A stretch of DNA of 62,440 bases from a virus. The translations under genes and the position numbers were made by a program. Of the stretch, positions 1-62,440 are shown in pieces (the stretch's first letter is position 1; every line of letters begins with the position of its first letter). Location of the stretch: the IMG/VR virus record IMGVR_UViG_3300009026_000010, positions 1 through 62,440 of that record; one strand, 5' to 3'. The notes below the pieces were generated by a model. It did not search any database. It was given only the letters and a program-made list of their open reading frames with translations, and had not been told where the DNA came from.

Positions 1-83
<83 letters not shown>

Positions 84-99
84 AGTGCAGAATAACTTT

Positions 100-206
100 G
101 CTACTCAGAAGTGGAGTAGCGGAAAAACTGAGGGAGGAGGTATGTGAGTAGTACCTCCCCCTCTGCGCTAAGCCGCCGAACGTTTCGTTTCGCATCAGCG
201 CAGAGG
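100..206 (+). promoter_or_regulatory. cluster of three perfect hairpins in the left leader
   Basis: Three consecutive perfect inverted repeats occupy about 107 bases: GCTACTC/GAGTAGC (100-120, 7-nt loop), GGAGGTA/TACCTCC (136-158, 9-nt loop) and CCTCTGCGCT/AGCGCAGAGG (160-206, 27-nt loop). They lie upstream of all early genes. No convincing coding frame or sigma70 promoter is visible. A structured 5' leader, a protein-binding site or part of the DNA terminus are possible roles, none shown. Confidence 0.6.
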
Positions 207-245
207 CAAAAAGGATTCTTACCGCCCCCCGGTCACTCATCCTCC

Positions 246-275
246 CAGCTACCAAGCCCTCAGCTACCAAGCCCT
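246..275. repeat. tandem 15-bp direct repeat
   Basis: The unit CAGCTACCAAGCCCT occurs twice back to back (246-260, 261-275), and a partial third copy (CAGCTACC) follows near 285. It lies in the non-coding left leader between the hairpin cluster and the first gene. Function unknown. Confidence 0.8.
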
Positions 276-308
276 GCGTCAGCCAGCTACCTACTACTTA
301 TCATCCAA

Positions 309-329
309 GCATCATGCAGAGCATGATGC
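309..329 (+). terminator. 9-bp hairpin before the first gene
   Basis: GCATCATGC and GCATGATGC (309-317, 321-329) form a perfect stem with a 3-nt loop, followed by a pyrimidine-rich stretch without a true U-run. It could act as a weak terminator or as an mRNA 5'-end stabiliser ahead of the gene at 372. Confidence 0.35.
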
Positions 330-371
330 CTCCTTCTTCTTATGTCTTCTTCATACATAAGGAAATACATC

Positions 372-506
372 ATGTTCGTCATCGAGACCAAGCTCGCTAC
401 ACACAACGGCTTCACCATCAAGACCGAAGCACTCATGCTCTACGTCCATGGCTGTCGCTTCTGCTTAGCCATCAATGAGTACATCATCGTGGAGGCACAG
501 TCATGA
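372..506 (+). CDS. early small protein, 44 aa, unknown
   Basis: ATG at 372 is preceded by AAGGAAAT at good spacing. The frame runs 44 codons and its stop overlaps the next gene's start by four bases (ATGA), typical of a translationally coupled phage pair. The product has two cysteines (C28 and C31) in a short hydrophobic second half. No recognised domain. It is the first supported gene of the rightward early region. Confidence 0.6.
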   Translation: MFVIETKLATHNGFTIKTEALMLYVHGCRFCLAINEYIIVEAQS

Positions 507-673
507 GCACTTCTAGCCAGATGGTCGAAGCATCCAAGCAATTCAACAAGCACGTCGTTGCGCTCATCGAGTCACACTCTCTGGCGCTCAGCATGACAGA
601 CGAGAAGCAGCGTGTCGCTGCGCTCAACTACCTGAACGCCAAGCTCAGCAAGATGCTCAACCCTTCTACCTGA
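503..673 (+). CDS. early small protein, 56 aa, unknown
   Basis: It starts in the ATGA overlap with the upstream gene and encodes 56 residues with a predicted helical, slightly basic composition. A 9-bp hairpin (690-710) lies just after the stop. No family recognised. The call rests on coupling to the upstream frame and on position within a dense early operon. Confidence 0.6.
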   Translation: MSTSSQMVEASKQFNKHVVALIESHSLALSMTDEKQRVAALNYLNAKLSKMLNPST

Positions 674-689
674 CAACTAAGCTCTCAGT

Positions 690-714
690 CTCCCAGCCGG
701 AGGCTGGGAGCTTT
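690..714 (+). terminator. intergenic hairpin 1 (GCC-GGA-GGC apex)
   Basis: CTCCCAGCC (690-698), GGA loop, GGCTGGGAG (702-710), then CTTT. The same GCC-GGA-GGC apex recurs in the terminator at 1294. It is followed by TTGTGTGCCACTT, which also recurs after that terminator. Confidence 0.6.
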
Positions 715-759
715 GTCGTTGTGTGCCACTTTCGGCCACAAACATCGGAGATTTACCTC

Positions 760-993
760 ATGGCTACTTTCACTGCATTCAAAAACCTTGGCAAAGCAAT
801 CGTCGCAGACATCGCAGCTGCCAAGAACGGCGTCGTTGAGTCTGCTCAACAGCGTAAGGCTGAGCGTCAGATCGTCTCCAAGTTCAAGGAGATTCTGCGC
901 GAAGACCCAGCTGCCTGCGCCAAGGCGTTCGCTGTCATGACAGCTGACAAGCCGAAGCAGACACGCAAGCCACGCGCTGCCAAGACAGCTTAA
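760..993 (+). CDS. basic small early protein, 77 aa
   Basis: ATG at 760 is chosen over an upstream in-frame start because GGAG lies 9 nt before it and the upstream stretch is the conserved non-coding TTGTGTGCCACTT leader. The C-terminal third is Lys/Arg-rich (repeated K-x-R/R-K pairs after residue 60), suggesting nucleic-acid contact. No domain recognised. It is flanked on both sides by intergenic hairpins, so it forms its own cassette. Confidence 0.65.
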   Translation: MATFTAFKNLGKAIVADIAAAKNGVVESAQQRKAERQIVSKFKEILREDPAACAKAFAVMTADKPKQTRKPRAAKTA

Positions 994-998
994 CCACC

Positions 999-1026
999 AA
1001 GCGCTCAGCCGAAAGGCTGAGCGCTT
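999..1026 (+). terminator. intergenic hairpin 2 (GAAA tetraloop)
   Basis: AAGCGCTCAGCC (999-1010), GAAA loop, GGCTGAGCGCTT (1015-1026): a perfect 12-bp stem with a stable GNRA loop and no U-run afterwards. It sits at the same place relative to the genes as the hairpins at 690 and 1294. Confidence 0.55.
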
Positions 1027-1060
1027 AGCCTGCGTGAACCCACAACGCAGGAGCATCGCT

Positions 1061-1288
1061 ATGTTCGCTACTCTCACACACCGTCCGCAGCTGTCTTTTA
1101 ACAACAGCATCATCAATGCAACTGTCTTTGACTACGTATACGAAGGCGGTCTTGTCCAAGGCGAGTTCACTAGCGATACAAGCGGCGAAGCTTCACTCGT
1201 CATTGATACTTGCTCATTCATAACAGAGGGCAGACGATTTATTACGCATCTTCACGTAGAGATGCATTTTTATTCAGTAAACAGCTAA
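1061..1288 (+). CDS. small early protein, 75 aa, unknown
   Basis: ATG at 1061 follows GCAGGAG at 8-nt spacing; an upstream GTG at 1034 lacks such a site. The 75-residue product is polar with alternating hydrophobic positions suggestive of beta strands. No recognised motif. A terminator hairpin lies directly downstream (1294-1325). Confidence 0.6.
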   Translation: MFATLTHRPQLSFNNSIINATVFDYVYEGGLVQGEFTSDTSGEASLVIDTCSFITEGRRFITHLHVEMHFYSVNS

Positions 1289-1293
1289 CCACC

Positions 1294-1325
1294 AAGCCCT
1301 ACGCCGGAGGCGTAGGGCTTTTTTC
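1294..1325 (+). terminator. Rho-independent terminator
   Basis: AAGCCCTACGCC (1294-1305), GGA loop, GGCGTAGGGCTT (1309-1320), then a short U-run: a perfect 12-bp stem. Downstream comes TTGTGTGCCACTT, shared with the leader at about 719-731. Confidence 0.8.
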
Positions 1326-1365
1326 ATTGTGTGCCACTTCCGGCAAATCAATGGAGATTCAAACT

Positions 1366-2145
1366 ATGTACATCGAAACCGCACTCGAAGCCAACAACGG
1401 CGTAGGTAAATCAGCTCTGCGCTCAACTGCCAACTCTGCGCTCATGCGTGCTCGCGGCATCGCTCTGCGTCTGGCCAACATCGCAGTTCGTACTATCGGC
1501 AACGGCATCGACGGCTACAACGACATGCACGCTGCTCGTGACGCTGCTCGCCAAGCTGCCAGCTGGTTCAACGACACCGGCAAAGCTGCTGAGCCGCTTG
1601 AGGACACAATGCAAAGTTTGATGGCATTGTACTACTCACTGGCTGACAGGCTGAGCGAGGAAGAGTTCTTCGCTCCGATGACAATACCTGATGCATTCAG
1701 GCTCATGTCCGCACCACAGGGCGCTGAGGTTGATAGCGAGAGTGAGATAATTAAAGCGCTTGCGGAAATCAGCGGCGAGTCCGTCGAGAAGCTGCTTGAA
1801 CGAAAGGAGAAGGAGCAGGCCAAGTCAGCTGCACGCAATGCAGACATGACACCACTGGCTATGACCTTCCTCGAAGAATGCGGTGGTAACGGCGCAGACG
1901 AGGACGCTCAGTTCGACGACCTGCCGCTGAATATCCGCTTTGCAATTTTCTGCAAGGCCATCGACGGCGCAGCCAACCAGTACGACCGTGATTTGTCTCG
2001 CGCTATGAAGTTCAGCGACAGCAAGTCCGCAGTGCTGCGTAGCTTGGCAGTCAGCGACACCGCTGCTGGCAAGAACACGCTGAATGACCTGGAGGCTTCA
2101 CTGACCAAGTTCATCCAGCAACACAAGTCCGAGCTGGACATGTAA
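1366..2145 (+). CDS. early protein, 259 aa, unknown, helical
   Basis: The open frame extends upstream to 1210, but ATG 1366 has GGAG 9 nt before it and the earlier part covers the previous gene's end and a terminator, so 1366 is taken as the start. The product is predicted mainly alpha-helical with many Ala and acidic residues and no signal peptide or membrane segment. No recognised domain. It is followed by a strong hairpin (2152-2183). Internal virion and host-takeover roles are both possible; nothing decides between them. Confidence 0.75.
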   Translation: MYIETALEANNGVGKSALRSTANSALMRARGIALRLANIAVRTIGNGIDGYNDMHAARDAARQAASWFNDTGKAAEPLEDTMQSLMALYYSLADRLSEEEFFAPMTIPDAFRLMSAPQGAEVDSESEIIKALAEISGESVEKLLERKEKEQAKSAARNADMTPLAMTFLEECGGNGADEDAQFDDLPLNIRFAIFCKAIDGAANQYDRDLSRAMKFSDSKSAVLRSLAVSDTAAGKNTLNDLEASLTKFIQQHKSELDM

Positions 2146-2151
2146 CACGCC

Positions 2152-2187
2152 GAGCCACTTACACGCTTCTGTGTAGGTGGCTCGTTT
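2152..2187 (+). terminator. terminator-like hairpin
   Basis: GAGCCACTTACAC (2152-2164) pairs with GTGTAGGTGGCTC (2171-2183) through 13 positions with one U-G wobble, 6-nt loop, followed by GTTTCC. It closes the 1366-2145 cassette. Confidence 0.65.
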
Positions 2188-2247
2188 CCGCAAAACCCAG
2201 GGCCTTATGGGATGCCTTAAAAATCAAGCACTTAGGAGCACTACACC

Positions 2248-2634
2248 ATGACACTTAAAGTTGGCGATACAGTACCAGTAAGCTTTAACAACACAGCTGC
2301 TTACAAAGAGCACGTACTTCCTCTCATCAACCAGCTCAAAGCCGCAGCGGATGAGCACGATATCGCTCTGACTGTTATCGCTACGACACAACGCGAGCGA
2401 GAACAAAAAGACAAAGGGTTCGTAGAAGAAGCGAACACACATGTCACTTCTGTCAACCTGCAGATGCACAGCTCAACCGTTGCAATCTTCATGATTGCGC
2501 TCCAAGAGTCTTCGCGTAACGCTAACGAAGCTTCAAGCACGACACAACTGCTTGCAGAGTCCATGATGAAAGGAATCCAAGTTGTAGAGCAAATGACACA
2601 AGAAACTTTCAAAGGCACTTGTAAGTTCTTGTAA
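2248..2634 (+). CDS. small early protein, 128 aa, paralogue of 5394-5858
   Basis: ATG 2248 is preceded by TTAGGAGC. The product shares a pattern with the protein at 5394: a Tyr, then PLI-x-QL, an EH pair about ten residues later, an arginine-rich step, an N-x-x-VT element, and a hydrophobic helix. This suggests an in-genome gene family, though similarity is limited. No known function. It is the last gene before the 500-bp non-coding stretch containing the first iteron module. Confidence 0.75.
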   Translation: MTLKVGDTVPVSFNNTAAYKEHVLPLINQLKAAADEHDIALTVIATTQREREQKDKGFVEEANTHVTSVNLQMHSSTVAIFMIALQESSRNANEASSTTQLLAESMMKGIQVVEQMTQETFKGTCKFL

Positions 2635-2649
2635 TCATTGACATTCAAC

Positions 2650-2673
2650 CATGTAGACCACTCGGTCTACATG
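2650..2673 (+). terminator. 10-bp hairpin after the early cassette
   Basis: CATGTAGACC (2650-2659), ACTC loop, GGTCTACATG (2664-2673): a perfect stem without a U-run, just after the stop at 2634. It separates the early genes from the iteron module. Confidence 0.55.
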
Positions 2674-2705
2674 ACCTAAAAATATAGTCTAACTCACCTC
2701 CCACC

Positions 2706-3027
2706 ATGCGGTTACGTTGTTACGATCTTCACCCATATCCCCATCAACTTCGTAACAACTCCTCAACAGCTCTATTTCGGGGCTTTCAGCCTATATATTC
2801 TATATTTGTTACGATATTAACGAAATACGAAGTAGAAACTGTATTACAGAAAAAATTTAGTCCTTCACAACTTTTTTTATTTCTGTAAAACAAGTTCAAA
2901 GATCGTAACATCGTAACGGACAATCCGTGCAACAATGCAGCCGCTCTAGCACGGGGCTTTGAACCTTGTTACGTTTTTAATAAAATTCCGTAACAAGCCT
3001 TAAAATTTCGTAACATCGTAACAAACG
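2706..3027. repeat. iteron-like module A, candidate replication origin
   Basis: The 2635-3134 gap holds repeated GTTACG/CGTAAC elements near 2711, 2719, 2751, 2808, 2903, 2911, 2968, 2989, 3009 and 3017. Two of the pairs have the form CGTAACATCGTAAC. A dyad CTTGTTACG/CGTAACAAG spans 2965-2997, and an AT-rich stretch lies at about 2795-2890. The same order of elements appears, inverted and diverged, at 33695-34025. Iterons plus an AT-rich segment plus dyads suit a replication origin recognised by the phage PrimPol-SF3 helicase. That role is inference. Confidence 0.6.
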
Positions 3028-3134
3028 CCTACAAGCCACCTTCCTGCGTTTTTAGCCCCTACCCGCTACCATCGTAGCTCCAACAGCTGAAAACGTCTCT
3101 ATCAAGCTCCTGCTCAGCCACAGAGGTCACAACC

Positions 3135-3464
3135 ATGCTTCTCTCAGCCCTTTTTCTCGGCTTCTTCCGCGCACTAGGTATCTTCATCACTCTGATTCGT
3201 TGCCCTCGGATGCTCGTCTTGCAATTATTGGGCCATGCTTGGGTACTTGATATCATAATGTCATCACTCATGTTCGCCATGCACTGGGGAACTGCCATCG
3301 GTGGTTTCAGTGCTGTCATCGCCGCTCTCTTCTGCTCACTCGGCATCACACTCTGTAAAGGATCACTCGGTTACATCCAATCTGGCACCTATTACAAAGG
3401 CTGGTTTGGTGACACACGACCCGCAGACAAACGCAACAAACATCCAATATCGAAGCCACTATGA
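3135..3464 (+). CDS. small membrane protein, 109 aa
   Basis: ATG 3135 follows AGAGG. Two or three hydrophobic segments (about residues 1-22, 27-52 and 55-75) and a polar C-terminus indicate an inner-membrane protein. The stop overlaps the next ATG (ATGA at 3461), starting a chain of five coupled or abutting genes to 4616. Small membrane proteins of this type are common in podovirus early regions, but no function is known to me. Confidence 0.75.
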   Translation: MLLSALFLGFFRALGIFITLIRCPRMLVLQLLGHAWVLDIIMSSLMFAMHWGTAIGGFSAVIAALFCSLGITLCKGSLGYIQSGTYYKGWFGDTRPADKRNKHPISKPL

Positions 3465-3598
3465 CCCAACGCACTCTTCCTCTACCCAACCAACCACTCA
3501 AGCTTCCAGCTCATGTCCCAGTGTTCTGCCGTCGAACGCGGCAGGACATCAAGACATGTACGTGCTTGCGTTGCACAGCTCTGAGGACAGCAACATGA
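3461..3598 (+). CDS. Cys-rich microprotein, 45 aa
   Basis: Four-base overlaps with both neighbours (3461 and 3595) support this short gene. The product is proline-rich at the N-terminus and basic, with a CTCLRC cluster and a further upstream Cys, so it may bind a metal ion. No family recognised. Confidence 0.5.
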   Translation: MTQRTLPLPNQPLKLPAHVPVFCRRTRQDIKTCTCLRCTALRTAT

Positions 3599-3801
3599 TG
3601 GAAATAACATTCATAGACCTACTGATCTTCGCTTGCTGGGTAGCCATGTTCTACGCCTATTACTATTTCATTCCTCTACTATGGAAAGGTTTGGCTCCCA
3701 GCTACCCAACATTGCTACATATGACCAACTGTGCAAAATTCGCATCAGCCCTTGTAGCTATAGAAATTACCCACGCCTACCTACTGAGACTTCAAACATG
3801 A
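3595..3801 (+). CDS. small membrane protein, 68 aa
   Basis: ATG 3595 sits in an ATGA overlap and has GAGGAC six bases before it; a second ATG is adjacent at 3598. The product has one strongly hydrophobic aromatic segment (about residues 4-30) and a weaker second one. Its stop overlaps the next start at 3798. Confidence 0.6.
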   Translation: MMEITFIDLLIFACWVAMFYAYYYFIPLLWKGLAPSYPTLLHMTNCAKFASALVAIEITHAYLLRLQT

Positions 3802-4133
3802 GCGACATCTACCAAGCTACCTACGACGCAGTACTCAAAAAACTATTCAACTGTGACATTGGGTCAGCGGTTAGTGACGCCATCCACAACTCAGCCATTG
3901 ACCACACAGCTACTATCGCTGGAGCTGCCATACAAGAACTGGCTATGGAGGTAGCGAACTCGCTTCAACGCCCTTCAGTCCTGTTCAAGCCAGAACTCTA
4001 TATCGTCGATAACAAATGGTGTGCTCAATACGGCGCAATCATGAACGGTTATGGAGATACACCAGCTGAGGCTATGGCTGATTTCGATACCAACTGGAAC
4101 GCACTCACAGTGCAAATTGCGGAGCACATGTAG
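3798..4133 (+). CDS. early protein, 111 aa, unknown
   Basis: The start in the ATGA overlap at 3798 is preferred to longer in-frame extensions, which would run through the preceding gene. Soluble. The C-terminal half shows a pattern of W-C-A-x-Y-G, then G-x-T-P-x-E-A and a final helix with W, resembling short phage proteins that present a beta-hairpin before a helix (the DUF2591-like layout). This assignment is tentative. Confidence 0.65.
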   Translation: MSDIYQATYDAVLKKLFNCDIGSAVSDAIHNSAIDHTATIAGAAIQELAMEVANSLQRPSVLFKPELYIVDNKWCAQYGAIMNGYGDTPAEAMADFDTNWNALTVQIAEHM

Positions 4134-4134
4134 T

Positions 4135-4347
4135 ATGTCAGACTGCACAATACTACTTGTACTGCTCACCGCTGCCATAGTAGCTATGGTTACGGCACTC
4201 ATTTTTTCTGTGATCGGTGTATACACACGGAATACAAAAGAACAGAACTTCTTGCTCACATCAGCTGGAGTGCTTGCTATAACAAGTGTTTTACTGTGCT
4301 TTGCCTATTTCCTCTTCGACATGTCTATGAGGTTTCCACCACCATGA
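4135..4347 (+). CDS. small membrane protein, 70 aa
   Basis: The ATG lies two bases after the preceding stop. Two hydrophobic segments (about residues 4-28 and 40-62) are linked by a short polar stretch. The stop is in a four-base overlap with the next gene. Probably inner membrane; function unknown. Confidence 0.65.
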   Translation: MSDCTILLVLLTAAIVAMVTALIFSVIGVYTRNTKEQNFLLTSAGVLAITSVLLCFAYFLFDMSMRFPPP

Positions 4348-4616
4348 TGCTATTCCTTACAATCTGCGCATGGCTTCTCTTAACGGTATTCATGTTGTAT
4401 CTCACGTGGATACTCGTGGACTACCACAGCCAAAAGGCAAAAATAATAGCTAGTGTCACATTATTCTTGTGTCTAGCATTCACTATCACCTTTATTGTCA
4501 GATACGAACAAAAATATCCGTGTCTGAAGTACGAAACCACCATGCAGTACGACCCTGCTACCAAGATGATGAGGCCAATGCGTATATGTACTCAACGCGG
4601 TGAATGGGTTGAATAA
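4344..4616 (+). CDS. small membrane protein, 90 aa
   Basis: It begins in an ATGA overlap. Two transmembrane segments (about residues 2-24 and 33-53) are followed by a soluble tail with two Cys and a basic stretch. It is the last gene of the coupled membrane-protein set starting at 3135; a structured non-coding stretch follows. Confidence 0.65.
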   Translation: MMLFLTICAWLLLTVFMLYLTWILVDYHSQKAKIIASVTLFLCLAFTITFIVRYEQKYPCLKYETTMQYDPATKMMRPMRICTQRGEWVE

Positions 4617-4620
4617 CTAA

Positions 4621-4831
4621 CCATCCATGTGGATAGGAGGTGTGTCATGTAACCTGCGACCCTTAAACCGGCGCAAAAAACTCTGCAGTTGGACATCCAC
4701 GTCCCTTACTGACTGTAGAGTTCACATATAAGGGCGGTGAGCTTGGCGACCTCTTTAGGAATCAATAGCCACGTCGAAACTGGTGTAGTACCGCAGTAGC
4801 TAAGAAACCCGGCCTATGTGTCGGGTTTTTT
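4621..4831 (+). ncRNA. candidate structured RNA ending in a terminator
   Basis: The 4617-4887 gap contains AACTCTGCAGT (4679-4689) pairing with ACTGTAGAGTT (4712-4722) over 11 positions with one G-U wobble. Inside its loop is a nested GGAC/GTCC hairpin (4691-4704). A small ATCCA/TGGAT hairpin lies near 4623, and a Rho-independent terminator ends the stretch at 4831. No coding frame is evident. It could be a small RNA, or the leader of the downstream antirestriction gene read through the terminator. No family recognised. Confidence 0.4.
4805..4831 (+). terminator. Rho-independent terminator
   Basis: AAACCCG (4805-4811) and CGGGTTT (4822-4828) form the stem, followed by Us to 4831. It ends whatever is transcribed across 4344-4800 and precedes the KlcA-like gene. 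Confidence 0.75.
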
Positions 4832-4887
4832 AGTGAGTTCATCACGAACATCTACATACTACATACTAACCAGCACAGGTACTCAAC

Positions 4888-5370
4888 ATGTCTGAAGAAA
4901 CAACTCCTGTATCACAAATCCATGTTTTCACTGATACAGGACCAGCACAACTCGCTGCTATGCGTAAAATCTTCACTCCTGTGCTTGTACCTTTGTTCGA
5001 AGCTATGGTGTACGCCATGGCATCCAAGACTGCCAAGAACTACGACGGTGGTATCTGGACACTGGTAACAAACGAAGAAGGCACTGCAGGCTTCATCTTC
5101 CCAGCTGTCGACGACCAAACAACCTATGATGTAGCAGTTGATACGAACTACTACACCAACGCCACCATGGACCCAGTGTCCTTTGGGGCAGCTGTCAGCC
5201 TCACAGCTATTAACCACATCAGTTGGATGATGGCAGAGTCCCAACAAAACAACGAAGACGTAGTGGCTATGTACTACAACATGCGTAATTTCGTATTTGA
5301 CCTCAGTGAAGGCCAATACGACACGTCATTGACGCTCAATGGCGCAGAAGTAGCTCGCTACATCGACTGA
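4888..5370 (+). CDS. klcA: antirestriction protein, KlcA/ArdB family
   Basis: The 160-aa product matches the KlcA/ArdB family in length and layout: an N-terminal helix, the signature Y-x-GG-x-W (Y52, GG54-55, W57), G-F-x-x-P (about 68-72), then F-G-x-x-x-x-L-x-A near the centre and a final helix ending in an I-D pair. ArdB-type proteins relieve type I restriction in vivo, by a mechanism distinct from the DNA-mimic ArdA. Here it would protect incoming phage DNA. Early location and its own upstream terminator suggest separate expression. The family call is firm; activity is inferred. Confidence 0.85.
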   Translation: MSEETTPVSQIHVFTDTGPAQLAAMRKIFTPVLVPLFEAMVYAMASKTAKNYDGGIWTLVTNEEGTAGFIFPAVDDQTTYDVAVDTNYYTNATMDPVSFGAAVSLTAINHISWMMAESQQNNEDVVAMYYNMRNFVFDLSEGQYDTSLTLNGAEVARYID

Positions 5371-5393
5371 TTTATTACTCAAGGAATACCGCC

Positions 5394-5858
5394 ATGCCCA
5401 TTCCAGAAAACGGCAGCACATCAGCTATGATCGCAAATTTCAGTAAAGAAGCAGTTTTCGATAAATATGCACAACCTCTCATCACACAGTTGATCGAGGT
5501 ATGCCAAGAACACGGCCTTGGCTTGTTTGCCATTTGCTGCTATGAACGCCGTCTTGAAATTGTCGGCCAGAACGAAGACAGCATGAGCACAACCGAAAAT
5601 ACCGGTACCAACGTCACCAAAATGAATCTTTTGCAGCTCAGTACTCATGCTCGTCTGGCTACTCTGTTCTACAAAATGTTGAACGACGATCCTACTTTGT
5701 TTGATAACCCTATGAAACTGCTTATGACTCTCAAAGCAGGTGAACAGGTTGTTACTGAGCACAACCAAGAACTGCTCGCAAAATCACCAACACCATGCGG
5801 TGAAGAAGCTGCGCAATTCATGAGTAAACTTATGGATGAAATTGGAGAACAAAAGTAA
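5394..5858 (+). CDS. early protein, 154 aa, paralogue of 2248-2634
   Basis: ATG 5394 follows AAGGAAT. The N-terminal half repeats the layout of the 128-aa protein at 2248: Y-x-x-PLI-x-QL, EH, then N-x-VT-x-x-N-L and a hydrophobic helix. The C-terminus is acidic. Its stop overlaps the next ATG (TAATG). No function known; duplicated early genes flanking KlcA hint at host-interaction proteins. Confidence 0.75.
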   Translation: MPIPENGSTSAMIANFSKEAVFDKYAQPLITQLIEVCQEHGLGLFAICCYERRLEIVGQNEDSMSTTENTGTNVTKMNLLQLSTHARLATLFYKMLNDDPTLFDNPMKLLMTLKAGEQVVTEHNQELLAKSPTPCGEEAAQFMSKLMDEIGEQK

Positions 5859-6271
5859 TGAGCGAATTTTCTCAAATCGACTCGCCGAAATACCAATCTT
5901 GTTTGGGTACAGCTGCTGAAGTTGACCGTAAAGAACTTCCTTACTTGTTGATATATAAGGGAGACGGTCAGCACCATGCACATCTGTGTGTAAAAAGTAA
6001 AGCCGAACACATCAGCTTTATTATTAGTGGTATCCAAGGTATTGGTGGCCATATCGCCAGTAATATCGAAGAATCTGAACCTCATCCTATGCATAACATG
6101 GGTTTTACAAGAGACATACAAGACCTTATAACCGGTATGTCTGCGGTAGTAATGACCATTATCGACAAACTTCCACATGCCGAAGCTCGTGCTTTCATCG
6201 AAATGACAGCTTTAACCGTTATCAAAGCCAAAGAACAGAAATTTGGAGAAGACAATGACGATAAAGCGTGA
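5858..6271 (+). CDS. early protein, 137 aa, unknown
   Basis: Coupled to the upstream gene through TAATG at 5856-5860. N-terminal beta-rich part (about 1-60), C-terminal helical part with a hydrophobic segment (about 85-105) and a charged tail. It overlaps the next gene, whose ATG is at 6255. No domain recognised. Confidence 0.7.
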   Translation: MSEFSQIDSPKYQSCLGTAAEVDRKELPYLLIYKGDGQHHAHLCVKSKAEHISFIISGIQGIGGHIASNIEESEPHPMHNMGFTRDIQDLITGMSAVVMTIIDKLPHAEARAFIEMTALTVIKAKEQKFGEDNDDKA

Positions 6272-6731
6272 GTCATTCAAAGCTATAAATCTCACTGATG
6301 ACAACTCAGCCCATGAAGAAGCAAAAACACTAATTAACAAGCACGCTGAAATCATCAACGGCATGGCAGCACCTTCTTTTTTACTTGCCTACACTGATGC
6401 CAATAACAACGGCACGGATAAAGCCCAAGGAACAGCCATCGGTGCTGGAACACGCGAAGACATCGCAGAGCTTGTCGAGAACGTGGTCAACATGCATGGG
6501 GTAGCTATCACCACTATCGACGGTGTGTTTGATGATCTATGCCCCGAAGAAGTCTTCCTCGCTGGTGCCATGGACATCATGCTTACTTACATGATGGACA
6601 GGATACAAGATGGCCAAGCTGAGCAAGTTAAGAAGTTCCTTGACGACCTTCCGCTGATCGTCAAAGAAACTATCGACATGTGCGAAGAGAAACTCACACC
6701 TTCGTCTCCTTCTTCCGAATCCATCCACTAA
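6255..6731 (+). CDS. early protein, 158 aa, unknown, acidic
   Basis: ATG 6255 is chosen over an upstream TTG because GGAG lies six bases before it. Predicted alpha/beta with a long acidic C-terminal helix region. Its stop overlaps the next ATG (TAATG at 6729). It shares a general layout with the 5858 product (N-terminal strands, C-terminal helices), but homology is not clear. Confidence 0.7.
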   Translation: MTIKRESFKAINLTDDNSAHEEAKTLINKHAEIINGMAAPSFLLAYTDANNNGTDKAQGTAIGAGTREDIAELVENVVNMHGVAITTIDGVFDDLCPEEVFLAGAMDIMLTYMMDRIQDGQAEQVKKFLDDLPLIVKETIDMCEEKLTPSSPSSESIH

Positions 6732-6886
6732 TGGGCGCTACACGCCTATTTCCCTGTAGCCGTAAACGCTTTGCTTCTATTGAGCAAGCACGCACGGCTG
6801 CTTACTCCATGGCTGCACGTTCACAGGCTCATGTACAACCTGAGCCTTGCAGCCACTGTAACGGATACCACTTGAGGAAAGCGTAA
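6731..6886 (+). CDS. zinc-finger microprotein, 51 aa
   Basis: A TAATG overlap at 6729 sets the start. The product begins with F-P-C, has a basic Ala-rich helix and ends with C-S-H-C-N-G-Y-H-L, a CxxCxxxH arrangement followed by basic residues. That is the usual look of short phage zinc-finger proteins. Probably binds zinc; target unknown. It overlaps the next gene by one base. Confidence 0.65.
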   Translation: MGATRLFPCSRKRFASIEQARTAAYSMAARSQAHVQPEPCSHCNGYHLRKA

Positions 6887-7611
6887 TGCATATCACAGGC
6901 TTTGGCATGATGGGAGGCGGAAAAGAAACAGCTCGGCTTTACACAAATAGCCAATTAAAAGCTGAATACGTTGACCATATTCCGGGCATATTTTTTCATC
7001 CGACTTACCTTGTATCCAATGAATTCGGCGACAAAATTGGTTGGATAAAACAACACCAAGAAATGCTGGAAATAACAAAAAATGCCCATTTCGCAACTAT
7101 TTTGACAGGAAAAACGGTAGACCAAGCTAACGGATACTTGGGGTTAGAAATTGAAGAAGTCAAATCATGGCATAACAAACCGCAATTTGCCGAATCACAA
7201 CCCACCAAAGAGAAACCATCAATGAAAACTCCCGAAATCAAAGCTGTTGTAAATAACAACATGTTCAATGCCAAAAACGCCATGATCATGGAAGGCGGTC
7301 GTATTGCCAACATCCAATTGGCTTCTATCGTTGCCAAGAAAATCGACAAATCTGCTGCCGCTCTCCTGAACACGCCTTTGGGCCATCTGGTCATCGCCAA
7401 CGTCGCTAGTTTTGCCGCCCAGTCCTTCTATGACCAGAACAAGATGGTCAACAAGCTGGCACAAGCGATGATGGTATCAGCGTACCAAGAAGCACTTCAA
7501 GAACTGGACATCAACGGCGTTATTGCCGAGCTGATGTCGAATTCGGCTGTTGCATCTGTACTGGCTGAGTCTTTCGAAACTCCTGCAGAAACCAACACTA
7601 ACAAGGAGTAA
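6886..7611 (+). CDS. two-part early protein, 241 aa
   Basis: The N-terminal part (1-112) is a small mixed domain I do not recognise. After a Lys/Glu/Pro linker, the part from Met113 (7222) resembles a family common in phages and plasmids: an N-terminal Ala/Asn-rich start, T-P-L-G-x-L-V-I-A-N, then A-x-A-M-M and a helix ending the domain. That family is uncharacterised. The second part could also be translated alone from 7222, which has a weak purine-rich site upstream. Confidence 0.7.
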   Translation: MHITGFGMMGGGKETARLYTNSQLKAEYVDHIPGIFFHPTYLVSNEFGDKIGWIKQHQEMLEITKNAHFATILTGKTVDQANGYLGLEIEEVKSWHNKPQFAESQPTKEKPSMKTPEIKAVVNNNMFNAKNAMIMEGGRIANIQLASIVAKKIDKSAAALLNTPLGHLVIANVASFAAQSFYDQNKMVNKLAQAMMVSAYQEALQELDINGVIAELMSNSAVASVLAESFETPAETNTNKE

Positions 7612-7617
7612 ATCACT

Positions 7618-8310
7618 ATGCCATCAACTCCTGAGTATGCCATCAGTAGACTCGAAATTACTTCTTTCGAGAGTATTTTTCGTGACCTTTTTTCTCATAT
7701 GTGTGATGTTCACGAGGGTCTTACTGACGAACTTAAGGATGAATTTCCAGACTTGGGAGAATTGATCGGTGAACTGCTTGGAAACAGTTTCGACTGTGGT
7801 TATGAAGATACGGGCGACGACTACGTAACGATCCTCCTCAACAGCACAACTCCTGAGCAGGTTAGAGAATATCTCGATGGTGTTTTCACTTTAAGTAAAT
7901 TCAACCTGCTCTTTAATATCTACAGCGTTAATATCAGTACCGACTATGATAACGACGCAATTTTGACTTTCTGCGACGAAGGTGGCTACACACGTTTTAC
8001 TTTGGTCGTAACGGATAACGACGTCGATACTGGTTCTATCGACCCTGACAGCTATCGTAGTGAAGACGAGGACGAAGACGAAGACGAAGACGAAGAAGAA
8101 CTGTCTTCAGAAATCGACATCGAAGATGGATTTAGCGAACTTTTCGATCCTTTAGTCCCTGCACCAACACATGTAGAAGTTGAGAAGTATGCCAAAACAG
8201 AAACACTTCCAACCTACCAAGAACGTGTCGATGAATTGAAGATGGAATTGGCCGTCGATTTCGCCGATACATTCGCTAAAGTATTCAAAATTCCCTATAA
8301 CATGGAGTAA
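7618..8310 (+). CDS. highly acidic early protein, 230 aa
   Basis: ATG 7618 follows AAGGAGT. The product is acidic throughout and contains an alternating Glu/Asp run (about residues 142-160) encoded by GACGAA/GAGGAC repeats at 8060-8105. No membrane segment. Such acidity is seen in DNA-mimic and histone-like-protein antagonists, but no specific similarity is visible, so this is only a suggestion. Confidence 0.75.
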   Translation: MPSTPEYAISRLEITSFESIFRDLFSHMCDVHEGLTDELKDEFPDLGELIGELLGNSFDCGYEDTGDDYVTILLNSTTPEQVREYLDGVFTLSKFNLLFNIYSVNISTDYDNDAILTFCDEGGYTRFTLVVTDNDVDTGSIDPDSYRSEDEDEDEDEDEEELSSEIDIEDGFSELFDPLVPAPTHVEVEKYAKTETLPTYQERVDELKMELAVDFADTFAKVFKIPYNME

Positions 8311-8316
8311 CCAGTA

Positions 8317-8898
8317 GTGAACAAATCCATCATTTGTGAAGCAACATTCCCTGAAGATTCAGGCCATACCATGCTGAACTTCTTCGACATCATCAGAATC
8401 TTCACTGACCAAAAGGCCAAGCTCGAAGAAGCAGAAATTCCAGACAATGCATTCAAAGAAATCATGAGTGCGATGCCTGCTCCTTCCATTATGTGTATTG
8501 ACCGTGCTAATGAAAAATTCGGTCACTACATGTACACGACTGATCGTGGTAAAGATGAAGACGGTCGCATGTGCGTCAAACTGTGGATGAAAGAAATTGC
8601 CAGTACTGACCCGTCGCTTTGCCACAAGATTAAAGACAAGATGCTTGATGTGTACAACGATTTTGCTGCTGTCTTCAAACTGAAGAATCTTGTTATCGGT
8701 CGTAATCCTTCTGGTGAAATCGTGTTGAAGTTTGTTTATGAAACACAACACGAAAAGAACAATGACCAAAATTCGTATGATGCTGAAACTAAGCTTCGTA
8801 CTACTTGGAGCAATAGTTATAACGAAAGTTATATTCGCCAAATTGCTTCGTTTCTTTCGGGTGAGTTCAACGTTCCTATTCTGGACGAATTGACCTAA
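8317..8898 (+). CDS. early protein, 193 aa, unknown
   Basis: The first usable start is GTG 8317, with GGAG about 10 nt upstream; the next in-frame ATG would remove a well-formed N-terminus. It has the size and general composition of its upstream neighbour (beta-strand-rich centre, helical ends), and the two may be distant paralogues. No family recognised. Confidence 0.7.
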   Translation: MNKSIICEATFPEDSGHTMLNFFDIIRIFTDQKAKLEEAEIPDNAFKEIMSAMPAPSIMCIDRANEKFGHYMYTTDRGKDEDGRMCVKLWMKEIASTDPSLCHKIKDKMLDVYNDFAAVFKLKNLVIGRNPSGEIVLKFVYETQHEKNNDQNSYDAETKLRTTWSNSYNESYIRQIASFLSGEFNVPILDELT

Positions 8899-8947
8899 CC
8901 CGATTCTGTAGCAACAAAACCACCACCAAAAAAGTAAGGAGTTACCA

Positions 8948-10375
8948 ATGTCTCAAACTCTGGGTCAACAGACCTCCGTAGTCCACAACGTCGAAATCGT
9001 CAAACATGGCGAACAACTCATTCTCCCCACCGGTCTCGGTCTCGAAGATGCCGTCGAACTTCTCGAACGCCGCATCAAGTATGAAGCTCAAGAAGTCGCA
9101 TTCAGCGAATCGTTCAACGTCTTTCCGTGGGACGGTGCCAACGCATTGGACAAGGTTCTGACCAGCCGTTATGGTTGGGCACCTGCCACTGCAACTCCCG
9201 GCATGTTCGGTTCGCAGCCGCCGCAGATGGTCACTATCGACATCGGCTACGGTCAGCGTAAAGAAGTCGCATGGGGCCGTTTCAGCCTGCCCAACGTTGC
9301 TGGTTACATCCAGTGCTCTGCCACTACCGTTCGCGGTCGTCTGGTGTTCAAGGTTGACGCCAAGGTGCTTCGCCGTGACGAGAAAAGCGTCAAGGATTTG
9401 TTTGCTGAACTTCGTGTCGAACTGGCCAACAACAGTATCTATCGCGGTCAAGCATTCAAGATGCGCTTCCGTGATGACGATGGTGACAAGCTGGAAATGC
9501 CTGAACCTCAGTTCATCAACGCTTACGACATTGACGTAAGTGATCTGGTGTACGCAACTGACGTTCAGAACGCCATCGAAACCAACCTGTTCACACCGAT
9601 CCAGCGTATCCGTGACTGTCACGCCAATGGTATCAGCGTCAAACGCGGTATCCTGCTCGGTGGCATGTATGGCTGCGGTAAAACCCTCGCTGCCAAGGCT
9701 GCTGCTCGTCTGGCTGTTGAACAGGGTGTCACTTACCTGTACGTTCAGCGTGCTGACGAACTGGCTGACGCTGTTGAATTCGTCCAGATGTACTCCGACC
9801 CCGGTGCTGTTGTCTTCTGTGAAGATATCGACCGCTCGATCAATGGCAGTCGCTCCGCTGAAATGGACGACATCCTGAACATCATCGACGGTATCGACAC
9901 CAAGTCGGCCAACATCATCACGGTTCTGACCACCAACAACCTGTCGGCTATCAACCCGGCTATGCTTCGTCCCGGCCGTCTGGACGCGGTGATTAATGTC
10001 ACCGAGCCTGACGCTCCTGCTGTCGAGAAACTGGTTCGCCTGTACGGCAAGAACTCGATTGCTGTTGACGAAGACTTGACTGAAGTTGGTACCAAGCTGG
10101 CCGGTAACATCCCGGCTGTCATCGCTGAAGTTGTTAAGCGTGCCAAGCTGAGTCAGCTGCGCTTGCAAGAACCCGGTACCAAGGTCGACAAGATCAGTTC
10201 TCAGGCGCTGCTGGACTCGGCTACTTCCATGGCCGAACAGATCAAGCTGCTGAAACTGGAAACCACCAAGGAAGTGGTCACTGCTGAAGATATCATTGGC
10301 AAGCGTGTAGATGAACTGCTGCAACCGATGAAAACTCAGCTGAAAGCTGTCAACGAGTGGGTTGAAAACCACTAA
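8948..10375 (+). CDS. AAA+ ATPase
   Basis: A 475-aa protein with a complete AAA+ core: Walker A G-M-Y-G-C-G-K-T (about 239-246), Walker B F-C-E-D-I-D (about 290-295), a T-T-N-N sensor 1 and R-P-G-R-L-D with the arginine finger. The core resembles the Cdc48/FtsH/BCS1 classical clade rather than a helicase loader. Residues 1-220 form an unrecognised, probably beta-rich N-domain. It likely works as a hexameric remodelling ATPase. Strong SD (AAGGAG). Two hairpins, the second a terminator, follow it. Confidence 0.85.
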   Translation: MSQTLGQQTSVVHNVEIVKHGEQLILPTGLGLEDAVELLERRIKYEAQEVAFSESFNVFPWDGANALDKVLTSRYGWAPATATPGMFGSQPPQMVTIDIGYGQRKEVAWGRFSLPNVAGYIQCSATTVRGRLVFKVDAKVLRRDEKSVKDLFAELRVELANNSIYRGQAFKMRFRDDDGDKLEMPEPQFINAYDIDVSDLVYATDVQNAIETNLFTPIQRIRDCHANGISVKRGILLGGMYGCGKTLAAKAAARLAVEQGVTYLYVQRADELADAVEFVQMYSDPGAVVFCEDIDRSINGSRSAEMDDILNIIDGIDTKSANIITVLTTNNLSAINPAMLRPGRLDAVINVTEPDAPAVEKLVRLYGKNSIAVDEDLTEVGTKLAGNIPAVIAEVVKRAKLSQLRLQEPGTKVDKISSQALLDSATSMAEQIKLLKLETTKEVVTAEDIIGKRVDELLQPMKTQLKAVNEWVENH

Positions 10376-10386
10376 GTTTGGTGGTG

Positions 10387-10450
10387 CCTCTGGCTTCGGC
10401 CAGAGGATGTTGTGGGAAGGAGGACTACCTTCGTGGTAGCCCTCCTTTTT
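10387..10450 (+). terminator. double hairpin terminator after the AAA+ gene
   Basis: First hairpin CCTCTGGC-TTCG-GCCAGAGG (10387-10406) has the very stable C(UUCG)G loop. The second, AAGGAGG-A-CTACC/GGTAG-C-CCTCCTT (10417-10447), carries one internal mismatch and runs into Us. The pair should end most transcription from the 8948 gene. Confidence 0.8.
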
Positions 10451-10481
10451 ATGTGAGAATTCCCCAACTGGCGTATACCCC

Positions 10482-10793
10482 ATGACCTTTCTTAAAAATA
10501 TCTGGAACCGTTTGTTCTGTACCAAGAAAAACAAAGAACAAGAATTCGACCGACAAGCGCACAAGCTTGACATTGCCCGAATGCAGAAATTGGCTCGTGA
10601 CTACCAGCAGTTACAAGAAACGTACAAAAAGATAGCTACTCAGTACACACAGCTTCTGATGCGTACGCAGAAACGCGAAAAGCAATTGATAAAATATCTT
10701 CACGCATACCATGTGTCTCTGATGCCAGAACAACAAAGTGTAGAAGTAGAAATCCTGCTTGTTGATTACTTGAAGCATAATCCCAAGGGGTAA
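10482..10793 (+). CDS. coiled-coil protein, 103 aa
   Basis: The product has an amphipathic N-terminus, a basic patch (about 14-25), and a long helical heptad-like region with many Gln and Lys. The ribosome site before ATG 10482 is weak. No family recognised. It is the first gene after the terminator, so it probably has its own promoter. Confidence 0.6.
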   Translation: MTFLKNIWNRLFCTKKNKEQEFDRQAHKLDIARMQKLARDYQQLQETYKKIATQYTQLLMRTQKREKQLIKYLHAYHVSLMPEQQSVEVEILLVDYLKHNPKG

Positions 10794-10796
10794 ATT

Positions 10797-11063
10797 ATGT
10801 TCTGTGAAGACATGAGCAAACATCCTGATGGATGCGGCTGTACTGATGTTGTGACTGCAGCAACTGACACATGCGCAAGTATGCAGAAAGAAATTCAGCT
10901 CCTTGCTGAGTTGGCTGCTGATCTGAAAAACTGTGTAGAACCACCGCCGGACAGGAACTGCTTTTGCCACACCTACTCACCATGCAGTGACTGCTTCAAC
11001 TATGCTCACACACGCGAAGTTCTGAGCGCGGCACAAACAATTCTTGAAAGGTATGGACTATGA
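10797..11063 (+). CDS. Cys-rich protein, 88 aa
   Basis: Nine cysteines fall in two groups (C3, C13, C15, C26 and C46, C55, C57, C63, C66), with C-F-C-H and C-S-D-C elements that could bind two zinc ions. A helix joins the groups. The stop overlaps the next gene's ATG. Family unknown. Codon use resembles the AT-richer neighbours rather than the GC-richer block that follows. Confidence 0.65.
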   Translation: MFCEDMSKHPDGCGCTDVVTAATDTCASMQKEIQLLAELAADLKNCVEPPPDRNCFCHTYSPCSDCFNYAHTREVLSAAQTILERYGL

Positions 11064-11644
11064 AACAAGATCATCCTATGACTCCTAATGTGTTGGTTCC
11101 TTGTGACAAGGATGAAAGGCCAGTTATTGACCGAGTATCACTCTATACGCTAATGGATATCCGGAACGGTATTGCTGCTGTTTCAACAGATTTGGGTGAC
11201 GAGGCGTTTCAAGATGCGCTAGGAGCATGGGAAATTGCGCTACATAGGATAATAGAAGACTGTCGAATTGTAGCTCCTGATAATACGCCACAGGCAGAGC
11301 AGGTGGTGCAGCATTCCATAATTGCCGGAGCATTGTTCGACTTTCTCGGATTTCTTACTACGCGGGACAACAACACGACCTTTGGCGCTAACAGCCTCGC
11401 CGCTCCAGCAGTAGACCTGCTTTCGCAGTGGGCAGAAATAAGATCGCTGCCGCTTGACGAGGCAGACGTTAATTGCTGGCAATCGCACATTGGCACAGCC
11501 CCGCCCGCCCCTGACGTTAGTGGGTTGGTTGAGGCTTTGGAGCGGATAGTGTCGATATACGAGGCCGGGGAAAACTTCAGGCATATTCCTATGGATGAAG
11601 CCGCCACCGATGCCCTAGCAGCCCACCAGAACAGGGAGGGGTGA
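11060..11644 (+). CDS. accessory protein of Ea22-like style, 194 aa
   Basis: The product has an N-terminal helical domain (about 15-140) and a C-terminal segment of the form V-x-G-L-V-E-A-L-E-R, A-L-A-A-H-Q. This ending is frequent in accessory proteins of lambda-like and pseudomonad phages (Ea22-like and relatives). Function unknown. It starts in an ATGA overlap, but base composition shifts to GC-richer within the gene, which may mark the left edge of imported DNA. Confidence 0.65.
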   Translation: MKQDHPMTPNVLVPCDKDERPVIDRVSLYTLMDIRNGIAAVSTDLGDEAFQDALGAWEIALHRIIEDCRIVAPDNTPQAEQVVQHSIIAGALFDFLGFLTTRDNNTTFGANSLAAPAVDLLSQWAEIRSLPLDEADVNCWQSHIGTAPPAPDVSGLVEALERIVSIYEAGENFRHIPMDEAATDALAAHQNREG

Positions 11645-11646
11645 GT

Positions 11647-11919
11647 ATGCACATTTACAACGATGAATGCGAAGCGGCAGGGCTTGATCGTAAGGAGGTT
11701 CGGCGCATAGCGGCTGGCCTATCTCGATACGGAAAACAGGCGCGGGAGCTAGGGCTGACCGTGTTCGGTTGCGGGACAGGAGATATAAGGACTAATGATG
11801 GATGCCTGATTGTTGCCAGTATTGACGGGGATTTTGACGGCGGCGATGGCACGACAAGGACGGATGCTTATGGCCTATTGCGCGGAGAACATTACTACGA
11901 GGGCAGCAGCCATGACTGA
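11647..11919 (+). CDS. conserved phage accessory protein, 90 aa
   Basis: ATG 11647 is preferred to GTG 11641 because GGGAGG lies seven bases before it. The product (M-H-I-Y-N start, R-K-E-V-R-R-I-A helix, G-L-S-R-Y, G-L-T-V-F-G, later D-G-D-F-D-G-G-D) matches a short family often seen in enterobacterial and pseudomonad phages. Function unknown. Part of the GC-richer block. Confidence 0.7.
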   Translation: MHIYNDECEAAGLDRKEVRRIAAGLSRYGKQARELGLTVFGCGTGDIRTNDGCLIVASIDGDFDGGDGTTRTDAYGLLRGEHYYEGSSHD

Positions 11920-12319
11920 TAAGAATCCCATCCAGCCGCTTGTGGTGGACGATAAAGGCGTATTGCGGTTTAAGCAGAACGCAATCGTGCGCGACCTGCT
12001 CGACTTCGCCAGCGAGCGAGGGTTCGACCTGAACGAAATAGCCCGCAAGAATTACACCCGCACTGACAGGCAACAACTGGCCCAGCTTATAGGATACAGC
12101 TTGTCGGGTTATGGCGAACTGCGAAGCTATGTAGACGATGACTCGTTTGCCGCAGCATCAGAAATGGCCGAGGGCAGCACTGAAGAGCGTGCCCGCATTG
12201 AAACCCTGCAAAGCACGATTGACCGACTACGGGCGGCATTGATAGCGCCAATGGCTGACTTGTTCGGCGTTCATCCAGACGACCTGTCTGCCAACCTGCC
12301 GGAGAGGGGCCATGACTGA
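11912..12319 (+). CDS. conserved phage accessory protein, 135 aa
   Basis: The start at 11912 (M-T-D-K-N-P) overlaps the previous stop; the longer frame upstream is a shadow. The N-terminal half (P-L-V-V-D-D-x-G-V-L-R-F, D-R-Q-Q-L-A-Q-L-I-G-Y-S-L-S-G-Y-G-E-L) is the hallmark of a widespread uncharacterised family in enterobacterial phages. The C-terminal part is helical. It overlaps the next gene by eight bases. Confidence 0.75.
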   Translation: MTDKNPIQPLVVDDKGVLRFKQNAIVRDLLDFASERGFDLNEIARKNYTRTDRQQLAQLIGYSLSGYGELRSYVDDDSFAAASEMAEGSTEERARIETLQSTIDRLRAALIAPMADLFGVHPDDLSANLPERGHD

Positions 12320-12890
12320 TAAGCTGGAGGTAGTGGCCAAAATAGTAAATTACACAGACGGGTTCCTCTGCGAAGCTCGCGGAATGACGCTCGTGTGGCA
12401 GCACGGGCAGCACAATAAAGCGATTGATGGGACCAAGCTCATCCGCCTCACCGACCACGAATCAGCAATGGCCAATACCGAGCCAGCCGGAAGTTACCAG
12501 AAGGGATACGACGAAGGCAGACACCAAGGCACCCGTCATCGTGTCGCTGAAATACAGCAGCTCGAAGCCTCCCGCGCAGCAGACAAGGCGCGGATTGAGG
12601 AGCTGGAGTCAGAAAACGAGGCCGTTAAAGGGATGCTCAATGACGCTGTAGTGGACGTGCAGGCGCTTTGCCCTGATTGCAGAAACGGTTGGCTTTCACG
12701 CCACTGCCAAGACAAGCCGTACATGCACGAATATCAGGCTGAGCGCGACGAACTGCTGGGGCTGTTGCGTGATGCCCGTGATCCGGTATGCGAGGCGCTT
12801 AACGGCGCATCTAACGAGCGCGGGGAGGCGATGTTTCGGGACGTTCTTAACCGCATCGACGCCACCCTAGCCCGGCTTGGTAAGGCATAA
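12312..12890 (+). CDS. accessory coiled-coil protein with Cys pair, 192 aa
   Basis: N-terminal small beta domain (1-60), a basic helix, a coiled coil (about 80-115), then a C-P-D-C pair and a helical tail. The style is that of modular Ea22-like phage accessory proteins. It is the last gene of the GC-richer block; a headless fragment of another gene follows immediately. Confidence 0.7.
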   Translation: MTDKLEVVAKIVNYTDGFLCEARGMTLVWQHGQHNKAIDGTKLIRLTDHESAMANTEPAGSYQKGYDEGRHQGTRHRVAEIQQLEASRAADKARIEELESENEAVKGMLNDAVVDVQALCPDCRNGWLSRHCQDKPYMHEYQAERDELLGLLRDARDPVCEALNGASNERGEAMFRDVLNRIDATLARLGKA

Positions 12891-12949
12891 CTTCCACCCG
12901 TACTCCAACTGACGAAGAGTACGAAGAACGCTACGGAAAATACCCATGA
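12884..12949 (+). pseudogene. headless 3' end of a resident gene
   Basis: The frame closed by the stop at 12947-12949 has no start codon. It encodes only about 20 codons, ending T-D-E-E-Y-E-E-R-Y-G-K-Y-P, after an in-frame stop at 12881. The stop overlaps the next gene's ATG in the four-base style of the native operons. This looks like the tail of a gene whose 5' part was replaced by the 11060-12890 block. Confidence 0.4.
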
Positions 12950-13203
12950 TTAACGTCATACCGAATTACCCTTTCTGGGTATCTATGCTGTTCTTCCCAG
13001 AACAACCTATCGAATCGTTTAGCACCGAAGTACCTTTCGACATCGACAATGATCCTTTCGGTACAATAGCTGCTTTTGTAAAAGCACATCCTCGTGGCTG
13101 TTTTTCCAGAGATATACCGCAGTTCGCACTTGAAGTACGCAGCTGGGCGACACTTAAAAACGAGGAACATCGTGATGGGCAAGTCAAAGCCTCACAGCAA
13201 TAG
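12946..13203 (+). CDS. small protein, 85 aa, unknown
   Basis: It starts in the ATGA overlap with the headless fragment. Aromatic- and proline-rich N-terminus (about 1-40), polar C-terminus. No family recognised. It overlaps the next gene, whose ATG is at 13175. Codon use returns to the AT-richer pattern. Confidence 0.6.
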   Translation: MINVIPNYPFWVSMLFFPEQPIESFSTEVPFDIDNDPFGTIAAFVKAHPRGCFSRDIPQFALEVRSWATLKNEEHRDGQVKASQQ

Positions 13204-13513
13204 GCACAAGTGGGTAGCGCATGAAGATGCTTTCCTACGAAAACACGCAGGTAAGCTTTCGGCAGTACAAATTGGGGCAGAACTGAACATACCTCCCCCT
13301 AAAGTGCGGGACTATGCGCGCAGAAACCGTATACCGCTACAGCGGCATGGGGAGTACATGCACAATGCTCTGCTTAACAGCCTCTTAGTAGATATGCTGA
13401 TAATCCTCAAAGATGCTGGCTATACAGCTAACCAGATAAAAGCAGCTTTCAACCTGAAAGCATCCAAAAAAACTATCAACGATGCTGTACTCGAAGGGAT
13501 ATGGGGATCATGA
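13175..13513 (+). CDS. helix-turn-helix protein, 112 aa
   Basis: ATG 13175 is preceded by GAGGA. Residues about 10-50 read as a SANT/Myb- or HTH-type module (K-W-x-x-H-E-D-x-F-L-R, then A-V-Q-I-G-A-E-L, then V-R-D-Y-A-R-R-N). Such modules occur in phage DNA-binding proteins and HNH-associated domains. A helical C-terminus may contain a second HTH. Possible transcription regulator; target unknown. Confidence 0.6.
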   Translation: MGKSKPHSNRHKWVAHEDAFLRKHAGKLSAVQIGAELNIPPPKVRDYARRNRIPLQRHGEYMHNALLNSLLVDMLIILKDAGYTANQIKAAFNLKASKKTINDAVLEGIWGS

Positions 13514-13668
13514 ACAAATTGTGTCCTTGCTACGGCGAAGGTATAACCAATTTATCAAGTATGAACGAGCGGGTATGTAGTGCTTGTGGCCACAAAGAAC
13601 CGTGGACCAGAGACGAAAAACAACCTCCCTTAGTATCCAGCAACCGTGACACAAGGAAAAGAAAATGA
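13510..13668 (+). CDS. zinc-ribbon microprotein, 52 aa
   Basis: Four-base overlaps on both sides (13510 and 13665) support this short gene. It encodes C-P-C near the N-terminus and C-S-A-C-G-H about 20 residues later, forming a small zinc ribbon, then a basic tail. Function unknown. Confidence 0.6.
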   Translation: MNKLCPCYGEGITNLSSMNERVCSACGHKEPWTRDEKQPPLVSSNRDTRKRK

Positions 13669-14273
13669 GACTGACAAAAAGCATCCGTGAACATATTCTC
13701 AGAAACGCACTAGCTGATTTATTTGATGAAATGGCTGAAAAACACAACGCCGAAGTAAATGTACTGGTGAAGACAGCTTTCGAAGAATACTTTGCCGAAG
13801 AACTAGAAACTATAAGCACTATCCCTAAAGAAAAACGTGAACGAATTATCGGTATTTACACAGGTATTATAGAAGTTCGATTAACAAGCGGAGAAGAAAA
13901 AGACAGTATTCTTCTGCTTAATAGTAGAGGTAAGGAAACCAGTAGATATCTTAAGTATCCTTTACCCTATGGATTAGGTATTTTTCGTGACCGCTGGAAT
14001 CAAACTATTCTATTTTCAGAAAAAGATATTCCAAAAACCTACGATATGTTTAAAAAAATCAACGAAAAAACAAAAGAAATTGCTTCTCAGATATCACTGG
14101 CAAAAAACCAAATAAAAGCAATTCTGGACAGCGTTACTACGGATAAAAAACTTATCGAACTTGCTCCTGAGCTTGAGAAATATCTACCTAAACCAGAACC
14201 CGCACCATCCAACATCTTGCCGATTGATCTTATAAATTCTGTACGGGCTTTGCTGCAAGGGAACAAAAAATGA
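13665..14273 (+). CDS. protein of unknown function, 202 aa
   Basis: Coupled by ATGA overlaps to both neighbours. Predicted helical with a beta-rich middle (about 55-110) and a Pro-rich C-terminal linker before a final helix. Markedly AT-rich. No family recognised. Confidence 0.7.
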   Translation: MRLTKSIREHILRNALADLFDEMAEKHNAEVNVLVKTAFEEYFAEELETISTIPKEKRERIIGIYTGIIEVRLTSGEEKDSILLLNSRGKETSRYLKYPLPYGLGIFRDRWNQTILFSEKDIPKTYDMFKKINEKTKEIASQISLAKNQIKAILDSVTTDKKLIELAPELEKYLPKPEPAPSNILPIDLINSVRALLQGNKK

Positions 14274-14488
14274 TCAAGCGGCTGAAAGTATGGTGGCTCA
14301 AACGGCAAGGCGCTAAGCATTTTTGTATCGTAGACCGTAAACTTACGAGTTTAAACTGCGGAATGAACTCAGGTTTACAGCTACCTTCCATAACATACCA
14401 TGCTAGAAAATGTGATGAATACTTAGACAAGCTACAAGCGCTTGGCGAGCCTGTTCCTAAATTCAGATTTGCCACACTATTTAAATAA
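14270..14488 (+). CDS. small basic protein, 72 aa
   Basis: It starts in the ATGA overlap. Basic N-terminus, two cysteines, no membrane segment. No known family. It ends 23 bases before the large gene at 14512. Confidence 0.55.
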   Translation: MIKRLKVWWLKRQGAKHFCIVDRKLTSLNCGMNSGLQLPSITYHARKCDEYLDKLQALGEPVPKFRFATLFK

Positions 14489-14511
14489 TACAACAGCACA
14501 GGAAAAATCCC

Positions 14512-16500
14512 ATGAGTAACTTCGCTCCTTTCGGCAAGCTGGTACAACGACAATTTGACTCAATGACTGGCGACAAACTGTTCCGTACTGTTCTTTCTGG
14601 TGATGAAATCTATGCAGCTTATCTGGCTTCATTCCCAGAAGGCACCAATCCTATATTCCGCGAACGTACTGAACATGACTGCACTACTTGCCGCAATTTT
14701 ATCAAGAATCTCGGCGGCGTAGTTACTATTACCCCGCAAAACACATTGACTACTGTGTGGGATGTCGAAGGAGCTGAATACCCTTACGATGTAGTAGCCA
14801 AAACTATGGGCGACTTGATTCGTAAGCAAGAAATCGCTTCGCGCTATTACTCAACAGAACGCAAGTATGGGGCTGAAAAGACAATCAGTGCCGTTGGTAG
14901 TGAAGTATGGCACCACTTCTGCGGCGACACAGGTGTACACCATGCTGGTGTCAACGCGCCTTCGATGATGGGGGCTTACAACAGCAGTGCTATCGTGTTC
15001 ACTAACACGCTTGAGAAGTTCACTACCAAAGCTGTTGCTATAGTACTCGACTTGATTGGCAGCAACAGCCTCTATCGAGGTATTGAATTCGAAGCTGGCG
15101 TGTTTGGTCTGAGCCACCTACTTATGGCATACCAAACGCTTCAAACTGCTGAAGAACGCCACAACTTCATCTGGGTAAATGCGGACAAACCCGGTGCGCG
15201 TGTCAAAAACACAGCCATCGGTACTCTGATCGAAGATTTGTCTGAAGGAGTAGAACTTGAAAAGGCAGTTAAGGCTTACGAAAGCAAAGTAGCTCCTGCC
15301 AACTACAAGCGGCCGACAGCACTTATCACTCCTCGTATGATCGAAGATGCTGTCAAAACTATCCGTGACCTTGGCCACGAAGACGCTCTTCAACGTCGTC
15401 ACGCTACGCTTGAAGACATCAGCGTAAACGACATCCTGTGGGTAAACAATGAATCTGCTACGCAGATGAAAGACTCACTCAAAGACCTTCTGAATACAGC
15501 AGTAGTACCCAAGCCTGTCAAAAATCAAGAAGCCAAGCCTGTCAGCATGGAAGATTTTCTTGAAAAAGTTCTCCCTACTGCCAGCAAGGTAGAGGTCTTG
15601 TTTGAAGGTAATAAACAATCAAACCTCATGTCTATTACAGCTCCTGTTCACCAAAATTCTGGCCAGCTGTTCAAATGGCACAATAACTTTGCTTGGTCTT
15701 ACAAAGGTAACGTCACTGACGCCTTTGTCGAACGTGTGAAACGTGAAGGTGGCAAAGTCGAAGGCGCTATGCGTGCTTCTCTCATCTGGTATAACCGCGA
15801 TGATTTGGACATTCATGCCCACACGCCGAAAGGACATATTGCTTATTTCGACCGAACAAAAGGTTCAGGACGACTAGACATCGACGCCAACGGTAGTAAT
15901 GGCATGATGGACGAACCAGTCGAAAACATTGTGTGGTCAAAACTGGAAGACGGCGATTACCAAATCGACATCAATCAGTACAGTTGTCGTTCCCGTTCTG
16001 ACGTAGGTTTTGCTCTACAACTGGTAGTGAAAGGTGATATCTATGAAGTCTCTTACCCCAAAGCACTACAAGGCACAATAAGGGTAGCAACTTACACAAT
16101 CAAGAAAGGTGAGCTTACCAATCTCAAGTTCCATAAAGATGTACAAGTAAGCTCTTCAAAACAAAATGTTTGGGGTATCGACACCAATACTTTCGTTCCT
16201 GTGAACTTTGTCACTGTCAGCCCGAACCATTGGGACGGCAAAGCTATCGGCAACAAGCATTGGTTCTTCATCCTTGATGAGTGTGTGTCTGACGAACCAA
16301 CACGCGGTATCTACAACGAATACCTCAAGCCAGAACTCGAAACACACCGCAAAGTGTTCGAAGTACTGGGTGAAAAAACCAAATGTCCTATGAGCAACAA
16401 GCAGCTCAGCGGTCTTGGCTTCTCTTCTACCAAGCACGACACTGTAACGCTCCGTGTCGTAGTTGGTAACGAACAAGTTCTCTACAACGTCGCTATTTAA
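14512..16500 (+). CDS. 662-aa protein with a DUF2135/YfaP-like domain
   Basis: Residues about 425-490 read D-D-L-D-I-H-A-x-T-P-x-G, then G-R-L-D-I-D-A-N-G and P-V-E-N-I-V-W, the pattern of the DUF2135 (YfaP) domain. That domain often accompanies von Willebrand factor A modules and AAA+ ATPases. The N-terminal 400 residues are not recognised. A C-D-x-T-T-C pair occurs near residue 55. Strong SD (CAGGAAAAA). With the 475-aa AAA+ protein and the coiled-coil gene downstream it could form a MoxR/VWA-like partnership; that is speculative. Confidence 0.75.
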   Translation: MSNFAPFGKLVQRQFDSMTGDKLFRTVLSGDEIYAAYLASFPEGTNPIFRERTEHDCTTCRNFIKNLGGVVTITPQNTLTTVWDVEGAEYPYDVVAKTMGDLIRKQEIASRYYSTERKYGAEKTISAVGSEVWHHFCGDTGVHHAGVNAPSMMGAYNSSAIVFTNTLEKFTTKAVAIVLDLIGSNSLYRGIEFEAGVFGLSHLLMAYQTLQTAEERHNFIWVNADKPGARVKNTAIGTLIEDLSEGVELEKAVKAYESKVAPANYKRPTALITPRMIEDAVKTIRDLGHEDALQRRHATLEDISVNDILWVNNESATQMKDSLKDLLNTAVVPKPVKNQEAKPVSMEDFLEKVLPTASKVEVLFEGNKQSNLMSITAPVHQNSGQLFKWHNNFAWSYKGNVTDAFVERVKREGGKVEGAMRASLIWYNRDDLDIHAHTPKGHIAYFDRTKGSGRLDIDANGSNGMMDEPVENIVWSKLEDGDYQIDINQYSCRSRSDVGFALQLVVKGDIYEVSYPKALQGTIRVATYTIKKGELTNLKFHKDVQVSSSKQNVWGIDTNTFVPVNFVTVSPNHWDGKAIGNKHWFFILDECVSDEPTRGIYNEYLKPELETHRKVFEVLGEKTKCPMSNKQLSGLGFSSTKHDTVTLRVVVGNEQVLYNVAI

Positions 16501-16511
16501 GGAAAAAACTG

Positions 16512-16919
16512 ATGAACATTTTCGAACGTGGTACTCGTGAAAACTCCTTGTTTCCTTCTGTGAAAGGCGACCTGACTATCCAGCAACTCTGGAATCTGCC
16601 ATTGGAATCAAAAAGCAATTTCAGCTTGGATTACATAGCCATCACAGTGAACGATGAACTGGAAAAGCTTCACGAACGCAGTTTTGTATCTACTCGTGCT
16701 AACCCGGCCAAGGCTACTTTGGAACTGAAGCTGGAAATCCTCAAGCACATCATTGCAGTACGCCAAGCCGAAAACCAAGCCAAGCTGGATGCTCAGAAAT
16801 TGGCTGGCGAACGTGAACGTTTGCAAGGCTTGTTGGAAAAGAAAAAAGACGAAGTGTTGGGTTCTTTGTCTATCGAAGAATTGGAGTCTCGTCTGCAACA
16901 GCTTGGAGGTAAACAGTAA
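16512..16919 (+). CDS. coiled-coil protein, 135 aa
   Basis: Strong SD (AAGGAAAAAAC). The N-terminal half contains a globular segment and the rest (about 55-130) is a long heptad-rich helix. Its stop overlaps the next gene's ATG (TAATG at 16917). It lies directly after the DUF2135 gene and may be its partner. Confidence 0.7.
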   Translation: MNIFERGTRENSLFPSVKGDLTIQQLWNLPLESKSNFSLDYIAITVNDELEKLHERSFVSTRANPAKATLELKLEILKHIIAVRQAENQAKLDAQKLAGERERLQGLLEKKKDEVLGSLSIEELESRLQQLGGKQ

Positions 16920-17398
16920 TGTTTGCTACTCCGCTTACTGGGAATGAATGGTTCGTTTTTTGCTTAGTTGTTGGATTTTTTCTCGCGGTAGCGTGGATTT
17001 TTTTATGCTTCTTGGGTAATTGCTACGTCCGTATATTCCATTGGATAGACGATGGCGAATCCCCTATAAAGCATAATCCGATAGAAGCTTTTGTTATGAA
17101 AATACTGGGATACAAGAGCTTACCTTCTAGAAACCTGTGGAAGTATGTAAGAACTGGAACAGAAGGTAATGACTATGATATTGACGAATATAGCTCAGAC
17201 GGCGGTGCTGCGTGGGGCGTGCCATCGCTTATCCTATTTTTTTCACCTCTGGTCATATATTTGACCGTGATCTTATATCCTGTAGCAATCACGTTATTTG
17301 TAATTTTCGTTTTTGCTTACATGGCACGATTCGCTCGTCGTCACCACAAGCTATTCCAGAAGCATCTTAAAGACCCAGAGGCACACAAACGTGATTGA
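16919..17398 (+). CDS. membrane protein, 159 aa
   Basis: It starts in the TAATG overlap. Hydrophobic segments at about residues 8-32 and 100-137 (probably two helices in the second block) flank a soluble loop with an acidic patch. The C-terminus is basic. No signal-peptidase site. No family recognised; probably inner membrane. Confidence 0.7.
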   Translation: MFATPLTGNEWFVFCLVVGFFLAVAWIFLCFLGNCYVRIFHWIDDGESPIKHNPIEAFVMKILGYKSLPSRNLWKYVRTGTEGNDYDIDEYSSDGGAAWGVPSLILFFSPLVIYLTVILYPVAITLFVIFVFAYMARFARRHHKLFQKHLKDPEAHKRD

Positions 17399-17606
17399 CT
17401 CAGAGATTAGCGAAGAACAACTGCGCGCTCTTCTGAAGGAATATATCAAGGATAATTACAAAACTCAGAACGAGTTTGCCAGAGCAACGAACTGTAGTCG
17501 GGCATACGTTTCTGCTGTGTTGTATGGAAAAAGCAGAATGCCTCCTAGCTGGGCAAAATTAGTAGGTTACACATGCCGAAAGATAATCCTGCCGATCAAG
17601 AAGTAG
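17391..17606 (+). CDS. Cro/XRE-like helix-turn-helix protein, 71 aa
   Basis: GTG 17391 has GAGG at 9-nt spacing; the longer upstream frame runs through the previous gene. Residues about 22-55 give a Cro-like helix-turn-helix (T-Q-N-E-F-A-R-A, then C-S-R-A-Y-V-S-A-V-L-Y-G-K). It likely binds operator DNA as a small repressor. With no integrase in the window, an early-gene switch is more likely than lysogeny control. Confidence 0.65.
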   Translation: MIDSEISEEQLRALLKEYIKDNYKTQNEFARATNCSRAYVSAVLYGKSRMPPSWAKLVGYTCRKIILPIKK

Positions 17607-17878
17607 ATACTCTTGTCGAGCGTCTGCGTATGGAAGCTCAGCTCCATGCGCAAGAAGCTCGAACAGCCAACGCTACAATAGCTGAAATCTATCAGACCAT
17701 CTCGAATTATAGAGGCGAGCCGGGTAACTGGAATGGTGCTATTCCTGTGAGCAATTTCGTAGTTGAAGTACTCCAGCTTCTACGCGATGCACGCAACGCT
17801 TTGTCTGGTAACGAGAAAACTGAACAGCTCAGACGTGCTATCGAGATACAATCCTTTCTGGACAAATTTGGCGCTTGA
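17573..17878 (+). CDS. helical protein, 101 aa, unknown
   Basis: It overlaps the end of the HTH gene by 34 bases. Predicted helical with a central G-E-P-G-N-W element. No recognised family. The 99-bp gap to the primase gene has no clear promoter; it contains only a 12-codon frame that I do not call. Confidence 0.55.
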   Translation: MPKDNPADQEVDTLVERLRMEAQLHAQEARTANATIAEIYQTISNYRGEPGNWNGAIPVSNFVVEVLQLLRDARNALSGNEKTEQLRRAIEIQSFLDKFGA

Positions 17879-17977
17879 CACAATATCTTGTGGATTGAAA
17901 AAAGATTTGACCGAACGCTCTGAGCAGGTCAATCATGGTCGTCACCCCCACAGAAAAAACAAAGAGCGTTTAGCCTT

Positions 17978-20344
17978 ATGGAAATCGTATTCCTCAGTGC
18001 TGAGGTTCCGCTTACAAAGACCTACCGTCAGCGTAGGGATCGCATTGAAAAGACGTCATACCCGCTTGTAGACTGCTTCACAAGCCATACCGAACAAGTC
18101 GATACTATCTCAGATTTCTTCACAGCGATAGGCAAACACGCTGCTTTAGGCCATTGTCTATTGAAAGGAACTATTACCGCTGCGCTTGTTGATGAGTCAC
18201 GAGCGGGTGCTACAGATCGGAATGGCCATACTGAGTGGGTGTGTCTGGACGTCGATGGTGTGGATATTGAATCCCCCGACGACTTTATGAACGCCCTCGG
18301 TCTTGGCAATCTCAGCTACATTGTGCAGTACAGCTCCAGCCACGGCATCAGTGACGATTTGCTGCACTGCCATATTTTTGTGATGCTGGAAAAACCATTC
18401 TCTGCCCCTTTGCTCAAGCAATGGCTCATTGATGTTAACTTCAACGTGCCGTTGTTGAACGCTCAGTTTAGCTTGTCTCCAAGCCAGAACTTTCTGTCTT
18501 GGCCACTGGACATTACTACTTGCCAAAACGACAAGCTCTTGTACATAGCACCACCGATTCTGGTAGGAATCGAAGACCCCCTTGGACCTGACCGCTTCCA
18601 ACTTGTACGCAAGAAAAGCGACCGACTACGTTTACCAGCCAACATCAGTTCAGTATCTGCTAACAGGCAGCGAATAGACGAAAAGATCAACGAGCTACGA
18701 CTTGGGCTGCAGTTACCCAAGCGCAAAGCCAGTAAGTACTCAAATGCTGGTCCTATCGAATATCAGACCAACCCTGACCAGTGTACTGTCACCGGCATTA
18801 AACAAGATCGTGGCTATGTATATTTGAATTTGAATGGCGGCGATTCATGGGGTTACTACCACCCCGAAGATCGTTTCGACTTCATCTACAACTTCAAAGG
18901 CGAGCCTACTTACCGCACCAAAGACCTCATCCCTGACTACTGGAATGATTGTGCCAAGGAAGTAGAACGCCAAGAAGATGCGGGAGTAATCACTACTCAC
19001 TTTGCTTTCCGTGACTTCAATTCAGCCAAGTACTACAACGGGTATTATGACCCGCAGAATCGTGAGGTATACATTGCTCAGGCAGCGTCCGAGAAGCAAC
19101 TCAATGATTACATGAGTGCCAATGGCCGAGTTATGCCTCCGGCAGTTCCAATTTGGTGTATGGAGTTTCTGCCGAACGAACCTTTCGTCATAAGGAAATG
19201 CCCAGATAAGCGGGGGTGGTCGGCACAGCTTAATACCTTCACGCCTTCGATCTATTTACAGCAAGAGCCGAAGAAGACAGCCAAGATTCCGCCTATTATC
19301 GAGCGTGTTATACGCCATGCTCTTGGTGGTAGCGACATGGTATTCGATGCTTTCATCAACTGGCTTGCTGTAGCTGTCCAAGACCGGAAAGCAATCGGTA
19401 CTGCTTGGCTGCTGTCAGGTATTCCCGGTACAGGTAAAGGTCTGTTGTGCCACAAAATTCTGAAACCGATGATGGGCCACAACTATGTTGTCCAGCGCCG
19501 GATGGATGAACTTGATGATAAGTTCAATGACTACCTTGAAGAATGTCTATTCTTCTTTGTCGATGAAGTAGAGCTTCCAGAAATGAAGAACTCGAACGTC
19601 ATCGAAGCCAAGATCAAAAACCTTATCACTGAAGAGACAATCAGCTTACGGGGTATGCACAGGGCTTCACGTACTGTACCTAACCACGTCAACTGGATAT
19701 TGTCTTCTAACATGTCTGACCCGTTGACCATCACAAACTCAGATCGCCGCTTTAACGTGGCTGATTACCAGCCTCAGAAACTCAAGATCACAGAAGCTGA
19801 GATTGCTCAGATTGAAAAAGAGCTGCAAAGCTTCTGTGATTATCTTCGTGTATTCAAAGCGAACCGTGACAAAGCGCGTGAAGTAATTTTGACTGCACAA
19901 CGCGAACGCCTTATCCATATCAGCACCACTACTATCGACCTTGCTGCTCAGGCTGTCCTGACTGGCAATCTGCAGTACTTCTTTGACGAATTGCCTACAG
20001 GTAACGTCAAGTACATCAACCCACGACAGCAAATGAAGTTGGGTCTGTATAAAGAGGTACTTGGCGATATCCTTCGTGAACCAAATGTGGGGGCTATAGG
20101 ACGTGACGCTTTACACGTTCTGTTTGACTACCTAATTCCTGAGTCGCCTACCAGTGGTAATAAATTCACAAGCATGCTCAAACACCACGGGCTGCATGTG
20201 TCTCCATGCCGCGTAGCTGGAAGCGCTGGTATTGTACGAGGTGTACCTACCCAATGGGTTATCAACGACCGGATGTATGAGACACTGGAACTTGATAAAT
20301 CAGGCATACCACTGTCTAAAGCGATAGGGAAAAAACAAGTATGA
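17978..20344 (+). CDS. replicative primase-helicase (PrimPol + SF3)
   Basis: A 788-aa bifunctional protein. Residues 85-135 show the PrimPol-like D-x-D (D91, D93), S-S-x-H-G (119-123) and H-C-H-I-F elements. Residues about 475-600 give a D5/P4-type superfamily 3 helicase: Walker A G-I-P-G-T-G-K-G (481-488), Walker B F-F-F-V-D-E (about 527-532), motif C I-L-S-S-N and D-R-R-F-N-V. It would open the origin, prime and unwind. Its stop overlaps the next gene. It is the natural partner of the two iteron modules. Confidence 0.88.
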   Translation: MEIVFLSAEVPLTKTYRQRRDRIEKTSYPLVDCFTSHTEQVDTISDFFTAIGKHAALGHCLLKGTITAALVDESRAGATDRNGHTEWVCLDVDGVDIESPDDFMNALGLGNLSYIVQYSSSHGISDDLLHCHIFVMLEKPFSAPLLKQWLIDVNFNVPLLNAQFSLSPSQNFLSWPLDITTCQNDKLLYIAPPILVGIEDPLGPDRFQLVRKKSDRLRLPANISSVSANRQRIDEKINELRLGLQLPKRKASKYSNAGPIEYQTNPDQCTVTGIKQDRGYVYLNLNGGDSWGYYHPEDRFDFIYNFKGEPTYRTKDLIPDYWNDCAKEVERQEDAGVITTHFAFRDFNSAKYYNGYYDPQNREVYIAQAASEKQLNDYMSANGRVMPPAVPIWCMEFLPNEPFVIRKCPDKRGWSAQLNTFTPSIYLQQEPKKTAKIPPIIERVIRHALGGSDMVFDAFINWLAVAVQDRKAIGTAWLLSGIPGTGKGLLCHKILKPMMGHNYVVQRRMDELDDKFNDYLEECLFFFVDEVELPEMKNSNVIEAKIKNLITEETISLRGMHRASRTVPNHVNWILSSNMSDPLTITNSDRRFNVADYQPQKLKITEAEIAQIEKELQSFCDYLRVFKANRDKAREVILTAQRERLIHISTTTIDLAAQAVLTGNLQYFFDELPTGNVKYINPRQQMKLGLYKEVLGDILREPNVGAIGRDALHVLFDYLIPESPTSGNKFTSMLKHHGLHVSPCRVAGSAGIVRGVPTQWVINDRMYETLELDKSGIPLSKAIGKKQV

Positions 20345-21105
20345 ATAACGAAGAAGATCGCCTCATACCTTGGTCGATTTCCATGCTCCATGTCTACGAG
20401 ACGTGTCCTCTGTACTTCAAGAATAAATATATTCTTCGTATACCAGAGCCTGAGCGTCCATTACCGAAGGGAAAGACTGAGCACGCCAACGACCGAGGGG
20501 GGCGCATACACACTGCCTGCGAAGATTACGTCAAAGGTGAGCGTATTGAGTTCCCCGAAGAAGCTGAAGACTTTGAAGAAGATATTGAAGACCTTCGGAA
20601 TCTGTATGACCAAGGCTTGGTTATGCTTGAGCATGACTGGTGTTTTGACTCTGAATGGATACCTTGTGCTCGGAAAGAACGTGACAGTATATTCATCGTC
20701 GACGTAGCTGCGTGGATCGTACCCAACGAATGGTTGCTGATTATTGACTACAAAACTGGTAGTCCATATCCAGTCAAACACATGGACCAGATGCAAGGCT
20801 ACGCGCTTGGGGCATACAAGAAGTTTCCTGACCTCAAGCAAGTCACTACTGAGCTGTGGTATCTGGACAAGAATGACATTTCTACTTCTACATTCAAACC
20901 ACAAGCTGCCAGAGCTATCCAGAACACATTAGAAAAGCGTGTAGCACGTATGCGTGCTGACACTGAGTTTAAGCCTGCATCACACCAGTATGCTTGTAGG
21001 TTCTGTCCTTATAAAAATGATTGTGAGTTTTTCGAGTCGGGAGTGAAGAAGAAAGCACGCCCGCCATCATCCATAAACGCATGGAATACAGGGTGGAAAA
21101 TATAA
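20341..21105 (+). CDS. Cas4/RecB-like PD-(D/E)XK nuclease
   Basis: 254 aa with H57 in G-R-I-H-T, D121 in I-V-D-V, D136-x-K138 in I-I-D-Y-K-T-G, and Q-M-Q-G-Y, the order of a RecB-family nuclease. A Cys near the N-terminus (C22) and a C-R-F-C-x5-C cluster near residue 225 suggest the Fe-S cluster of Cas4/AddB-type exonucleases. No CRISPR array is present, so a replication or recombination 5'-exonuclease role is likely. Coupled to the primase gene. Confidence 0.85.
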   Translation: MNNEEDRLIPWSISMLHVYETCPLYFKNKYILRIPEPERPLPKGKTEHANDRGGRIHTACEDYVKGERIEFPEEAEDFEEDIEDLRNLYDQGLVMLEHDWCFDSEWIPCARKERDSIFIVDVAAWIVPNEWLLIIDYKTGSPYPVKHMDQMQGYALGAYKKFPDLKQVTTELWYLDKNDISTSTFKPQAARAIQNTLEKRVARMRADTEFKPASHQYACRFCPYKNDCEFFESGVKKKARPPSSINAWNTGWKI

Positions 21106-21168
21106 ATGCATGATCCACGACTTGAAGATTTCAAACGCCAAGCAAAACTGAAGGATACAAGCGAATGA
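21106..21168 (+). CDS. possible 20-aa microprotein
   Basis: An ATG directly after the Cas4-like stop opens a 20-codon charged frame that ends in an ATGA overlap with the gene at 21165. Spacing and overlap fit the local coupled style, but the frame is too short to judge by itself. Confidence 0.25.
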   Translation: MHDPRLEDFKRQAKLKDTSE

Positions 21169-21434
21169 GAAACTGGGAACGAGCGTCTGAAGTAGGTATG
21201 ACTCAAGAAAGCATTGAGCGCAGAGAAATGAATCGCCAGCGATCACTTGATCTTCTCGAAAAGCACTCCATTACTTTCGAGTCAAAGAATGATGGAGCGC
21301 ATTTAATTGTTACTCATAACAAACACGTCATTGATTTTTGGCCCGGTACTGGCAAGTTTATCCCACGCGGTACTACTAAGACCGGTCGTGGAGTTTTTAA
21401 CCTGTTGAATTACCTTGGGGTGGAGCATGCCTGA
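21165..21434 (+). CDS. small protein, 89 aa
   Basis: Helical N-terminus (Glu/Arg-rich, about 5-35) and a C-terminal part with alternating beta-like residues (F-E-S-K-N-D-G-A-H-L-I-V, F-W-P-G-T-G-K-F). That ending resembles short phage proteins encoded beside replication genes whose fold is a strand-rich single-domain unit. Function unknown. It overlaps the SEC-C gene by eight bases. Confidence 0.65.
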   Translation: MRNWERASEVGMTQESIERREMNRQRSLDLLEKHSITFESKNDGAHLIVTHNKHVIDFWPGTGKFIPRGTTKTGRGVFNLLNYLGVEHA

Positions 21435-21609
21435 AATGATGGTAATTGATGAGTTTGAAGACATTGATCGACGTTTTAGAAACGTACCATTCAGCACTAT
21501 TGTGCAGAAGAACTCATACCGTAACCGGCCGTGTTTGTGCGGCAGTGGCAAGAAGACAAAAGTATGTTGCTGGAACAAAATGGCTAAGAAAGGGCAGAAA
21601 ATTGATTAG
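21427..21609 (+). CDS. SEC-C zinc-motif protein, 60 aa
   Basis: ATG 21427 lies after GGTGGAG. The product ends in P-C-L-C-G-S-G-K-K-T-K-V-C-C-W, a SEC-C zinc motif as in the SecA C-terminus, here with CC instead of CH. In SecA the motif binds zinc and contacts SecB; isolated phage copies have no assigned role. It sits between nuclease and helicase genes. Confidence 0.7.
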   Translation: MPEMMVIDEFEDIDRRFRNVPFSTIVQKNSYRNRPCLCGSGKKTKVCCWNKMAKKGQKID

Positions 21610-21683
21610 TACCTTGGGCTGGGTTGAGAGTTTCTTGGCCGTATAGCCATCCGGACAGGGTGCTATTCAATTGGAGATAATGA

Positions 21684-23054
21684 ATGCCAAAAACAATTAA
21701 GTTCTACGATCACCAGCTTGAGACTATCGAACTGCGTGAGCGCTCAGAAATTGTGTTGGATTTGTCTGAACCCGGCACCGGCAAAACACTGGCACATGCC
21801 CAGCACTTTCTTGAGCACAGAAGCAAAGGGGGTGGGGCTGGGCTTATAGCTTGCCCTCTCTCGCTTGTGGGGTCTGTATGGCCTGTTGATATGGCTAAGC
21901 TCGACAGGGGTATAGACGTCAGCTGTGCATACGCAGCCAACCGTGCTGAAGCTTTCAAGCCCGGTCATGACCTCTATGTTACCAACTATGAGGGGTTAAA
22001 GTACGTCGAAGCCAACTGGAAGAAATTGAAGAAGGAACTGGGTATCGACTGGCTGCTGATCGACGAAGGTACAGCCATGAAGAACAAGGAAGCTCAACGC
22101 ACGAAAGCAGCGACCAAGATTGCCCGAGACATTGAATACAAAGCCATATTGAGCGGGACACTGGGTTCCAAATCCATTCTGGACTATTGGGCACCTATGA
22201 ACATTCTTGATCGCGGTAAACGGTTGGGGTCTGTTTATTCAGGCTACCGGTCTGCTGTATGCGTGCCTGTGCAAGTTGGCCCGTCAAGCAGTATGATCGA
22301 ATGGGTGCCACGCGACGGAGCATTTGACGCTGTAGCTGCACTGGTGGCCGATATTAGCATCAGGCACGAACTTGAAGCATGCCATGACATGCCGGGTATC
22401 GTGATGCATAACTTGCAGATTTCGTTACCCAAGAAGCTGCAGAAACTGTATGACCAAATGGCCAGAGAGCAAGCCATCATACTGGCCAAAGGCAAAATCA
22501 TCACAGCAGTCAACGGTGGAGTGGCTGCAAACAAGCTGCTTCAGATTGCTTCAGGCTCCATATACGACAATGACAAGCACGGCGAAATCCTTGATTTACA
22601 ACGTGCTGAAATCATCGCTGATTTGTGTGAAGAACGTGAGCATTCAATCATAGCGTTCTTGTGGCACCACCAACGAGATATGATCATCCACGCTCTTGTT
22701 AAACGCGGCCGACGAGTAGCCTACATTGATGGTACTGTGTCTGCATCCAAGCGCAACAAGATCGTTGAAGATTATCAGGCTGGGGTGTACGACGACATTC
22801 TTCTACACCCACAAGCTGCTGCACATGGCCTGACGCTTACCCGCGCTACTACAACGATATGGGCTTCGCCTACATACAACTACGAATGGTTCGACCAGCT
22901 CAACCGCCGTGCCTATCGTATTGGCCAGCTCAACCGCTGTGAAGTCATCGTCATTACAGCTCGCAACACATTGGACGAGCATGCTTACGCTGTCTGTACC
23001 GAAGATGGGGTGAATATGCGGGATATGTTCAACGCTATTGCAAACTACAGGTAA
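21684..23054 (+). CDS. SNF2-type superfamily 2 helicase/ATPase
   Basis: 456 aa. Walker A P-G-T-G-K-T (30-35), motif Ia region A-C-P-L-S-L-V, motif II D-E-G-T in place of DEAH (about 131-134), S-G-T motif III (about 158-160), then a C-terminal lobe with Y-I-D-G-T and motifs V/VI (A-x-H-G-L-T-L, Q-x-x-R-R-A-Y-R-I-G-Q). This is the Swi2/Snf2-like helicase typical of phage replication modules. It probably translocates on DNA and aids replication or recombination. Confidence 0.88.
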   Translation: MPKTIKFYDHQLETIELRERSEIVLDLSEPGTGKTLAHAQHFLEHRSKGGGAGLIACPLSLVGSVWPVDMAKLDRGIDVSCAYAANRAEAFKPGHDLYVTNYEGLKYVEANWKKLKKELGIDWLLIDEGTAMKNKEAQRTKAATKIARDIEYKAILSGTLGSKSILDYWAPMNILDRGKRLGSVYSGYRSAVCVPVQVGPSSSMIEWVPRDGAFDAVAALVADISIRHELEACHDMPGIVMHNLQISLPKKLQKLYDQMAREQAIILAKGKIITAVNGGVAANKLLQIASGSIYDNDKHGEILDLQRAEIIADLCEEREHSIIAFLWHHQRDMIIHALVKRGRRVAYIDGTVSASKRNKIVEDYQAGVYDDILLHPQAAAHGLTLTRATTTIWASPTYNYEWFDQLNRRAYRIGQLNRCEVIVITARNTLDEHAYAVCTEDGVNMRDMFNAIANYR

Positions 23055-23058
23055 CACC

Positions 23059-23265
23059 ATGCGAACTTGTGTATACGACAACCCTGCCACCATGCAGCGT
23101 GAATGCTGGCAAGACGGACATCTTCTGCATGTATATTCTTTTTTGGTGTTGGAGCCTTACGCAAAAAAATCTATACCATCTGAACATTTCTTTTTCGGTG
23201 CTAACGTAGGCCCATGGGACGAAAGCCAATTGATAGGAGACGCTAATGCGCGTAGCCCCGAGTAA
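23059..23265 (+). CDS. small protein, 68 aa, overlapping the polymerase gene
   Basis: ATG 23059 follows CAGG. It overlaps the polymerase start (23246) by 20 bases in another frame. It contains two Cys and a central hydrophobic strand. No family recognised. Confidence 0.5.
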   Translation: MRTCVYDNPATMQRECWQDGHLLHVYSFLVLEPYAKKSIPSEHFFFGANVGPWDESQLIGDANARSPE

Positions 23266-25153
23266 AAAACTGACACCGCTGTTCCTTGATTTCGAGACTT
23301 ACTGGTCTGTGGATTTCACCCTCCGGAAAATACCGACAGGTGACTACATACGTGACAAACGGTTCAAAATCCATTGTGTATCAGCCAAACTCGGGCGAGG
23401 TAAGACTCGTTCGTTCACCAATATGGATGAGTTCCAAGCTTACCTAAACGAACAAGACTGGGACAACATAGTGCTGGTCGGCCATAACCTGTACTTCGAC
23501 GGGCTGATCCTCACCGAACTGTTCGGTGTATACCCTGCTGCTTATCACTGCACCATGTCAATGTCCCGTGGCTTGTGGCGTAACACCTGCGCCCATAACC
23601 TCAAAGATATGTGTGCTCGTGTAGGGATCGTAGCCAAGACCAAAGCAGGTGCGCTGCTCAACACTAAAGGTAAAGAGGAGCTTACCAAGCGTGAGCTTCG
23701 TCAACTGTGCGGGTACTGCAACGACGATGTGAACGAGACAGCTCAGGCTTACTACATCATGCTGCCGTACGTTCCAGAAATCGAGCTGGAAATCATCAGC
23801 CATACAGTTCGTTGCTTCACTGAGCCACTGCTTGTAATCAACGCTGCGCTGCTTGAAGAGGCAATTGAAGAAGTTGAAGAACGACGCGAAGAGCTGCTGG
23901 CCAAGGTAGAGGAGTTCGTGGTTGAGCAATGCCCCGAGGCTGACACATTGGCCAAGGCACTGCGTAGCCGTATTCACTTTCCTCGTATGCTCGAAGCACT
24001 TGGCATTAACCCGCCAATGAAGATCAGCCCACGTACTGGCAAACTCACCTACGCACTGGCAGCAAAAGACCCTGAGTACATGGAGCTGCTTGAAGACGAA
24101 GACCCTATGGTCAGGCTGCTGTGCGAAGCTCGTTCAGAGTTCACCAGTAATCAGACTATGACCCGTGCTCAACGGCTACTGTCAGCGACTGAAGGTGGCG
24201 CTACGCTACCGATAATGTACTTGTACTGTGGTGCGCATACTATGCGCTGGTCAGCTTCCAACAAGATGAATCTGCAGAACCTGCAGCGTGGTTCTAAGCT
24301 GAGGAAGGCTATCGAGGCTCCACCGGGGTACGTGATGATGGTCGGTGACTCCGGCCAGATTGAAGCGCGTGTGGTAGCTTGGATTGCCGATGAAGAACAG
24401 CTGCTACATGGCTTCAGGCAAGCTGATTTGAAGTTGGATCGTGATGTGTACTGTAAATTCGCTGATGACGTATACGGGCGTACGATCACTAAAGACGACG
24501 ACGATGAACGCTTTGTAGGTAAGACAGCGATTCTTGGTCTTGGCTTTGGAATGGGCTGGAAAAAGTTTTTCAGCACAATGGTTATAGCGGGTCGAGCCAT
24601 GTCACCCGACAAAGCTCAGCAAGTAGTTAACCTGTACCGAAATAAGTACACCAAGATACCGGCGCTTTGGGAATATCTTAACCGGATTCTCGGCATCATG
24701 GCGGCTGGCGGTTCAGGCGAGATTGTCTTGGCTGGTGGTCAACTGGTGCTTGAGTTCGAGCACGACAAAGTTTGGATGCCCAACGGTCTTGCCCTTCACT
24801 ATCCCGGTCTCAGAGCTACATACGACGAGGAAGGGCGTCAGAGCGGTTTTGAGTTTCTGTATGTCAAAGGTAACAAAGCCTTCTACAAGAAAATCTATGG
24901 CGGGCTATTCACAGAAAACATTGTTCAGTGCTTGGCACGGATTATTGTGGGTGAGCAGATTGTCAAAATAGCACGCCGCTATCGAGTTGTGATGACCACT
25001 CACGACGAAGCTGTAATGTTGGTTATGAAGAAAATGCATGAAATCGACAAGGCTTATAACTTTATGTTCCAAACAATGTCGATAGCTCCTGACTGGTGCG
25101 CTACCTTACCGGTCACAGCTGAAGTAAAATACGCGGATAACTACTCAAAATAG
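23246..25153 (+). CDS. DNA polymerase, family A, with 3'-5' exonuclease
   Basis: 635 aa. The N-terminal DnaQ-like exonuclease shows F-L-D-F-E-T-Y (D15, E17), G-H-N-x-x-F-D and a C-N-D-D-V block. The polymerase core shows motif A D-S-G-Q-I-E-A-R (about 367), motif B K-T-A-I-L-G-L-G-F-G-M-G (about 430) and motif C H-D-E (about 587). Motif A has Ser-Gly where DYSQIE is usual. It synthesises phage DNA together with the primase-helicase. SD GGAG in front of ATG 23246. Confidence 0.93.
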   Translation: MRVAPSKKLTPLFLDFETYWSVDFTLRKIPTGDYIRDKRFKIHCVSAKLGRGKTRSFTNMDEFQAYLNEQDWDNIVLVGHNLYFDGLILTELFGVYPAAYHCTMSMSRGLWRNTCAHNLKDMCARVGIVAKTKAGALLNTKGKEELTKRELRQLCGYCNDDVNETAQAYYIMLPYVPEIELEIISHTVRCFTEPLLVINAALLEEAIEEVEERREELLAKVEEFVVEQCPEADTLAKALRSRIHFPRMLEALGINPPMKISPRTGKLTYALAAKDPEYMELLEDEDPMVRLLCEARSEFTSNQTMTRAQRLLSATEGGATLPIMYLYCGAHTMRWSASNKMNLQNLQRGSKLRKAIEAPPGYVMMVGDSGQIEARVVAWIADEEQLLHGFRQADLKLDRDVYCKFADDVYGRTITKDDDDERFVGKTAILGLGFGMGWKKFFSTMVIAGRAMSPDKAQQVVNLYRNKYTKIPALWEYLNRILGIMAAGGSGEIVLAGGQLVLEFEHDKVWMPNGLALHYPGLRATYDEEGRQSGFEFLYVKGNKAFYKKIYGGLFTENIVQCLARIIVGEQIVKIARRYRVVMTTHDEAVMLVMKKMHEIDKAYNFMFQTMSIAPDWCATLPVTAEVKYADNYSK

Positions 25154-25160
25154 GTGACAC

Positions 25161-25568
25161 ATGGCTACTCCCAAAGTAGACTTTACTGAGATTACCGATG
25201 TGAAACAGCGGAACGCTGCTATCGCATATCGCCACAAACTGGAAGCTCAAAGGAAAAAAGCTTCTGCTGCCCTCAAGGTCATTGAGGATGAAATTAAGGC
25301 GCTTGACGAGAGCTTGATCGTTTACCTGAAAGACTCCGAGGAAGAGCGGGTAGAAATCAAAGCGGGTGTTGGTGTGAGGCTCACGAGCAGCACCGTGCCT
25401 ACTGTCAAAGACTGGGATGCTTTCTATGCATGGATTAAGAAGAATAATGCCTTCTTCATGCTTGAGCGTCGTCCCAGTGTCACCGGTTATAGGGATGTTC
25501 TGGCTTCAGGAAAAGCCATTCCGGGTGTCGAAAGTTTCACGAAGATCAAATTGAACTTGGTTTCGTGA
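25161..25568 (+). CDS. coiled-coil protein next to the polymerase, 135 aa
   Basis: N-terminal coiled coil (about 18-55), then a small domain ending D-W-D-A-F-Y-A-W-I-K-K-N and P-G-V-E-S-F. Similar short proteins follow family A polymerase genes in several podoviruses and have no proven role; a replication accessory factor is plausible. SD AGGTGAC. Confidence 0.7.
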   Translation: MATPKVDFTEITDVKQRNAAIAYRHKLEAQRKKASAALKVIEDEIKALDESLIVYLKDSEEERVEIKAGVGVRLTSSTVPTVKDWDAFYAWIKKNNAFFMLERRPSVTGYRDVLASGKAIPGVESFTKIKLNLVS

Positions 25569-25612
25569 AGCGATACTTGATCCGTTAAATCCGCTTAGAT
25601 AGAGGAAGTGAA

Positions 25613-26383
25613 ATGCCTGCAAAAAAAGCACCATCAACTGCTGTAGCCACAAAGCGTGAATCCCTCCCAGTCGATGTACAAGCCCTTCTGGAAAAACAGA
25701 AGAATGCTGTCATGGACAAAATCGGTCGGCCCACGTCAACTGTGATTCAGATTAAACAGAACAAGAACTTCGTTCTGCCAAACGGCGAAATCACTGAAGG
25801 ACCGATTGATCTGGTCATTCTTGACTTCGTTTCCATGAACACGTTCTACGAAGGTGCATACGATAAGGATAACATCGCTTCTCCTGTTTGTTTTGCTATC
25901 GGCGATAATCCTGACGCCCTTATCCCTTCTGTGAACGCTCCTGAAGTCCAAGCTGATACCTGTGCAGTCTGCCCGATGAATAAATACGAGTCGGCTGAGC
26001 GTGGTAAAGGCAAGGCGTGTAAGAACATGCGTGTACTAGCCGTGATGGCTGCCGACGCATCTGACGAAGATAAAATCTGGTTGCTGCGAGTAAGTCCTAC
26101 TGGCCTCAAAGCGTACGATGCATACGTACGCAATTTGGCTCAACGGAACAATGTGGCACCTATTCAAGTCGTCACCAAAGTTGGTTTTGATCCTAACTCA
26201 GATTATCCTTCTCTGCGCTTCGCTCCCGAGCGTGTGCTTATAGGCGATTCTCTGGCTTTCTTCCTGAGTCGTGTGGAAGAAGCTGGTGAGTTGGTGCGTA
26301 CTGAGCCTGATTACAGTCACGCCGAAGAGGAAAAGAAACCAGCTAAGAAAGCACCTGCGCGTAAGCCAGCTGCTCGTCGTTAA
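25613..26383 (+). CDS. probable single-stranded DNA-binding protein, 256 aa
   Basis: The central domain resembles phage ssDNA-binding proteins: a beta-rich region, a C-x-x-C-P-M-N and later C-K-N element (about 120-142, a likely zinc site), then a strand-rich part and an acidic/Lys-Pro-Ala-rich tail (about 235-256). Location right after the polymerase fits. The basic rather than purely acidic tail is unusual for an SSB, so the call stays moderate. A strong terminator follows. Confidence 0.6.
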   Translation: MPAKKAPSTAVATKRESLPVDVQALLEKQKNAVMDKIGRPTSTVIQIKQNKNFVLPNGEITEGPIDLVILDFVSMNTFYEGAYDKDNIASPVCFAIGDNPDALIPSVNAPEVQADTCAVCPMNKYESAERGKGKACKNMRVLAVMAADASDEDKIWLLRVSPTGLKAYDAYVRNLAQRNNVAPIQVVTKVGFDPNSDYPSLRFAPERVLIGDSLAFFLSRVEEAGELVRTEPDYSHAEEEKKPAKKAPARKPAARR

Positions 26384-26391
26384 ACCATTGT

Positions 26392-26418
26392 GCTGCTACT
26401 TCGGTAGCAGCGTTTTTT
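26392..26418 (+). terminator. Rho-independent terminator (UUCG loop)
   Basis: GCTGCTAC (26392-26399), TTCG loop, GTAGCAGC (26404-26411), then a U-run. Perfect 8-bp stem with a C(UUCG)G cap. Confidence 0.9.
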
Positions 26419-26437
26419 AGAAAAAAGGAATCATTCC

Positions 26438-26893
26438 ATGGCTCGTAAAAGTACTGCTCTCAAGCACGCTGTCGCTGAACCCGCAACTGAGGATGCTCCA
26501 GCAGAGAAAGTCTCCAAAGCAAAAGCTACCAAGGAGAAAGCTGCACGTACAAATCCAACAACTGTCGCTGATGCCAAGCAGCTAAAAGCTGCTATCAAAG
26601 CCAAAGAGAAAGAATTGGCTCAAGTCACGAAAGATTTGGATAAAGAAAGCAAGGTTATCGGCGCTACATTTGACGCTTCCATGAAGCCGTTGATTGATAG
26701 CCAGAAAGCTGCGCTGAAAGAAAAAGAGAAAGCTGCTGCTGCTTATGAAAAGACCCGAGTGAAGAACAACGCTGCTGCTACTAAGATAGCTACTGCCAAA
26801 GACAAAGCTGAAGCAGCCTTCACCAAGAAGAGCGAGCGTATCCTGAACAAACTGGCCAAGGAACTGGGAGCTCTGCGCGCTAAAGATGTATAA
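26438..26893 (+). CDS. Lys/Ala-rich helical protein, 151 aa
   Basis: The product is composed almost entirely of Lys, Ala, Glu and Thr, with one long helix (about 45-145) and a disordered N-terminus. It lies between two strong terminators, so it is probably a separately expressed, abundant DNA- or membrane-associated protein. No family recognised. Confidence 0.7.
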   Translation: MARKSTALKHAVAEPATEDAPAEKVSKAKATKEKAARTNPTTVADAKQLKAAIKAKEKELAQVTKDLDKESKVIGATFDASMKPLIDSQKAALKEKEKAAAAYEKTRVKNNAAATKIATAKDKAEAAFTKKSERILNKLAKELGALRAKDV

Positions 26894-26907
26894 GTTGCCA
26901 GTATCAT

Positions 26908-26930
26908 AGCCGCCTTCGGGCGGCTTTTTT
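26908..26930 (+). terminator. Rho-independent terminator (UUCG loop)
   Basis: AGCCGCC (26908-26914), TTCG, GGCGGCT (26919-26925), then a U-run: a short but G-C-rich canonical terminator. Confidence 0.9.
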
Positions 26931-26946
26931 GACTGCGGAGAATCAT

Positions 26947-27447
26947 ATGGCGGTAAAGCCAGAGAACCGAGCACGTTCCGCACTTAACAAACTCATTCCG
27001 TTATCTATCCACCGGGAGAAGATGGGATCGCCTTATTCAGCAGGGACTGCTGATCAGTGGTATAGCGGGTTTCCTTTTGATATGTGGGTTGAGTTTAAGT
27101 TTCTCCCCAAGCCCCCAACACGTCCGTTCGAGTTGCAACTGTCGACGTTACAGTCTTTATGGCTGCTGAACCGATATAACGAGAATCGTGCTGTAGGGGT
27201 CATACTGTTGTTCCCAGCTAAATATGGGTGCTGGATGTTTTTCAACAGAGAATGGGAGGGCAAGATCGACCCTGCTAAATGCACCACGTATTCTCGTCAA
27301 GAAGTTGCGGACTTCATAACACGAGGATGTACTGAATATGCCCATTATTCCGCACTTATACGTCACAGCGAAGGCGCTGAAAGGTCTCTATCTGATAGTG
27401 ACATTTACTGTGGCAATCTACTACACGATGAAGAGCGTGAAAGATGA
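26947..27447 (+). CDS. VRR-NUC/RecB-like endonuclease, 166 aa
   Basis: ATG 26947 has GCGGAGAA upstream. Residues 32-56 give a G-T-A-D-Q-W-Y-S-G step, then F-D-M-W-V-E-F-K-F (D45, E49, K51), the D-x(n)-E-x-K core of PD-(D/E)XK nucleases. It is followed by L-S-x-x-Q-x-x-W-L and the V-G-V-I-L-L-F strand. The layout is close to VRR-NUC and Holliday-junction-resolvase-like phage endonucleases. Likely acts on branched replication intermediates. Confidence 0.75.
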   Translation: MAVKPENRARSALNKLIPLSIHREKMGSPYSAGTADQWYSGFPFDMWVEFKFLPKPPTRPFELQLSTLQSLWLLNRYNENRAVGVILLFPAKYGCWMFFNREWEGKIDPAKCTTYSRQEVADFITRGCTEYAHYSALIRHSEGAERSLSDSDIYCGNLLHDEERER

Positions 27448-27986
27448 CCAGAAAATTGGTGTCAATCGACTTGGAGACGTTGGACGTCTTGGAGTCAGCA
27501 GTGATCCTATCTATCGGGATAGTAGTAGGCGACAGCCAGGGAAACGTAAGCGAAAAGTTTCACATCTTCCCTAACATACAACAACAGATCGCCGCTGGCC
27601 GAACTATCAGTGGCGATACTATTATGTGGTGGTTGGGGCAAGATGAAGATGCTCGACTAGAACAAATGAAATCCAAGCGCTTCGGGTACAAAGAAGCTAT
27701 TGACGAAACGCTTCTGTTCCTTGAACGGCACAGCGATGCTAGTCTGTACCTCGGCAACGCGCCTAGTTTTGACTGTGATATGCTTGCCAATTTCCTTGGT
27801 ACTAAGCCGTGGAAATTCTATCAAGAACGTGATGTACGCACAGCTCGAATGATCATTCCTGAAAAAGCTCGTGCCGTACCACATCTTGCACATTCTGCAC
27901 TCGCAGATGCAGAAGCTCAGTATCTTGATTTTGTGTGGTTCTTGAAACTTGAAAACTTTTTTAACGACCAAGGAAAATCAGCATGA
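27444..27986 (+). CDS. DEDD 3'-5' exonuclease (DUF5051/Rv2179c-like)
   Basis: 180 aa with S-I-D-L-E-T-L (D9, E11), G-N-A-P-S-F-D (D about 111) and H-S-A-L-A-D-A-E-A-Q (H and final D), the four acidic positions and the His of a DEDDh exonuclease. The closest layout is the Rv2179c-like family known from mycobacteria and phages. It likely trims RNA or DNA 3' ends. Coupled by ATGA overlaps to both neighbours. Confidence 0.85.
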   Translation: MTRKLVSIDLETLDVLESAVILSIGIVVGDSQGNVSEKFHIFPNIQQQIAAGRTISGDTIMWWLGQDEDARLEQMKSKRFGYKEAIDETLLFLERHSDASLYLGNAPSFDCDMLANFLGTKPWKFYQERDVRTARMIIPEKARAVPHLAHSALADAEAQYLDFVWFLKLENFFNDQGKSA

Positions 27987-28345
27987 CAACAAAAAAGACA
28001 TTGCCTACTCCTTTCGAGCAGGTGTTTAACCAGCCCGGATATAGCCACTTCGCCACTATCCTAAAGTCTGCTTATGATCAAGCTGCAACAGGTAAAGGCA
28101 AAGAACGCCACGCCAACGATTTGCCATTCGATGAGCAACCGATGCAAAAGCTTATAGCGCTGCATGGTGTAGGCTTTGCTGCTGGTCAAGTGGGCAAAAA
28201 GCTTACAGAAGCACAAGGCATGCTTGTCCGTGGTGAAGTACAAGCTGCTACCAGAGAAATTTTGGGTGCCATTGTCTATGCTGCAGGAATGCAGGTATAC
28301 ATCGACAATCACATGAGTGAGTTTACTGACGGCAAGAAAACCTGA
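27983..28345 (+). CDS. conserved phage protein, 120 aa
   Basis: SD AAGGAAAA and ATGA overlap. Contains the H-A-x-D-L-P-F-D-E-Q-P-M segment, then G-F-x-x-G-Q-x-x-K-K and R-G-E-V-x-A-A-x-R-E-I-L-G-A-I-V-Y. This is a compact helical family I have seen in phage replication regions but cannot name. Possibly nucleotide metabolism; unproven. Confidence 0.65.
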   Translation: MTTKKTLPTPFEQVFNQPGYSHFATILKSAYDQAATGKGKERHANDLPFDEQPMQKLIALHGVGFAAGQVGKKLTEAQGMLVRGEVQAATREILGAIVYAAGMQVYIDNHMSEFTDGKKT

Positions 28346-28348
28346 CCT

Positions 28349-28603
28349 ATGCAACTCGCATGGAATTCAAAAACCAACAAGATCGTGACTATAGGTCGAG
28401 GTAAACACCCTCCGGGTGTTCCTCGGCTGTGGTCCGTCAAGATCAAGATGTGGAACGACAAAGCTCAACACGAACTGTCTTTGCGACCGACAAAAAAGAT
28501 GCTTGTGTCTGACCTTGATCCCCTCATAAAAGAAGCGTTCGATGAGTTTGCTGCTGAGCATGGGCCTGCTACAGACGCTTCGTGGATAGCTACTGCGAGG
28601 TAA
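28349..28603 (+). CDS. small protein, 84 aa
   Basis: Four bases after the previous stop. N-terminal beta-rich stretch with a G-R-G-K-H-P-P-G-V-P-R turn and a C-terminal helix. Weak ribosome site. No family recognised. Confidence 0.55.
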   Translation: MQLAWNSKTNKIVTIGRGKHPPGVPRLWSVKIKMWNDKAQHELSLRPTKKMLVSDLDPLIKEAFDEFAAEHGPATDASWIATAR

Positions 28604-28604
28604 T

Positions 28605-28814
28605 ATGCCTGATGAAAAAGTAAGCAGGTTGTACAGCTCCAAGCCTGTGAGTGAGCATGTGGAATTTGCTGTGCAAAGATTTAGCGGTTCTATTGCTGAG
28701 GCGATACGTGTAGCGAAAGAAGCAGGCACACCACAAGGTTTGATATCGGCTATTCTGCATACGTACAGCCTTGAAGAAACCCAACGATTACTTAGCATGA
28801 AGAAAGGAGAGTGA
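28605..28814 (+). CDS. small helical protein, 69 aa
   Basis: ATG one base after the previous stop, with AGG nearby. Helical, slightly basic. No family recognised. Ends in the region where the next gene's ribosome site lies. Confidence 0.55.
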   Translation: MPDEKVSRLYSSKPVSEHVEFAVQRFSGSIAEAIRVAKEAGTPQGLISAILHTYSLEETQRLLSMKKGE

Positions 28815-28816
28815 CT

Positions 28817-29011
28817 ATGTTTTCTGTTCTCGGAAATTTGTTTATGTTGTTTCTTTTCTATTTAGCTATAGGTGTCGGACTGCTTGCTTTTTATGACACC
28901 GACGATGTTGAATTCAAGAAAGCAGAAAGCCATCCTAAAGGCAAGTACGTAGGTGTTTTCCTATTGGTTATGAAGTGGCCGAAGATTGTCGGCAGACTTA
29001 TCAGGAAATAA
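28817..29011 (+). CDS. small membrane protein, 64 aa
   Basis: ATG 28817 has GGAG at 7-nt spacing; a GTG at 28811 does not. The N-terminal hydrophobic segment (about 3-25) is followed by an acidic stretch and a second short hydrophobic segment (about 45-57). Last gene of the rightward unit, followed by a strong terminator. Confidence 0.6.
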   Translation: MFSVLGNLFMLFLFYLAIGVGLLAFYDTDDVEFKKAESHPKGKYVGVFLLVMKWPKIVGRLIRK

Positions 29012-29014
29012 ATT

Positions 29015-29042
29015 AAAGGGCGCTAAGCGCCCTTTGTTTTTT
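29015..29042 (+). terminator. terminator at the convergence point
   Basis: AAAGGGCGC (29015-29023), TAA, GCGCCCTTT (29027-29035), then a U-run. It ends the rightward unit four bases after the last + gene. The stem could also help stop leftward transcription, but the leftward side lacks a good U-run. Confidence 0.9.
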
Positions 29043-29077
29043 AACACACAGTCCTACGCATTCCTATGCGCTCGGCA

Positions 29078-29860
29078 CTATACACTGTGTACGTTGGTGA
29101 TTATGGAATTGTAAGCATCCACGCTTTCAACTACGCAATCGACACTCCCCCCTGACGAAGCAGACCCAGTTAGATACAAACCGTATTTGAAGTAGCAAGT
29201 GTTGTACCCTGCCCAGTCTGCCAGCGTCTGAGAATGTCGTACCGTGCCATCTATGGTTACAGTAAGAGTCAGATCAGTAAGCTCAATACGCACATCCATG
29301 AAGCCTTCCACACGCGGACCAAGATCGTACCTTTCATAAGAACCTGAATCCCTACGCACCACTGCCCACAAGTGCTGAGCTATTCCAGAGCGTTGCTTGG
29401 CCCAAGTAAGCCGTAAAGGAGGAGGTACACTCACAGCAGCTTTACGGTGAATCTGCGCCCATGTGTATTCATTCAACTCAGAATCGCTGATTGATAGGCG
29501 AATATGCATGACGTTAGTACCGATAGCTGCAGGCCATTCATCTGCGTGGCGAAGCTCTGTTCTGAATTGTTCAGTACCATTACGCTGTCCGAAAAAGGCC
29601 AGTTGCGGTGTAGCAGTGTGTGTTGTGTAGGTGAAGTAAGGGGGTAGAGTCATCCCTTGTAGAAGCTGAGCAGCAGATAAAGTTTGTCGTGGACCTCCGA
29701 AATCGCCTTGAAATTCACATTTGCCTATGAACGTTTGGAACCCCGGACTTTCTGGCTCAGGTTCTTCTATCACGATAGGCGGTTGTGGAGTGCGGTCAAA
29801 TACACGCAGCCACGTCCGTGCTGCTGATCGTATGGTGTAATATATGGCTGACCTTATCAT
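29078..29860 (-). CDS. predicted PL7-type polysaccharide (alginate-like) lyase
   Basis: 260 aa. The motifs line up with the PL7 (alginate lyase 2) jelly-roll family: R-T-E-L-R at 100-104, Q-I-H at 136-138 and Y-F-K-Y-G-L-Y at 223-229, the positions that hold the Arg, Gln, His and Tyr of the active site. PL7 enzymes cleave alginate or related uronic-acid polymers by beta-elimination. No signal peptide, so it is probably virion-borne or released at lysis. It is last in the late operon and overlaps its neighbour by ATGA. The Q at the end of the usual block is replaced (L-T-G). Confidence 0.75.
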   Translation of the reverse strand: MIRSAIYYTIRSAARTWLRVFDRTPQPPIVIEEPEPESPGFQTFIGKCEFQGDFGGPRQTLSAAQLLQGMTLPPYFTYTTHTATPQLAFFGQRNGTEQFRTELRHADEWPAAIGTNVMHIRLSISDSELNEYTWAQIHRKAAVSVPPPLRLTWAKQRSGIAQHLWAVVRRDSGSYERYDLGPRVEGFMDVRIELTDLTLTVTIDGTVRHSQTLADWAGYNTCYFKYGLYLTGSASSGGSVDCVVESVDAYNSIITNVHSV

Positions 29861-30120
29861 AGGATAACCTGTACAGATACATCGTTACAGTTATACGCCT
29901 GAATCTGGATAGCGTCGTCCGGATGTAGCTCTACGGCAACCATCGTATTTTTTGTGAATGTGAGTTTATCTAAAGCATAGAACTCACCGTCTACTGACCG
30001 CATGAGAATCCGAACTTCACCTGCGCCAAAATCCCCCATACATCTGATACTTACTGCGCCAGTACTCTCGATGTTGATGGGGGCAGAATTAAAATTTTTC
30101 AAGTTCAAGAAAGAAGGCAT
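29857..30120 (-). CDS. small beta-rich protein, 87 aa
   Basis: SD GGAG and start at 30120; the stop overlaps the lyase start. Predicted all-beta without recognised motifs; length and place between tail-tip and lyase genes suggest a linker or adaptor for the enzyme, which is a guess. Confidence 0.65.
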   Translation of the reverse strand: MPSFLNLKNFNSAPINIESTGAVSIRCMGDFGAGEVRILMRSVDGEFYALDKLTFTKNTMVAVELHPDDAIQIQAYNCNDVSVQVIL

Positions 30121-30147
30121 ATGTTTTTCTCCTAGAAAGTATCTATA

Positions 30148-32025
30148 TCACGTTGTCATTACCGGGCGTAGCACGATCTGGCTTACCTCGATAGCTCCAG
30201 ATACTGTTGACCCCGGATACCCACCGGCACCGATGCGCACGCGCACATCAATGGCATCGGCAGGTATGGTAATCACCGGCGTGCGCATCACTCCTACCCA
30301 CGACCCATCGGGCAAGCGCATGGCCTGCACGTCGGTCATGGTAGTGAGCTCACCAGCCATGGCATACAGAATGCCACCAGCACCGCGATCAATCCGAATA
30401 TCAAACTGCAGGCCAGCCAGATTCACGCTGGCATCAACGCGCACAACACAAAGCGCTTCTACATCCGTACCAATCGGCCAGTCGGGGGCGATCTGCTGTA
30501 GCGCACACTGCCCAACGCCAACGCCAGCCGTGCCTGAAATCACAAAGCGCTGCGCCGGCACGCCTCGATGACTGGTTACCTTGCTGGCGACAACCGACAG
30601 CCCGCCAACGGCATCCACCTGACTGCTGGCAGCAACATCACCCGTGCCACCGCTGACACTGCCACCAGTACCAAGCAGCATGCCGTTTGGCAGCAGGTTG
30701 CCGTATGGATTATCAGTAGCGTGCCACACGTTGCTTGGATCAAAAAACATATCATCACGGGGCGGCTCAAGCGCATTGATTATCTCTGCAATGCTTCGGC
30801 CCAAACGCCACGCACCCCAAGTGCCGGGGTGAATGCCGTCATAGGTCATATACTCAAGGCTTAGCCCATCACCATCACTGTAATCAGTGAAAATTGGTAT
30901 CGGGTTCAGCACCTCAAACCGCTCGCGCCGATACTGCGCCTGCTGAATATAGTTGTTGATGCGAGCGCATTTGGTCTTGTGAGCGGCGGTGTACGTGGTC
31001 TGCGGACCACGCGGATAAATCATGGACGCCAACACAAACTTACCGGCTGCATAACAGGCGTCCCAAATTGCCTCAAGGTTTGCACACGTTTCATCAGAGG
31101 TGATCGACTGCGTCACATCGTTACCACCGATTGATACCAGCACATAGTCAGTACCCGCAGCCAACACATCGTTGATGCGGGCCAGCAGGTCTGCGCTGTT
31201 GTCGCCGCCCACGCCAAAATTCCAGCCCTTGTCGAAATACACGCGCTGCTCACACAATGCCAGCGCCCATGTCATATAGCCAATATCTCGCAAACGCTCG
31301 CGGGACGTGGTTCCAGAGTTCTGACCTGTAACGCTGTCACCTGCTATCGCTATGGTCTTGCGGCCCCCTGTAGCAACAGAAGGCGCTGGAGCGCCACCAA
31401 CACCAGTAGCTACAAGCTGACCGTACTTGGTAACAATCATCTTCGGTTGGGCAGCACTGGCCAGCCGGCTGTAAAGAGTCAGCGTGTGCGAAGAGCTGGC
31501 CGGACCAATCCGCACTACCACTGCGGTAGTAGTTCCTACCCCCGCAACGAATCCTGCTTTAAGACTCACGCCGTTGCCAGACGTGGCACCGGACGTCAGG
31601 CGATCCACCAAGGTGGCCACCAGCACACCACCAGCCCACACCGTCACTACCAAGTTACCGGCCGAGCTGATTGCGATAAACGGGATCAGTATATCCAGAT
31701 GGACGTGTTGACCCTCGAAAGTATCCAGCGTCTGGGAAATAAGCGCGTAACCATCTGACGCACCGGGAGCAGAGGAACCCACTGCGATCTGGAATGAAGA
31801 ACCTGCAACCGAAGTAGAAGAAGACAGCCCAGCCGTATACGACTCAATCTCTACCCCTGCTTCGCTAAGGTCTACTTCACTCAGCGTCACGATGTCGCCG
31901 CTGCCTTTCTTGAAGAACAGCAGCCCATCAGCCGTGTTGACGGCCAGCTCGCCCAGTTCTAGCGAGCCAGCAGTCGGTACTGCTGCGGCCGTAGACGACC
32001 GCTTATGGAGTATCTTGTCAGCCAT
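30148..32025 (-). CDS. tail-spike/fibre protein with SGNH esterase domain
   Basis: 625 aa. N-terminus (about 1-48) is a fibre-attachment segment with L-x-x-G-E-L-A-V-N-T-A-D-G-L-L-F-F. Residues about 220-415 form an SGNH hydrolase: G-D-S (229-231), G-V-G-G-D (272-275), G-G-N-D (300-303), D-G-I-H-P (396-400), giving the Ser-Asp-His triad with Gly and Asn of the oxyanion hole. The last 180 residues look like a beta-rich carbohydrate-binding module. It probably removes acetyl or other esters from the host polysaccharide. Confidence 0.82.
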   Translation of the reverse strand: MADKILHKRSSTAAAVPTAGSLELGELAVNTADGLLFFKKGSGDIVTLSEVDLSEAGVEIESYTAGLSSSTSVAGSSFQIAVGSSAPGASDGYALISQTLDTFEGQHVHLDILIPFIAISSAGNLVVTVWAGGVLVATLVDRLTSGATSGNGVSLKAGFVAGVGTTTAVVVRIGPASSSHTLTLYSRLASAAQPKMIVTKYGQLVATGVGGAPAPSVATGGRKTIAIAGDSVTGQNSGTTSRERLRDIGYMTWALALCEQRVYFDKGWNFGVGGDNSADLLARINDVLAAGTDYVLVSIGGNDVTQSITSDETCANLEAIWDACYAAGKFVLASMIYPRGPQTTYTAAHKTKCARINNYIQQAQYRRERFEVLNPIPIFTDYSDGDGLSLEYMTYDGIHPGTWGAWRLGRSIAEIINALEPPRDDMFFDPSNVWHATDNPYGNLLPNGMLLGTGGSVSGGTGDVAASSQVDAVGGLSVVASKVTSHRGVPAQRFVISGTAGVGVGQCALQQIAPDWPIGTDVEALCVVRVDASVNLAGLQFDIRIDRGAGGILYAMAGELTTMTDVQAMRLPDGSWVGVMRTPVITIPADAIDVRVRIGAGGYPGSTVSGAIEVSQIVLRPVMTT

Positions 32026-32033
32026 GCGTCACC

Positions 32034-32564
32034 TCAGAATGTGCCGCCATCTACTCCATCGACAAACTCAATGGCATTACCAGCTGCGTTCACTTTCGCA
32101 ATGAAACCATTGGCACTGGTGAAGTTGGCTGGTGTATCCGTCAGAGCAATGAACGTGGTTACACCAGACGGTGGCGCTTCCATTTCAAAGGTGCCGCTAC
32201 GGTAAACCAGAACCTGCCCGTTGGCTGCACCTGCCAGATCAACGTCGCTAAGATCACCTATGCTCTCAGCTTGTAGCCGTGCAAGAACCGCAGAAGCAAA
32301 GTCGCTGATAGTTGACGCAAGCTGAGTGCCGGTGTGCGTAGCACGGTCACGTAGGTCTGCATCCGAGGCGTTCGCTGTAGCGCCCGCTGCGATACCTGCC
32401 AGTTTGTCTACGTCAGTCTTACCACCGATCTTGACCGGTGTGCCGTCGCTTATACGACCGATGAACAGGTTGCCTGAATCTTCCGAATACGCCAGCTCAC
32501 GTGCTGCAAGCGTAGTAGGAGTCGCTGTAGTTGTACTGCCCTTAATCCGAATTATATCTGCCAT
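32034..32564 (-). CDS. tail fibre-like protein, 176 aa
   Basis: The N-terminus shares the L-A-A-R-E-L-A-Y-S-E-D-S-G-N-L-F-I-G pattern with the esterase protein. Then comes an Ala/Asp-rich helical stretch and a short C-terminal collagen-like/beta end. Likely a trimeric receptor-binding or connector component. Good SD (GGGGTGGG). Confidence 0.7.
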   Translation of the reverse strand: MADIIRIKGSTTTATPTTLAARELAYSEDSGNLFIGRISDGTPVKIGGKTDVDKLAGIAAGATANASDADLRDRATHTGTQLASTISDFASAVLARLQAESIGDLSDVDLAGAANGQVLVYRSGTFEMEAPPSGVTTFIALTDTPANFTSANGFIAKVNAAGNAIEFVDGVDGGTF

Positions 32565-32576
32565 AACCCACCCCGT

Positions 32577-32870
32577 TTAGAAGTAACCACCGTCCGGTGA
32601 AACCGGTTCGAACGCTCCGTCATGGAACACTTTGAGTTGGAGCGTTAATGGGTTGTACCACGTCTCGCTCTCCACCGCGCCTACAGGCACTGTGTCCTGA
32701 ATGTATGATATCCCGCCTGCTCCTACACCATTACGCCCCGGTCTGCCCATGATACCGGCAGCTACAACGCCTGTCTGTGGCTGAGCTGTCTGTGTGACGA
32801 ATCGCTGCTGCTGCCGTGCTGCAGTTACATGGGCAGAGCTGCCTGTACTCACACGCAGAATCTTAGCCAC
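32577..32870 (-). CDS. small tail-associated protein, 97 aa
   Basis: Gly/Val-rich with W-Y-N-P-x-T-x-x-L-K-V-F-H-D-G-x-F, an element common in tail fibre and tail-tip subunits. It overlaps the upstream gene by eight bases. Probably structural; exact role unknown. Confidence 0.6.
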   Translation of the reverse strand: MAKILRVSTGSSAHVTAARQQQRFVTQTAQPQTGVVAAGIMGRPGRNGVGAGGISYIQDTVPVGAVESETWYNPLTLQLKVFHDGAFEPVSPDGGYF

Positions 32871-33537
32871 GAGTCACTTCCCCTGTAATAGAGAACGGAC
32901 TGACCGCTACGAGAGAGTACACGCCATCGTCAGCAGTGATGTACTCAGCATCCCACACACCGGTACATACCGGCAGCGTCTCTGCTACAGCAGCAGGTAA
33001 GCGAAGGATGTACCGGCTGTTGGCCACATCAACTTCGACTACACCACCAGCAGCGTCGTATTCATCCAGCCCTGATGAGTAGAAGGACAGAACCTCTTCT
33101 ACGTCATTGGTGCGTCTGCGTAGCTGCGCACGAGCTTCACAACCGGTCAGGTCAGAAGGCTTGTTGAACTCCACGACACCACCGGAGGTATACGTCTGTA
33201 GACTGGTGCCGTTGACATTGAAGAGCGTGATGGTGTCTGCATCGACTACACGCACACGGTACGATTTAGCGCGCTCAGCAGCCGATACACGCAGGGAGCC
33301 ACCACAGGTGCTGGAAGGAGCGTTCTCGTCTGTATTGAGCGAATTGGGCCGTTGTATACCGGAAATCTCAATCTCCCAGTCATCAACCAAGCCGTGGCCA
33401 ACCACAGTCAGAGTAACGGGGGCATAGTTGGTGATGGCTGGGATTGGCTTCATCACACGCTCTTCTTCGCCAACAAACAACGCCAGTTCGAGCGTTTTTC
33501 CTTTGACGATATGTAGATCAACAATAGATGCGCTCAT
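32863..33537 (-). CDS. virion adaptor of the BppU-N-like style, 224 aa
   Basis: The N-terminal strand pattern, a D-L-T-G-C-x-A-R-A-Q-L-R-R-R segment (about 133-146), and a final P-F-S-I-T-G-E-V-T-R match a family of phage structural proteins usually encoded just ahead of receptor-binding genes and related to the BppU N-terminal domain. An internal insert (about 40-115) with N-V-N-G is extra. First gene of the distal tail operon; its leader contains a 9-bp hairpin. Confidence 0.7.
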   Translation of the reverse strand: MSASIVDLHIVKGKTLELALFVGEEERVMKPIPAITNYAPVTLTVVGHGLVDDWEIEISGIQRPNSLNTDENAPSSTCGGSLRVSAAERAKSYRVRVVDADTITLFNVNGTSLQTYTSGGVVEFNKPSDLTGCEARAQLRRRTNDVEEVLSFYSSGLDEYDAAGGVVEVDVANSRYILRLPAAVAETLPVCTGVWDAEYITADDGVYSLVAVSPFSITGEVTRG

Positions 33538-33551
33538 AACCGGCCCCGTAG

Positions 33552-33572
33552 TCCTTCGTGTACCACGAAGGA
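33552..33572 (-). promoter_or_regulatory. leader hairpin upstream of the distal tail operon
   Basis: TCCTTCGTG (33552-33560), TAC, CACGAAGGA (33564-33572): a perfect 9-bp stem 15 bases before the start at 33537. On the transcript it lies just ahead of a G-rich ribosome site. It also adjoins the octamer CCGTAGTC seen in two other late leaders. Confidence 0.45.
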
Positions 33573-33694
33573 TAGTCTACCAATGGTAGGGGGTCAATAT
33601 AAACAAATCGACGCTTATACGCGCTCTCAGGCGGTCTGGTAGTAAGTTCCTCTGCCGCAGGTGGGCAGTAGCACAGCTGCGTGAAGCTGTCAAA

Positions 33695-33767
33695 TTACCG
33701 GCTTGTTACGATGTTACGAAATTTCGGCGTCTGTTACGAATTTCGTAACATCGTAACAAGCCGGTAA
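33695..33767. repeat. 29-bp perfect inverted repeat in module B
   Basis: The arms 33695-33723 and 33739-33767 are perfect inverted repeats of 29 bp separated by 15 bp. Each arm contains two iterons (GTTACGATGTTACG), and the spacer holds another GTTACG. A dyad this long could extrude as a cruciform or present six sites to a dimeric initiator. It corresponds to the imperfect dyad and iteron pair at 2965-3025 in module A. Confidence 0.85.
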
Positions 33768-34025
33768 ATACGCGGGCTGCAGACCATTTGTTACGATTGT
33801 TACGATGTTACGATCTTAAAACTGTTCTACAACAGAAAATTTTTTATGGGCTGAAAAAACTTTTTTTTCTGTAAACTAAATTCTATTTCGTATTTCGTAA
33901 AGATCGTAACAAATAGGGGTATAGAGGGGTTAAGAAGCCCATTCCAGAGCCTCTGGAGGCTGTTACGAAACCTGTTACGAAATTGGGTAGGATAGGGGTC
34001 AAGATCGTAACATCGTAACAAACTC
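33695..34025. repeat. iteron-like module B, inverted copy of module A
   Basis: The 33538-34143 gap contains an AT-rich stretch at about 33815-33905 and clusters of GTTACGA/TCGTAAC: three in a row at 33790, 33799 and 33807, pairs at 33707/33713 and 33744/33752, singles near 33906, 33961 and 33972, and a pair near 34005. Read on the minus strand, its order of elements matches 2706-3027, including the R-C-Y-D-like shadow frame. So this is a diverged inverted duplicate, most likely an origin module. The role is inferred. Confidence 0.6.
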
Positions 34026-34031
34026 CCAAAC

Positions 34032-34067
34032 CTTTGGTTATAAGACGTTGAGACCTTATAACCAAAG
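34032..34067. repeat. 13-bp inverted repeat flanking module B
   Basis: CTTTGGTTATAAG (34032-34044) and CTTATAACCAAAG (34055-34067) are a perfect dyad with a 10-nt loop, next to module B and downstream of the gene ending at 34144. No U-run on either side. It might be a weak terminator or an additional regulatory dyad. Confidence 0.55.
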
Positions 34068-34143
34068 TATGTAGTGGCACTATGCTGCTATACCATTCGT
34101 CGGAGATTTCGGCTTTTTTGTATGTTGTCGCATATCTGTATGT

Positions 34144-34434
34144 TTATGTCGGAAATACGACTTCAGCAGCACAGTTTACGCAGTGCATCGTCTTCTGCGC
34201 TGTTATCTGGAACATCTGACACCCGCACAGGCACTGGAGCCGTGGCACAGCGTCCTGTAGCAGCGTAGGATGCACGAAACGCCCCTTAGCGGTGTGGCAG
34301 GAGGGGCAGGTCAGGAAAACCTCTCCTACGTCCGTTTCTGCGGCCCATTCGTGCTTACAGGCAGCGCAGACGGCCACGCCTGCGATCTTCGGGTTCTTGG
34401 CTCTACGTGCTTTGTCTAAGTCAACTATGCTCAT
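34144..34434 (-). CDS. double zinc-ribbon protein, 96 aa
   Basis: ATG 34434 lies after GGGTGG and three bases past the giant gene's stop. Four cysteine groups (C-A-A-C at 23-26, C-P-S-C, C-L-C-G-C, C-V-N-C) form two zinc ribbons. It is a late gene beside the origin-like module B, so it might bind nucleic acid; no family recognised. Confidence 0.65.
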   Translation of the reverse strand: MSIVDLDKARRAKNPKIAGVAVCAACKHEWAAETDVGEVFLTCPSCHTAKGRFVHPTLLQDAVPRLQCLCGCQMFQITAQKTMHCVNCAAEVVFPT

Positions 34435-34436
34435 AA

Positions 34437-37400
34437 TCACCACCCTTTCCAGACTACGTTACCCGGTAGGCCAGCCACCACGGCGTCAGTGACTTCCCCA
34501 TCCAGTACTTTTTCCCCAGCTTTCCACATATATCCGGCTGTAGGCCCAAGAGCAAACATAGGGTTCTCAGCTCCATCCATGCCAAGCTGGCGTACACCAA
34601 GCAGGCCAGCACGCTGCGTGCCATGCCATACAGTCTCACCAAACGACATGTCTTTCTTCCAGTCAGGCTCTTCACCCAGTCCTTGCACCATCCCACGCAG
34701 ATAGTCAGCCGCGATCATGAAGGGTACATAGGCTGCGATGGCCATGAGCGGAGCGTAGTTCCCGTTCTTGGACTCGTGCATCACACGCTCCAGAATCGTC
34801 TTCTGGAAGCTGTAGGTGAACTGCTTCAAGTGCCATATCAACATCCAACGCGGGTCTGAACCCCAAGCTGGCCGGTGTGCAGCATGCGGCCGAAGCACTG
34901 CACCATCCACCCACCGGTTGATAGCCTCACGGGCGAAGCGTGATTTCTCCAACGCTGTGCTGATGTCACCCCCAGTGTTGATCATGTGTTCAGTGATGTC
35001 GCGCTGTGACCACAACAGCTTACCTTCTTCAGTGAACACCACGTTGTCACCGGTTATGCCCAGCTCAGACAGCCAGCGCTTACTATTCTTCGGGTCGATG
35101 TTCTGTGCGTGACGTTCGATAAAGTCCACAGCAGCCACAGTAGCTGCGCTGCGTATAGCTGTGTTCCAGCCTTCCATGAGGTTGTACCGGAACAGCATAT
35201 TGTTGGTCTTCCGCGCCCAGTCAGACATGAACGCCGAGCCATACATGTCGCCCAGCATATCCATAGTCATCTGAGACTCTACAGTGCCGACCAGCTCCGC
35301 AAATTGCTGCATATCGGACTTGGTGCCGTTCTTACGTATTGACTGTGGGATGTTCTTCACACCTGCTTTGAAGCCGGTCCAAGCCTGCTCGACTGTACCA
35401 CCGCGCACCACGATACCCATAGGGTCGATCAACGAGCTGAATATAGCCAGAGGTAGTACAGCAAGGTTCTGCCATGTCACCAGACCAGACATGACATTCC
35501 GGGCTACCGGATTGATGTCGTGACCAAGCGTACCTTCCATAGCCATAATCGCTGTGTTGATATCGCCACGAACTTCTTCAGGCGTTACGCCAGTCGCCAT
35601 GGCCTCATCCAGCCATTCTTTCAGATTCTCACCTTCTGGTCCGAAGTGACGTGTGTACTCACCACGCTTCGCCGCCTGTGTGATGTATCGAGTCAACACC
35701 CGTACGATGTCATGATCCATGAACTCAGCAGCCAAAGCTCTGTCATCCAATACGATCTGCCGTCCCATCGACGCTTCCATGAATGGTGAGTACCCGGCAA
35801 GGTCTTCTTGGATATCCAGTTTTTCTTCCCCGTACAGCAACATATCGGCTGTAGCCTCAGCGCCAGCACGGTCAAAGCTCTGCAGCCTACCGTTGTCGTC
35901 ACGGAACTTGGCATTATTAACCAGCATGTCGATGAAGCCGTCGCGGTTGTCCTCGATAGTGGTCTTGTCCCAAGCCTGTGGGAAGTAGTCCTGTACTCTT
36001 CCTACATTCAGGCCAGACGATTTCGAGTAAGCATGTAGCCTGCGTAGAAGCTGGTTGATCTGGTTGTACCGACCACGCAGCGCAGCGTCAGTAGGCGCTT
36101 TCTGCGAATGCAGCGCAGATGCCAACGTGCTGATATCTGCAGGATCAACACCCTGCATGATCTGCCCAAACTGGGAGCCATACATTGTCACTACAGAACG
36201 CACGGTCTGCAGATAGCCAGAGCTGCTGTCGTTATAGAACGTGTCAGCTATCTTGTCCAAAGCCGGGTTGCCGTAGCTCTTCAAGCGTCCATGCGAAGTA
36301 CGTACTACCTTCTCAGCAATCTTGTAGATTTTCTGTACGACAGGTGCAGCGCGCAGAGCACGTTCAGGACCAGACAACGAAGCCATGACCACTTCATTGA
36401 CAGCGCTTGGCTGTTTCAGTCGGCCGTCACGAAACGCAGCCATATACAGACCAGCTTTGTCTACGTTGCTGGGTATACCAAACACCTGACGTAGCATCTG
36501 AGTGAACTTGGCAAACCAGTTCTCTACACTGCTGGCAAGGTTAAGCTCACCAGCTGCCCAGAACTGATACATGTAGGCGATACGTTCTTCAGAATCTTTG
36601 TTCACCTGTTCCAGAGCGGCTGGGTGTCCTTGCAGCTTCGCGCGCAGCTGACTGAGTACCAGTGGCGAGTTCGCTGCTTTGGTCAGAGCCTTGATGAACG
36701 GAGCTTGTTCTCTCTGCCTGCCCATGGTCTTGAGCAAGGCGTGCATGGACTCGTGGAACGCTACGCTCATAGGATCAGCTGTGTAGACTGACAACTCGAT
36801 TACCCGATCAACGAACTCGTTACCGTCAGTATCAGTTTCCGTAGTTTGTGAGTAGAAACCGCTCATACCGGGTAGCTCAGATATCTCAACACGCACATCG
36901 TCAGGTAATACGTTACGGATGTACTCAATCGCGTCGACGAAAGCATCGTCATCAGCAGTAATCTGGTCGCCGGGATCAACTCTCGACGCTTTGCCCTGTT
37001 CTTTCTGGTAGGCGTCGAAAGTGCTGTTCAGGTTGTCGATGTTATCGAGCAGTGTGTTGAGACTGCGCCCTTCGATGGCAGCAGAGAAGAAGTCATTATC
37101 AGCCTTCATAACAATGTCAGCCAGCGTCTGTAGGCTCTGCATGTCAGTGGTAGTGAACATCCCAGCATCCATACGCTTGGCAATCTGCGCATTCACTACA
37201 TCGCGCACGCGCTCGATACCTTGGCGCTCTTCACCTTTGAGCATAGCCTTCTTCATTTCAGCACTCATAGTGCTGCTGTTCTGTACCTGCTGGCGACGGC
37301 CACGGTCGTAGCTGCGTAGGATGTCACCTGCGATCTTTTGCTGCGCCGGTACTGACAGGTCAAGCACTGGAATACCAAGGCGTGTAGCCAGCCTGCTGCT

Positions 37401-40400
37401 GGGTGTGTCACCGATAGTCAGAACCAGATGTACAGGTGCATCGGCGTTGGCACCAAGCAGCCGGGAGGTCACAGCATCGGAGTAGATATTACCTTCCACG
37501 TCTGTGTTCATTGGTACAGCTTTGCGCATGCGGAAACCGCGACGGTTGTAGGCTTCGACCAGTTTGTTGGCGTCCTCAATCTTCACATTCTTGGTTACAC
37601 CAGTCTGCGCCTTGGCAGTAGCGAACTGCAGCGGCTCACCACGGGCAGCGATCTTACCCAACACGGCATACTTCCCTTTCAGGTCTACACCAGTCGGTAG
37701 CTCGCCAACTGCCCACTGCATATTTCGCACAAGCTGCTCAGCACGACTCATTGTCTCTATGAACGAGCGGCGAGGACGTGTAGGGTCACGGCCTTCCAGA
37801 CGATCAGCTGCTGCTTGCTGCGCTGCGCTTCTGCGCTTCGATATCTTGGTTGGTTCATCCCCACGCTCAGTGGCCACACCTACTTCTTTGAGCAGCTGAG
37901 CTGGCATGGTGTCAGGGTCAAGCTCTTGAACACCGAAAGCTTGGGCTACTTGAGCAGTACGATCCTCAGAGTCACCACCGATAGCAGCTGGACCTTCACG
38001 GTCACGTTGGGCCTGTACACGGGCTTGCTGGCTATCAGCCAGAGCATCATCACCGGCACGTACACGGTTCGGTGCGATAGCAGCCAGTGCGCGGGAGTCG
38101 ATACCTGCGTTAAGCGCCCATTGCACCATGTCGAACATCAAGCTACCACGCACGGAAGCACGACCAAGCTCAGAAGGTACGTTGGTGCCGTGTTTGTCGA
38201 TCAGTGCTTGAGTCCACGTAGGGATAGCAGTACCGCGTGCGGCAGCGTTCCGGCTGGCCAGCGCAGCGACGTACTTCTCTACGATCTGCGTAACGTCCTG
38301 CTCGGATAGATACAGCTCGCCAGTTGTGTAGTCCACACGCGGTTCGATACCAAGAGTGTTAAGCACACCAAAGTCCTCAGCCTTGAACGGGAACGCTTCA
38401 CCGGTATTCTGACGTTGTGCTTCAGACAGTTTGCTTCGTGCTCCATCAATAGTGATTGTGGTCTCTTGCCCGCTACGGTCATATCGCGCCAGCACCAGCG
38501 AACCGGGCAGACCATCAGCCAGTGTGTAGCCGTCAACCAACATGTCAGTCACGCCTTCAGCCATTGCTTCCATCAAGGCATTCGGTGTGCGCTTACCAAA
38601 CACTTTCGATCCGACATATAAACGAAGATCAAGCGCGGCTACCGCGCCTTTATCATCGACGAAGCCAAGATATGAACCGTTGGAAGGATCGTTGCGGTCA
38701 TTGTTCAGCTGTTCGATAGTACGTTTCTTCAGTTCGGTGACGAACTTACGTACGCCAGACTCGTTGTTCTGCGCTGTGCCTTTGATGAAGAACATACTGC
38801 GCAGAGCATCAGTCGATACGCCCATTTCGGCCGCGACATCTGCAGGATCAACACCAAGACGTTGAAGCTCGAAGAACGCTGGCACAGCAGCCAGATCACT
38901 CTCGGGTGCCAGCCGCTCGACATTGCGAGTAATGTTCTTAGTCAGCTCGATGTTGGCTGAATCGACAGGATATGGGATGTTCAAGCCACCGGTCTTGATG
39001 CGGCGGTTGCCTGTTGTATCGCCGAACAGCTGAGTGCTCACGTCCTGTACAGATTGAGTTTCACCGAACTCGGCTTCCGAGCCAGCTTCAAAGGCGGTGT
39101 CAGAATCCACAGCAGCCTGAGTCAGATCAGCTTCCTGAGTACCGTCAGGCACTGTGTTGGCGCTCAGCGCATCAAGCACTTCTTGTGGATTGGAGAAAGC
39201 AGTAGATAGGATTTCACTTACATCGCCCACACCTTCGTTGGCAGCATCAAGGATCATTCCTCGTAGCTGGCGTAGCTGGGCAGGAGTGATGTTGTCACGA
39301 TACTCAGGCTTCAGTGCCTGCAACATGAAGTTGTTGAAGTTGCCGTTCTCACGCTGATCTTGGTCGACAAGCTCCTGAACCTGTGTATTGTCAGGCGCTA
39401 CAGCTCGCAGCACAGAGTACCCGCGCTCACCGAAGATGTTCAGAGCGTCGTTGATCATGGGAGCAGTCAGCTGCCCGCCCTCGCCAAAGAACTGACGAGT
39501 TGAAGCGATCCAGTTCCGTACCACCGGACTCTGTGCCTCGTTCTCTACTGCTGCGCTCGACACTACAGCGTCGATTTCTTCCAGCGGCACCGTCGGGTTC
39601 ATGCGTGAAGCTGTACCTTCAGGCTGCAGACGGTTGATACCAGCCTGTGCTGCATCTTCGCGGTTCTTCTTCTCATACAGATTCTGCACTGCTTCTTGCG
39701 CATCAGGATCAAGGTCTGTCTCTTGATCAAGTACCGCACGTTCTTCGTTGGTCAAGTCAGTGCGTGCTTGCAGCTGACGTCCAAGCTCAGCCATACGCTC
39801 AGAAATCGTCTGCTCCTGCACAAGCTCGTCAGCAGCAAGGTCTTCGATACTGGCGTTCGGGTCAGCAGCCGGAGAACGTGGAGTCAGTAGATTACCAATA
39901 CTCTGACGCAGCCCTTCAGTATTCGGGCGCATAGTAGGAGCAGTGTTGAGTGCGTCAGCAGCCACACCTACTGAACTCATAGCTGTGGTGGCTACACCAG
40001 CTGGGATACCGAAGCCTGCACCACCGGCAGCGCCAGCGGCTGCAGATTCAAGGTACTCAGCTCGTGCTTCAGGGTCTCGTGGGTCAACAGCAATGTTCGG
40101 GTTGAATAGCGACTGAGCACCACGGCTTACAGCAGTCTGTCCAACTTCAGTAACTGCTTCGCCAGCGATAGCGCCGGTAGCTACACCAGTGCCTTTGACC
40201 ACAGCATCTGCCATGTTCTTGGCAGGGCTACCGCGTCCTGCGCCCATGAGCTTACGTAGTACACCGGTCTCAGGCAGTACTTCCAGCACTGAACCAATAG
40301 CACCAGCACCGGTTGCAGCAGCAGCACGTTCTCCGATAGTAGCTGTGCTGTCTTGGTCCTGCCTCATGGAGTAGCTGGTCTCACCAGCCAGAACAGGGAA

Positions 40401-40817
40401 GGTAGCAGCTGAGGAAGCCGCGAGCTGTGCCGGTATGGAGGTACCGCCAGTAGCCATAGCAGTCCCCGCAGCGAGAGCAGACACAGGAGCGGATTCACCG
40501 AACTTATTGACGCCATATCTTACGGCCGAGTCTAAGCCTTGAATATCGCCGAGGGTCTGGGGACCGCGCTGCATACGCCCAGCTTTCACCATCTGCTTGT
40601 CGGCATAGCCGTACAAGTCTTGGGCAAGCTCAGGTTTGTCGAGGTTTTCAGCTAATAGGCCAGCGTAGTCAGCGCCGAGACCAAGTGACTGTTCAGTACC
40701 GCGTCGTGCGGCATTCTGGAACAGGTCTTGATCAGAGGATTGTACCGTTGGGTCAGTCTCGCCAAGTGCGTGACCGCGCACCGCACGATTAAGTGGATTG
40801 GGGTCAAACAAGGCCAT
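34437..40817 (-). CDS. giant internal virion protein (2126 aa) with HEXXH motif
   Basis: ATG 40817 with GGAG six bases before it replaces the longer TTG-start frame. The N-terminus has Ala/Gly-rich glycine-zipper helices (about 80-300), as in injected virion proteins. H-E-S-M-H (1355-1359) with a downstream E-E-R-I-A-Y suggests a zincin protease. The last 600 residues resemble LPD38-type polyvalent phage proteins. It may be ejected with DNA and cleave host or capsid-internal proteins. No RNA-polymerase motifs were seen. Functional parts are inferred. Confidence 0.75.
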   Translation of the reverse strand: MALFDPNPLNRAVRGHALGETDPTVQSSDQDLFQNAARRGTEQSLGLGADYAGLLAENLDKPELAQDLYGYADKQMVKAGRMQRGPQTLGDIQGLDSAVRYGVNKFGESAPVSALAAGTAMATGGTSIPAQLAASSAATFPVLAGETSYSMRQDQDSTATIGERAAAATGAGAIGSVLEVLPETGVLRKLMGAGRGSPAKNMADAVVKGTGVATGAIAGEAVTEVGQTAVSRGAQSLFNPNIAVDPRDPEARAEYLESAAAGAAGGAGFGIPAGVATTAMSSVGVAADALNTAPTMRPNTEGLRQSIGNLLTPRSPAADPNASIEDLAADELVQEQTISERMAELGRQLQARTDLTNEERAVLDQETDLDPDAQEAVQNLYEKKNREDAAQAGINRLQPEGTASRMNPTVPLEEIDAVVSSAAVENEAQSPVVRNWIASTRQFFGEGGQLTAPMINDALNIFGERGYSVLRAVAPDNTQVQELVDQDQRENGNFNNFMLQALKPEYRDNITPAQLRQLRGMILDAANEGVGDVSEILSTAFSNPQEVLDALSANTVPDGTQEADLTQAAVDSDTAFEAGSEAEFGETQSVQDVSTQLFGDTTGNRRIKTGGLNIPYPVDSANIELTKNITRNVERLAPESDLAAVPAFFELQRLGVDPADVAAEMGVSTDALRSMFFIKGTAQNNESGVRKFVTELKKRTIEQLNNDRNDPSNGSYLGFVDDKGAVAALDLRLYVGSKVFGKRTPNALMEAMAEGVTDMLVDGYTLADGLPGSLVLARYDRSGQETTITIDGARSKLSEAQRQNTGEAFPFKAEDFGVLNTLGIEPRVDYTTGELYLSEQDVTQIVEKYVAALASRNAAARGTAIPTWTQALIDKHGTNVPSELGRASVRGSLMFDMVQWALNAGIDSRALAAIAPNRVRAGDDALADSQQARVQAQRDREGPAAIGGDSEDRTAQVAQAFGVQELDPDTMPAQLLKEVGVATERGDEPTKISKRRSAAQQAAADRLEGRDPTRPRRSFIETMSRAEQLVRNMQWAVGELPTGVDLKGKYAVLGKIAARGEPLQFATAKAQTGVTKNVKIEDANKLVEAYNRRGFRMRKAVPMNTDVEGNIYSDAVTSRLLGANADAPVHLVLTIGDTPSSRLATRLGIPVLDLSVPAQQKIAGDILRSYDRGRRQQVQNSSTMSAEMKKAMLKGEERQGIERVRDVVNAQIAKRMDAGMFTTTDMQSLQTLADIVMKADNDFFSAAIEGRSLNTLLDNIDNLNSTFDAYQKEQGKASRVDPGDQITADDDAFVDAIEYIRNVLPDDVRVEISELPGMSGFYSQTTETDTDGNEFVDRVIELSVYTADPMSVAFHESMHALLKTMGRQREQAPFIKALTKAANSPLVLSQLRAKLQGHPAALEQVNKDSEERIAYMYQFWAAGELNLASSVENWFAKFTQMLRQVFGIPSNVDKAGLYMAAFRDGRLKQPSAVNEVVMASLSGPERALRAAPVVQKIYKIAEKVVRTSHGRLKSYGNPALDKIADTFYNDSSSGYLQTVRSVVTMYGSQFGQIMQGVDPADISTLASALHSQKAPTDAALRGRYNQINQLLRRLHAYSKSSGLNVGRVQDYFPQAWDKTTIEDNRDGFIDMLVNNAKFRDDNGRLQSFDRAGAEATADMLLYGEEKLDIQEDLAGYSPFMEASMGRQIVLDDRALAAEFMDHDIVRVLTRYITQAAKRGEYTRHFGPEGENLKEWLDEAMATGVTPEEVRGDINTAIMAMEGTLGHDINPVARNVMSGLVTWQNLAVLPLAIFSSLIDPMGIVVRGGTVEQAWTGFKAGVKNIPQSIRKNGTKSDMQQFAELVGTVESQMTMDMLGDMYGSAFMSDWARKTNNMLFRYNLMEGWNTAIRSAATVAAVDFIERHAQNIDPKNSKRWLSELGITGDNVVFTEEGKLLWSQRDITEHMINTGGDISTALEKSRFAREAINRWVDGAVLRPHAAHRPAWGSDPRWMLIWHLKQFTYSFQKTILERVMHESKNGNYAPLMAIAAYVPFMIAADYLRGMVQGLGEEPDWKKDMSFGETVWHGTQRAGLLGVRQLGMDGAENPMFALGPTAGYMWKAGEKVLDGEVTDAVVAGLPGNVVWKGW

Positions 40818-40823
40818 GGACAG

Positions 40824-40863
40824 CTCCAAGGTATAGGCGTGTAGACGTAACTATACCTTGGAG
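40824..40863 (-). promoter_or_regulatory. hairpin hiding the ribosome site of the giant protein
   Basis: CTCCAAGGTATAG (40824-40836) and CTATACCTTGGAG (40851-40863) are a perfect 13-bp dyad, 14-nt loop. On the minus-strand mRNA its 3' arm ends in UUGGAG, the Shine-Dalgarno for ATG 40817. So the ribosome site is paired in the stem. Possibly it sets a low synthesis rate of the giant protein or ends upstream transcription partially. Confidence 0.6.
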
Positions 40864-40880
40864 TATCCTACTTGGCTATA

Positions 40881-43304
40881 TCACTGTCGAGCTATGAAAT
40901 TAGCCAGCTCACGGCGTTGTTGCTCAGACAACATGTTACGCATTGCAGCGCTGTTGTTGCCTGCCATAAGCGCCAGCGCCTCGCGTGCTCCTTCAGCTCC
41001 TTGCCCACCGCTTTGAGCCAGTTGAAGCGCTTTGGTGAAGGCTGCGCGTACTGCTGGCTGAGCTTCTGAAGTGACACCCCCGCGTCCACTCATATACGGG
41101 ATGCCGTCTGCACGACCGGGGTTCACATTCTGATAGATCATATCGTTGAAGTTAATGGTCTGACCATCTTGGGTTTGCACCATCAGAGCATCACCATCAG
41201 CGAACACAGCGTTCAAGTTCGATGGCATCATAATGCTCTGGTTGGTACTACCGCTCGGCGCGTAGCTGCGTTGTCCGCGTACTGCATTCTCAGCGGTATT
41301 ACCACCGAAGCCACCGACAGCAGCTCCAGTAGCTGCGCCTATGATCTTACCGCGAACGCCTCGGCCAGCACGGAAACCAGCCGCAGCACCGGCAGTTGCC
41401 CCGCCCAACTCGGGCAACCATGAGTCAGTCTTACCAGTCTGAGCACGTAACTGTGTCTCCACATCGCGGAAGAACAAGTCCTGTTCTTCTTGTGGCCACT
41501 CACTAACAGGTCGTGGTTCCAGAGCACCTTGAGGCCCGACACGGAACATGGCAGCAGTGAGCTGCTGGCGCTGTGCCATGACTTGTTCCAGCTCAGCACG
41601 GGCTTGCTGGTCGCCACCCTGCGCACGAGCGCTGAGGTCAGCAACCATAGACTCCATAGCGTTGCGACGCTGCTCAGCAAACGAACTTTGGCGCAGCTCA
41701 ATCATCTGCGCAGTCTCAGGCGGTACAGACATGCCACCATCCCCGTCAGACTCACCGAACACGTTCAGTACGCGACCGGGGAAAGCCTGAGCATTCCGAG
41801 CAGCAGCATCTTCATAAGCATCAGCATTACCACCAGCTTGACTGTAGCGCTCACGCTCGGCAGCAAGAGCAGCCCGCTCTGCAGCGATGACGTCGCGGTT
41901 CGACATCCGGTTGGTCTCGTTCTGCATACGGCCAAGCTCGATACGCTCACGACGACCGGCCGAGTTCTCGATCTGATCCATCAACGAATCGTTCTGGCGT
42001 TGTAGCCCACGCGCCTGCATGATGTCAGACGGCTTACCAGAACTGAGCATAGACCGGATCATGCGGTTGTTCATGTCGATACGGGACTGGGTGATACGCT
42101 CTTGGCGAGTCATATCGAATCCTTGTCCTGCACCACCTTGTCCTAGCTGCGGAGCAGCGCCAGCACCGGTCTGTGGGCCGAGCATAGCTGCTGCGTTCTC
42201 CATCACGTTGAAGGTGCCTCTACCGTCTCCAAGTCGACCACCAGCGTCGAACTGGCCTTGCGCGTTGGCTATAGCTTCGGGGTTGTTGGTGAACTCAGGC
42301 ACACCATCTGCGCCTTGACGGCCTACGATACCGGGTACACTTGTCTGCCCATATCCTGCTGGCTGAGCGGCTTCAGGCATAGATGCCTGCGTAGCTTCAG
42401 GCATAGATGCGCCAAGCTCAGGCTCAGCGATCTGTGCGCTCGGTACTTGAGGAACAGCACCAGAAGGAGCTTGATACATAGGGTGGCGCGGGTCATCTTC
42501 ATAGACAACCTCAGTGTACCCCGGTACATCATTGATGCCGGGAACTTCAACCTCAAAGCCGCCATCAGACATGATCTGAGGTGTAGACTGCTGCTGCTCA
42601 GCTTGGCGCATAGCTTCGAGAGGACTCATGCCATCGCCACCAAGCATACGGTCTACACCGCCAGCAATCTGGTCTCCTGCTTTGTACCCATAAGCACCAC
42701 CAGCGGCTGTACCGAAAGTCATAGCTGCTGGGCTACGGCGACCGAGCGAGCCACCAGCTACAGCACCAAGACCACCGAGCACAGCACCGGGGATATCGTA
42801 AGCTACCTGTTTGGCAGTTTCACCGATGTCACCACCCGAACGGTTGTATACAGTATTCGCGTTCATAATGGTCTCAGAAGCACCGAGCGCAGTGGCACCG
42901 ATACCGCCAGCTCTGCTGACTGTAGATGCAGGCATACCGCCCGGACTCGGAGGATTCACGATTGTGCCTGTGGCGTTGGTGAACCGCTTCGCACGATCAA
43001 GCGCTTGCTGGCTGCGTTCGCCAAGACCCATACGCTCAGCCTCTGGGCGCGGGGTGAACAAGTCAGGCTGCACGGGCGCGTTACGAAGCGGTGCGTTCGC
43101 ACGGATACGTTCACGGCTGTCAGTAGCCACATCAGGAATACCAGTCTGGCCACGGGTCATTCTGGCGTCAGTGCTGGTGTAGTTCTGCGATGTGGGGGCA
43201 AGCTCTTCTACCCCCGCACGCGGGAGCGGAGGAGGCATGATCCTGCCGGTAGCGCTATCGCGGAAGCCAAGAGGGATTCTGCGTTGTTCAGGGGTTGTAG
43301 GCAT
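40881..43304 (-). CDS. internal virion protein, 807 aa
   Basis: Good SD (GGAGAG). Disordered Pro/Gln-rich N-terminus, two glycine-zipper membrane-active segments (G-x-x-x-G repeats, about 180-235 and 640-700), a coiled coil (about 400-560) and a compact C-terminus. Such composition is typical of podovirus ejection proteins that form a conduit across the cell envelope. It is separated from the giant protein by the RBS-hairpin. Confidence 0.72.
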   Translation of the reverse strand: MPTTPEQRRIPLGFRDSATGRIMPPPLPRAGVEELAPTSQNYTSTDARMTRGQTGIPDVATDSRERIRANAPLRNAPVQPDLFTPRPEAERMGLGERSQQALDRAKRFTNATGTIVNPPSPGGMPASTVSRAGGIGATALGASETIMNANTVYNRSGGDIGETAKQVAYDIPGAVLGGLGAVAGGSLGRRSPAAMTFGTAAGGAYGYKAGDQIAGGVDRMLGGDGMSPLEAMRQAEQQQSTPQIMSDGGFEVEVPGINDVPGYTEVVYEDDPRHPMYQAPSGAVPQVPSAQIAEPELGASMPEATQASMPEAAQPAGYGQTSVPGIVGRQGADGVPEFTNNPEAIANAQGQFDAGGRLGDGRGTFNVMENAAAMLGPQTGAGAAPQLGQGGAGQGFDMTRQERITQSRIDMNNRMIRSMLSSGKPSDIMQARGLQRQNDSLMDQIENSAGRRERIELGRMQNETNRMSNRDVIAAERAALAAERERYSQAGGNADAYEDAAARNAQAFPGRVLNVFGESDGDGGMSVPPETAQMIELRQSSFAEQRRNAMESMVADLSARAQGGDQQARAELEQVMAQRQQLTAAMFRVGPQGALEPRPVSEWPQEEQDLFFRDVETQLRAQTGKTDSWLPELGGATAGAAAGFRAGRGVRGKIIGAATGAAVGGFGGNTAENAVRGQRSYAPSGSTNQSIMMPSNLNAVFADGDALMVQTQDGQTINFNDMIYQNVNPGRADGIPYMSGRGGVTSEAQPAVRAAFTKALQLAQSGGQGAEGAREALALMAGNNSAAMRNMLSEQQRRELANFIARQ

Positions 43305-43372
43305 GGTTCTCTCCGACTATCCGGTTGTTCGGTCATTATGCAGTATGTAGCGCCGTAGTCCAATAGTCTGGT

Positions 43373-44290
43373 TTACGGCACGTCTACTACTATGTTTATC
43401 GTCACTGGGTCGCCCACTTCCCAGTTGGGGTCGAGTTGCAGTTCCACACTCAGACCGCCGCTGAAGTTATCTGCAAACGAGTCGAAATACGCTTCCGCTG
43501 TACCAACCACCGTACCTGCGAAGTTGGTAACGGTTAGAGAAAAACTCAGACCATCAATCTGCGTTATATCTATGTCAGACTCGAACCCAACAAATAGTGA
43601 ACTGTCTTGATACACGCCGCCTTCGATATACATGTCATAACCCACATAGTTCACAACTATGGGAAAACCCATAATTGTGGCGGGGCTGGATACGAGGGTA
43701 CCAAGCGGTTCTTCATAACCCTCGTAGCCCAAGCCGATGTAGACAGAATCGCCATAGGCGTCAGTATATAGCTCGGCAACCAGTATGGACACTGAGAACA
43801 TATTGTCGTCAGGATTAAATTCTGGTGGTGGCTCGGGGGGTGGTGGCGGCTCGTACCGTTGACCTGCTATCTCGAAGGCATCAACAAACCGCTCCCAGAA
43901 CGCCGAATAGACGTTGGCAGGCGGTGCCCAGTCACCGAACAGAGGATCACCAACAGGCTGAATACCTGATTCTGCAACCAAGGTCATGCTGGTAACTACT
44001 GGCGTAACCACATCGCTTTCAACTGTGTAGACACCCGTAAACGAATGGATCGCTCCCTCTTCGTCTTGTACATACCCGCTTGCGAAACCAGCACCATCGT
44101 GCGTGGCCCAGCCGAACGAAATGCAATCCAGACCTATAGGCATTACCGACGCCTGACAGATACACAGCTCTGCCTTCTGTTCGGTAGTATACGGCTGCGT
44201 ATTGGCCCAAGGCGGGTTGTATGTGTACGCAGCGTTGGTATCTACTGGACCGCCGCTACTTATCTCCGTGGCCTGAAATAAGAAACTCAT
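43373..44290 (-). CDS. virion-associated protein, 305 aa
   Basis: The start lies in an ATGA overlap with the gene upstream. Two beta-rich parts are joined by a proline run (about 148-158). Acidic, no Cys cluster beyond an early C-I-C. No recognised domain. Its place between tail genes and internal proteins suggests a minor tail component. Confidence 0.65.
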   Translation of the reverse strand: MSFLFQATEISSGGPVDTNAAYTYNPPWANTQPYTTEQKAELCICQASVMPIGLDCISFGWATHDGAGFASGYVQDEEGAIHSFTGVYTVESDVVTPVVTSMTLVAESGIQPVGDPLFGDWAPPANVYSAFWERFVDAFEIAGQRYEPPPPPEPPPEFNPDDNMFSVSILVAELYTDAYGDSVYIGLGYEGYEEPLGTLVSSPATIMGFPIVVNYVGYDMYIEGGVYQDSSLFVGFESDIDITQIDGLSFSLTVTNFAGTVVGTAEAYFDSFADNFSGGLSVELQLDPNWEVGDPVTINIVVDVP

Positions 44291-44805
44291 GCTTGTAACC
44301 CCCCGACATACACGCTGGTTCCATACTCAGAAACAACCGCACCACTAGCCACTGAAAAACTAGGGCTGTATATAGTAGGTATAAGTCCGGTACCGGGAGG
44401 AAATACGCGAATACGCAAGAACGAGTTGTCTATTCCCAACAATACGGACGAGTCGTGCAGCGGTCCATCCATGGCAACTGGGACATTTATGGGTTGTTGG
44501 TTGGTAACAACCACAAATTTGTAGTCCTCGTTTGGTAGCTGCCACGGGGCAAATAACACATCGCCACTCCCGGCCACATCCCACTCATTGGCCGGGAAAG
44601 GTCGGAAATTGGTGTAATAATCCCAGAACCAAAGCCCTAAAGGCGACACTGCCAGCAACGGGAAGTGGCCAGTGGTATTTACAGCCTCTACTGCGGTATT
44701 CGGGTTCCCTATAAAGGCCACTTCTCTGGTCAGCACATTCACAAGCCGTCCGGGCGATGCTGGGTCTGTAGGTTCCTCGGGGGGTACATAGGTAATGGGT
44801 GTCAT
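44287..44805 (-). CDS. minor structural protein, 172 aa
   Basis: Coupled to both neighbours by four-base overlaps. Pro- and aromatic-rich, predicted beta. Begins M-T-P-I-T-Y-V-P-P-E-E-P, a style also seen in linker subunits. No family recognised. Confidence 0.6.
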   Translation of the reverse strand: MTPITYVPPEEPTDPASPGRLVNVLTREVAFIGNPNTAVEAVNTTGHFPLLAVSPLGLWFWDYYTNFRPFPANEWDVAGSGDVLFAPWQLPNEDYKFVVVTNQQPINVPVAMDGPLHDSSVLLGIDNSFLRIRVFPPGTGLIPTIYSPSFSVASGAVVSEYGTSVYVGGLQA

Positions 44806-47129
44806 GCTTCTTCCTCTGGTTCAGAAAACCATAATTCACCAAACTCTGGCCTGAATATATCGCTACCAGCGTACCATAACGACCTACCAGCTGTTCCAGA
44901 CGAGAACATACTTATCCACGTTACGCCACCATCAAACGATATTTTTCCTCGCCCGGGGCGTTGTTCATATCCAAAATTATTCGCAGGTGATGGGTTTGGG
45001 TTCATCTGATACGCTGCCATCATAATTATGCCAGTAACTTCGGGTCGGTCGTCCGTCGCAGGTATCCATCGCTGAACCATGTGAGGCTTAGTGAAGTAGT
45101 ACTGCCTCGATGCAGTATAGAACTCAACCTCTTCATCAATGTCGCCTAACCTGACAACGCCGTAAATATAAGACCCTACTTCTGCGGAGGTAAAAAATGT
45201 CCCTACTACCTCCATAATACCGGTAGTCACGTCCATGGTAGCCAGCAGGTACGGCTGAGGGGCCACGTTTTCTATGTCTGAATCTGGTGGTCCTACTGGG
45301 TCTCCGCCTCCATCGGTACCCCCGTCCCCCGGAAGCGAAGGAATGTCAGGTGCTATGAGCTGCGCGGGGAACGCTACTTTGTTTCCCCCATACCAGCACA
45401 CCGAGTTGCGAGCCAAATGGCTAGTCTGCTGAAATGTCCGAGCGTCGATTCCTATAACTATGCCAGCGCTGGGTATACCGAACCCGTCGTTCCCACCGGG
45501 AAACTGAGATAGCTGCATAGTACGTGCATTTAACACTACAGTTCCGTTGGCACTGTGCGGGTTTATGTATAGCGGCTCACCATTCACCATGGCTCCACCA
45601 AAGTACAACTGTCTGCGCGAGCCTAGACCGGTTACAACGTCCAGACCAACAAGGTACCGGTCTGCTAGTTCGTGGGGTTCCATCAGCTCAACGAACTCGC
45701 CATCAGCGTTTAGCACTACATTACGCCATCGACCACAGCGGCGGTTTATCGCGCTACCTCCGGTTTCCGGGTCTAGCTCGTCCTCACGTACAAGACCTAT
45801 GGTAACAAAAGGCACTACCGCCGTAGCTCCTGCCCCGACAGCGGGCTGACCAAACGTATGAGGTACCCACCCGTAGACTCCGTTTTCTGGTCCAGTATTT
45901 ATATCCGTGTACCCGCCCTCTGGATCATTCGGGTCTTCGTATGTATATGGCTTGGCTCGGTCATCAGGATTTACGAAATTCAACGCCGAAAAATCTCGAC
46001 GGCGTATGACCGTTGCCTGCGGAAACCCCTCATCGTCTCGCACGACTTCCACATCAAGCGCGAGTAAGCGCCACAACTGCTGCACTTCTTTAGGGTCTTG
46101 CTTGCTCCCTTGGTACCGGGTAAGCACCCGCCAAACGACACGTTCGTCGCTGACCACTAAAGGCAGACCTACTGCCCATGGTGTGATATATCGGAAGTCT
46201 GACGTATCAAATATGCCTGTTAGGTTTGTGAGTACCAAATTATCAGGAGTCAGCCCTTTGAACGGCGACAGCGGAAACGACCTGTACGTACCTAATGGCA
46301 ATGCTTCATTCCCCCCAAAGCTGACCATTTCTTCGTACACACACCGAGCGCCGTTACCTAAGTACTGCTCTATCCAGAGCGTATCTATGTGTAATCCCAA
46401 GCCGGGAGCGCCCGCAACCTTTATCTCGCGCCGTGTATCTACAACATCTGACGATAATGTTACCGACGCCGGATAAGCACCGTGCACCAGCGAAAAAGAA
46501 AACAATACGTTCGTAGGAGGGCGTCGGTCAGACTTCCAAATATCAGGGTTCCCGAGGGCTAGTTGTCCCGCGCCCGTGCCTTCTGGTTCTATTTTTACCT
46601 TTTGAAAATGGGTTTGCCCATGAGCCATGTAGCCCCCCGCCACTTCTATGGGAGCGTGTGCGCTTAGTGGAGTAGCAGTTAGCTCGAATACCTGCACATC
46701 CGGCGCAGCTACTAATGATGCGGCGTTGCCTCTCGAAAGTCCGACATCCAGCGATTCTACTGCCCCTGCTCTTGGACCCAGAGAAGCGTTCATGCCGGTA
46801 GCGTTACTTCCAGCATCGAAACGTATCGGTCCCGGTATAGGGTTCTCACTGCTTCCCAACGCCAGCTGATCGCGCATTACTTTTCTGCCGACTATAGATA
46901 CTGCGCCGGTATCACTTACTGGTATTACATAATCCCATGCTATATATCCTGCTGGTTCTATAACCGAAGCGCGAAGAAGTTTGTTGGTTCTGCTACCTTC
47001 GATTATGAACCCGTCTATGATCTGATACTTTCTACCATATTTTTCTACTATGCTGCGCGCAAGACGCTCGGCAACCTTGAGCCATTTAGCCCCGGATGCC
47101 GAGTTCGTGCGCTTGCTGCATGGCTTCAC
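44802..47129 (-). CDS. large tail protein, 775 aa
   Basis: The only good start is GTG 47129, within a four-base overlap (GTGA) with the upstream stop. After a short basic helix (residues 1-35), the product is beta-rich with many repeated G-N/G-D turns, a Gly/Pro linker (about 605-625) and a W-rich C-terminal domain. Composition fits a tail hub or spike-like protein. No enzyme motif seen. Confidence 0.65.
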   Translation of the reverse strand: MKPCSKRTNSASGAKWLKVAERLARSIVEKYGRKYQIIDGFIIEGSRTNKLLRASVIEPAGYIAWDYVIPVSDTGAVSIVGRKVMRDQLALGSSENPIPGPIRFDAGSNATGMNASLGPRAGAVESLDVGLSRGNAASLVAAPDVQVFELTATPLSAHAPIEVAGGYMAHGQTHFQKVKIEPEGTGAGQLALGNPDIWKSDRRPPTNVLFSFSLVHGAYPASVTLSSDVVDTRREIKVAGAPGLGLHIDTLWIEQYLGNGARCVYEEMVSFGGNEALPLGTYRSFPLSPFKGLTPDNLVLTNLTGIFDTSDFRYITPWAVGLPLVVSDERVVWRVLTRYQGSKQDPKEVQQLWRLLALDVEVVRDDEGFPQATVIRRRDFSALNFVNPDDRAKPYTYEDPNDPEGGYTDINTGPENGVYGWVPHTFGQPAVGAGATAVVPFVTIGLVREDELDPETGGSAINRRCGRWRNVVLNADGEFVELMEPHELADRYLVGLDVVTGLGSRRQLYFGGAMVNGEPLYINPHSANGTVVLNARTMQLSQFPGGNDGFGIPSAGIVIGIDARTFQQTSHLARNSVCWYGGNKVAFPAQLIAPDIPSLPGDGGTDGGGDPVGPPDSDIENVAPQPYLLATMDVTTGIMEVVGTFFTSAEVGSYIYGVVRLGDIDEEVEFYTASRQYYFTKPHMVQRWIPATDDRPEVTGIIMMAAYQMNPNPSPANNFGYEQRPGRGKISFDGGVTWISMFSSGTAGRSLWYAGSDIFRPEFGELWFSEPEEEA

Positions 47130-48076
47130 GCACCACCGCCAGTGATGATGTCAGCAGCCAGAGTGGACTGAGCGTTGGAGGCGGCAGCAGCGACATCAGC
47201 GAAACCAGACACAGCACGTGCGATAGCATCGCCTTTGGGCTGAGCATCTGCCAGACCAATCTTCAACTTGTCTTTGGACACAGAACTGTTAAATTTGATT
47301 TCAGCAGCTGCAAGACGAAGCCGCTCGAAGCCAAGCTCCACTTCATAATACGAAGACAATGCACTTTGTAGCGCAGCATACATCTGTGCTTTGACTTTTT
47401 GACGCTCAATGTCTTTATCAGGCAGCATCATCCACTGACGGTAGAAATCAGCAAGAGCACTCATTACCCCAAGCTTCAAACGAATAGCCTGTTCCTCAGC
47501 GAACTTGAGCAGGTCCAGTTTGATTTCAGCATCTTTGGTAGTCTGTTGACGGTTGACGGTAGCAATAGCGTCACTGGCACGCTCTCCAGCTTCAGTGATA
47601 GCGCGTACCATAGAACCTGTAGGCAAGCCGTACCCTCGCTGGACATACTCAGCTTTGATCTGACTCACTTCGCTGTTCGCAGTGCGATACGCACGGTCAC
47701 GTCCTTCATGCCACACAGCATCGAACGCTTCGCGGCTGAGGCCAAGAGGTTTCTCTCCAGTGATGATCCCACACAACCACTCTTCCGGTGACGTCTTTAG
47801 GCAAGCATTTAGCTCAGGGAAATACTTATCGAGCCACTTCTCTGCTTCACCATCAAGGAACATCAGGCTGGACTGTGTAGTGTCACCTTCTACGCCTAAA
47901 AGGTCAGAGAAGGTAGGCGGTCTTTCTCCCGTAAACTGACCGGGGTTAAAACTGAAGTTATAAGAACCTACACCGCTGCCTACCGAAAACGGAATCCTGT
48001 TAGCCAGCGTAGATGCACGACCAAGAGCGTCGTTAGCGAAGTCCTGTAGAAAATCAATACTTCTGTCTATGTACAT
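47126..48076 (-). CDS. helical virion protein, 316 aa
   Basis: SD AAGGAAAT before ATG 48076. N-terminal globular part (about 1-110) with a W-L-C-G segment, then a long helical region (about 125-290) and a Gly-rich end. Late location and helical make-up fit a small ejection (internal) protein. No specific family. Confidence 0.65.
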   Translation of the reverse strand: MYIDRSIDFLQDFANDALGRASTLANRIPFSVGSGVGSYNFSFNPGQFTGERPPTFSDLLGVEGDTTQSSLMFLDGEAEKWLDKYFPELNACLKTSPEEWLCGIITGEKPLGLSREAFDAVWHEGRDRAYRTANSEVSQIKAEYVQRGYGLPTGSMVRAITEAGERASDAIATVNRQQTTKDAEIKLDLLKFAEEQAIRLKLGVMSALADFYRQWMMLPDKDIERQKVKAQMYAALQSALSSYYEVELGFERLRLAAAEIKFNSSVSKDKLKIGLADAQPKGDAIARAVSGFADVAAAASNAQSTLAADIITGGGA

Positions 48077-48078
48077 GG

Positions 48079-49992
48079 TTATTTCCTTTTGTTCTGGCGG
48101 CGAGTAGACAAGCCTACGTTAAATTCTACGTCAGACAGTTCAGCAGACGTAGCATCTACAATCTCAAGATGTAGACGCCAGTGCCTTGCCTTGACACCCT
48201 TAGCCAAACTGGCTCGTCCATCTTCTTGACCATTAAGCACACGATATACGATAGGCTGTCCGTTGTCGGCAGCAGCGCGCAGATAAATTTCACCATCAGT
48301 GGCGATACCTACGAATACATCCGACAGGTATTTGAGCTGTGCTGCCCCAAATCCCTTACCACCAAAATCAATAGAAGCTTGGATTGGAGAACTATCTTCA
48401 TCCATACGCTCGACACGATAGATACCGTCTTTCTTCCAGCCGTAAGTATCGCCTTTGTGGTCGCGGAAGAAGCCATCGAAATCAAAGTCTTGGTATTGAG
48501 TAATCGCGCCCTTACCTACGCTTACCGCATACTGGGCTTGTAGCCTCGCGTCAGAAGACGAATCATTACTGATTATAAGCTGCTCTGTTGCTATGAGAGT
48601 GAGTAACTGCCCTACTGTTACATTGTCGCCAACAGTAATCGTCTCGATAGCCGACAGGTCAATCTGGCCAATAATAGACGCGAACGTGTAGACCGACATG
48701 CTCTCTTCTACAACAATGAGAATAGAGCTGTTGATCAGTACACTATCCGATACGACCATACCGCAGCCCACTTCTGCAAGGCTAAGGTTCGACGATCCTT
48801 GGTACGCCAGCATTATGGGAACTTGGAAATTACCGACCATGTTGCCGTACAGAGCATCATCTTCCGCAGCGATACCACGCCATCTGCTCGGCCAGTCTTC
48901 TTCCATACGGCCGAACGCTCCTACCATAACCAAACCAAGTAGATACGGGCGTGGAGCAACGCCAGTCATCAACGCAACACCGTTCTTTGGAGGACCAAGC
49001 TCTCCACGCAAAGTGAAGACAGGAAACTCTCCATGCATAGCACCTGATTGGCTTTCTGAAGCAAGCCCTTCAGGAGCAGGGAAACTACCAGCCATATATC
49101 CAACAAGCTCTTGCTGCAGACGTACTACAGACTGTGACAACATGGATACGCTTGATTGCTGCTCAATGCTCGGATTAAACAGCGCTCTGGATGCTGCCAA
49201 CATAGGCACTGCATACGACCGAGGCCCGATACGTACAAGAGCGTCTGACAGCATCTTGACTATTGTTGACATGGTGAAGCTGACCACAGGGTCAGACACC
49301 ATAGGGATCAAGCCACCGCCAATCGCAGCGATTGTGGGGTCAAACACAACAGCTGAACTGTAGATAACTCCTTTCAGCACCCATGCTGTGGGCGGAGCCT
49401 GAGAACTTTCATACACGGCTACGCCGTTAAGACGGTAGATTACTTTGTTACCTACCACGTCAATGCGGAATTCTTGTATACCCTCAGCATCAGACTCAGC
49501 TTCGAAGACAGACGAGCCATTTTCAACCACAGCCACACGGCCTGAATCAACAAGCCATGCGTGGCTGCAGCTACTGAAACTGTATGCTTGGTTGGTAGTA
49601 CGGGATAGGCCAACTAGAGCGCCGTCAAGACCAGCATCAACTCTGAATGCTGTGTAAAAATTATCTGCACCTTGGGCAATACTAACGCCGCCAGCTGTCC
49701 AGCCTACATCCCGAATAAGATAAGCTGGAACAGCCTGCACGTATTCTATAGCAGGATAGCATTGGGTTTGGGTGCCTACACGACGCCATTGGTAGGTTCC
49801 AGACGCGCCACATATTGTCGAAACGGCACCGTTTTCGCCGATTTCCATTCTACATACAGTTCCACCCTTACCGTCTGGTACCCATACACGACGTATGACA
49901 GGTACCTGAGCGCAATATGCAGGACGTGCTTCTACCCCCCGAATAGCCTCGACGTATTCAACGTTGACGATACGCACGAGGGCGTTACGCAT
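48079..49992 (-). CDS. tail protein with lectin-like N-terminal part, 637 aa
   Basis: SD GGGAGT. Residues about 100-215 carry a beta-sandwich-like pattern (G-W-T-A-G-G-V-S, F-R-I-D-V-V-G-N-K-V-I-Y-R-L-N-G) similar to concanavalin-type carbohydrate-binding folds. The C-terminal region (about 520-637) is a second beta domain. It probably contacts the host surface or stabilises the tail. Position is upstream of the internal proteins. Confidence 0.65.
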   Translation of the reverse strand: MRNALVRIVNVEYVEAIRGVEARPAYCAQVPVIRRVWVPDGKGGTVCRMEIGENGAVSTICGASGTYQWRRVGTQTQCYPAIEYVQAVPAYLIRDVGWTAGGVSIAQGADNFYTAFRVDAGLDGALVGLSRTTNQAYSFSSCSHAWLVDSGRVAVVENGSSVFEAESDAEGIQEFRIDVVGNKVIYRLNGVAVYESSQAPPTAWVLKGVIYSSAVVFDPTIAAIGGGLIPMVSDPVVSFTMSTIVKMLSDALVRIGPRSYAVPMLAASRALFNPSIEQQSSVSMLSQSVVRLQQELVGYMAGSFPAPEGLASESQSGAMHGEFPVFTLRGELGPPKNGVALMTGVAPRPYLLGLVMVGAFGRMEEDWPSRWRGIAAEDDALYGNMVGNFQVPIMLAYQGSSNLSLAEVGCGMVVSDSVLINSSILIVVEESMSVYTFASIIGQIDLSAIETITVGDNVTVGQLLTLIATEQLIISNDSSSDARLQAQYAVSVGKGAITQYQDFDFDGFFRDHKGDTYGWKKDGIYRVERMDEDSSPIQASIDFGGKGFGAAQLKYLSDVFVGIATDGEIYLRAAADNGQPIVYRVLNGQEDGRASLAKGVKARHWRLHLEIVDATSAELSDVEFNVGLSTRRQNKRK

Positions 49993-50007
49993 ATCGGTAC
50001 TCCCATA

Positions 50008-50463
50008 TTACTGAGGAGGAAACGCGATCTGGAAGAAGCCAATGCGGATAGGCGCATCTTCGAAGAGCGTGTCAGAAGTCAAGCCAAGGTCTGCGTTACC
50101 TGCACCTGCAGTTCCTTGAACCCGATACAGGGTAGTCGAAGCCAGACCATCATCAGACAGTTTCACCAGCCTGAAGAAAGTAGGTACTCCGGTGACAATA
50201 ACATCGCCTGACCACACTTCAGACAGATTCTTGGTGATGAATCCTCCCCCCGCTGGTGACTGGAAAGTAACTCCCGTGCCGGTACTATCCACACTAATTT
50301 CGGCAATGAGGATATTACTTACGCCAAGCGCTACGTCTGCATTACACGGACCAGCTGGAATAGGACCGCTGTACAGGCGCAACACTGAGTTATCCATCAA
50401 AGACTTGAAGCTGGCATTTGTCAGCAGGTTGTTACGCAGGCCAGTACTGAAACTGAGGCTCAT
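50008..50463 (-). CDS. phage structural protein, 151 aa
   Basis: It follows the L-R-N-x-L-L, L-R-L-Y-S-G-P-I-P, D-S-T-G-T-G pattern of a common phage structural family found in tail gene clusters of many Proteobacteria phages. Function is not established; minor tail or head-tail protein. Confidence 0.65.
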   Translation of the reverse strand: MSLSFSTGLRNNLLTNASFKSLMDNSVLRLYSGPIPAGPCNADVALGVSNILIAEISVDSTGTGVTFQSPAGGGFITKNLSEVWSGDVIVTGVPTFFRLVKLSDDGLASTTLYRVQGTAGAGNADLGLTSDTLFEDAPIRIGFFQIAFPPQ

Positions 50464-50467
50464 AGTC

Positions 50468-50875
50468 TTAATCCTGTATCAAAATTTCCCCGATGGCAAA
50501 GGACACGATTGTGCTCTCCACCACAGGAATGTTAGGGGTAGGGCGACCGTATGCCAACAGATCACCGGTTGTTGCATCACGAACTGCGACGTGGGTAACT
50601 AAGTAGTTTGCACCTACAGCAGCAGGATCGAACTCTACCAAGATATCGTTGGTAGCTTGAGCGACAAGCTCTGGTCCACCAAGGTCAACGTTGTTGACTT
50701 CGAAGGTCACAGTCTGGCGTACATAGTTCGCATCCATACCCACAGTCACTTCGTTACCGAGTACTGGGTTGCCAGTATGCAGCGACACTTCCCACACAGT
50801 CGGCCGAGCAGCTACTGTGTCGGTAGTAAAGTACCGCTTGAGCTGGTCACTTGCTCGTTGAAGAGGAATACTCAT
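50468..50875 (-). CDS. tail fibre-type structural protein, 135 aa
   Basis: Contains W-E-V-S-L-H-T-G-N-P and N-Y-V-R-Q-x-V-x-F, then a V-x-H-x-A-V-R-D-A-x-T-G-D-L-L-A-Y-G strand pattern, a layout common in short phage tail-fibre proteins. Probably structural. Confidence 0.65.
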   Translation of the reverse strand: MSIPLQRASDQLKRYFTTDTVAARPTVWEVSLHTGNPVLGNEVTVGMDANYVRQTVTFEVNNVDLGGPELVAQATNDILVEFDPAAVGANYLVTHVAVRDATTGDLLAYGRPTPNIPVVESTIVSFAIGEILIQD

Positions 50876-50886
50876 TTGTCAGCTCC

Positions 50887-51405
50887 TTACGAAAGCGCGG
50901 TGATAGGCACATAGGTTATGGAAGTCAGTACCCGGATGTCATCAGCCGGTGTTGCTGGGCGTGGGTCATCAAGACGGAATACAGACAGAAGCAAGCCGGT
51001 GTTGCCGCCTTTTGCCGAAGACGAACACATGAAGACACCACGGATAATACGATCAGTAGTTGGCGAGAACACAGCCCTGTTATCTTCGTTATCGTGTGTA
51101 CCATCTTCGTAACTTCGTACCCACAGAGGACGAGCGCCTTGGGTGTAGGCCACGAACTCACCGATCACTGACGGCAGATCGGCAGAAGTTGCTGCGCTGG
51201 AAGGTACGTAGTTACCATCGAACAAACCGATGTAGAAATCACTTATTGGGCTGACTGCGCCGAACGGAGCTTGAGCGAGAAAGTCCCGTCCCACATCGGG
51301 GATTAGATTAAACGCCGGGGGGCTGGTGTATTTCACTCTGCCCGTCTCCCGATCAACAATCTCGATCTGGTGGGTAAACCCCTTAATAACCATTGCATCT
51401 TTCAT
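50887..51405 (-). CDS. minor structural protein, 172 aa
   Basis: It overlaps the nozzle-like gene by four bases. Beta-rich with F-Y-I-G-L-F and a G-V-F-M-C strand near the C-terminus, similar in pattern to its two downstream neighbours, so the three may form one small tail-subunit family. No enzyme motif. Confidence 0.6.
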   Translation of the reverse strand: MKDAMVIKGFTHQIEIVDRETGRVKYTSPPAFNLIPDVGRDFLAQAPFGAVSPISDFYIGLFDGNYVPSSAATSADLPSVIGEFVAYTQGARPLWVRSYEDGTHDNEDNRAVFSPTTDRIIRGVFMCSSSAKGGNTGLLLSVFRLDDPRPATPADDIRVLTSITYVPITALS

Positions 51406-52574
51406 CGCGGTACTACCTCCACATCGCAGTGATCACCAATTGCTGCTGCGTTTTTAGTTACGCCTCTGTTGAGTGACGTTACTACTGTCCTCACACCATC
51501 GACTTCGATGAAGCCAGACGCACCAGCCTGCGCACGGTTTGGTAAATAGTTGTCCTCATTCGGGAATGTAACAGCTCCGTCAGGAGTCCCGAATACCTGT
51601 CCTTCTTCAGTAAACCAAGTAGCTCTGTCATCTGGCAGAGTGATGCCGGTAAACGCCACGGCACCGCGATTTACCACTACCCGTTGCCTGTGTTCAGTAG
51701 TACCTATCCCAGAGATAAAATACGTCTTATCTGCGGTTATGTATACCCCCAAACCTGCACTTACTACATTTGTGATTTCCTGTGGAAACTGGATAACATC
51801 CTGAGCATCGCATAAATGTGGCGAATAAGGTTTGGTCATCCATAGATACCGTCCTCTGGCCATTAGGATAACAGCTCCGACCGACGCAAGAATAGCGGCC
51901 ATGGGGGGCGCAGAATCGTTAGCGGTAGTAAGTCGTTCGCCATCATCAAAAACACGAGTGACAGCGTAACTGGCAGCTGAATCACCTTGGTAATAGAGCG
52001 TCTGGCTATCCACCGCACTCACATATACTCTATCGCCCGACTGCTCAGTATACACACGAATCTGACGGCCTTCGGGCAGTTTGATGATCTTGACCTCACC
52101 GCCTGACTCTTCGCCTCGGTCAGACATCCGTGTAACCGCCACTTTATAGATACCTGCAGGTAAGCTGCCGGGTTCATCCACAATGGAGAAAGCAGGCGGG
52201 TACATACCCCATGGATACAACTCTCTACCGTCGAAGCACAGGGTCTCAGCTACGGTGCTGATATACAAAATGCCTTGATGCTCTACACCAGTGATACGCC
52301 CCGAAGCGTTGACTTGGCCAATCAACCGAGGAATGCCTTTCTCAAGCACAAAGACTTCATCGTTTTCTATGAACAACAAAGCGCCGTTGATACTGGCAGC
52401 GAAGCGAATATCAACCCCCTCGTATATCTTTCTGGCTCCGTTACGCAGAGTGAGCTTGCCATCATCACGGGCATCCATGTTGATTGCGTCTCGCACAAAG
52501 TTCTCTGGCAACCGGTCAGGGTCAGCCATGTTGTTCGCACCTAAAGACCAATCACTCTCTTTGGGGTATTCCAT
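51402..52574 (-). CDS. podovirus tail nozzle/tubular B-like protein, 390 aa
   Basis: The series of about 40-60-residue beta blades (G-A-L-L-F-I-E-N-D, G-I-L-Y-I-S, G-x-Y-K-V-A-V-T, W-x-T-x-x-G-Q-V-F) and the M-A-x-P-x-R-L-P-x-N-F-V-R-D-A-x-N start suit the beta-propeller tail-nozzle proteins of podoviruses. It would close the tail channel below the adaptor. Confidence 0.65.
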   Translation of the reverse strand: MEYPKESDWSLGANNMADPDRLPENFVRDAINMDARDDGKLTLRNGARKIYEGVDIRFAASINGALLFIENDEVFVLEKGIPRLIGQVNASGRITGVEHQGILYISTVAETLCFDGRELYPWGMYPPAFSIVDEPGSLPAGIYKVAVTRMSDRGEESGGEVKIIKLPEGRQIRVYTEQSGDRVYVSAVDSQTLYYQGDSAASYAVTRVFDDGERLTTANDSAPPMAAILASVGAVILMARGRYLWMTKPYSPHLCDAQDVIQFPQEITNVVSAGLGVYITADKTYFISGIGTTEHRQRVVVNRGAVAFTGITLPDDRATWFTEEGQVFGTPDGAVTFPNEDNYLPNRAQAGASGFIEVDGVRTVVTSLNRGVTKNAAAIGDHCDVEVVPR

Positions 52575-52583
52575 GATGCCTTC

Positions 52584-53072
52584 CTACTCAGGTGTCAGGG
52601 CGTCGTAGGACCATTCGCAGACAAGTCCTCGATTCCGAGCTGTCTCATAAGCTCCAGTGAGGATTTCCGCCTCTCCGTCAGCATCTTCCAGCAATCCGGC
52701 GAGCACTCTGACGGTCTCGGCAGTTGTCGCCCATTGGGTGGCAAGGCGGGAATTGTCAACTGCGAATCGTCTGCGGAGCTGGGCGATTTCGTCTCGCAGC
52801 CGCTGAGCATCATCGCCAGCAGCGATAGCAGCAGCATCGTTCTGAATAGCATCTTGTTCTCCTATAGCGGCAGCTTCATCTACGCCTTTCTGCATACGGC
52901 GTTCTTCCTTTCGAGCAGCTGACACAGCAGCTGCCTGAGCTTCAGCAGCTTCGCGCTTGATGTTGGACACATCTGCTTCCCACCGGGCTGACTGATACAT
53001 CCACGCAGGCACCGCGCCTACCAAGAAAGCAATCAGGTATGGGGTAAGAGCACGAAGCACAGCCAAGTTCAT
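52584..53072 (-). CDS. Rz: Rz-like inner-membrane spanin
   Basis: 162 aa with one N-terminal transmembrane anchor (about 6-25), then a long Ala/Glu/Arg-rich periplasmic coiled coil (about 30-125) and a short C-terminal tail: the layout of an i-spanin. Spanins fuse inner and outer membranes after endolysin action. The start overlaps the endolysin gene's end by four bases. The Rz1 gene lies inside in another frame. Confidence 0.85.
   Translation of the reverse strand: MNLAVLRALTPYLIAFLVGAVPAWMYQSARWEADVSNIKREAAEAQAAAVSAARKEERRMQKGVDEAAAIGEQDAIQNDAAAIAAGDDAQRLRDEIAQLRRRFAVDNSRLATQWATTAETVRVLAGLLEDADGEAEILTGAYETARNRGLVCEWSYDALTPE
52595..52852 (-). CDS. Rz1: Rz1-like outer-membrane spanin lipoprotein, nested in Rz
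   Basis: 85 aa. A hydrophobic signal (residues 3-16) ends in L-S-G-C, with Cys19 as the lipidation site of signal peptidase II, followed by a Pro/Ser-rich mature chain with three more Cys. It lies wholly within Rz in another frame, the embedded arrangement known from phage T7 and some lambdoid phages. The mature protein would link the outer membrane to Rz. Confidence 0.85.
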   Translation of the reverse strand: MLFRTMLLLSLLAMMLSGCETKSPSSADDSQLTIPALPPNGRQLPRPSECSPDCWKMLTERRKSSLELMRQLGIEDLSANGPTTP

Positions 53073-53455
53073 GGGTACTTCCTCCGATCAAGTTCGAAGT
53101 GCGGACCATCTTTGAACGTACGCCAGTCACCGCCCCATACGATAGGGACATCCAAGGACTGAGCAGCACGCTTCATGGCATCTGCAAGTTTATAGTACAG
53201 AGGCCAGTCCCAGCTCATACGTGTGCCGATATATGCTGCCAAGTCAACGGCGTGGCCTGTCAGGTGACGACTATTGAGCGTCCTACTGGCTCCGGCTGCT
53301 TTCAGCTCGCGTTGGCGCTCAATAGTACGCAGCCCTTCAGCCACACCAAAATCAACTTCAGTAAGCTCGATAGCCAGCTTCACCACTGATACAAGATCAG
53401 GGTGTACGCCTTCCATATTAGAAAGGCTGCGCTTACTGAGCTTGAACTTACTCAT
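53069..53455 (-). CDS. endolysin, M15-type L,D/D-Ala peptidase
   Basis: 128 aa, shorter than most endolysins. N-terminal helix, G-V-A-E-G-L-R (37-43), S-R-H-L-T-G-H-A-V-D-L (62-72) with H64 and D71, and D-G-P-H-F-E-L with H119: the zinc ligands and catalytic Asp of the M15/VanY-type peptidase family. It should cleave peptidoglycan stem or cross-link bonds. No signal peptide, so it needs the holin. Confidence 0.85.
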   Translation of the reverse strand: MSKFKLSKRSLSNMEGVHPDLVSVVKLAIELTEVDFGVAEGLRTIERQRELKAAGASRTLNSRHLTGHAVDLAAYIGTRMSWDWPLYYKLADAMKRAAQSLDVPIVWGGDWRTFKDGPHFELDRRKYP

Positions 53456-53801
53456 TTTTTTCCGTCATCTTGTCTATTTTGTTTTTGGCAAACCGCTCGA
53501 TAAGGCTGCTGGTGACATCGCCGCCTAACACTGCCGTGAAGATACATATAGCCGCTGCCGTATATGGGTGCATGTCATATGACATCGCTACCATGAACGT
53601 AGCAAGTCCGGTAAGACCTGCAGCACCGAAGCGCATAAGGATTCGGCAGACTATCTGTTTCCAAGTCATATCGGTAATGGAAGAAGCCCGAAGCATTTCT
53701 CCACTCAGTCCTGATGCCATAGCCAACACAACGATAATCCAGAGAGGAAGATCGGCTATGTTTTTTATCGCATCGCCTACTTGCTGATGAGGGTCTGTCA
53801 T
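53448..53801 (-). CDS. holin (LydA-like)
   Basis: ATG 53801 has GGAAGAA upstream; the longer frame extends into the adaptor gene. 117 aa with three hydrophobic segments (about 19-37, 50-72, 75-97) and a charged C-terminus (K-N-K-I-D-K-M). Topology and size suit LydA-type phage holins. It overlaps the endolysin start by eight bases. Confidence 0.75.
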   Translation of the reverse strand: MTDPHQQVGDAIKNIADLPLWIIVVLAMASGLSGEMLRASSITDMTWKQIVCRILMRFGAAGLTGLATFMVAMSYDMHPYTAAAICIFTAVLGGDVTSSLIERFAKNKIDKMTEKNE

Positions 53802-53826
53802 AGTACTTCTTCCTTCTGTTGCTTTT

Positions 53827-54489
53827 TTATAAACCGCCATAGCCGGTACTGATATTCTGCGGGCCGTTGCGTCTTTGCGATTCCGAAGTTGTGTAGCCAT
53901 CTATTAGATACTCAAAGGCGTTAAGGCTTTGTTCCGAAGTCTCTCTGTTGAAAGTCTCAGCATCATTCTTTTTGAACGCCAAAAACTTCATCCACTCCAT
54001 AATCGCTGGTCGAAGTTGGTGTGGTACTTCGAATCGTTTACCACACTCCAGCTCTGACAGAGGAAGACGGTAGATTACCAAACGCAGCTCCCCAGCAGTC
54101 TCAGGGGTAGGGTACAAACGAGCGTTTGTGCTCCCGGTATACAACACACGCGGTCTACCGGAAGTAGAAAACAGGCGCACTCCCTGCGCGATTGCAGCAT
54201 CCAATGAATCAATTTCGAGATAGCATTCTTGACCGTTCTCTACCCATACTGCTCCCCGAATACGGAGTATAGAAGGGAAGATGGCGATGTCTGCTTCTCC
54301 GGCAAAGACTTCATACCGCGCTGCGTCAGTACTCATGTCTTGGATACACAAGGTTCGTTGAGCTACGACACTTTCACCCTCAGACATATAGCTGAAAATC
54401 TCCCGGTCAGACCAGAAGTACGGAGCGATGTTATCGCCCGTACGGACACGGAACTCTTTCAACATTTGTTCGGGGGTGTCAGTGTACAT
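53827..54489 (-). CDS. head-tail adaptor protein, 220 aa
   Basis: A helical domain (about 1-60: E-Q-M-L-K-E-F-R-V-R-T-G-D, F-W-S-D-R-E-I-F-S-Y-M-S-E-G), a beta insert and an E-V-P-H-Q-L-R-P-A-I-M-E-W-M segment before a final helical region match the adaptor family of podovirus head-tail junctions (DUF6682-like). It would connect portal and nozzle. Confidence 0.75.
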   Translation of the reverse strand: MYTDTPEQMLKEFRVRTGDNIAPYFWSDREIFSYMSEGESVVAQRTLCIQDMSTDAARYEVFAGEADIAIFPSILRIRGAVWVENGQECYLEIDSLDAAIAQGVRLFSTSGRPRVLYTGSTNARLYPTPETAGELRLVIYRLPLSELECGKRFEVPHQLRPAIMEWMKFLAFKKNDAETFNRETSEQSLNAFEYLIDGYTTSESQRRNGPQNISTGYGGL

Positions 54490-54492
54490 AGC

Positions 54493-54897
54493 TTAGTTGA
54501 TCCCGTGCTCAGCCTTATACTCTTTCCACACCTTGTCGCGCTCGGTGTTAGAAATCTGGAAGCCACTGATGGTCTCCAAAGAACGAACCTGTGGCGCACC
54601 GTTGCGGGTGTAGTCAGTAGGTTCTTCGCGCTCTCGGATAACATCCATGGCAGCGAACAGAGCAATCCGACGCTCTTCAGCAACTTCTTCGCTGTACTGC
54701 TCAATGGTAATCAGCTCAGGAGCTTCTGTATCCTCCGTGACAGGCACACAACCAGCTGCCTGCACAGCGGCGATTACTCGCTTGCTGTTCGGTACATAAG
54801 TAGTGGTATTGGCTTTGAAGCCGATGGAATAACCGTCGAGGGTGGCAACTACCACGTCTCGCAGTGAAATATATGGGACTTTTTGTTGGACGCTCAT
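54493..54897 (-). CDS. virion-associated protein, 134 aa
   Basis: N-terminal beta-rich part, central acidic helix with two E-E-R-I-A/E-R-E-E-P pieces, a C-terminal basic helix. No domain recognised. It lies after the terminator that closes the capsid unit, so it likely starts a new transcript with the adaptor gene. Confidence 0.6.
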   Translation of the reverse strand: MSVQQKVPYISLRDVVVATLDGYSIGFKANTTTYVPNSKRVIAAVQAAGCVPVTEDTEAPELITIEQYSEEVAEERRIALFAAMDVIREREEPTDYTRNGAPQVRSLETISGFQISNTERDKVWKEYKAEHGIN

Positions 54898-54919
54898 GCG
54901 TTTCTTCTCCGATGGTTAG

Positions 54920-54947
54920 AAAAAAGGGAGGGGATTGCTCCCCTCCC
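54920..54947 (-). terminator. Rho-independent terminator after the decoration-like gene
   Basis: On the minus strand GGGAGGGGA pairs with TCCCCTCCC (stem 54926-54947, 4-nt loop) and is followed by six Us. It lies 13 bases after the stop at 54961. Confidence 0.9.
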
Positions 54948-54960
54948 AAGCTCCCAAACT

Positions 54961-55359
54961 TTACTGTACTTCGTTGCCGCGATCTACGACGATGTACTGC
55001 GCAATAACACGCAATGCACCAGCAGTCGCGCCAGTGGTAGCTACACCAGTGAAGGTGATAGCGCCACCATTGGGGAAGTACGTTCCAGCACCCGCCGAGA
55101 ACGCTGTGAAGCCAGCAGTCTCGATGTCGGCGTCATTCAGCAGTGCGTTAGCGGCACCACCTTCCAGACCAACATCCAACAGACCAGCGCCAGTAGCGTT
55201 GAACGGGGTAATTACCAATACACCACCGCTCAGCAAGATTGCGCCCGGAGGCAACTCAATCTTGATGGTAGACAGGCCAGCAGGCAAGAGGTCATCGACC
55301 TCAAGCAGCTGTTCTGCAGCCAGCGGATACTGGCGGTAGTTGTTTTGCAGAGTAGCCAT
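54961..55359 (-). CDS. capsid decoration-like protein, 132 aa
   Basis: The gene follows the major capsid gene by 12 bases. Composition is Gly/Ala/Thr-rich and beta, with L-P-P-G-A-I-L-L-S-G-G, similar to small head-decoration or head-fibre base proteins. A strong terminator follows, so it forms a capsid-decoration pair. The assignment is by context and composition. Confidence 0.6.
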   Translation of the reverse strand: MATLQNNYRQYPLAAEQLLEVDDLLPAGLSTIKIELPPGAILLSGGVLVITPFNATGAGLLDVGLEGGAANALLNDADIETAGFTAFSAGAGTYFPNGGAITFTGVATTGATAGALRVIAQYIVVDRGNEVQ

Positions 55360-55371
55360 TTCGATATCCTC

Positions 55372-56490
55372 TTACTGTGCTACGTAGCAGTTGATCACAC
55401 CGAAATCTTCGGTGGAGCCGCCTTCGTAGATGTTGGGGAACTGAGGCTTCAGCAGGCCGAAGATTTTGCCGATGGCGATACCCTGACGGTTGCCATAGTC
55501 AAACTCTTTTTCCTCCCAGACTGGAGCGCCAATGTCGGCCATACCCAGTGCCTGAGCACCGCAGAACAGTACAGAGCAACCATCGACAGTACCGTCACCG
55601 CCCCACTTGCTGCCAGAAGCCAGACCAGCAGTGTTGTATACGTGACGGAAATCGTGGATAACCAGACCGTCAACAGTAGTCACACCACCAGCAAACAACT
55701 GGTTGCTTGCGGAACGCGGACCGGCACCACGCAGGTTAGCGATGTAGTCCGGGTCGAGCTTCAGCTTGGCCATTGCTTGCGGAGACAGGAAGACGTGATA
55801 CAGCTCTTCCCCGCCATCGCCACGCAGACCACGCATATAGCGCGAACGGGCATAAGCCTTGAGTTCTACCAACATTGCGTAGCTGGGCTTGTCATCGACA
55901 GTAACGTCAGTGGTAGCAGCGTTGGCAACCAGTGCCTTGGCAGTGCTATCCCAGCGCAGACGACGATTTGCAGAAGGAGGAGCTACATCAGCAGCGAACT
56001 CCAGATTCGGCAGATCAGACACCGGGCGCAGAACACCGTTGGTGCCGCGAGCGTAGGTCACACCGGCCAGCGTCAGGAACGCCAGTTGGTCGATACGGTC
56101 GCTCATCCAGTACGCCAGCATGTCACGGCTGGTGAAACGGAAGTTCACGATAGACTTCTGGTCAGCCATACGGCCTTCCTGCACGTTGGCGTCACGCAGC
56201 TGATCCATGCGGATCACCCGGTCGTGGGACAACAGCGCTTCTTCGTTACCTTCCAGCTGGCGATCACCAGCTACACCGTCACCCTGCATGTCAGACAGCA
56301 AGGTCAATACGGCTCGGGCACCTTTCTCGTTCTTACGGAGTTCGGTGACACGTTGAATCATTGAGTTGGGGCCAGTGCCAGTGAATTTCTCCACAAAGCT
56401 GGCGTTACGGGCGCGCTTCCAAAAGTCCAGCGACCATGCGGTCTTCTGTTCTTCGGTGAGCCGCGCAAAGTTTGTCATGTTTCCAGACAT
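55372..56490 (-). CDS. major capsid protein, N4-gp56 family
   Basis: 372 aa. N-terminal W-S-L-D-F-W-K-R-A-R-N, F-T-G-T-G-P-N-S-M-I-Q, a G-D-G-V-A-G-D-R-Q-L-E-G-N-E-E-A-L turn, N-x-R-x-A-D-Q-K-S-like part and a C-terminal V-W-E-E-K-E-F-D-Y-G-N-R segment are characteristic of the N4-gp56 (DUF4043-like) capsid family with an HK97 fold. SD GGAGAGG. Placed between terminators on both sides with its decoration gene. Confidence 0.9.
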   Translation of the reverse strand: MSGNMTNFARLTEEQKTAWSLDFWKRARNASFVEKFTGTGPNSMIQRVTELRKNEKGARAVLTLLSDMQGDGVAGDRQLEGNEEALLSHDRVIRMDQLRDANVQEGRMADQKSIVNFRFTSRDMLAYWMSDRIDQLAFLTLAGVTYARGTNGVLRPVSDLPNLEFAADVAPPSANRRLRWDSTAKALVANAATTDVTVDDKPSYAMLVELKAYARSRYMRGLRGDGGEELYHVFLSPQAMAKLKLDPDYIANLRGAGPRSASNQLFAGGVTTVDGLVIHDFRHVYNTAGLASGSKWGGDGTVDGCSVLFCGAQALGMADIGAPVWEEKEFDYGNRQGIAIGKIFGLLKPQFPNIYEGGSTEDFGVINCYVAQ

Positions 56491-56634
56491 GGCGATGCCT
56501 CTCCGGTACGGTGATAAGTATGAAGTCGTATGGGTGGTACTTCAGGATTCGAGGTGCGCTCTCGATAGCGGGGGTGAGCACTGCGCGGCTCTGAGCGGGG
56601 TGGACAAATACGTCCGTAGTCAGACTATAGAAGC

Positions 56635-56663
56635 AAAAAAGCCGGAACGCAAGTTCCGGCTTT
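56635..56663 (-). terminator. Rho-independent terminator between scaffold and capsid genes
   Basis: Minus-strand GCCGGAAC/GTTCCGGC stem (56641-56660), TTGC loop, then six Us. It stops scaffold-region transcripts before the capsid gene. The remaining 56491-56634 leader should contain the capsid promoter, but I cannot point to clear -35/-10 boxes. Confidence 0.9.
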
Positions 56664-56681
56664 AAATAACTTCGCTATTTA

Positions 56682-57722
56682 TTACACGAAGTCGCCTCGG
56701 GCAACAGCAAGTTCCTCTTCACTGATGTTGTCCAAATCTTTTAGTGTCCGAACTGTCTTCACAGCAGCAGTATCCGTAGTACCTGCTTTAGACAAATCCG
56801 GCGCTTGTGAAGTTACTGCTGCGGCCGTACGACGCTTACCTTCAGCTTGCCGTGTTGCACGAGTTTCGTCGCCAAGTTTAGGTTCCGCAGGACTTGCAGG
56901 GGCTTCTTTAGCTTCGCCGAGCACATACTTCACTGCTTTACGCATAGCTACTGACTTACTTGGGCTGGTCTGCAGAAGACCTGCATACAGATCGTTAATC
57001 TCTGCCACCAGATCAGCATTATAACTATCATCGTTCTTATCAAGTTCCGGGTGCTCAGTAGTAATCTCGGTGATAGTACTCGCAAACTCCCTGTTCTCGA
57101 AACGCTCTTCCACGATAGCTTCAGCTTCGGCCGAAGACTCCAGACGAGCAATCTTACGATCTACGCCACGGAGCTGAGACAACAGAGTCTCGGCTTTCTC
57201 AGGGTCAGAGTTGAGAGCTGCGTGATACTCTTTCTCAAGCTTGGCAGCTGTAGTCTCCAACTCAGTGAGCTGTTCCGCTACCTGCTTGTCGCCGGTCTTT
57301 TTCTCAAGCTGCCGTTGTAGAGCCGCTTTCTCGTCTAAGAGTTGCTGGATTCGGCGCTCGGCACGCGAAGGTTTCTTAGCGCCCTTGTCCTGATCCTTGC
57401 CTTCCTTGCTATCCGCGCCCTTGTCTTCATCCTCGGCTTCGACATCATCCTCTCCCTCTTCTTTGGCTGTGTCTTCTACTTTACCGGACTTGGCTGGGGC
57501 TTTTTCGGTGGGCTTGGCGGCGGCTTTTTCTTCTTCCTTCGCATCCTCAATAAGTTTGCGTGTGGCATCAGTGTCCGACTCTTCAGAGAACAGAGAAGGG
57601 TCGAAATCGTGTCCGTAATCAACATCGCCACCATCGTCAGTGCTCCCTGTGTTTCCCGGAAGGTCTGCGCCTTCTTCAGCGGGGGCCATATAGATAGTGT
57701 TCAGGAGTTTATTTCTTAACAT
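56682..57722 (-). CDS. scaffold-like protein, 346 aa
   Basis: ATG 57722 (GGAGAA upstream) is preferred to a TTG at 57758; it overlaps the portal gene's end by 14 bases. An acidic Ser/Asp/Glu-rich N-terminus (about 10-110) precedes a coiled coil (about 115-205) and a disordered tail. The gene order portal-scaffold-capsid and this composition fit a capsid assembly scaffold. Confidence 0.75.
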   Translation of the reverse strand: MLRNKLLNTIYMAPAEEGADLPGNTGSTDDGGDVDYGHDFDPSLFSEESDTDATRKLIEDAKEEEKAAAKPTEKAPAKSGKVEDTAKEEGEDDVEAEDEDKGADSKEGKDQDKGAKKPSRAERRIQQLLDEKAALQRQLEKKTGDKQVAEQLTELETTAAKLEKEYHAALNSDPEKAETLLSQLRGVDRKIARLESSAEAEAIVEERFENREFASTITEITTEHPELDKNDDSYNADLVAEINDLYAGLLQTSPSKSVAMRKAVKYVLGEAKEAPASPAEPKLGDETRATRQAEGKRRTAAAVTSQAPDLSKAGTTDTAAVKTVRTLKDLDNISEEELAVARGDFV

Positions 57723-59850
57723 TGGCCGATTCTCCGGTCTGTTTGGTTTTTTCAGCAATACGCGCTTTCACACGTTCGGTAACAGCGTCGAGACGAATCT
57801 TCTCGCGCTCAACTTCCAACTTCCGCTCTTCCAGAGCCAACTTCCGTTCTTCCAAGGCGAACTTCCGTTCCTCGGTACGCTCAGCAGCTTCCAGACGTTG
57901 TTTCTCGATGATAGTACGTGCTTGGTCAGGTGTCATTTCATCAGCATCCTGAGCTTCCTTCAGGGCTGCTACCTGCTTCTGCTCAGCCTGAGCACTCTTG
58001 TTCGCTGCGTCAGCCTGCAGTCGGTCGTACTCACCACGCTTGGCCAAGACCTCAGCTTCCAGCATATCCAGCTCAAGCTGGCCGCGACGCTGCGCTTCAG
58101 GACTGTTCGCAGCTTCTTCCATGGACTTGATAATGTCCATCTTGTCGAGCAGACGGCTATTCTGTATGAGCACAGAGTCAGGGATCGGGATGTTGTTCTC
58201 GCGCATAGCCAAGGCTTGCTGGAACTGGCTATCTTCCAGAGACTCTTTGGCCGGAGCGCTGTCTACAGTGACCAGATACTCACCCAACGTAAGATCGTTG
58301 GTGATAGAGCCATCTTCACCCACTTCGTTGACTGTGAAGGACTCGTCGGGCTTACCGTCGATACCAGCGATGTACATGACGCGCTCTTCAACGTAGTAGT
58401 TCTGTACGATGCTGAGGATAGCGCGTGCCAAGATGACGTCAGTACGAATCAAGTTATCCAGAATCCGCGCCATGCCGGTGCGGCCTTGGTTCTGGTTCGC
58501 TTCCAGCGCACGGGCTGACACGTCAGCTCTGGCCTCGCCACGCATGTAGTCGGACACACCAAGCGCTTTCAGCATAGCCTCTGCCTTCTGGCTCAGGCGG
58601 TCGATGCCGGTAGGCACTTGGTTCGGCTGAATCTTCTCGATTTCGTCCAGACTGTTCGACATTTCAATGACCAGACCCGTCTCGGCACCACGCACCGACA
58701 GTTCTTCAGTGGTCATATTGGTCATAGCGCCTTTCTTGACCTTCCAGCCGCTGTTTGATGTGGTGTTAACGATATGCAGTTCTTGACTGACGGACTTGTT
58801 CAACAGCTCTTGTACACCGATAAGCTGTTCTACCAGACCGACAGACCGGCCGTTACGGAAGTGAGCGAAGTACGGCACAATAGTGAAGTGCTCGTAGGGA
58901 CTCCACTCATCATGCAGGACAATGTTACAAGCCACAGTAGTCCAACGTATCCGCTTGGCCAGCTTCTGCATGATGGCGATGTCAGGGTTACTGGCTTGGT
59001 ACTCAGCTATACGGTCTTCGTCCCAGTCGTCAGGCACCGGTCGCATGTCGCCGTGACGCAGGTTGACGAAGAACTTCCGCATAGTCAGCATGCGGTATTG
59101 ACGGTCGAATATACGTACGTAAGCTGCCTGCTCGACATCATCGTCAGGCACGCGGCCTTGCAGTTCGTAGGCGCTGGCTACGCGGTCGCGGAGGTCGTCA
59201 GATAGGTCAAGCCCGCCGTCATAGCTGGAAGTGACCTTGGAGCGCAGCTGGTCAGCCTTGTTCTTACCGTACAGAATTTCAACATCGTCGATAGTCAGCC
59301 AGCGAGTCACGCCGACGTCGTTCCAAGTGTCTGGGTCATACTCAGTGGCGTCGGCGTCGATCATGACGTTCTTGGGGTTCAGGCGGGTGACTCGCACTTC
59401 GCCCAGCATATTGTCATCGAATCCGAGTTTGACCTCATAGAAACCGCGACCGGTGATCAGACCGTCTTCGAACACGTCTGAGCGCACCCAAGTGAGGTTG
59501 TTCCCTTGGGAGATATGTTTGAACACTTTGTTGAGTACGTCAGAGGTCTTGTCAGCATTCTTACCGTAGCGCGGGCGATATCGTACTTCGTTGCGGTTGT
59601 TAATCTGCTCACCGAGCATAGTGTCGGTAGTTGTAAGCACAAAGTTCATGGTTACGTGCGGACGGCGCTGGCGGTCGAGCTTCGCTACTGTCTCTTCGTC
59701 CCACTGGTTGCCGAACCAGAAGCGTCCACACTTGTCACTGAGCAGTAAGTACTCAGTGAAGCCGTGGTCACGTAGGTATTCATACCGGTTCCATGTCTGC
59801 TCAGCCAGCTTAGTCTTACTGACTTTCTTCAGTGCTTTGTCCGACGCCAT
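57709..59850 (-). CDS. portal protein, P22-like
   Basis: 713 aa. D-R-Q-R-R-P-H-V-T-M-N, N-R-N-E-V-R-Y-R-P-R-Y-G and F-E-D-G-L-I-T-G-R-G-F-Y-E-V match the P22-type portal family, with helical stem region and a long C-terminal barrel-like coiled coil (about 590-700) rich in Glu, Arg and Lys. It forms the dodecameric DNA channel. SD AGGAG. Confidence 0.9.
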   Translation of the reverse strand: MASDKALKKVSKTKLAEQTWNRYEYLRDHGFTEYLLLSDKCGRFWFGNQWDEETVAKLDRQRRPHVTMNFVLTTTDTMLGEQINNRNEVRYRPRYGKNADKTSDVLNKVFKHISQGNNLTWVRSDVFEDGLITGRGFYEVKLGFDDNMLGEVRVTRLNPKNVMIDADATEYDPDTWNDVGVTRWLTIDDVEILYGKNKADQLRSKVTSSYDGGLDLSDDLRDRVASAYELQGRVPDDDVEQAAYVRIFDRQYRMLTMRKFFVNLRHGDMRPVPDDWDEDRIAEYQASNPDIAIMQKLAKRIRWTTVACNIVLHDEWSPYEHFTIVPYFAHFRNGRSVGLVEQLIGVQELLNKSVSQELHIVNTTSNSGWKVKKGAMTNMTTEELSVRGAETGLVIEMSNSLDEIEKIQPNQVPTGIDRLSQKAEAMLKALGVSDYMRGEARADVSARALEANQNQGRTGMARILDNLIRTDVILARAILSIVQNYYVEERVMYIAGIDGKPDESFTVNEVGEDGSITNDLTLGEYLVTVDSAPAKESLEDSQFQQALAMRENNIPIPDSVLIQNSRLLDKMDIIKSMEEAANSPEAQRRGQLELDMLEAEVLAKRGEYDRLQADAANKSAQAEQKQVAALKEAQDADEMTPDQARTIIEKQRLEAAERTEERKFALEERKLALEERKLEVEREKIRLDAVTERVKARIAEKTKQTGESANVKK

Positions 59851-59860
59851 CTATGTTCTC

Positions 59861-61669
59861 CTAAGCAGACATGTACCCTTCGCCCCGATCCTGCTTGAGC
59901 AATTGTTCAAGTATAAGCTGTTGTGTTGTTTTAACACCATAGTTCGCTTTCTTCCGGCGCTCGGTGAGGGGGATAGGAGGCTGCTTGGTGATGACCAGCT
60001 GCACCATCCATGCCAGTGCGTCCACAATATCATCATGGACGCCGGTAGGGAACCTAAGCATTTCCTCGGATGTCTTGTCAAGCCATGCTGCGTTCTTGGA
60101 GAACGTGACCATGTGCATCTGCATCCGGCCTTGCAGCGGCCTTGCCCGAGCACGTTTGTCAGTCAGCGGCTTCAATAGCTCTACGTTAGGGTATATGTGT
60201 CGCTTCCGGGCTTCAGCAAAGAACAGAGCCGATATCGACTTCCAAATCTGACCATCCTCCACCCCAAGCACGGGGTTGTTGACCTCGTAGCGCTTGAACA
60301 CAGTAAGCAGCGTGTCAACGATCCTGAATGCGTCACCACTCCTGAAACGTATGATGTCGTCGATGTGTATGGTGTCGTTGGGCATGTGTAGACCTACCGC
60401 CACTACAGTCCAGTCAGCCTGAGTCTTCTCGGATATGGCGAAGTCACACGCAATGTAGGCCGTACCGTCAGCTCGTCCATGCCCCGGATCGTACTCGATT
60501 ATCTGGTCACGGCAGAAGAACTCACCATCGTCAGGCACCGGTTTCTGCTGGAAGAGCGCGTTCCAGCTACGTGGGTGCATGTTCGCCTTCATCCGTAGCA
60601 GCAGCTCACGGGGGTAGCGGTCAGGGTGCAGCGCGTCACCCTGCTGACGTACCAGCCGAGCGCCCGGTTCTGGCTCGTTGACCAGCCGGTTGTCGAGGGT
60701 GATGTACTCATCGTCAGTGGCCAGAGCAGCGAAGTTCACCAAGTCCCACTGGTCGATGTAGGTCTGGTCACGTTCCTCATCATTCATCAGAGCCAGCAGT
60801 CGGCCGGACAGGTCATCATCATGCCAGCGGGTGTTAATCACCAACACACCACCGCCCGGTGCCAGACGGGTCTGTGCTACGTCAGTGTACCAGTCCCAAG
60901 TCGTATTCCGTACGGTGTCGGAGTCCGCGTCCTGTCTGTCCTTGAACGGGTCGTCGATGATCAGCATGTGTGCGCCCATACCCGTCACACCCACACCCAC
61001 ACCAGCGGGCTTCATACCGCCGTTTGCCGTGGTACGCCAGCCACTCATGGCTTGGTCCATAGGGTGCAGCTTGGTCTTGGGGAACAGTTCTTGATACTCA
61101 GGGTCTCTCAACAACCCGATAACGTGCTTACTGAAGCCCTCAGCCAGCGTAATACCGTACGACGCAAGGATAATCTCCATATAGGGGTAGTGTCCAAGCG
61201 CGAAAGCAGGCAGCTTCCGGCTGGTCTGCTCTGATTTCCCATGTCGCGGTGGGAAAGTGACCATCAGACGTGGCGATAAGCCTTTGTGGCAGTCTTCCAC
61301 GAACTTTTCCAGCTTCGAAGCAAGCAGTTCGTGGCACCAACCGACCTTGTACTGAGGCGCGAAGTGCTGGATAAACGGCAGGAACCGGCGTCTGGCCAAG
61401 GCACGCTGGGCAAGTACGCGCTCTGCAGCCAGAATCTTGTATTCCAAGCTGTTCTTGGCGATCTTTGCGCGTTTTCCGTTCTCATACTCCACTACAACAT
61501 CAAGACCGAAACGCCCTTCTTCCTCACGCTTATCATCAATCTTGGCTGATGTGACGGGTACACCTACCGGAACCTTCTTCTTTGCTGCTGCCTTGGCTCG
61601 TTTTTCAGCCAACAGCTGCTCCCGGCGCTCGGGAGTCATGGGTTCACGCTTCTTCGGTGTCGTCGCCAT
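59861..61669 (-). CDS. terL: terminase large subunit
   Basis: ATG 61669 has AGGAGG at good spacing; a TTG 39 bases upstream does not. 602 aa. Basic N-terminus (1-45), ATPase Walker A P-P-R-H-G-K-S (140-146), Walker B M-L-I-I-D-D (235-240), then nuclease acidic residues in Y-I-A-C-D-F, V-L-G-V-E-D-G and H-D-D-I-V-D-A-L. It packages DNA into the procapsid. Its start overlaps TerS by 26 bases. Confidence 0.93.
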   Translation of the reverse strand: MATTPKKREPMTPERREQLLAEKRAKAAAKKKVPVGVPVTSAKIDDKREEEGRFGLDVVVEYENGKRAKIAKNSLEYKILAAERVLAQRALARRRFLPFIQHFAPQYKVGWCHELLASKLEKFVEDCHKGLSPRLMVTFPPRHGKSEQTSRKLPAFALGHYPYMEIILASYGITLAEGFSKHVIGLLRDPEYQELFPKTKLHPMDQAMSGWRTTANGGMKPAGVGVGVTGMGAHMLIIDDPFKDRQDADSDTVRNTTWDWYTDVAQTRLAPGGGVLVINTRWHDDDLSGRLLALMNDEERDQTYIDQWDLVNFAALATDDEYITLDNRLVNEPEPGARLVRQQGDALHPDRYPRELLLRMKANMHPRSWNALFQQKPVPDDGEFFCRDQIIEYDPGHGRADGTAYIACDFAISEKTQADWTVVAVGLHMPNDTIHIDDIIRFRSGDAFRIVDTLLTVFKRYEVNNPVLGVEDGQIWKSISALFFAEARKRHIYPNVELLKPLTDKRARARPLQGRMQMHMVTFSKNAAWLDKTSEEMLRFPTGVHDDIVDALAWMVQLVITKQPPIPLTERRKKANYGVKTTQQLILEQLLKQDRGEGYMSA

Positions 61670-62225
61670 CACCAACCTCCTCAAATTCGCCGTCAATGGC
61701 TTCTTCAAGCAGTGAACTGCGCTTGGCGATCAACGCCAACAGGTCTGCATCTGACATTCCTTTGAGTTGACGCTCAATTTCCGTGCCGCCACCGGTTACT
61801 TCAACTTTAACCTTGGTTTCATACATCCCAAGCATCTTCCCAATCTCTCTCCAACCAGCAATCATAGGGGCTGCGTCGGATTGTTGCCGGGCGATACTGA
61901 TAGCATCCTTGAAGCCCTCGATAACTTCCTCCCGAGTGACCTCAGATATCTCCATAGTTCGTTGAATCATGCCGTTGAGCGCTCTTTTTACGCCCGGACG
62001 GCGCATGAGTTGTTTGGCTGCAAGTCCCGGTTCTTCATATCCAGCAAGAAGTGCTGCATCACTTGGGGATTTGCCTTCTGCGATCTTGATACAGAACTTG
62101 CGGACTTGAGGATCGAGTTCTGCAACGCTACGTACTCGTTCAGCTTTGGCTTTGCGCTCTTCTTGCTGCATACGTAACTTTTCTTTCTCAAGTTCGAAGT
62201 GTTCTTTGGAGTATTTCTCGGCCAT
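61644..62225 (-). CDS. terS: terminase small subunit
   Basis: 193 aa. Basic coiled coil (about 1-35), a helix-turn-helix-like region (G-K-S-P-S-D-A-A-L-L-A-G-Y-x-x-P, about 52-75), then an oligomerisation helix and an acidic tail. It resembles the terminase_2-type small subunits. It recognises the packaging site and regulates TerL. First gene of the leftward unit; its ribosome site is weak. Confidence 0.85.
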   Translation of the reverse strand: MAEKYSKEHFELEKEKLRMQQEERKAKAERVRSVAELDPQVRKFCIKIAEGKSPSDAALLAGYEEPGLAAKQLMRRPGVKRALNGMIQRTMEISEVTREEVIEGFKDAISIARQQSDAAPMIAGWREIGKMLGMYETKVKVEVTGGGTEIERQLKGMSDADLLALIAKRSSLLEEAIDGEFEEVGDGDDTEEA

Positions 62226-62340
62226 GTGGGAGTCTCGAAGGAAAACTTTGGGTAACTATATACATAAATTTTGCAGAAATCGAAATTAAGCAAGGGGGTG
62301 GGTACTTCGGACTGTATAAATTTATCCTGCAATTATTCAT
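62226..62340 (-). other. leader of the leftward unit
   Basis: AT-rich leader of about 115 bases upstream of TerS, including a TATATA/ATAAATT area. It should contain the late promoter, but no convincing -35/-10 pair is visible. No coding frame was called. Confidence 0.35.
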
Positions 62341-62440
62341 AGGGGGTGGGGGGGGGGGGGGGGGGGGGGGGGAAAAAAAATTACTGCCAAAGAGAGGGGG
62401 GGGGGGAAAAAAAAGAAGGAGGATGTATGGTGGAGAACAC
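62341..62440. other. low-complexity contig end
   Basis: The last 100 bases are dominated by G-runs and A-runs (for example 25 G at 62348-62372 and A8 stretches) with a short mixed insert. This matches the left end in character and is likely artefactual. Confidence 0.75.

What the first reader, a model, noticed from the sequence alone, without database searches (positions are those of the whole stretch)
2706..3027. Two iteron-like modules in inverted orientation 31 kb apart, candidate dual origins
The non-coding module here and the one at 33695-34025 (opposite strand) carry the same order of elements: GTTACGA repeats, a CGTAACATCGTAAC pair, an AT-rich stretch, a dyad and a final iteron pair. 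They are clearly related but diverged, so the arrangement was kept by selection. The phage encodes a PrimPol-SF3 primase-helicase that would suit such iterons. Two opposed origins in one genome would be unusual. The repeats and similarity are read directly; the origin role is inference.
Basis: partly seen in the sequence, partly recalled or inferred. Interest (0 to 1): 0.85.

Follow-up and report, generated by a model that had tools for sequence, protein, structure and literature searches.

The report
Twin replication-origin modules in lytic phages
This phage carries two matching, easily melted DNA switches about half a genome apart that look like paired start points for copying its DNA, and the same pair recurs in roughly 20 related viruses, although nobody has yet tested whether both really start replication.

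Summary
Modules M1 (2706-3027) and M2 (33695-34025, opposite strand) align at score 157, against 20±2.3 for shuffles. All 19 genomic copies of the iteron TCGTAACA lie in them (6+13), and they hold the two least stable 100-bp windows of the 62-kb genome. The phage is a relative of Kochitakasuvirus (KPP25), which has the same two modules at the same two places. I examined 34 genomes of 50 kb or more that carry a related PrimPol-SF3 gene. At least 19, and probably 20-22, have such a pair: typically one copy just upstream of the PrimPol-SF3 gene and one just 3' of the giant virion-protein gene. Iteron sequence changes between phages, but both modules of one phage usually share it. In diverged sister phages, modules within a genome are more alike than orthologous modules, so they evolve in concert. 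This points to one trans-acting factor, most likely the 788-aa PrimPol-SF3-winged-helix protein. The inverted orientation is not conserved. Best reading: two iteron/DUE replication origins, M1 primary and M2 a second, ori-like site, comparable to oriL/oriR of SPP1. Origin firing and protein binding remain inference.

The parts
2706..3027 (+). Module M1 (putative origin 1), non-coding, at the start of the early/replication arm
   Evidence: Aligns to M2; syntenic with KPP25 26218-26895; least stable 100-bp window of the genome starts at 2791
2711..2725 (-). M1 left iteron pair (GTTACGTTGTTACGA; one degenerate, one exact)
2750..2757 (+). M1 iteron TCGTAACA
2791..2890 (.). M1 AT-rich duplex-unwinding-element candidate, least stable 100 bp of the genome
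2807..2814 (-). M1 iteron TGTTACGA followed by ACGAAATACGAA
2844..2888 (.). M1 dyad TTACAGAAA ... TTTCTGTAA inside the AT-rich core; a similar dyad in KPP25
2903..2918 (+). M1 right iteron pair TCGTAACATCGTAACG
2966..3024 (.). M1 terminal back-to-back iterons (arms 2966-2987 / 3003-3024, 77%, 15-nt loop)
33695..34025 (-). Module M2 (putative second origin), non-coding, 3' of the giant virion-protein gene
   Evidence: syntenic with KPP25 58069-58634; second least stable 100-bp window
34005..34020 (+). M2 outer iteron pair (+ strand TCGTAACATCGTAACA; left pair when M2 is read on its own strand)
33961..33980 (-). M2 iterons at 33961-33968 and 33973-33980
33815..33915 (.). M2 AT-rich duplex-unwinding-element candidate, with TTACAGAAA at 33866-33874 (-) and TTTCTGT at 33832-33838 (-)
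33904..33911 (+). M2 iteron TCGTAACA (upstream flank of the core)
33789..33813 (-). M2 three iterons next to the core (33789, 33798, 33806)
33695..33767 (.). M2 perfect 29-bp hairpin of two back-to-back iteron pairs (arms 33695-33723 / 33739-33767)
   Evidence: fold z-score -12.3
17978..20344 (+). 788-aa PrimPol-SF3-winged-helix protein, the proposed initiator
   Evidence: Pfam DUF5906; profile match to NrS-1 helicase 6k9c E=4e-57; AlphaFold2 pLDDT 88.8 with C-terminal winged-helix order of elements at 682-757; Foldseek
23246..25153 (+). Family A DNA polymerase with 3'-5' exonuclease
34437..40829 (-). 2130-aa giant virion protein, the conserved neighbour of M2 (M2 lies 3' of it) in the family

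Best explanation
M1 and M2 are two replication-origin modules recognised by the phage's own PrimPol-SF3 helicase-winged-helix protein. The protein would bind the TCGTAACA iterons that flank an AT-rich core, melt the core (the least stable DNA in the genome), load its helicase ring and synthesise a primer. M1 is the primary origin: in most relatives its counterpart sits directly upstream of the initiator gene. M2, in the late region 3' of the giant virion-protein gene, is a second ori-like site. It either fires as a second origin or, bound by initiator, stops forks and helps the switch to concatemer synthesis, as proposed for SPP1 oriR. Shown here: sequence, repeats, instability, conserved pairing and position, concerted evolution, protein domains. 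Inferred: binding, melting, firing and the division of labour.
For: The modules are related far above chance and hold every TCGTAACA in the genome. They contain the two least stable 100-bp windows in the window genome and in three Kochitakasuvirus genomes. In 16 of 30 other long relatives the two least stable windows are the corresponding two loci (roughly 0.2% per genome expected, my estimate). In 64 of 82 loci the least stable 100 bp lies within 600 bp upstream of the PrimPol-SF3 gene, against 3.1 expected. A second copy of M1, anywhere in the genome, is found 3' of the giant virion gene in 18 genomes; in G002 the same pair shows. Iterons differ between phages (TCGTAACA; TTCGGAAC in G002; AGTGTAA in G034; TTGGAA type in G017 and G012), yet within a phage both modules usually share the type. 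Within-genome similarity exceeds orthologue similarity in window/KPP25 (157 and 147 against 51 and 53) and G007/G034 (255 and 310 against 56 and 77). The protein has PrimPol-like invariant residues D91, D93, H132 and D178, Walker A 484-488, and a C-terminal winged-helix order of elements.
Against: No replication, binding or read-depth data. Six long genomes with M1 show no M2 by these tests (G004, G016, G024, G026, G027, G031), so M2 is dispensable in some lineages; six more are unclear. In the window and Kochitakasuvirus M1 is 12-15 kb from the initiator gene. The predicted recognition helix (727-736, NKFTS.LKHH) is conserved although iterons vary, so the iteron reader may lie elsewhere in the protein or be another protein. 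GC-skew extremes lie 1-15 kb away from modules. For AEP-SF3-winged-helix proteins of pRN1 and phage BIP-1 a stem-loop, not iterons, was proposed as the assembly site (PMC4234260).
Confidence: 0.66

Rival explanations
1. M1 is the only origin; M2 is an initiator-bound accessory site that does not fire: a fork barrier or switch to concatemer synthesis, a looping/enhancer site like crr of phage P4, or a titration/handcuffing site that limits initiation.
For: M1 is near-universal and initiator-adjacent while M2 is missing in several lineages. SPP1 oriR is proposed to act as a G38P-bound fork block (PMC3485210). M2 has more, and more perfect, iterons than M1.
Against: M2 keeps its own highly unstable AT-rich core, ranked first or second in the genome, which a pure binding or titration site would not need.
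Confidence: 0.22
2. The modules are transcription-control regions (operator arrays and promoters) for early and late units.
For: They are intergenic, AT-rich, and M1 usually precedes the replication gene; a shared DNA-binding regulator would also make iterons co-evolve.
Against: Orientation relative to neighbouring genes flips between close relatives (window/KPP25, G013/G019, G022/G034). Sigma-70-like sites are no more frequent than in shuffles. Iteron pairs flanking a long unstable core is origin-like anatomy.
Confidence: 0.08
3. The modules are recombination, inversion or packaging sites (inverted repeats that flip half the genome, or pac/cos-like signals).
For: Two related sequences in inverted orientation about half a genome apart; the copies are 85-96% alike in G020 and G034.
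Against: About half of the relatives carry them in the other orientation; in the window the copies are too diverged for efficient homologous recombination; they are not next to the terminase gene; a recombination or packaging role does not call for an AT-rich core of this kind.
Confidence: 0.03

Closest known systems
oriL and oriR of Bacillus phage SPP1 (initiator G38P)
   Same: Two origin-like sites of similar make-up (direct repeats plus AT-rich unwinding element), both bound by one initiator; oriR lies in the late region (PMC6316719, PMC3485210).
   Different: SPP1 uses a separate initiator, loader and DnaB-type helicase with host primase; its sites are ~12-13 kb apart on 44 kb; no sequence relation was tested. 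Here the candidate initiator is a PrimPol-SF3 fusion, sites are 24-34 kb apart (0.37-0.50 of the genome), and the pair recurs across a diverse family with changing iterons.
Satellite phage P4 ori and crr with alpha protein
   Same: A primase-SF3 helicase with a C-terminal winged-helix domain that binds origin repeats (PMC4234260); two cis regions with shared iterons (ori, crr: own knowledge).
   Different: P4 alpha has a Toprim primase, not an AEP PrimPol; crr is a few kb from ori and not itself an origin (own knowledge).
Plasmid pRN1 / phage BIP-1 type AEP-SF3-winged-helix replication proteins
   Same: Same domain order: AEP primase, SF3 helicase, winged helix.
   Different: Those origins were described as large stem-loops without iterons (PMC4234260); here iteron arrays flank an AT-rich core, plus an iteron hairpin.
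Phage NrS-1 primase-polymerase
   Same: Only solved structural relative by sequence profile (6k9c, 6k9e, 6lrb; E 4e-57) and best by fold.
   Different: NrS-1 is proposed to start at an 8-nt primer site TTTGGTTA (PMC8718748, PMC7102993); no iteron modules are described.
Kochitakasuvirus KPP25, phiR18, CRPAP1904
   Same: Same two modules at syntenic places with the same iteron TCGTAACA/TCGTGACA.
   Different: Primase only 58-59% identical; the two modules best align in the other relative orientation; extra iteron units in M1; no origin annotated in the records.

Membership tests
Iteron-type replication origin (iterons plus AT-rich unwinding element) | Several short direct repeats clustered in a non-coding region | tested here: met
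   9 and 13 octamers; all exact genomic copies in the modules
Iteron-type replication origin (iterons plus AT-rich unwinding element) | Adjacent AT-rich region of low duplex stability | tested here: met
   Rank 1 and 2 of all 100-bp windows in the genome
Iteron-type replication origin (iterons plus AT-rich unwinding element) | Linked to the initiator gene | tested here: inconclusive
   Met in most relatives (64 of 82 loci); in the window and Kochitakasuvirus M1 is 12-15 kb away
Iteron-type replication origin (iterons plus AT-rich unwinding element) | Initiator binds the iterons and replication starts there | not testable with these tools
   Needs binding assays and marker-frequency data
Dual-origin phage replicon of the SPP1 type | Two similar ori modules far apart in one genome | tested here: met
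   (as sequence modules; origin activity untested)
Dual-origin phage replicon of the SPP1 type | DnaB-type helicase, loader and G38P-type initiator | tested here: not met
   The replication gene found is PrimPol-SF3 with family A polymerase; no DnaB-type hit among the proteins scanned (not every ORF was scanned). So it may work like SPP1 but is not filed as SPP1-type
P4 alpha-type replicon | Toprim primase fused to SF3 helicase and winged helix | tested here: not met
   N-terminal AEP-like motifs instead (D91, D93, H132, D178 invariant in 50 sequences); SF3 and winged helix present
AEP PrimPol-SF3 (NrS-1 / pRN1-like) replication proteins | AEP catalytic motifs plus SF3 Walker A/B, sensor and arginine finger | tested here: met
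   Invariant D91, D93, H132, D178; GTGKG 484-488; E530 (D529 nearly invariant); N578; R590/R591; 6k9c match
pRN1/BIP-1 stem-loop origin | Large stem-loop and no iterons | tested here: not met
   Hairpins exist (z -12.3 in M2, -3.2 in M1) but are themselves made of iterons, and iteron arrays flank the core

The most novel reading that the evidence does not exclude
A widespread family of PrimPol-SF3 phages replicates from two initiator-bound origins placed far apart, roughly opposite each other on the circular map. The two origins co-evolve in concert: when the iteron changes, both modules change, whatever their orientation. This gives shortened replication time or a built-in fork-collision site that triggers concatemer synthesis.
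Probability: 0.5. Interest if true: 0.75.

Novelty: new variant of a known kind. Interest (0 to 1): 0.62.

Why it matters
It gives precise, testable origin candidates for Kochitakasuvirus (a Pseudomonas aeruginosa phage genus with no annotated origin in the records read) and for a large uncultivated family. It also suggests that AEP PrimPol-SF3-winged-helix proteins can use iteron/AT-rich origins rather than only stem-loops. The natural set of orientation flips, losses of M2 and iteron switches is a ready-made experiment on why a phage keeps two origins, a question best known from SPP1.

Tried and rejected
Direct nucleotide search of M1 in the phage collection found nothing: modules diverge too fast. 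A single-protein scan of IMG/VR missed all relatives; alignments were needed. Exact antipodal spacing looked striking in the window and KPP25 (0.497 of the genome each) but other members range from 0.37 to 0.50, so it is not a rule; gene order constrains it. GC skew was uninformative. Rfam found nothing. The NrS-1 octamer TTTGGTTA occurs twice in a hairpin at 34032-34067, but KPP25 lacks it entirely and relatives lack it at their modules: treated as coincidence. Gene-strand context from mechanical ORFs was unreliable and is not used. SPP1 could not be fetched as a positive control. GTDB genomes were not scanned.

Full report
OBSERVATION. The two non-coding modules exist as described. M1 (2706-3027, + strand) aligned with M2 (33695-34025, - strand) scores 157, while 500 shuffled pairs average 20 (maximum 32). 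TCGTAACA occurs 19 times in 62,440 bases, all in the modules (6 and 13); TCGTAACATCGTAAC occurs six times, all there, and its reversed control never. Iteron columns are better conserved between modules (67/72) than the rest (179/242; p=0.0003). Both are non-coding: M1 lies between ORFs 2248-2634 and 3135-3464, M2 between the 2130-aa giant virion-protein gene (34437-40829, -) and the 224-aa gene 32863-33537 (-).

ANATOMY. Each module has iterons, an AT-rich core carrying a TTACAGAAA/TTTCTGTAA dyad, an iteron pair pointing away from the core, a GC-richer spacer and a terminal hairpin of back-to-back iterons. In M2 the hairpin is a perfect 29-bp stem with a 15-nt loop (fold z -12.3); in M1 it is degenerate (z -3.2); KPP25 has it in both modules (z -7.1 and -4.8). 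By nearest-neighbour energies the cores are the first and second least stable 100-bp windows of the genome (starts 2791 and 33816).

RELATIVES. The nearest named phages are Kochitakasuvirus KPP25, phiR18 and CRPAP1904 (788-aa protein 58-59% identical). They have both modules at the syntenic places, with TCGTAACA/TCGTGACA iterons clustered nowhere else. Two alignment-based scans of IMG/VR found 119 relatives (80 kept) of the PrimPol-SF3 protein; I read the long ones whole. All 25 genomes searched for the giant virion protein also encode a homologue of it, so this is one broad phage group.

FAMILY-WIDE PATTERN. (a) In 64 of 82 loci the least stable 100 bp lies within 600 bp upstream of the PrimPol-SF3 gene, 3.1 expected. 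(b) A second copy of that module, searched over the whole genome, is found 3' of the giant virion gene in 18 genomes of 34 at scores of 43-310, against a usual background near 30 (gap-against-gap comparison); G002 shows the same pair. G012 shows both by eye and by stability, G001 by stability only, and G014 has a pair at other places. (c) The two least stable windows of the genome are exactly these two loci in 16 of the 30 genomes outside the window/Kochitakasuvirus clade, and the two modules in all four of that clade. (d) M1 without a detectable M2: G004, G016, G024, G026, G027, G031; unclear: phiA008, G018, G028, G029, G032, G033. The labels are mine, from these tests; weak cases could change.

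ONE FACTOR, TWO SITES. Iterons change between phages: TCGTAACA (window, KPP25), TTCGGAAC (G002), AGTGTAA (G007, G034), TTGGAA/TGGAAG type (G012, G017, G030), AGTATAAG (G013). The two modules of a genome usually share the type. Many contain a G[GT]AA-like core, by eye. In diverged sister phages the two modules of one genome are more alike than orthologous modules: window/KPP25 paralogues 157 and 147 against orthologues 51 and 53; G007/G034 255 and 310 against 56 and 77. In very close pairs (G011/G025, G021/G023) orthologues are closer, as expected. That is concerted evolution, by gene conversion, joint selection by one binding protein, or both.

ORIENTATION. Read in the sense of the neighbouring gene, the best-aligning orientation is the same in the window, G007, G013, G020, G021, G023 and G034, and opposite in KPP25, phiR18, CRPAP1904, G002, G011, G015, G017, G019, G022, G025 and G030. 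A primase tree needs at least four changes, for example between window and KPP25, G013 and G019, G022 and G034 (quick tree, and the modules are partly palindromic, so the weakest cases are uncertain). Separation ranges from 24.2 to 33.8 kb (0.37-0.50 of the genome; some contigs are incomplete).

THE PROTEIN. The 788-aa product matches Pfam DUF5906 and, by profile, only the NrS-1 primase-helicase among solved structures (E 4e-57). AlphaFold2 on 50 homologues gives mean pLDDT 88.8 (pTM 0.60); Foldseek ranks NrS-1 first, then poxvirus E5/D5, PriRep1 and the SaPI5 primase-helicase. Invariant D91, D93, H132 and D178 fit an AEP primase; 484-488, E530, N578 and R590/R591 fit SF3 (assignment from known family motifs). 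The C-terminal order helix 682-700, strand 706-708, helices 709-719 and 727-736, strands 742-745 and 752-757 is that of a winged helix (my reading). P4 alpha and pRN1 proteins carry a winged-helix domain in this place (PMC4234260). The predicted recognition helix is conserved although iterons vary, which is unexplained.

MECHANISM. Most likely the protein binds the iterons, melts the core, encircles DNA as an SF3 ring and primes, with extension by the family A polymerase. The initiator-adjacent position in relatives makes M1 the primary origin. M2 either fires too or, loaded with initiator, blocks forks and promotes the switch to concatemers, as proposed for SPP1 oriR (PMC6316719, PMC3485210). 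Everything after 'M1 and M2 share iterons and unstable cores' is inference. Transcription control is less likely because orientation flips and sigma-70-like sites are not enriched.

KNOWN OR NEW. Dual origins with one initiator are known from SPP1, so the kind is known. New here, as far as the papers I could search show, are the recurrence of the pair across a PrimPol-SF3 phage family, its fixed neighbours, iteron co-evolution, orientation flips, and iteron origins for an AEP-SF3-winged-helix protein, for which a stem-loop had been proposed as the rule (PMC4234260).

Noticed in passing
window 34032-34067: Perfect 13-bp inverted repeat CTTTGGTTATAAG/CTTATAACCAAAG beside M2; each arm holds TTTGGTTA, the primer-recognition octamer of NrS-1 PrimPol (PMC8718748). 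Only 3 copies in the genome, none in KPP25; probably coincidence or a terminator.
   Followed up: partly
window 52-82 and 62342-62372: Runs of about 30 G near both contig ends, followed by low-complexity A/G sequence; possible sequencing or assembly artefact, so the contig may not be a clean circular cut.
   Followed up: no
window 13665-14273: Nmad5 (nucleotide modification associated domain 5) protein, E=7.5e-19: a hint of modified DNA.
   Followed up: no
G035 primase locus (L173:10001-13186): PrimPol-SF3 ORF is about 1066 aa, with the match to the window protein stopping near residue 488: a possible intein or insertion in the helicase.
   Followed up: no
G004 terminase, C1:62230-65862: Large terminase matches in four pieces within one 1349-aa open frame: possible inteins.
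   Followed up: no
G001 about 38.2 kb (L075): Array of about six to seven GGGTTA units, telomere-like, in a phage contig.
   Followed up: no
window 30148-32025 (-): Protein with an N-terminal tail-fibre-like stretch and a lipase/esterase-like body (phrog_6102, 1e-55).
   Followed up: no
G002 C1 68900-70035 and its start: Iteron cluster of TTCGGAAC spread over more than 600 bp across the contig junction, with further iteron pairs; larger than other M1 modules.
   Followed up: partly
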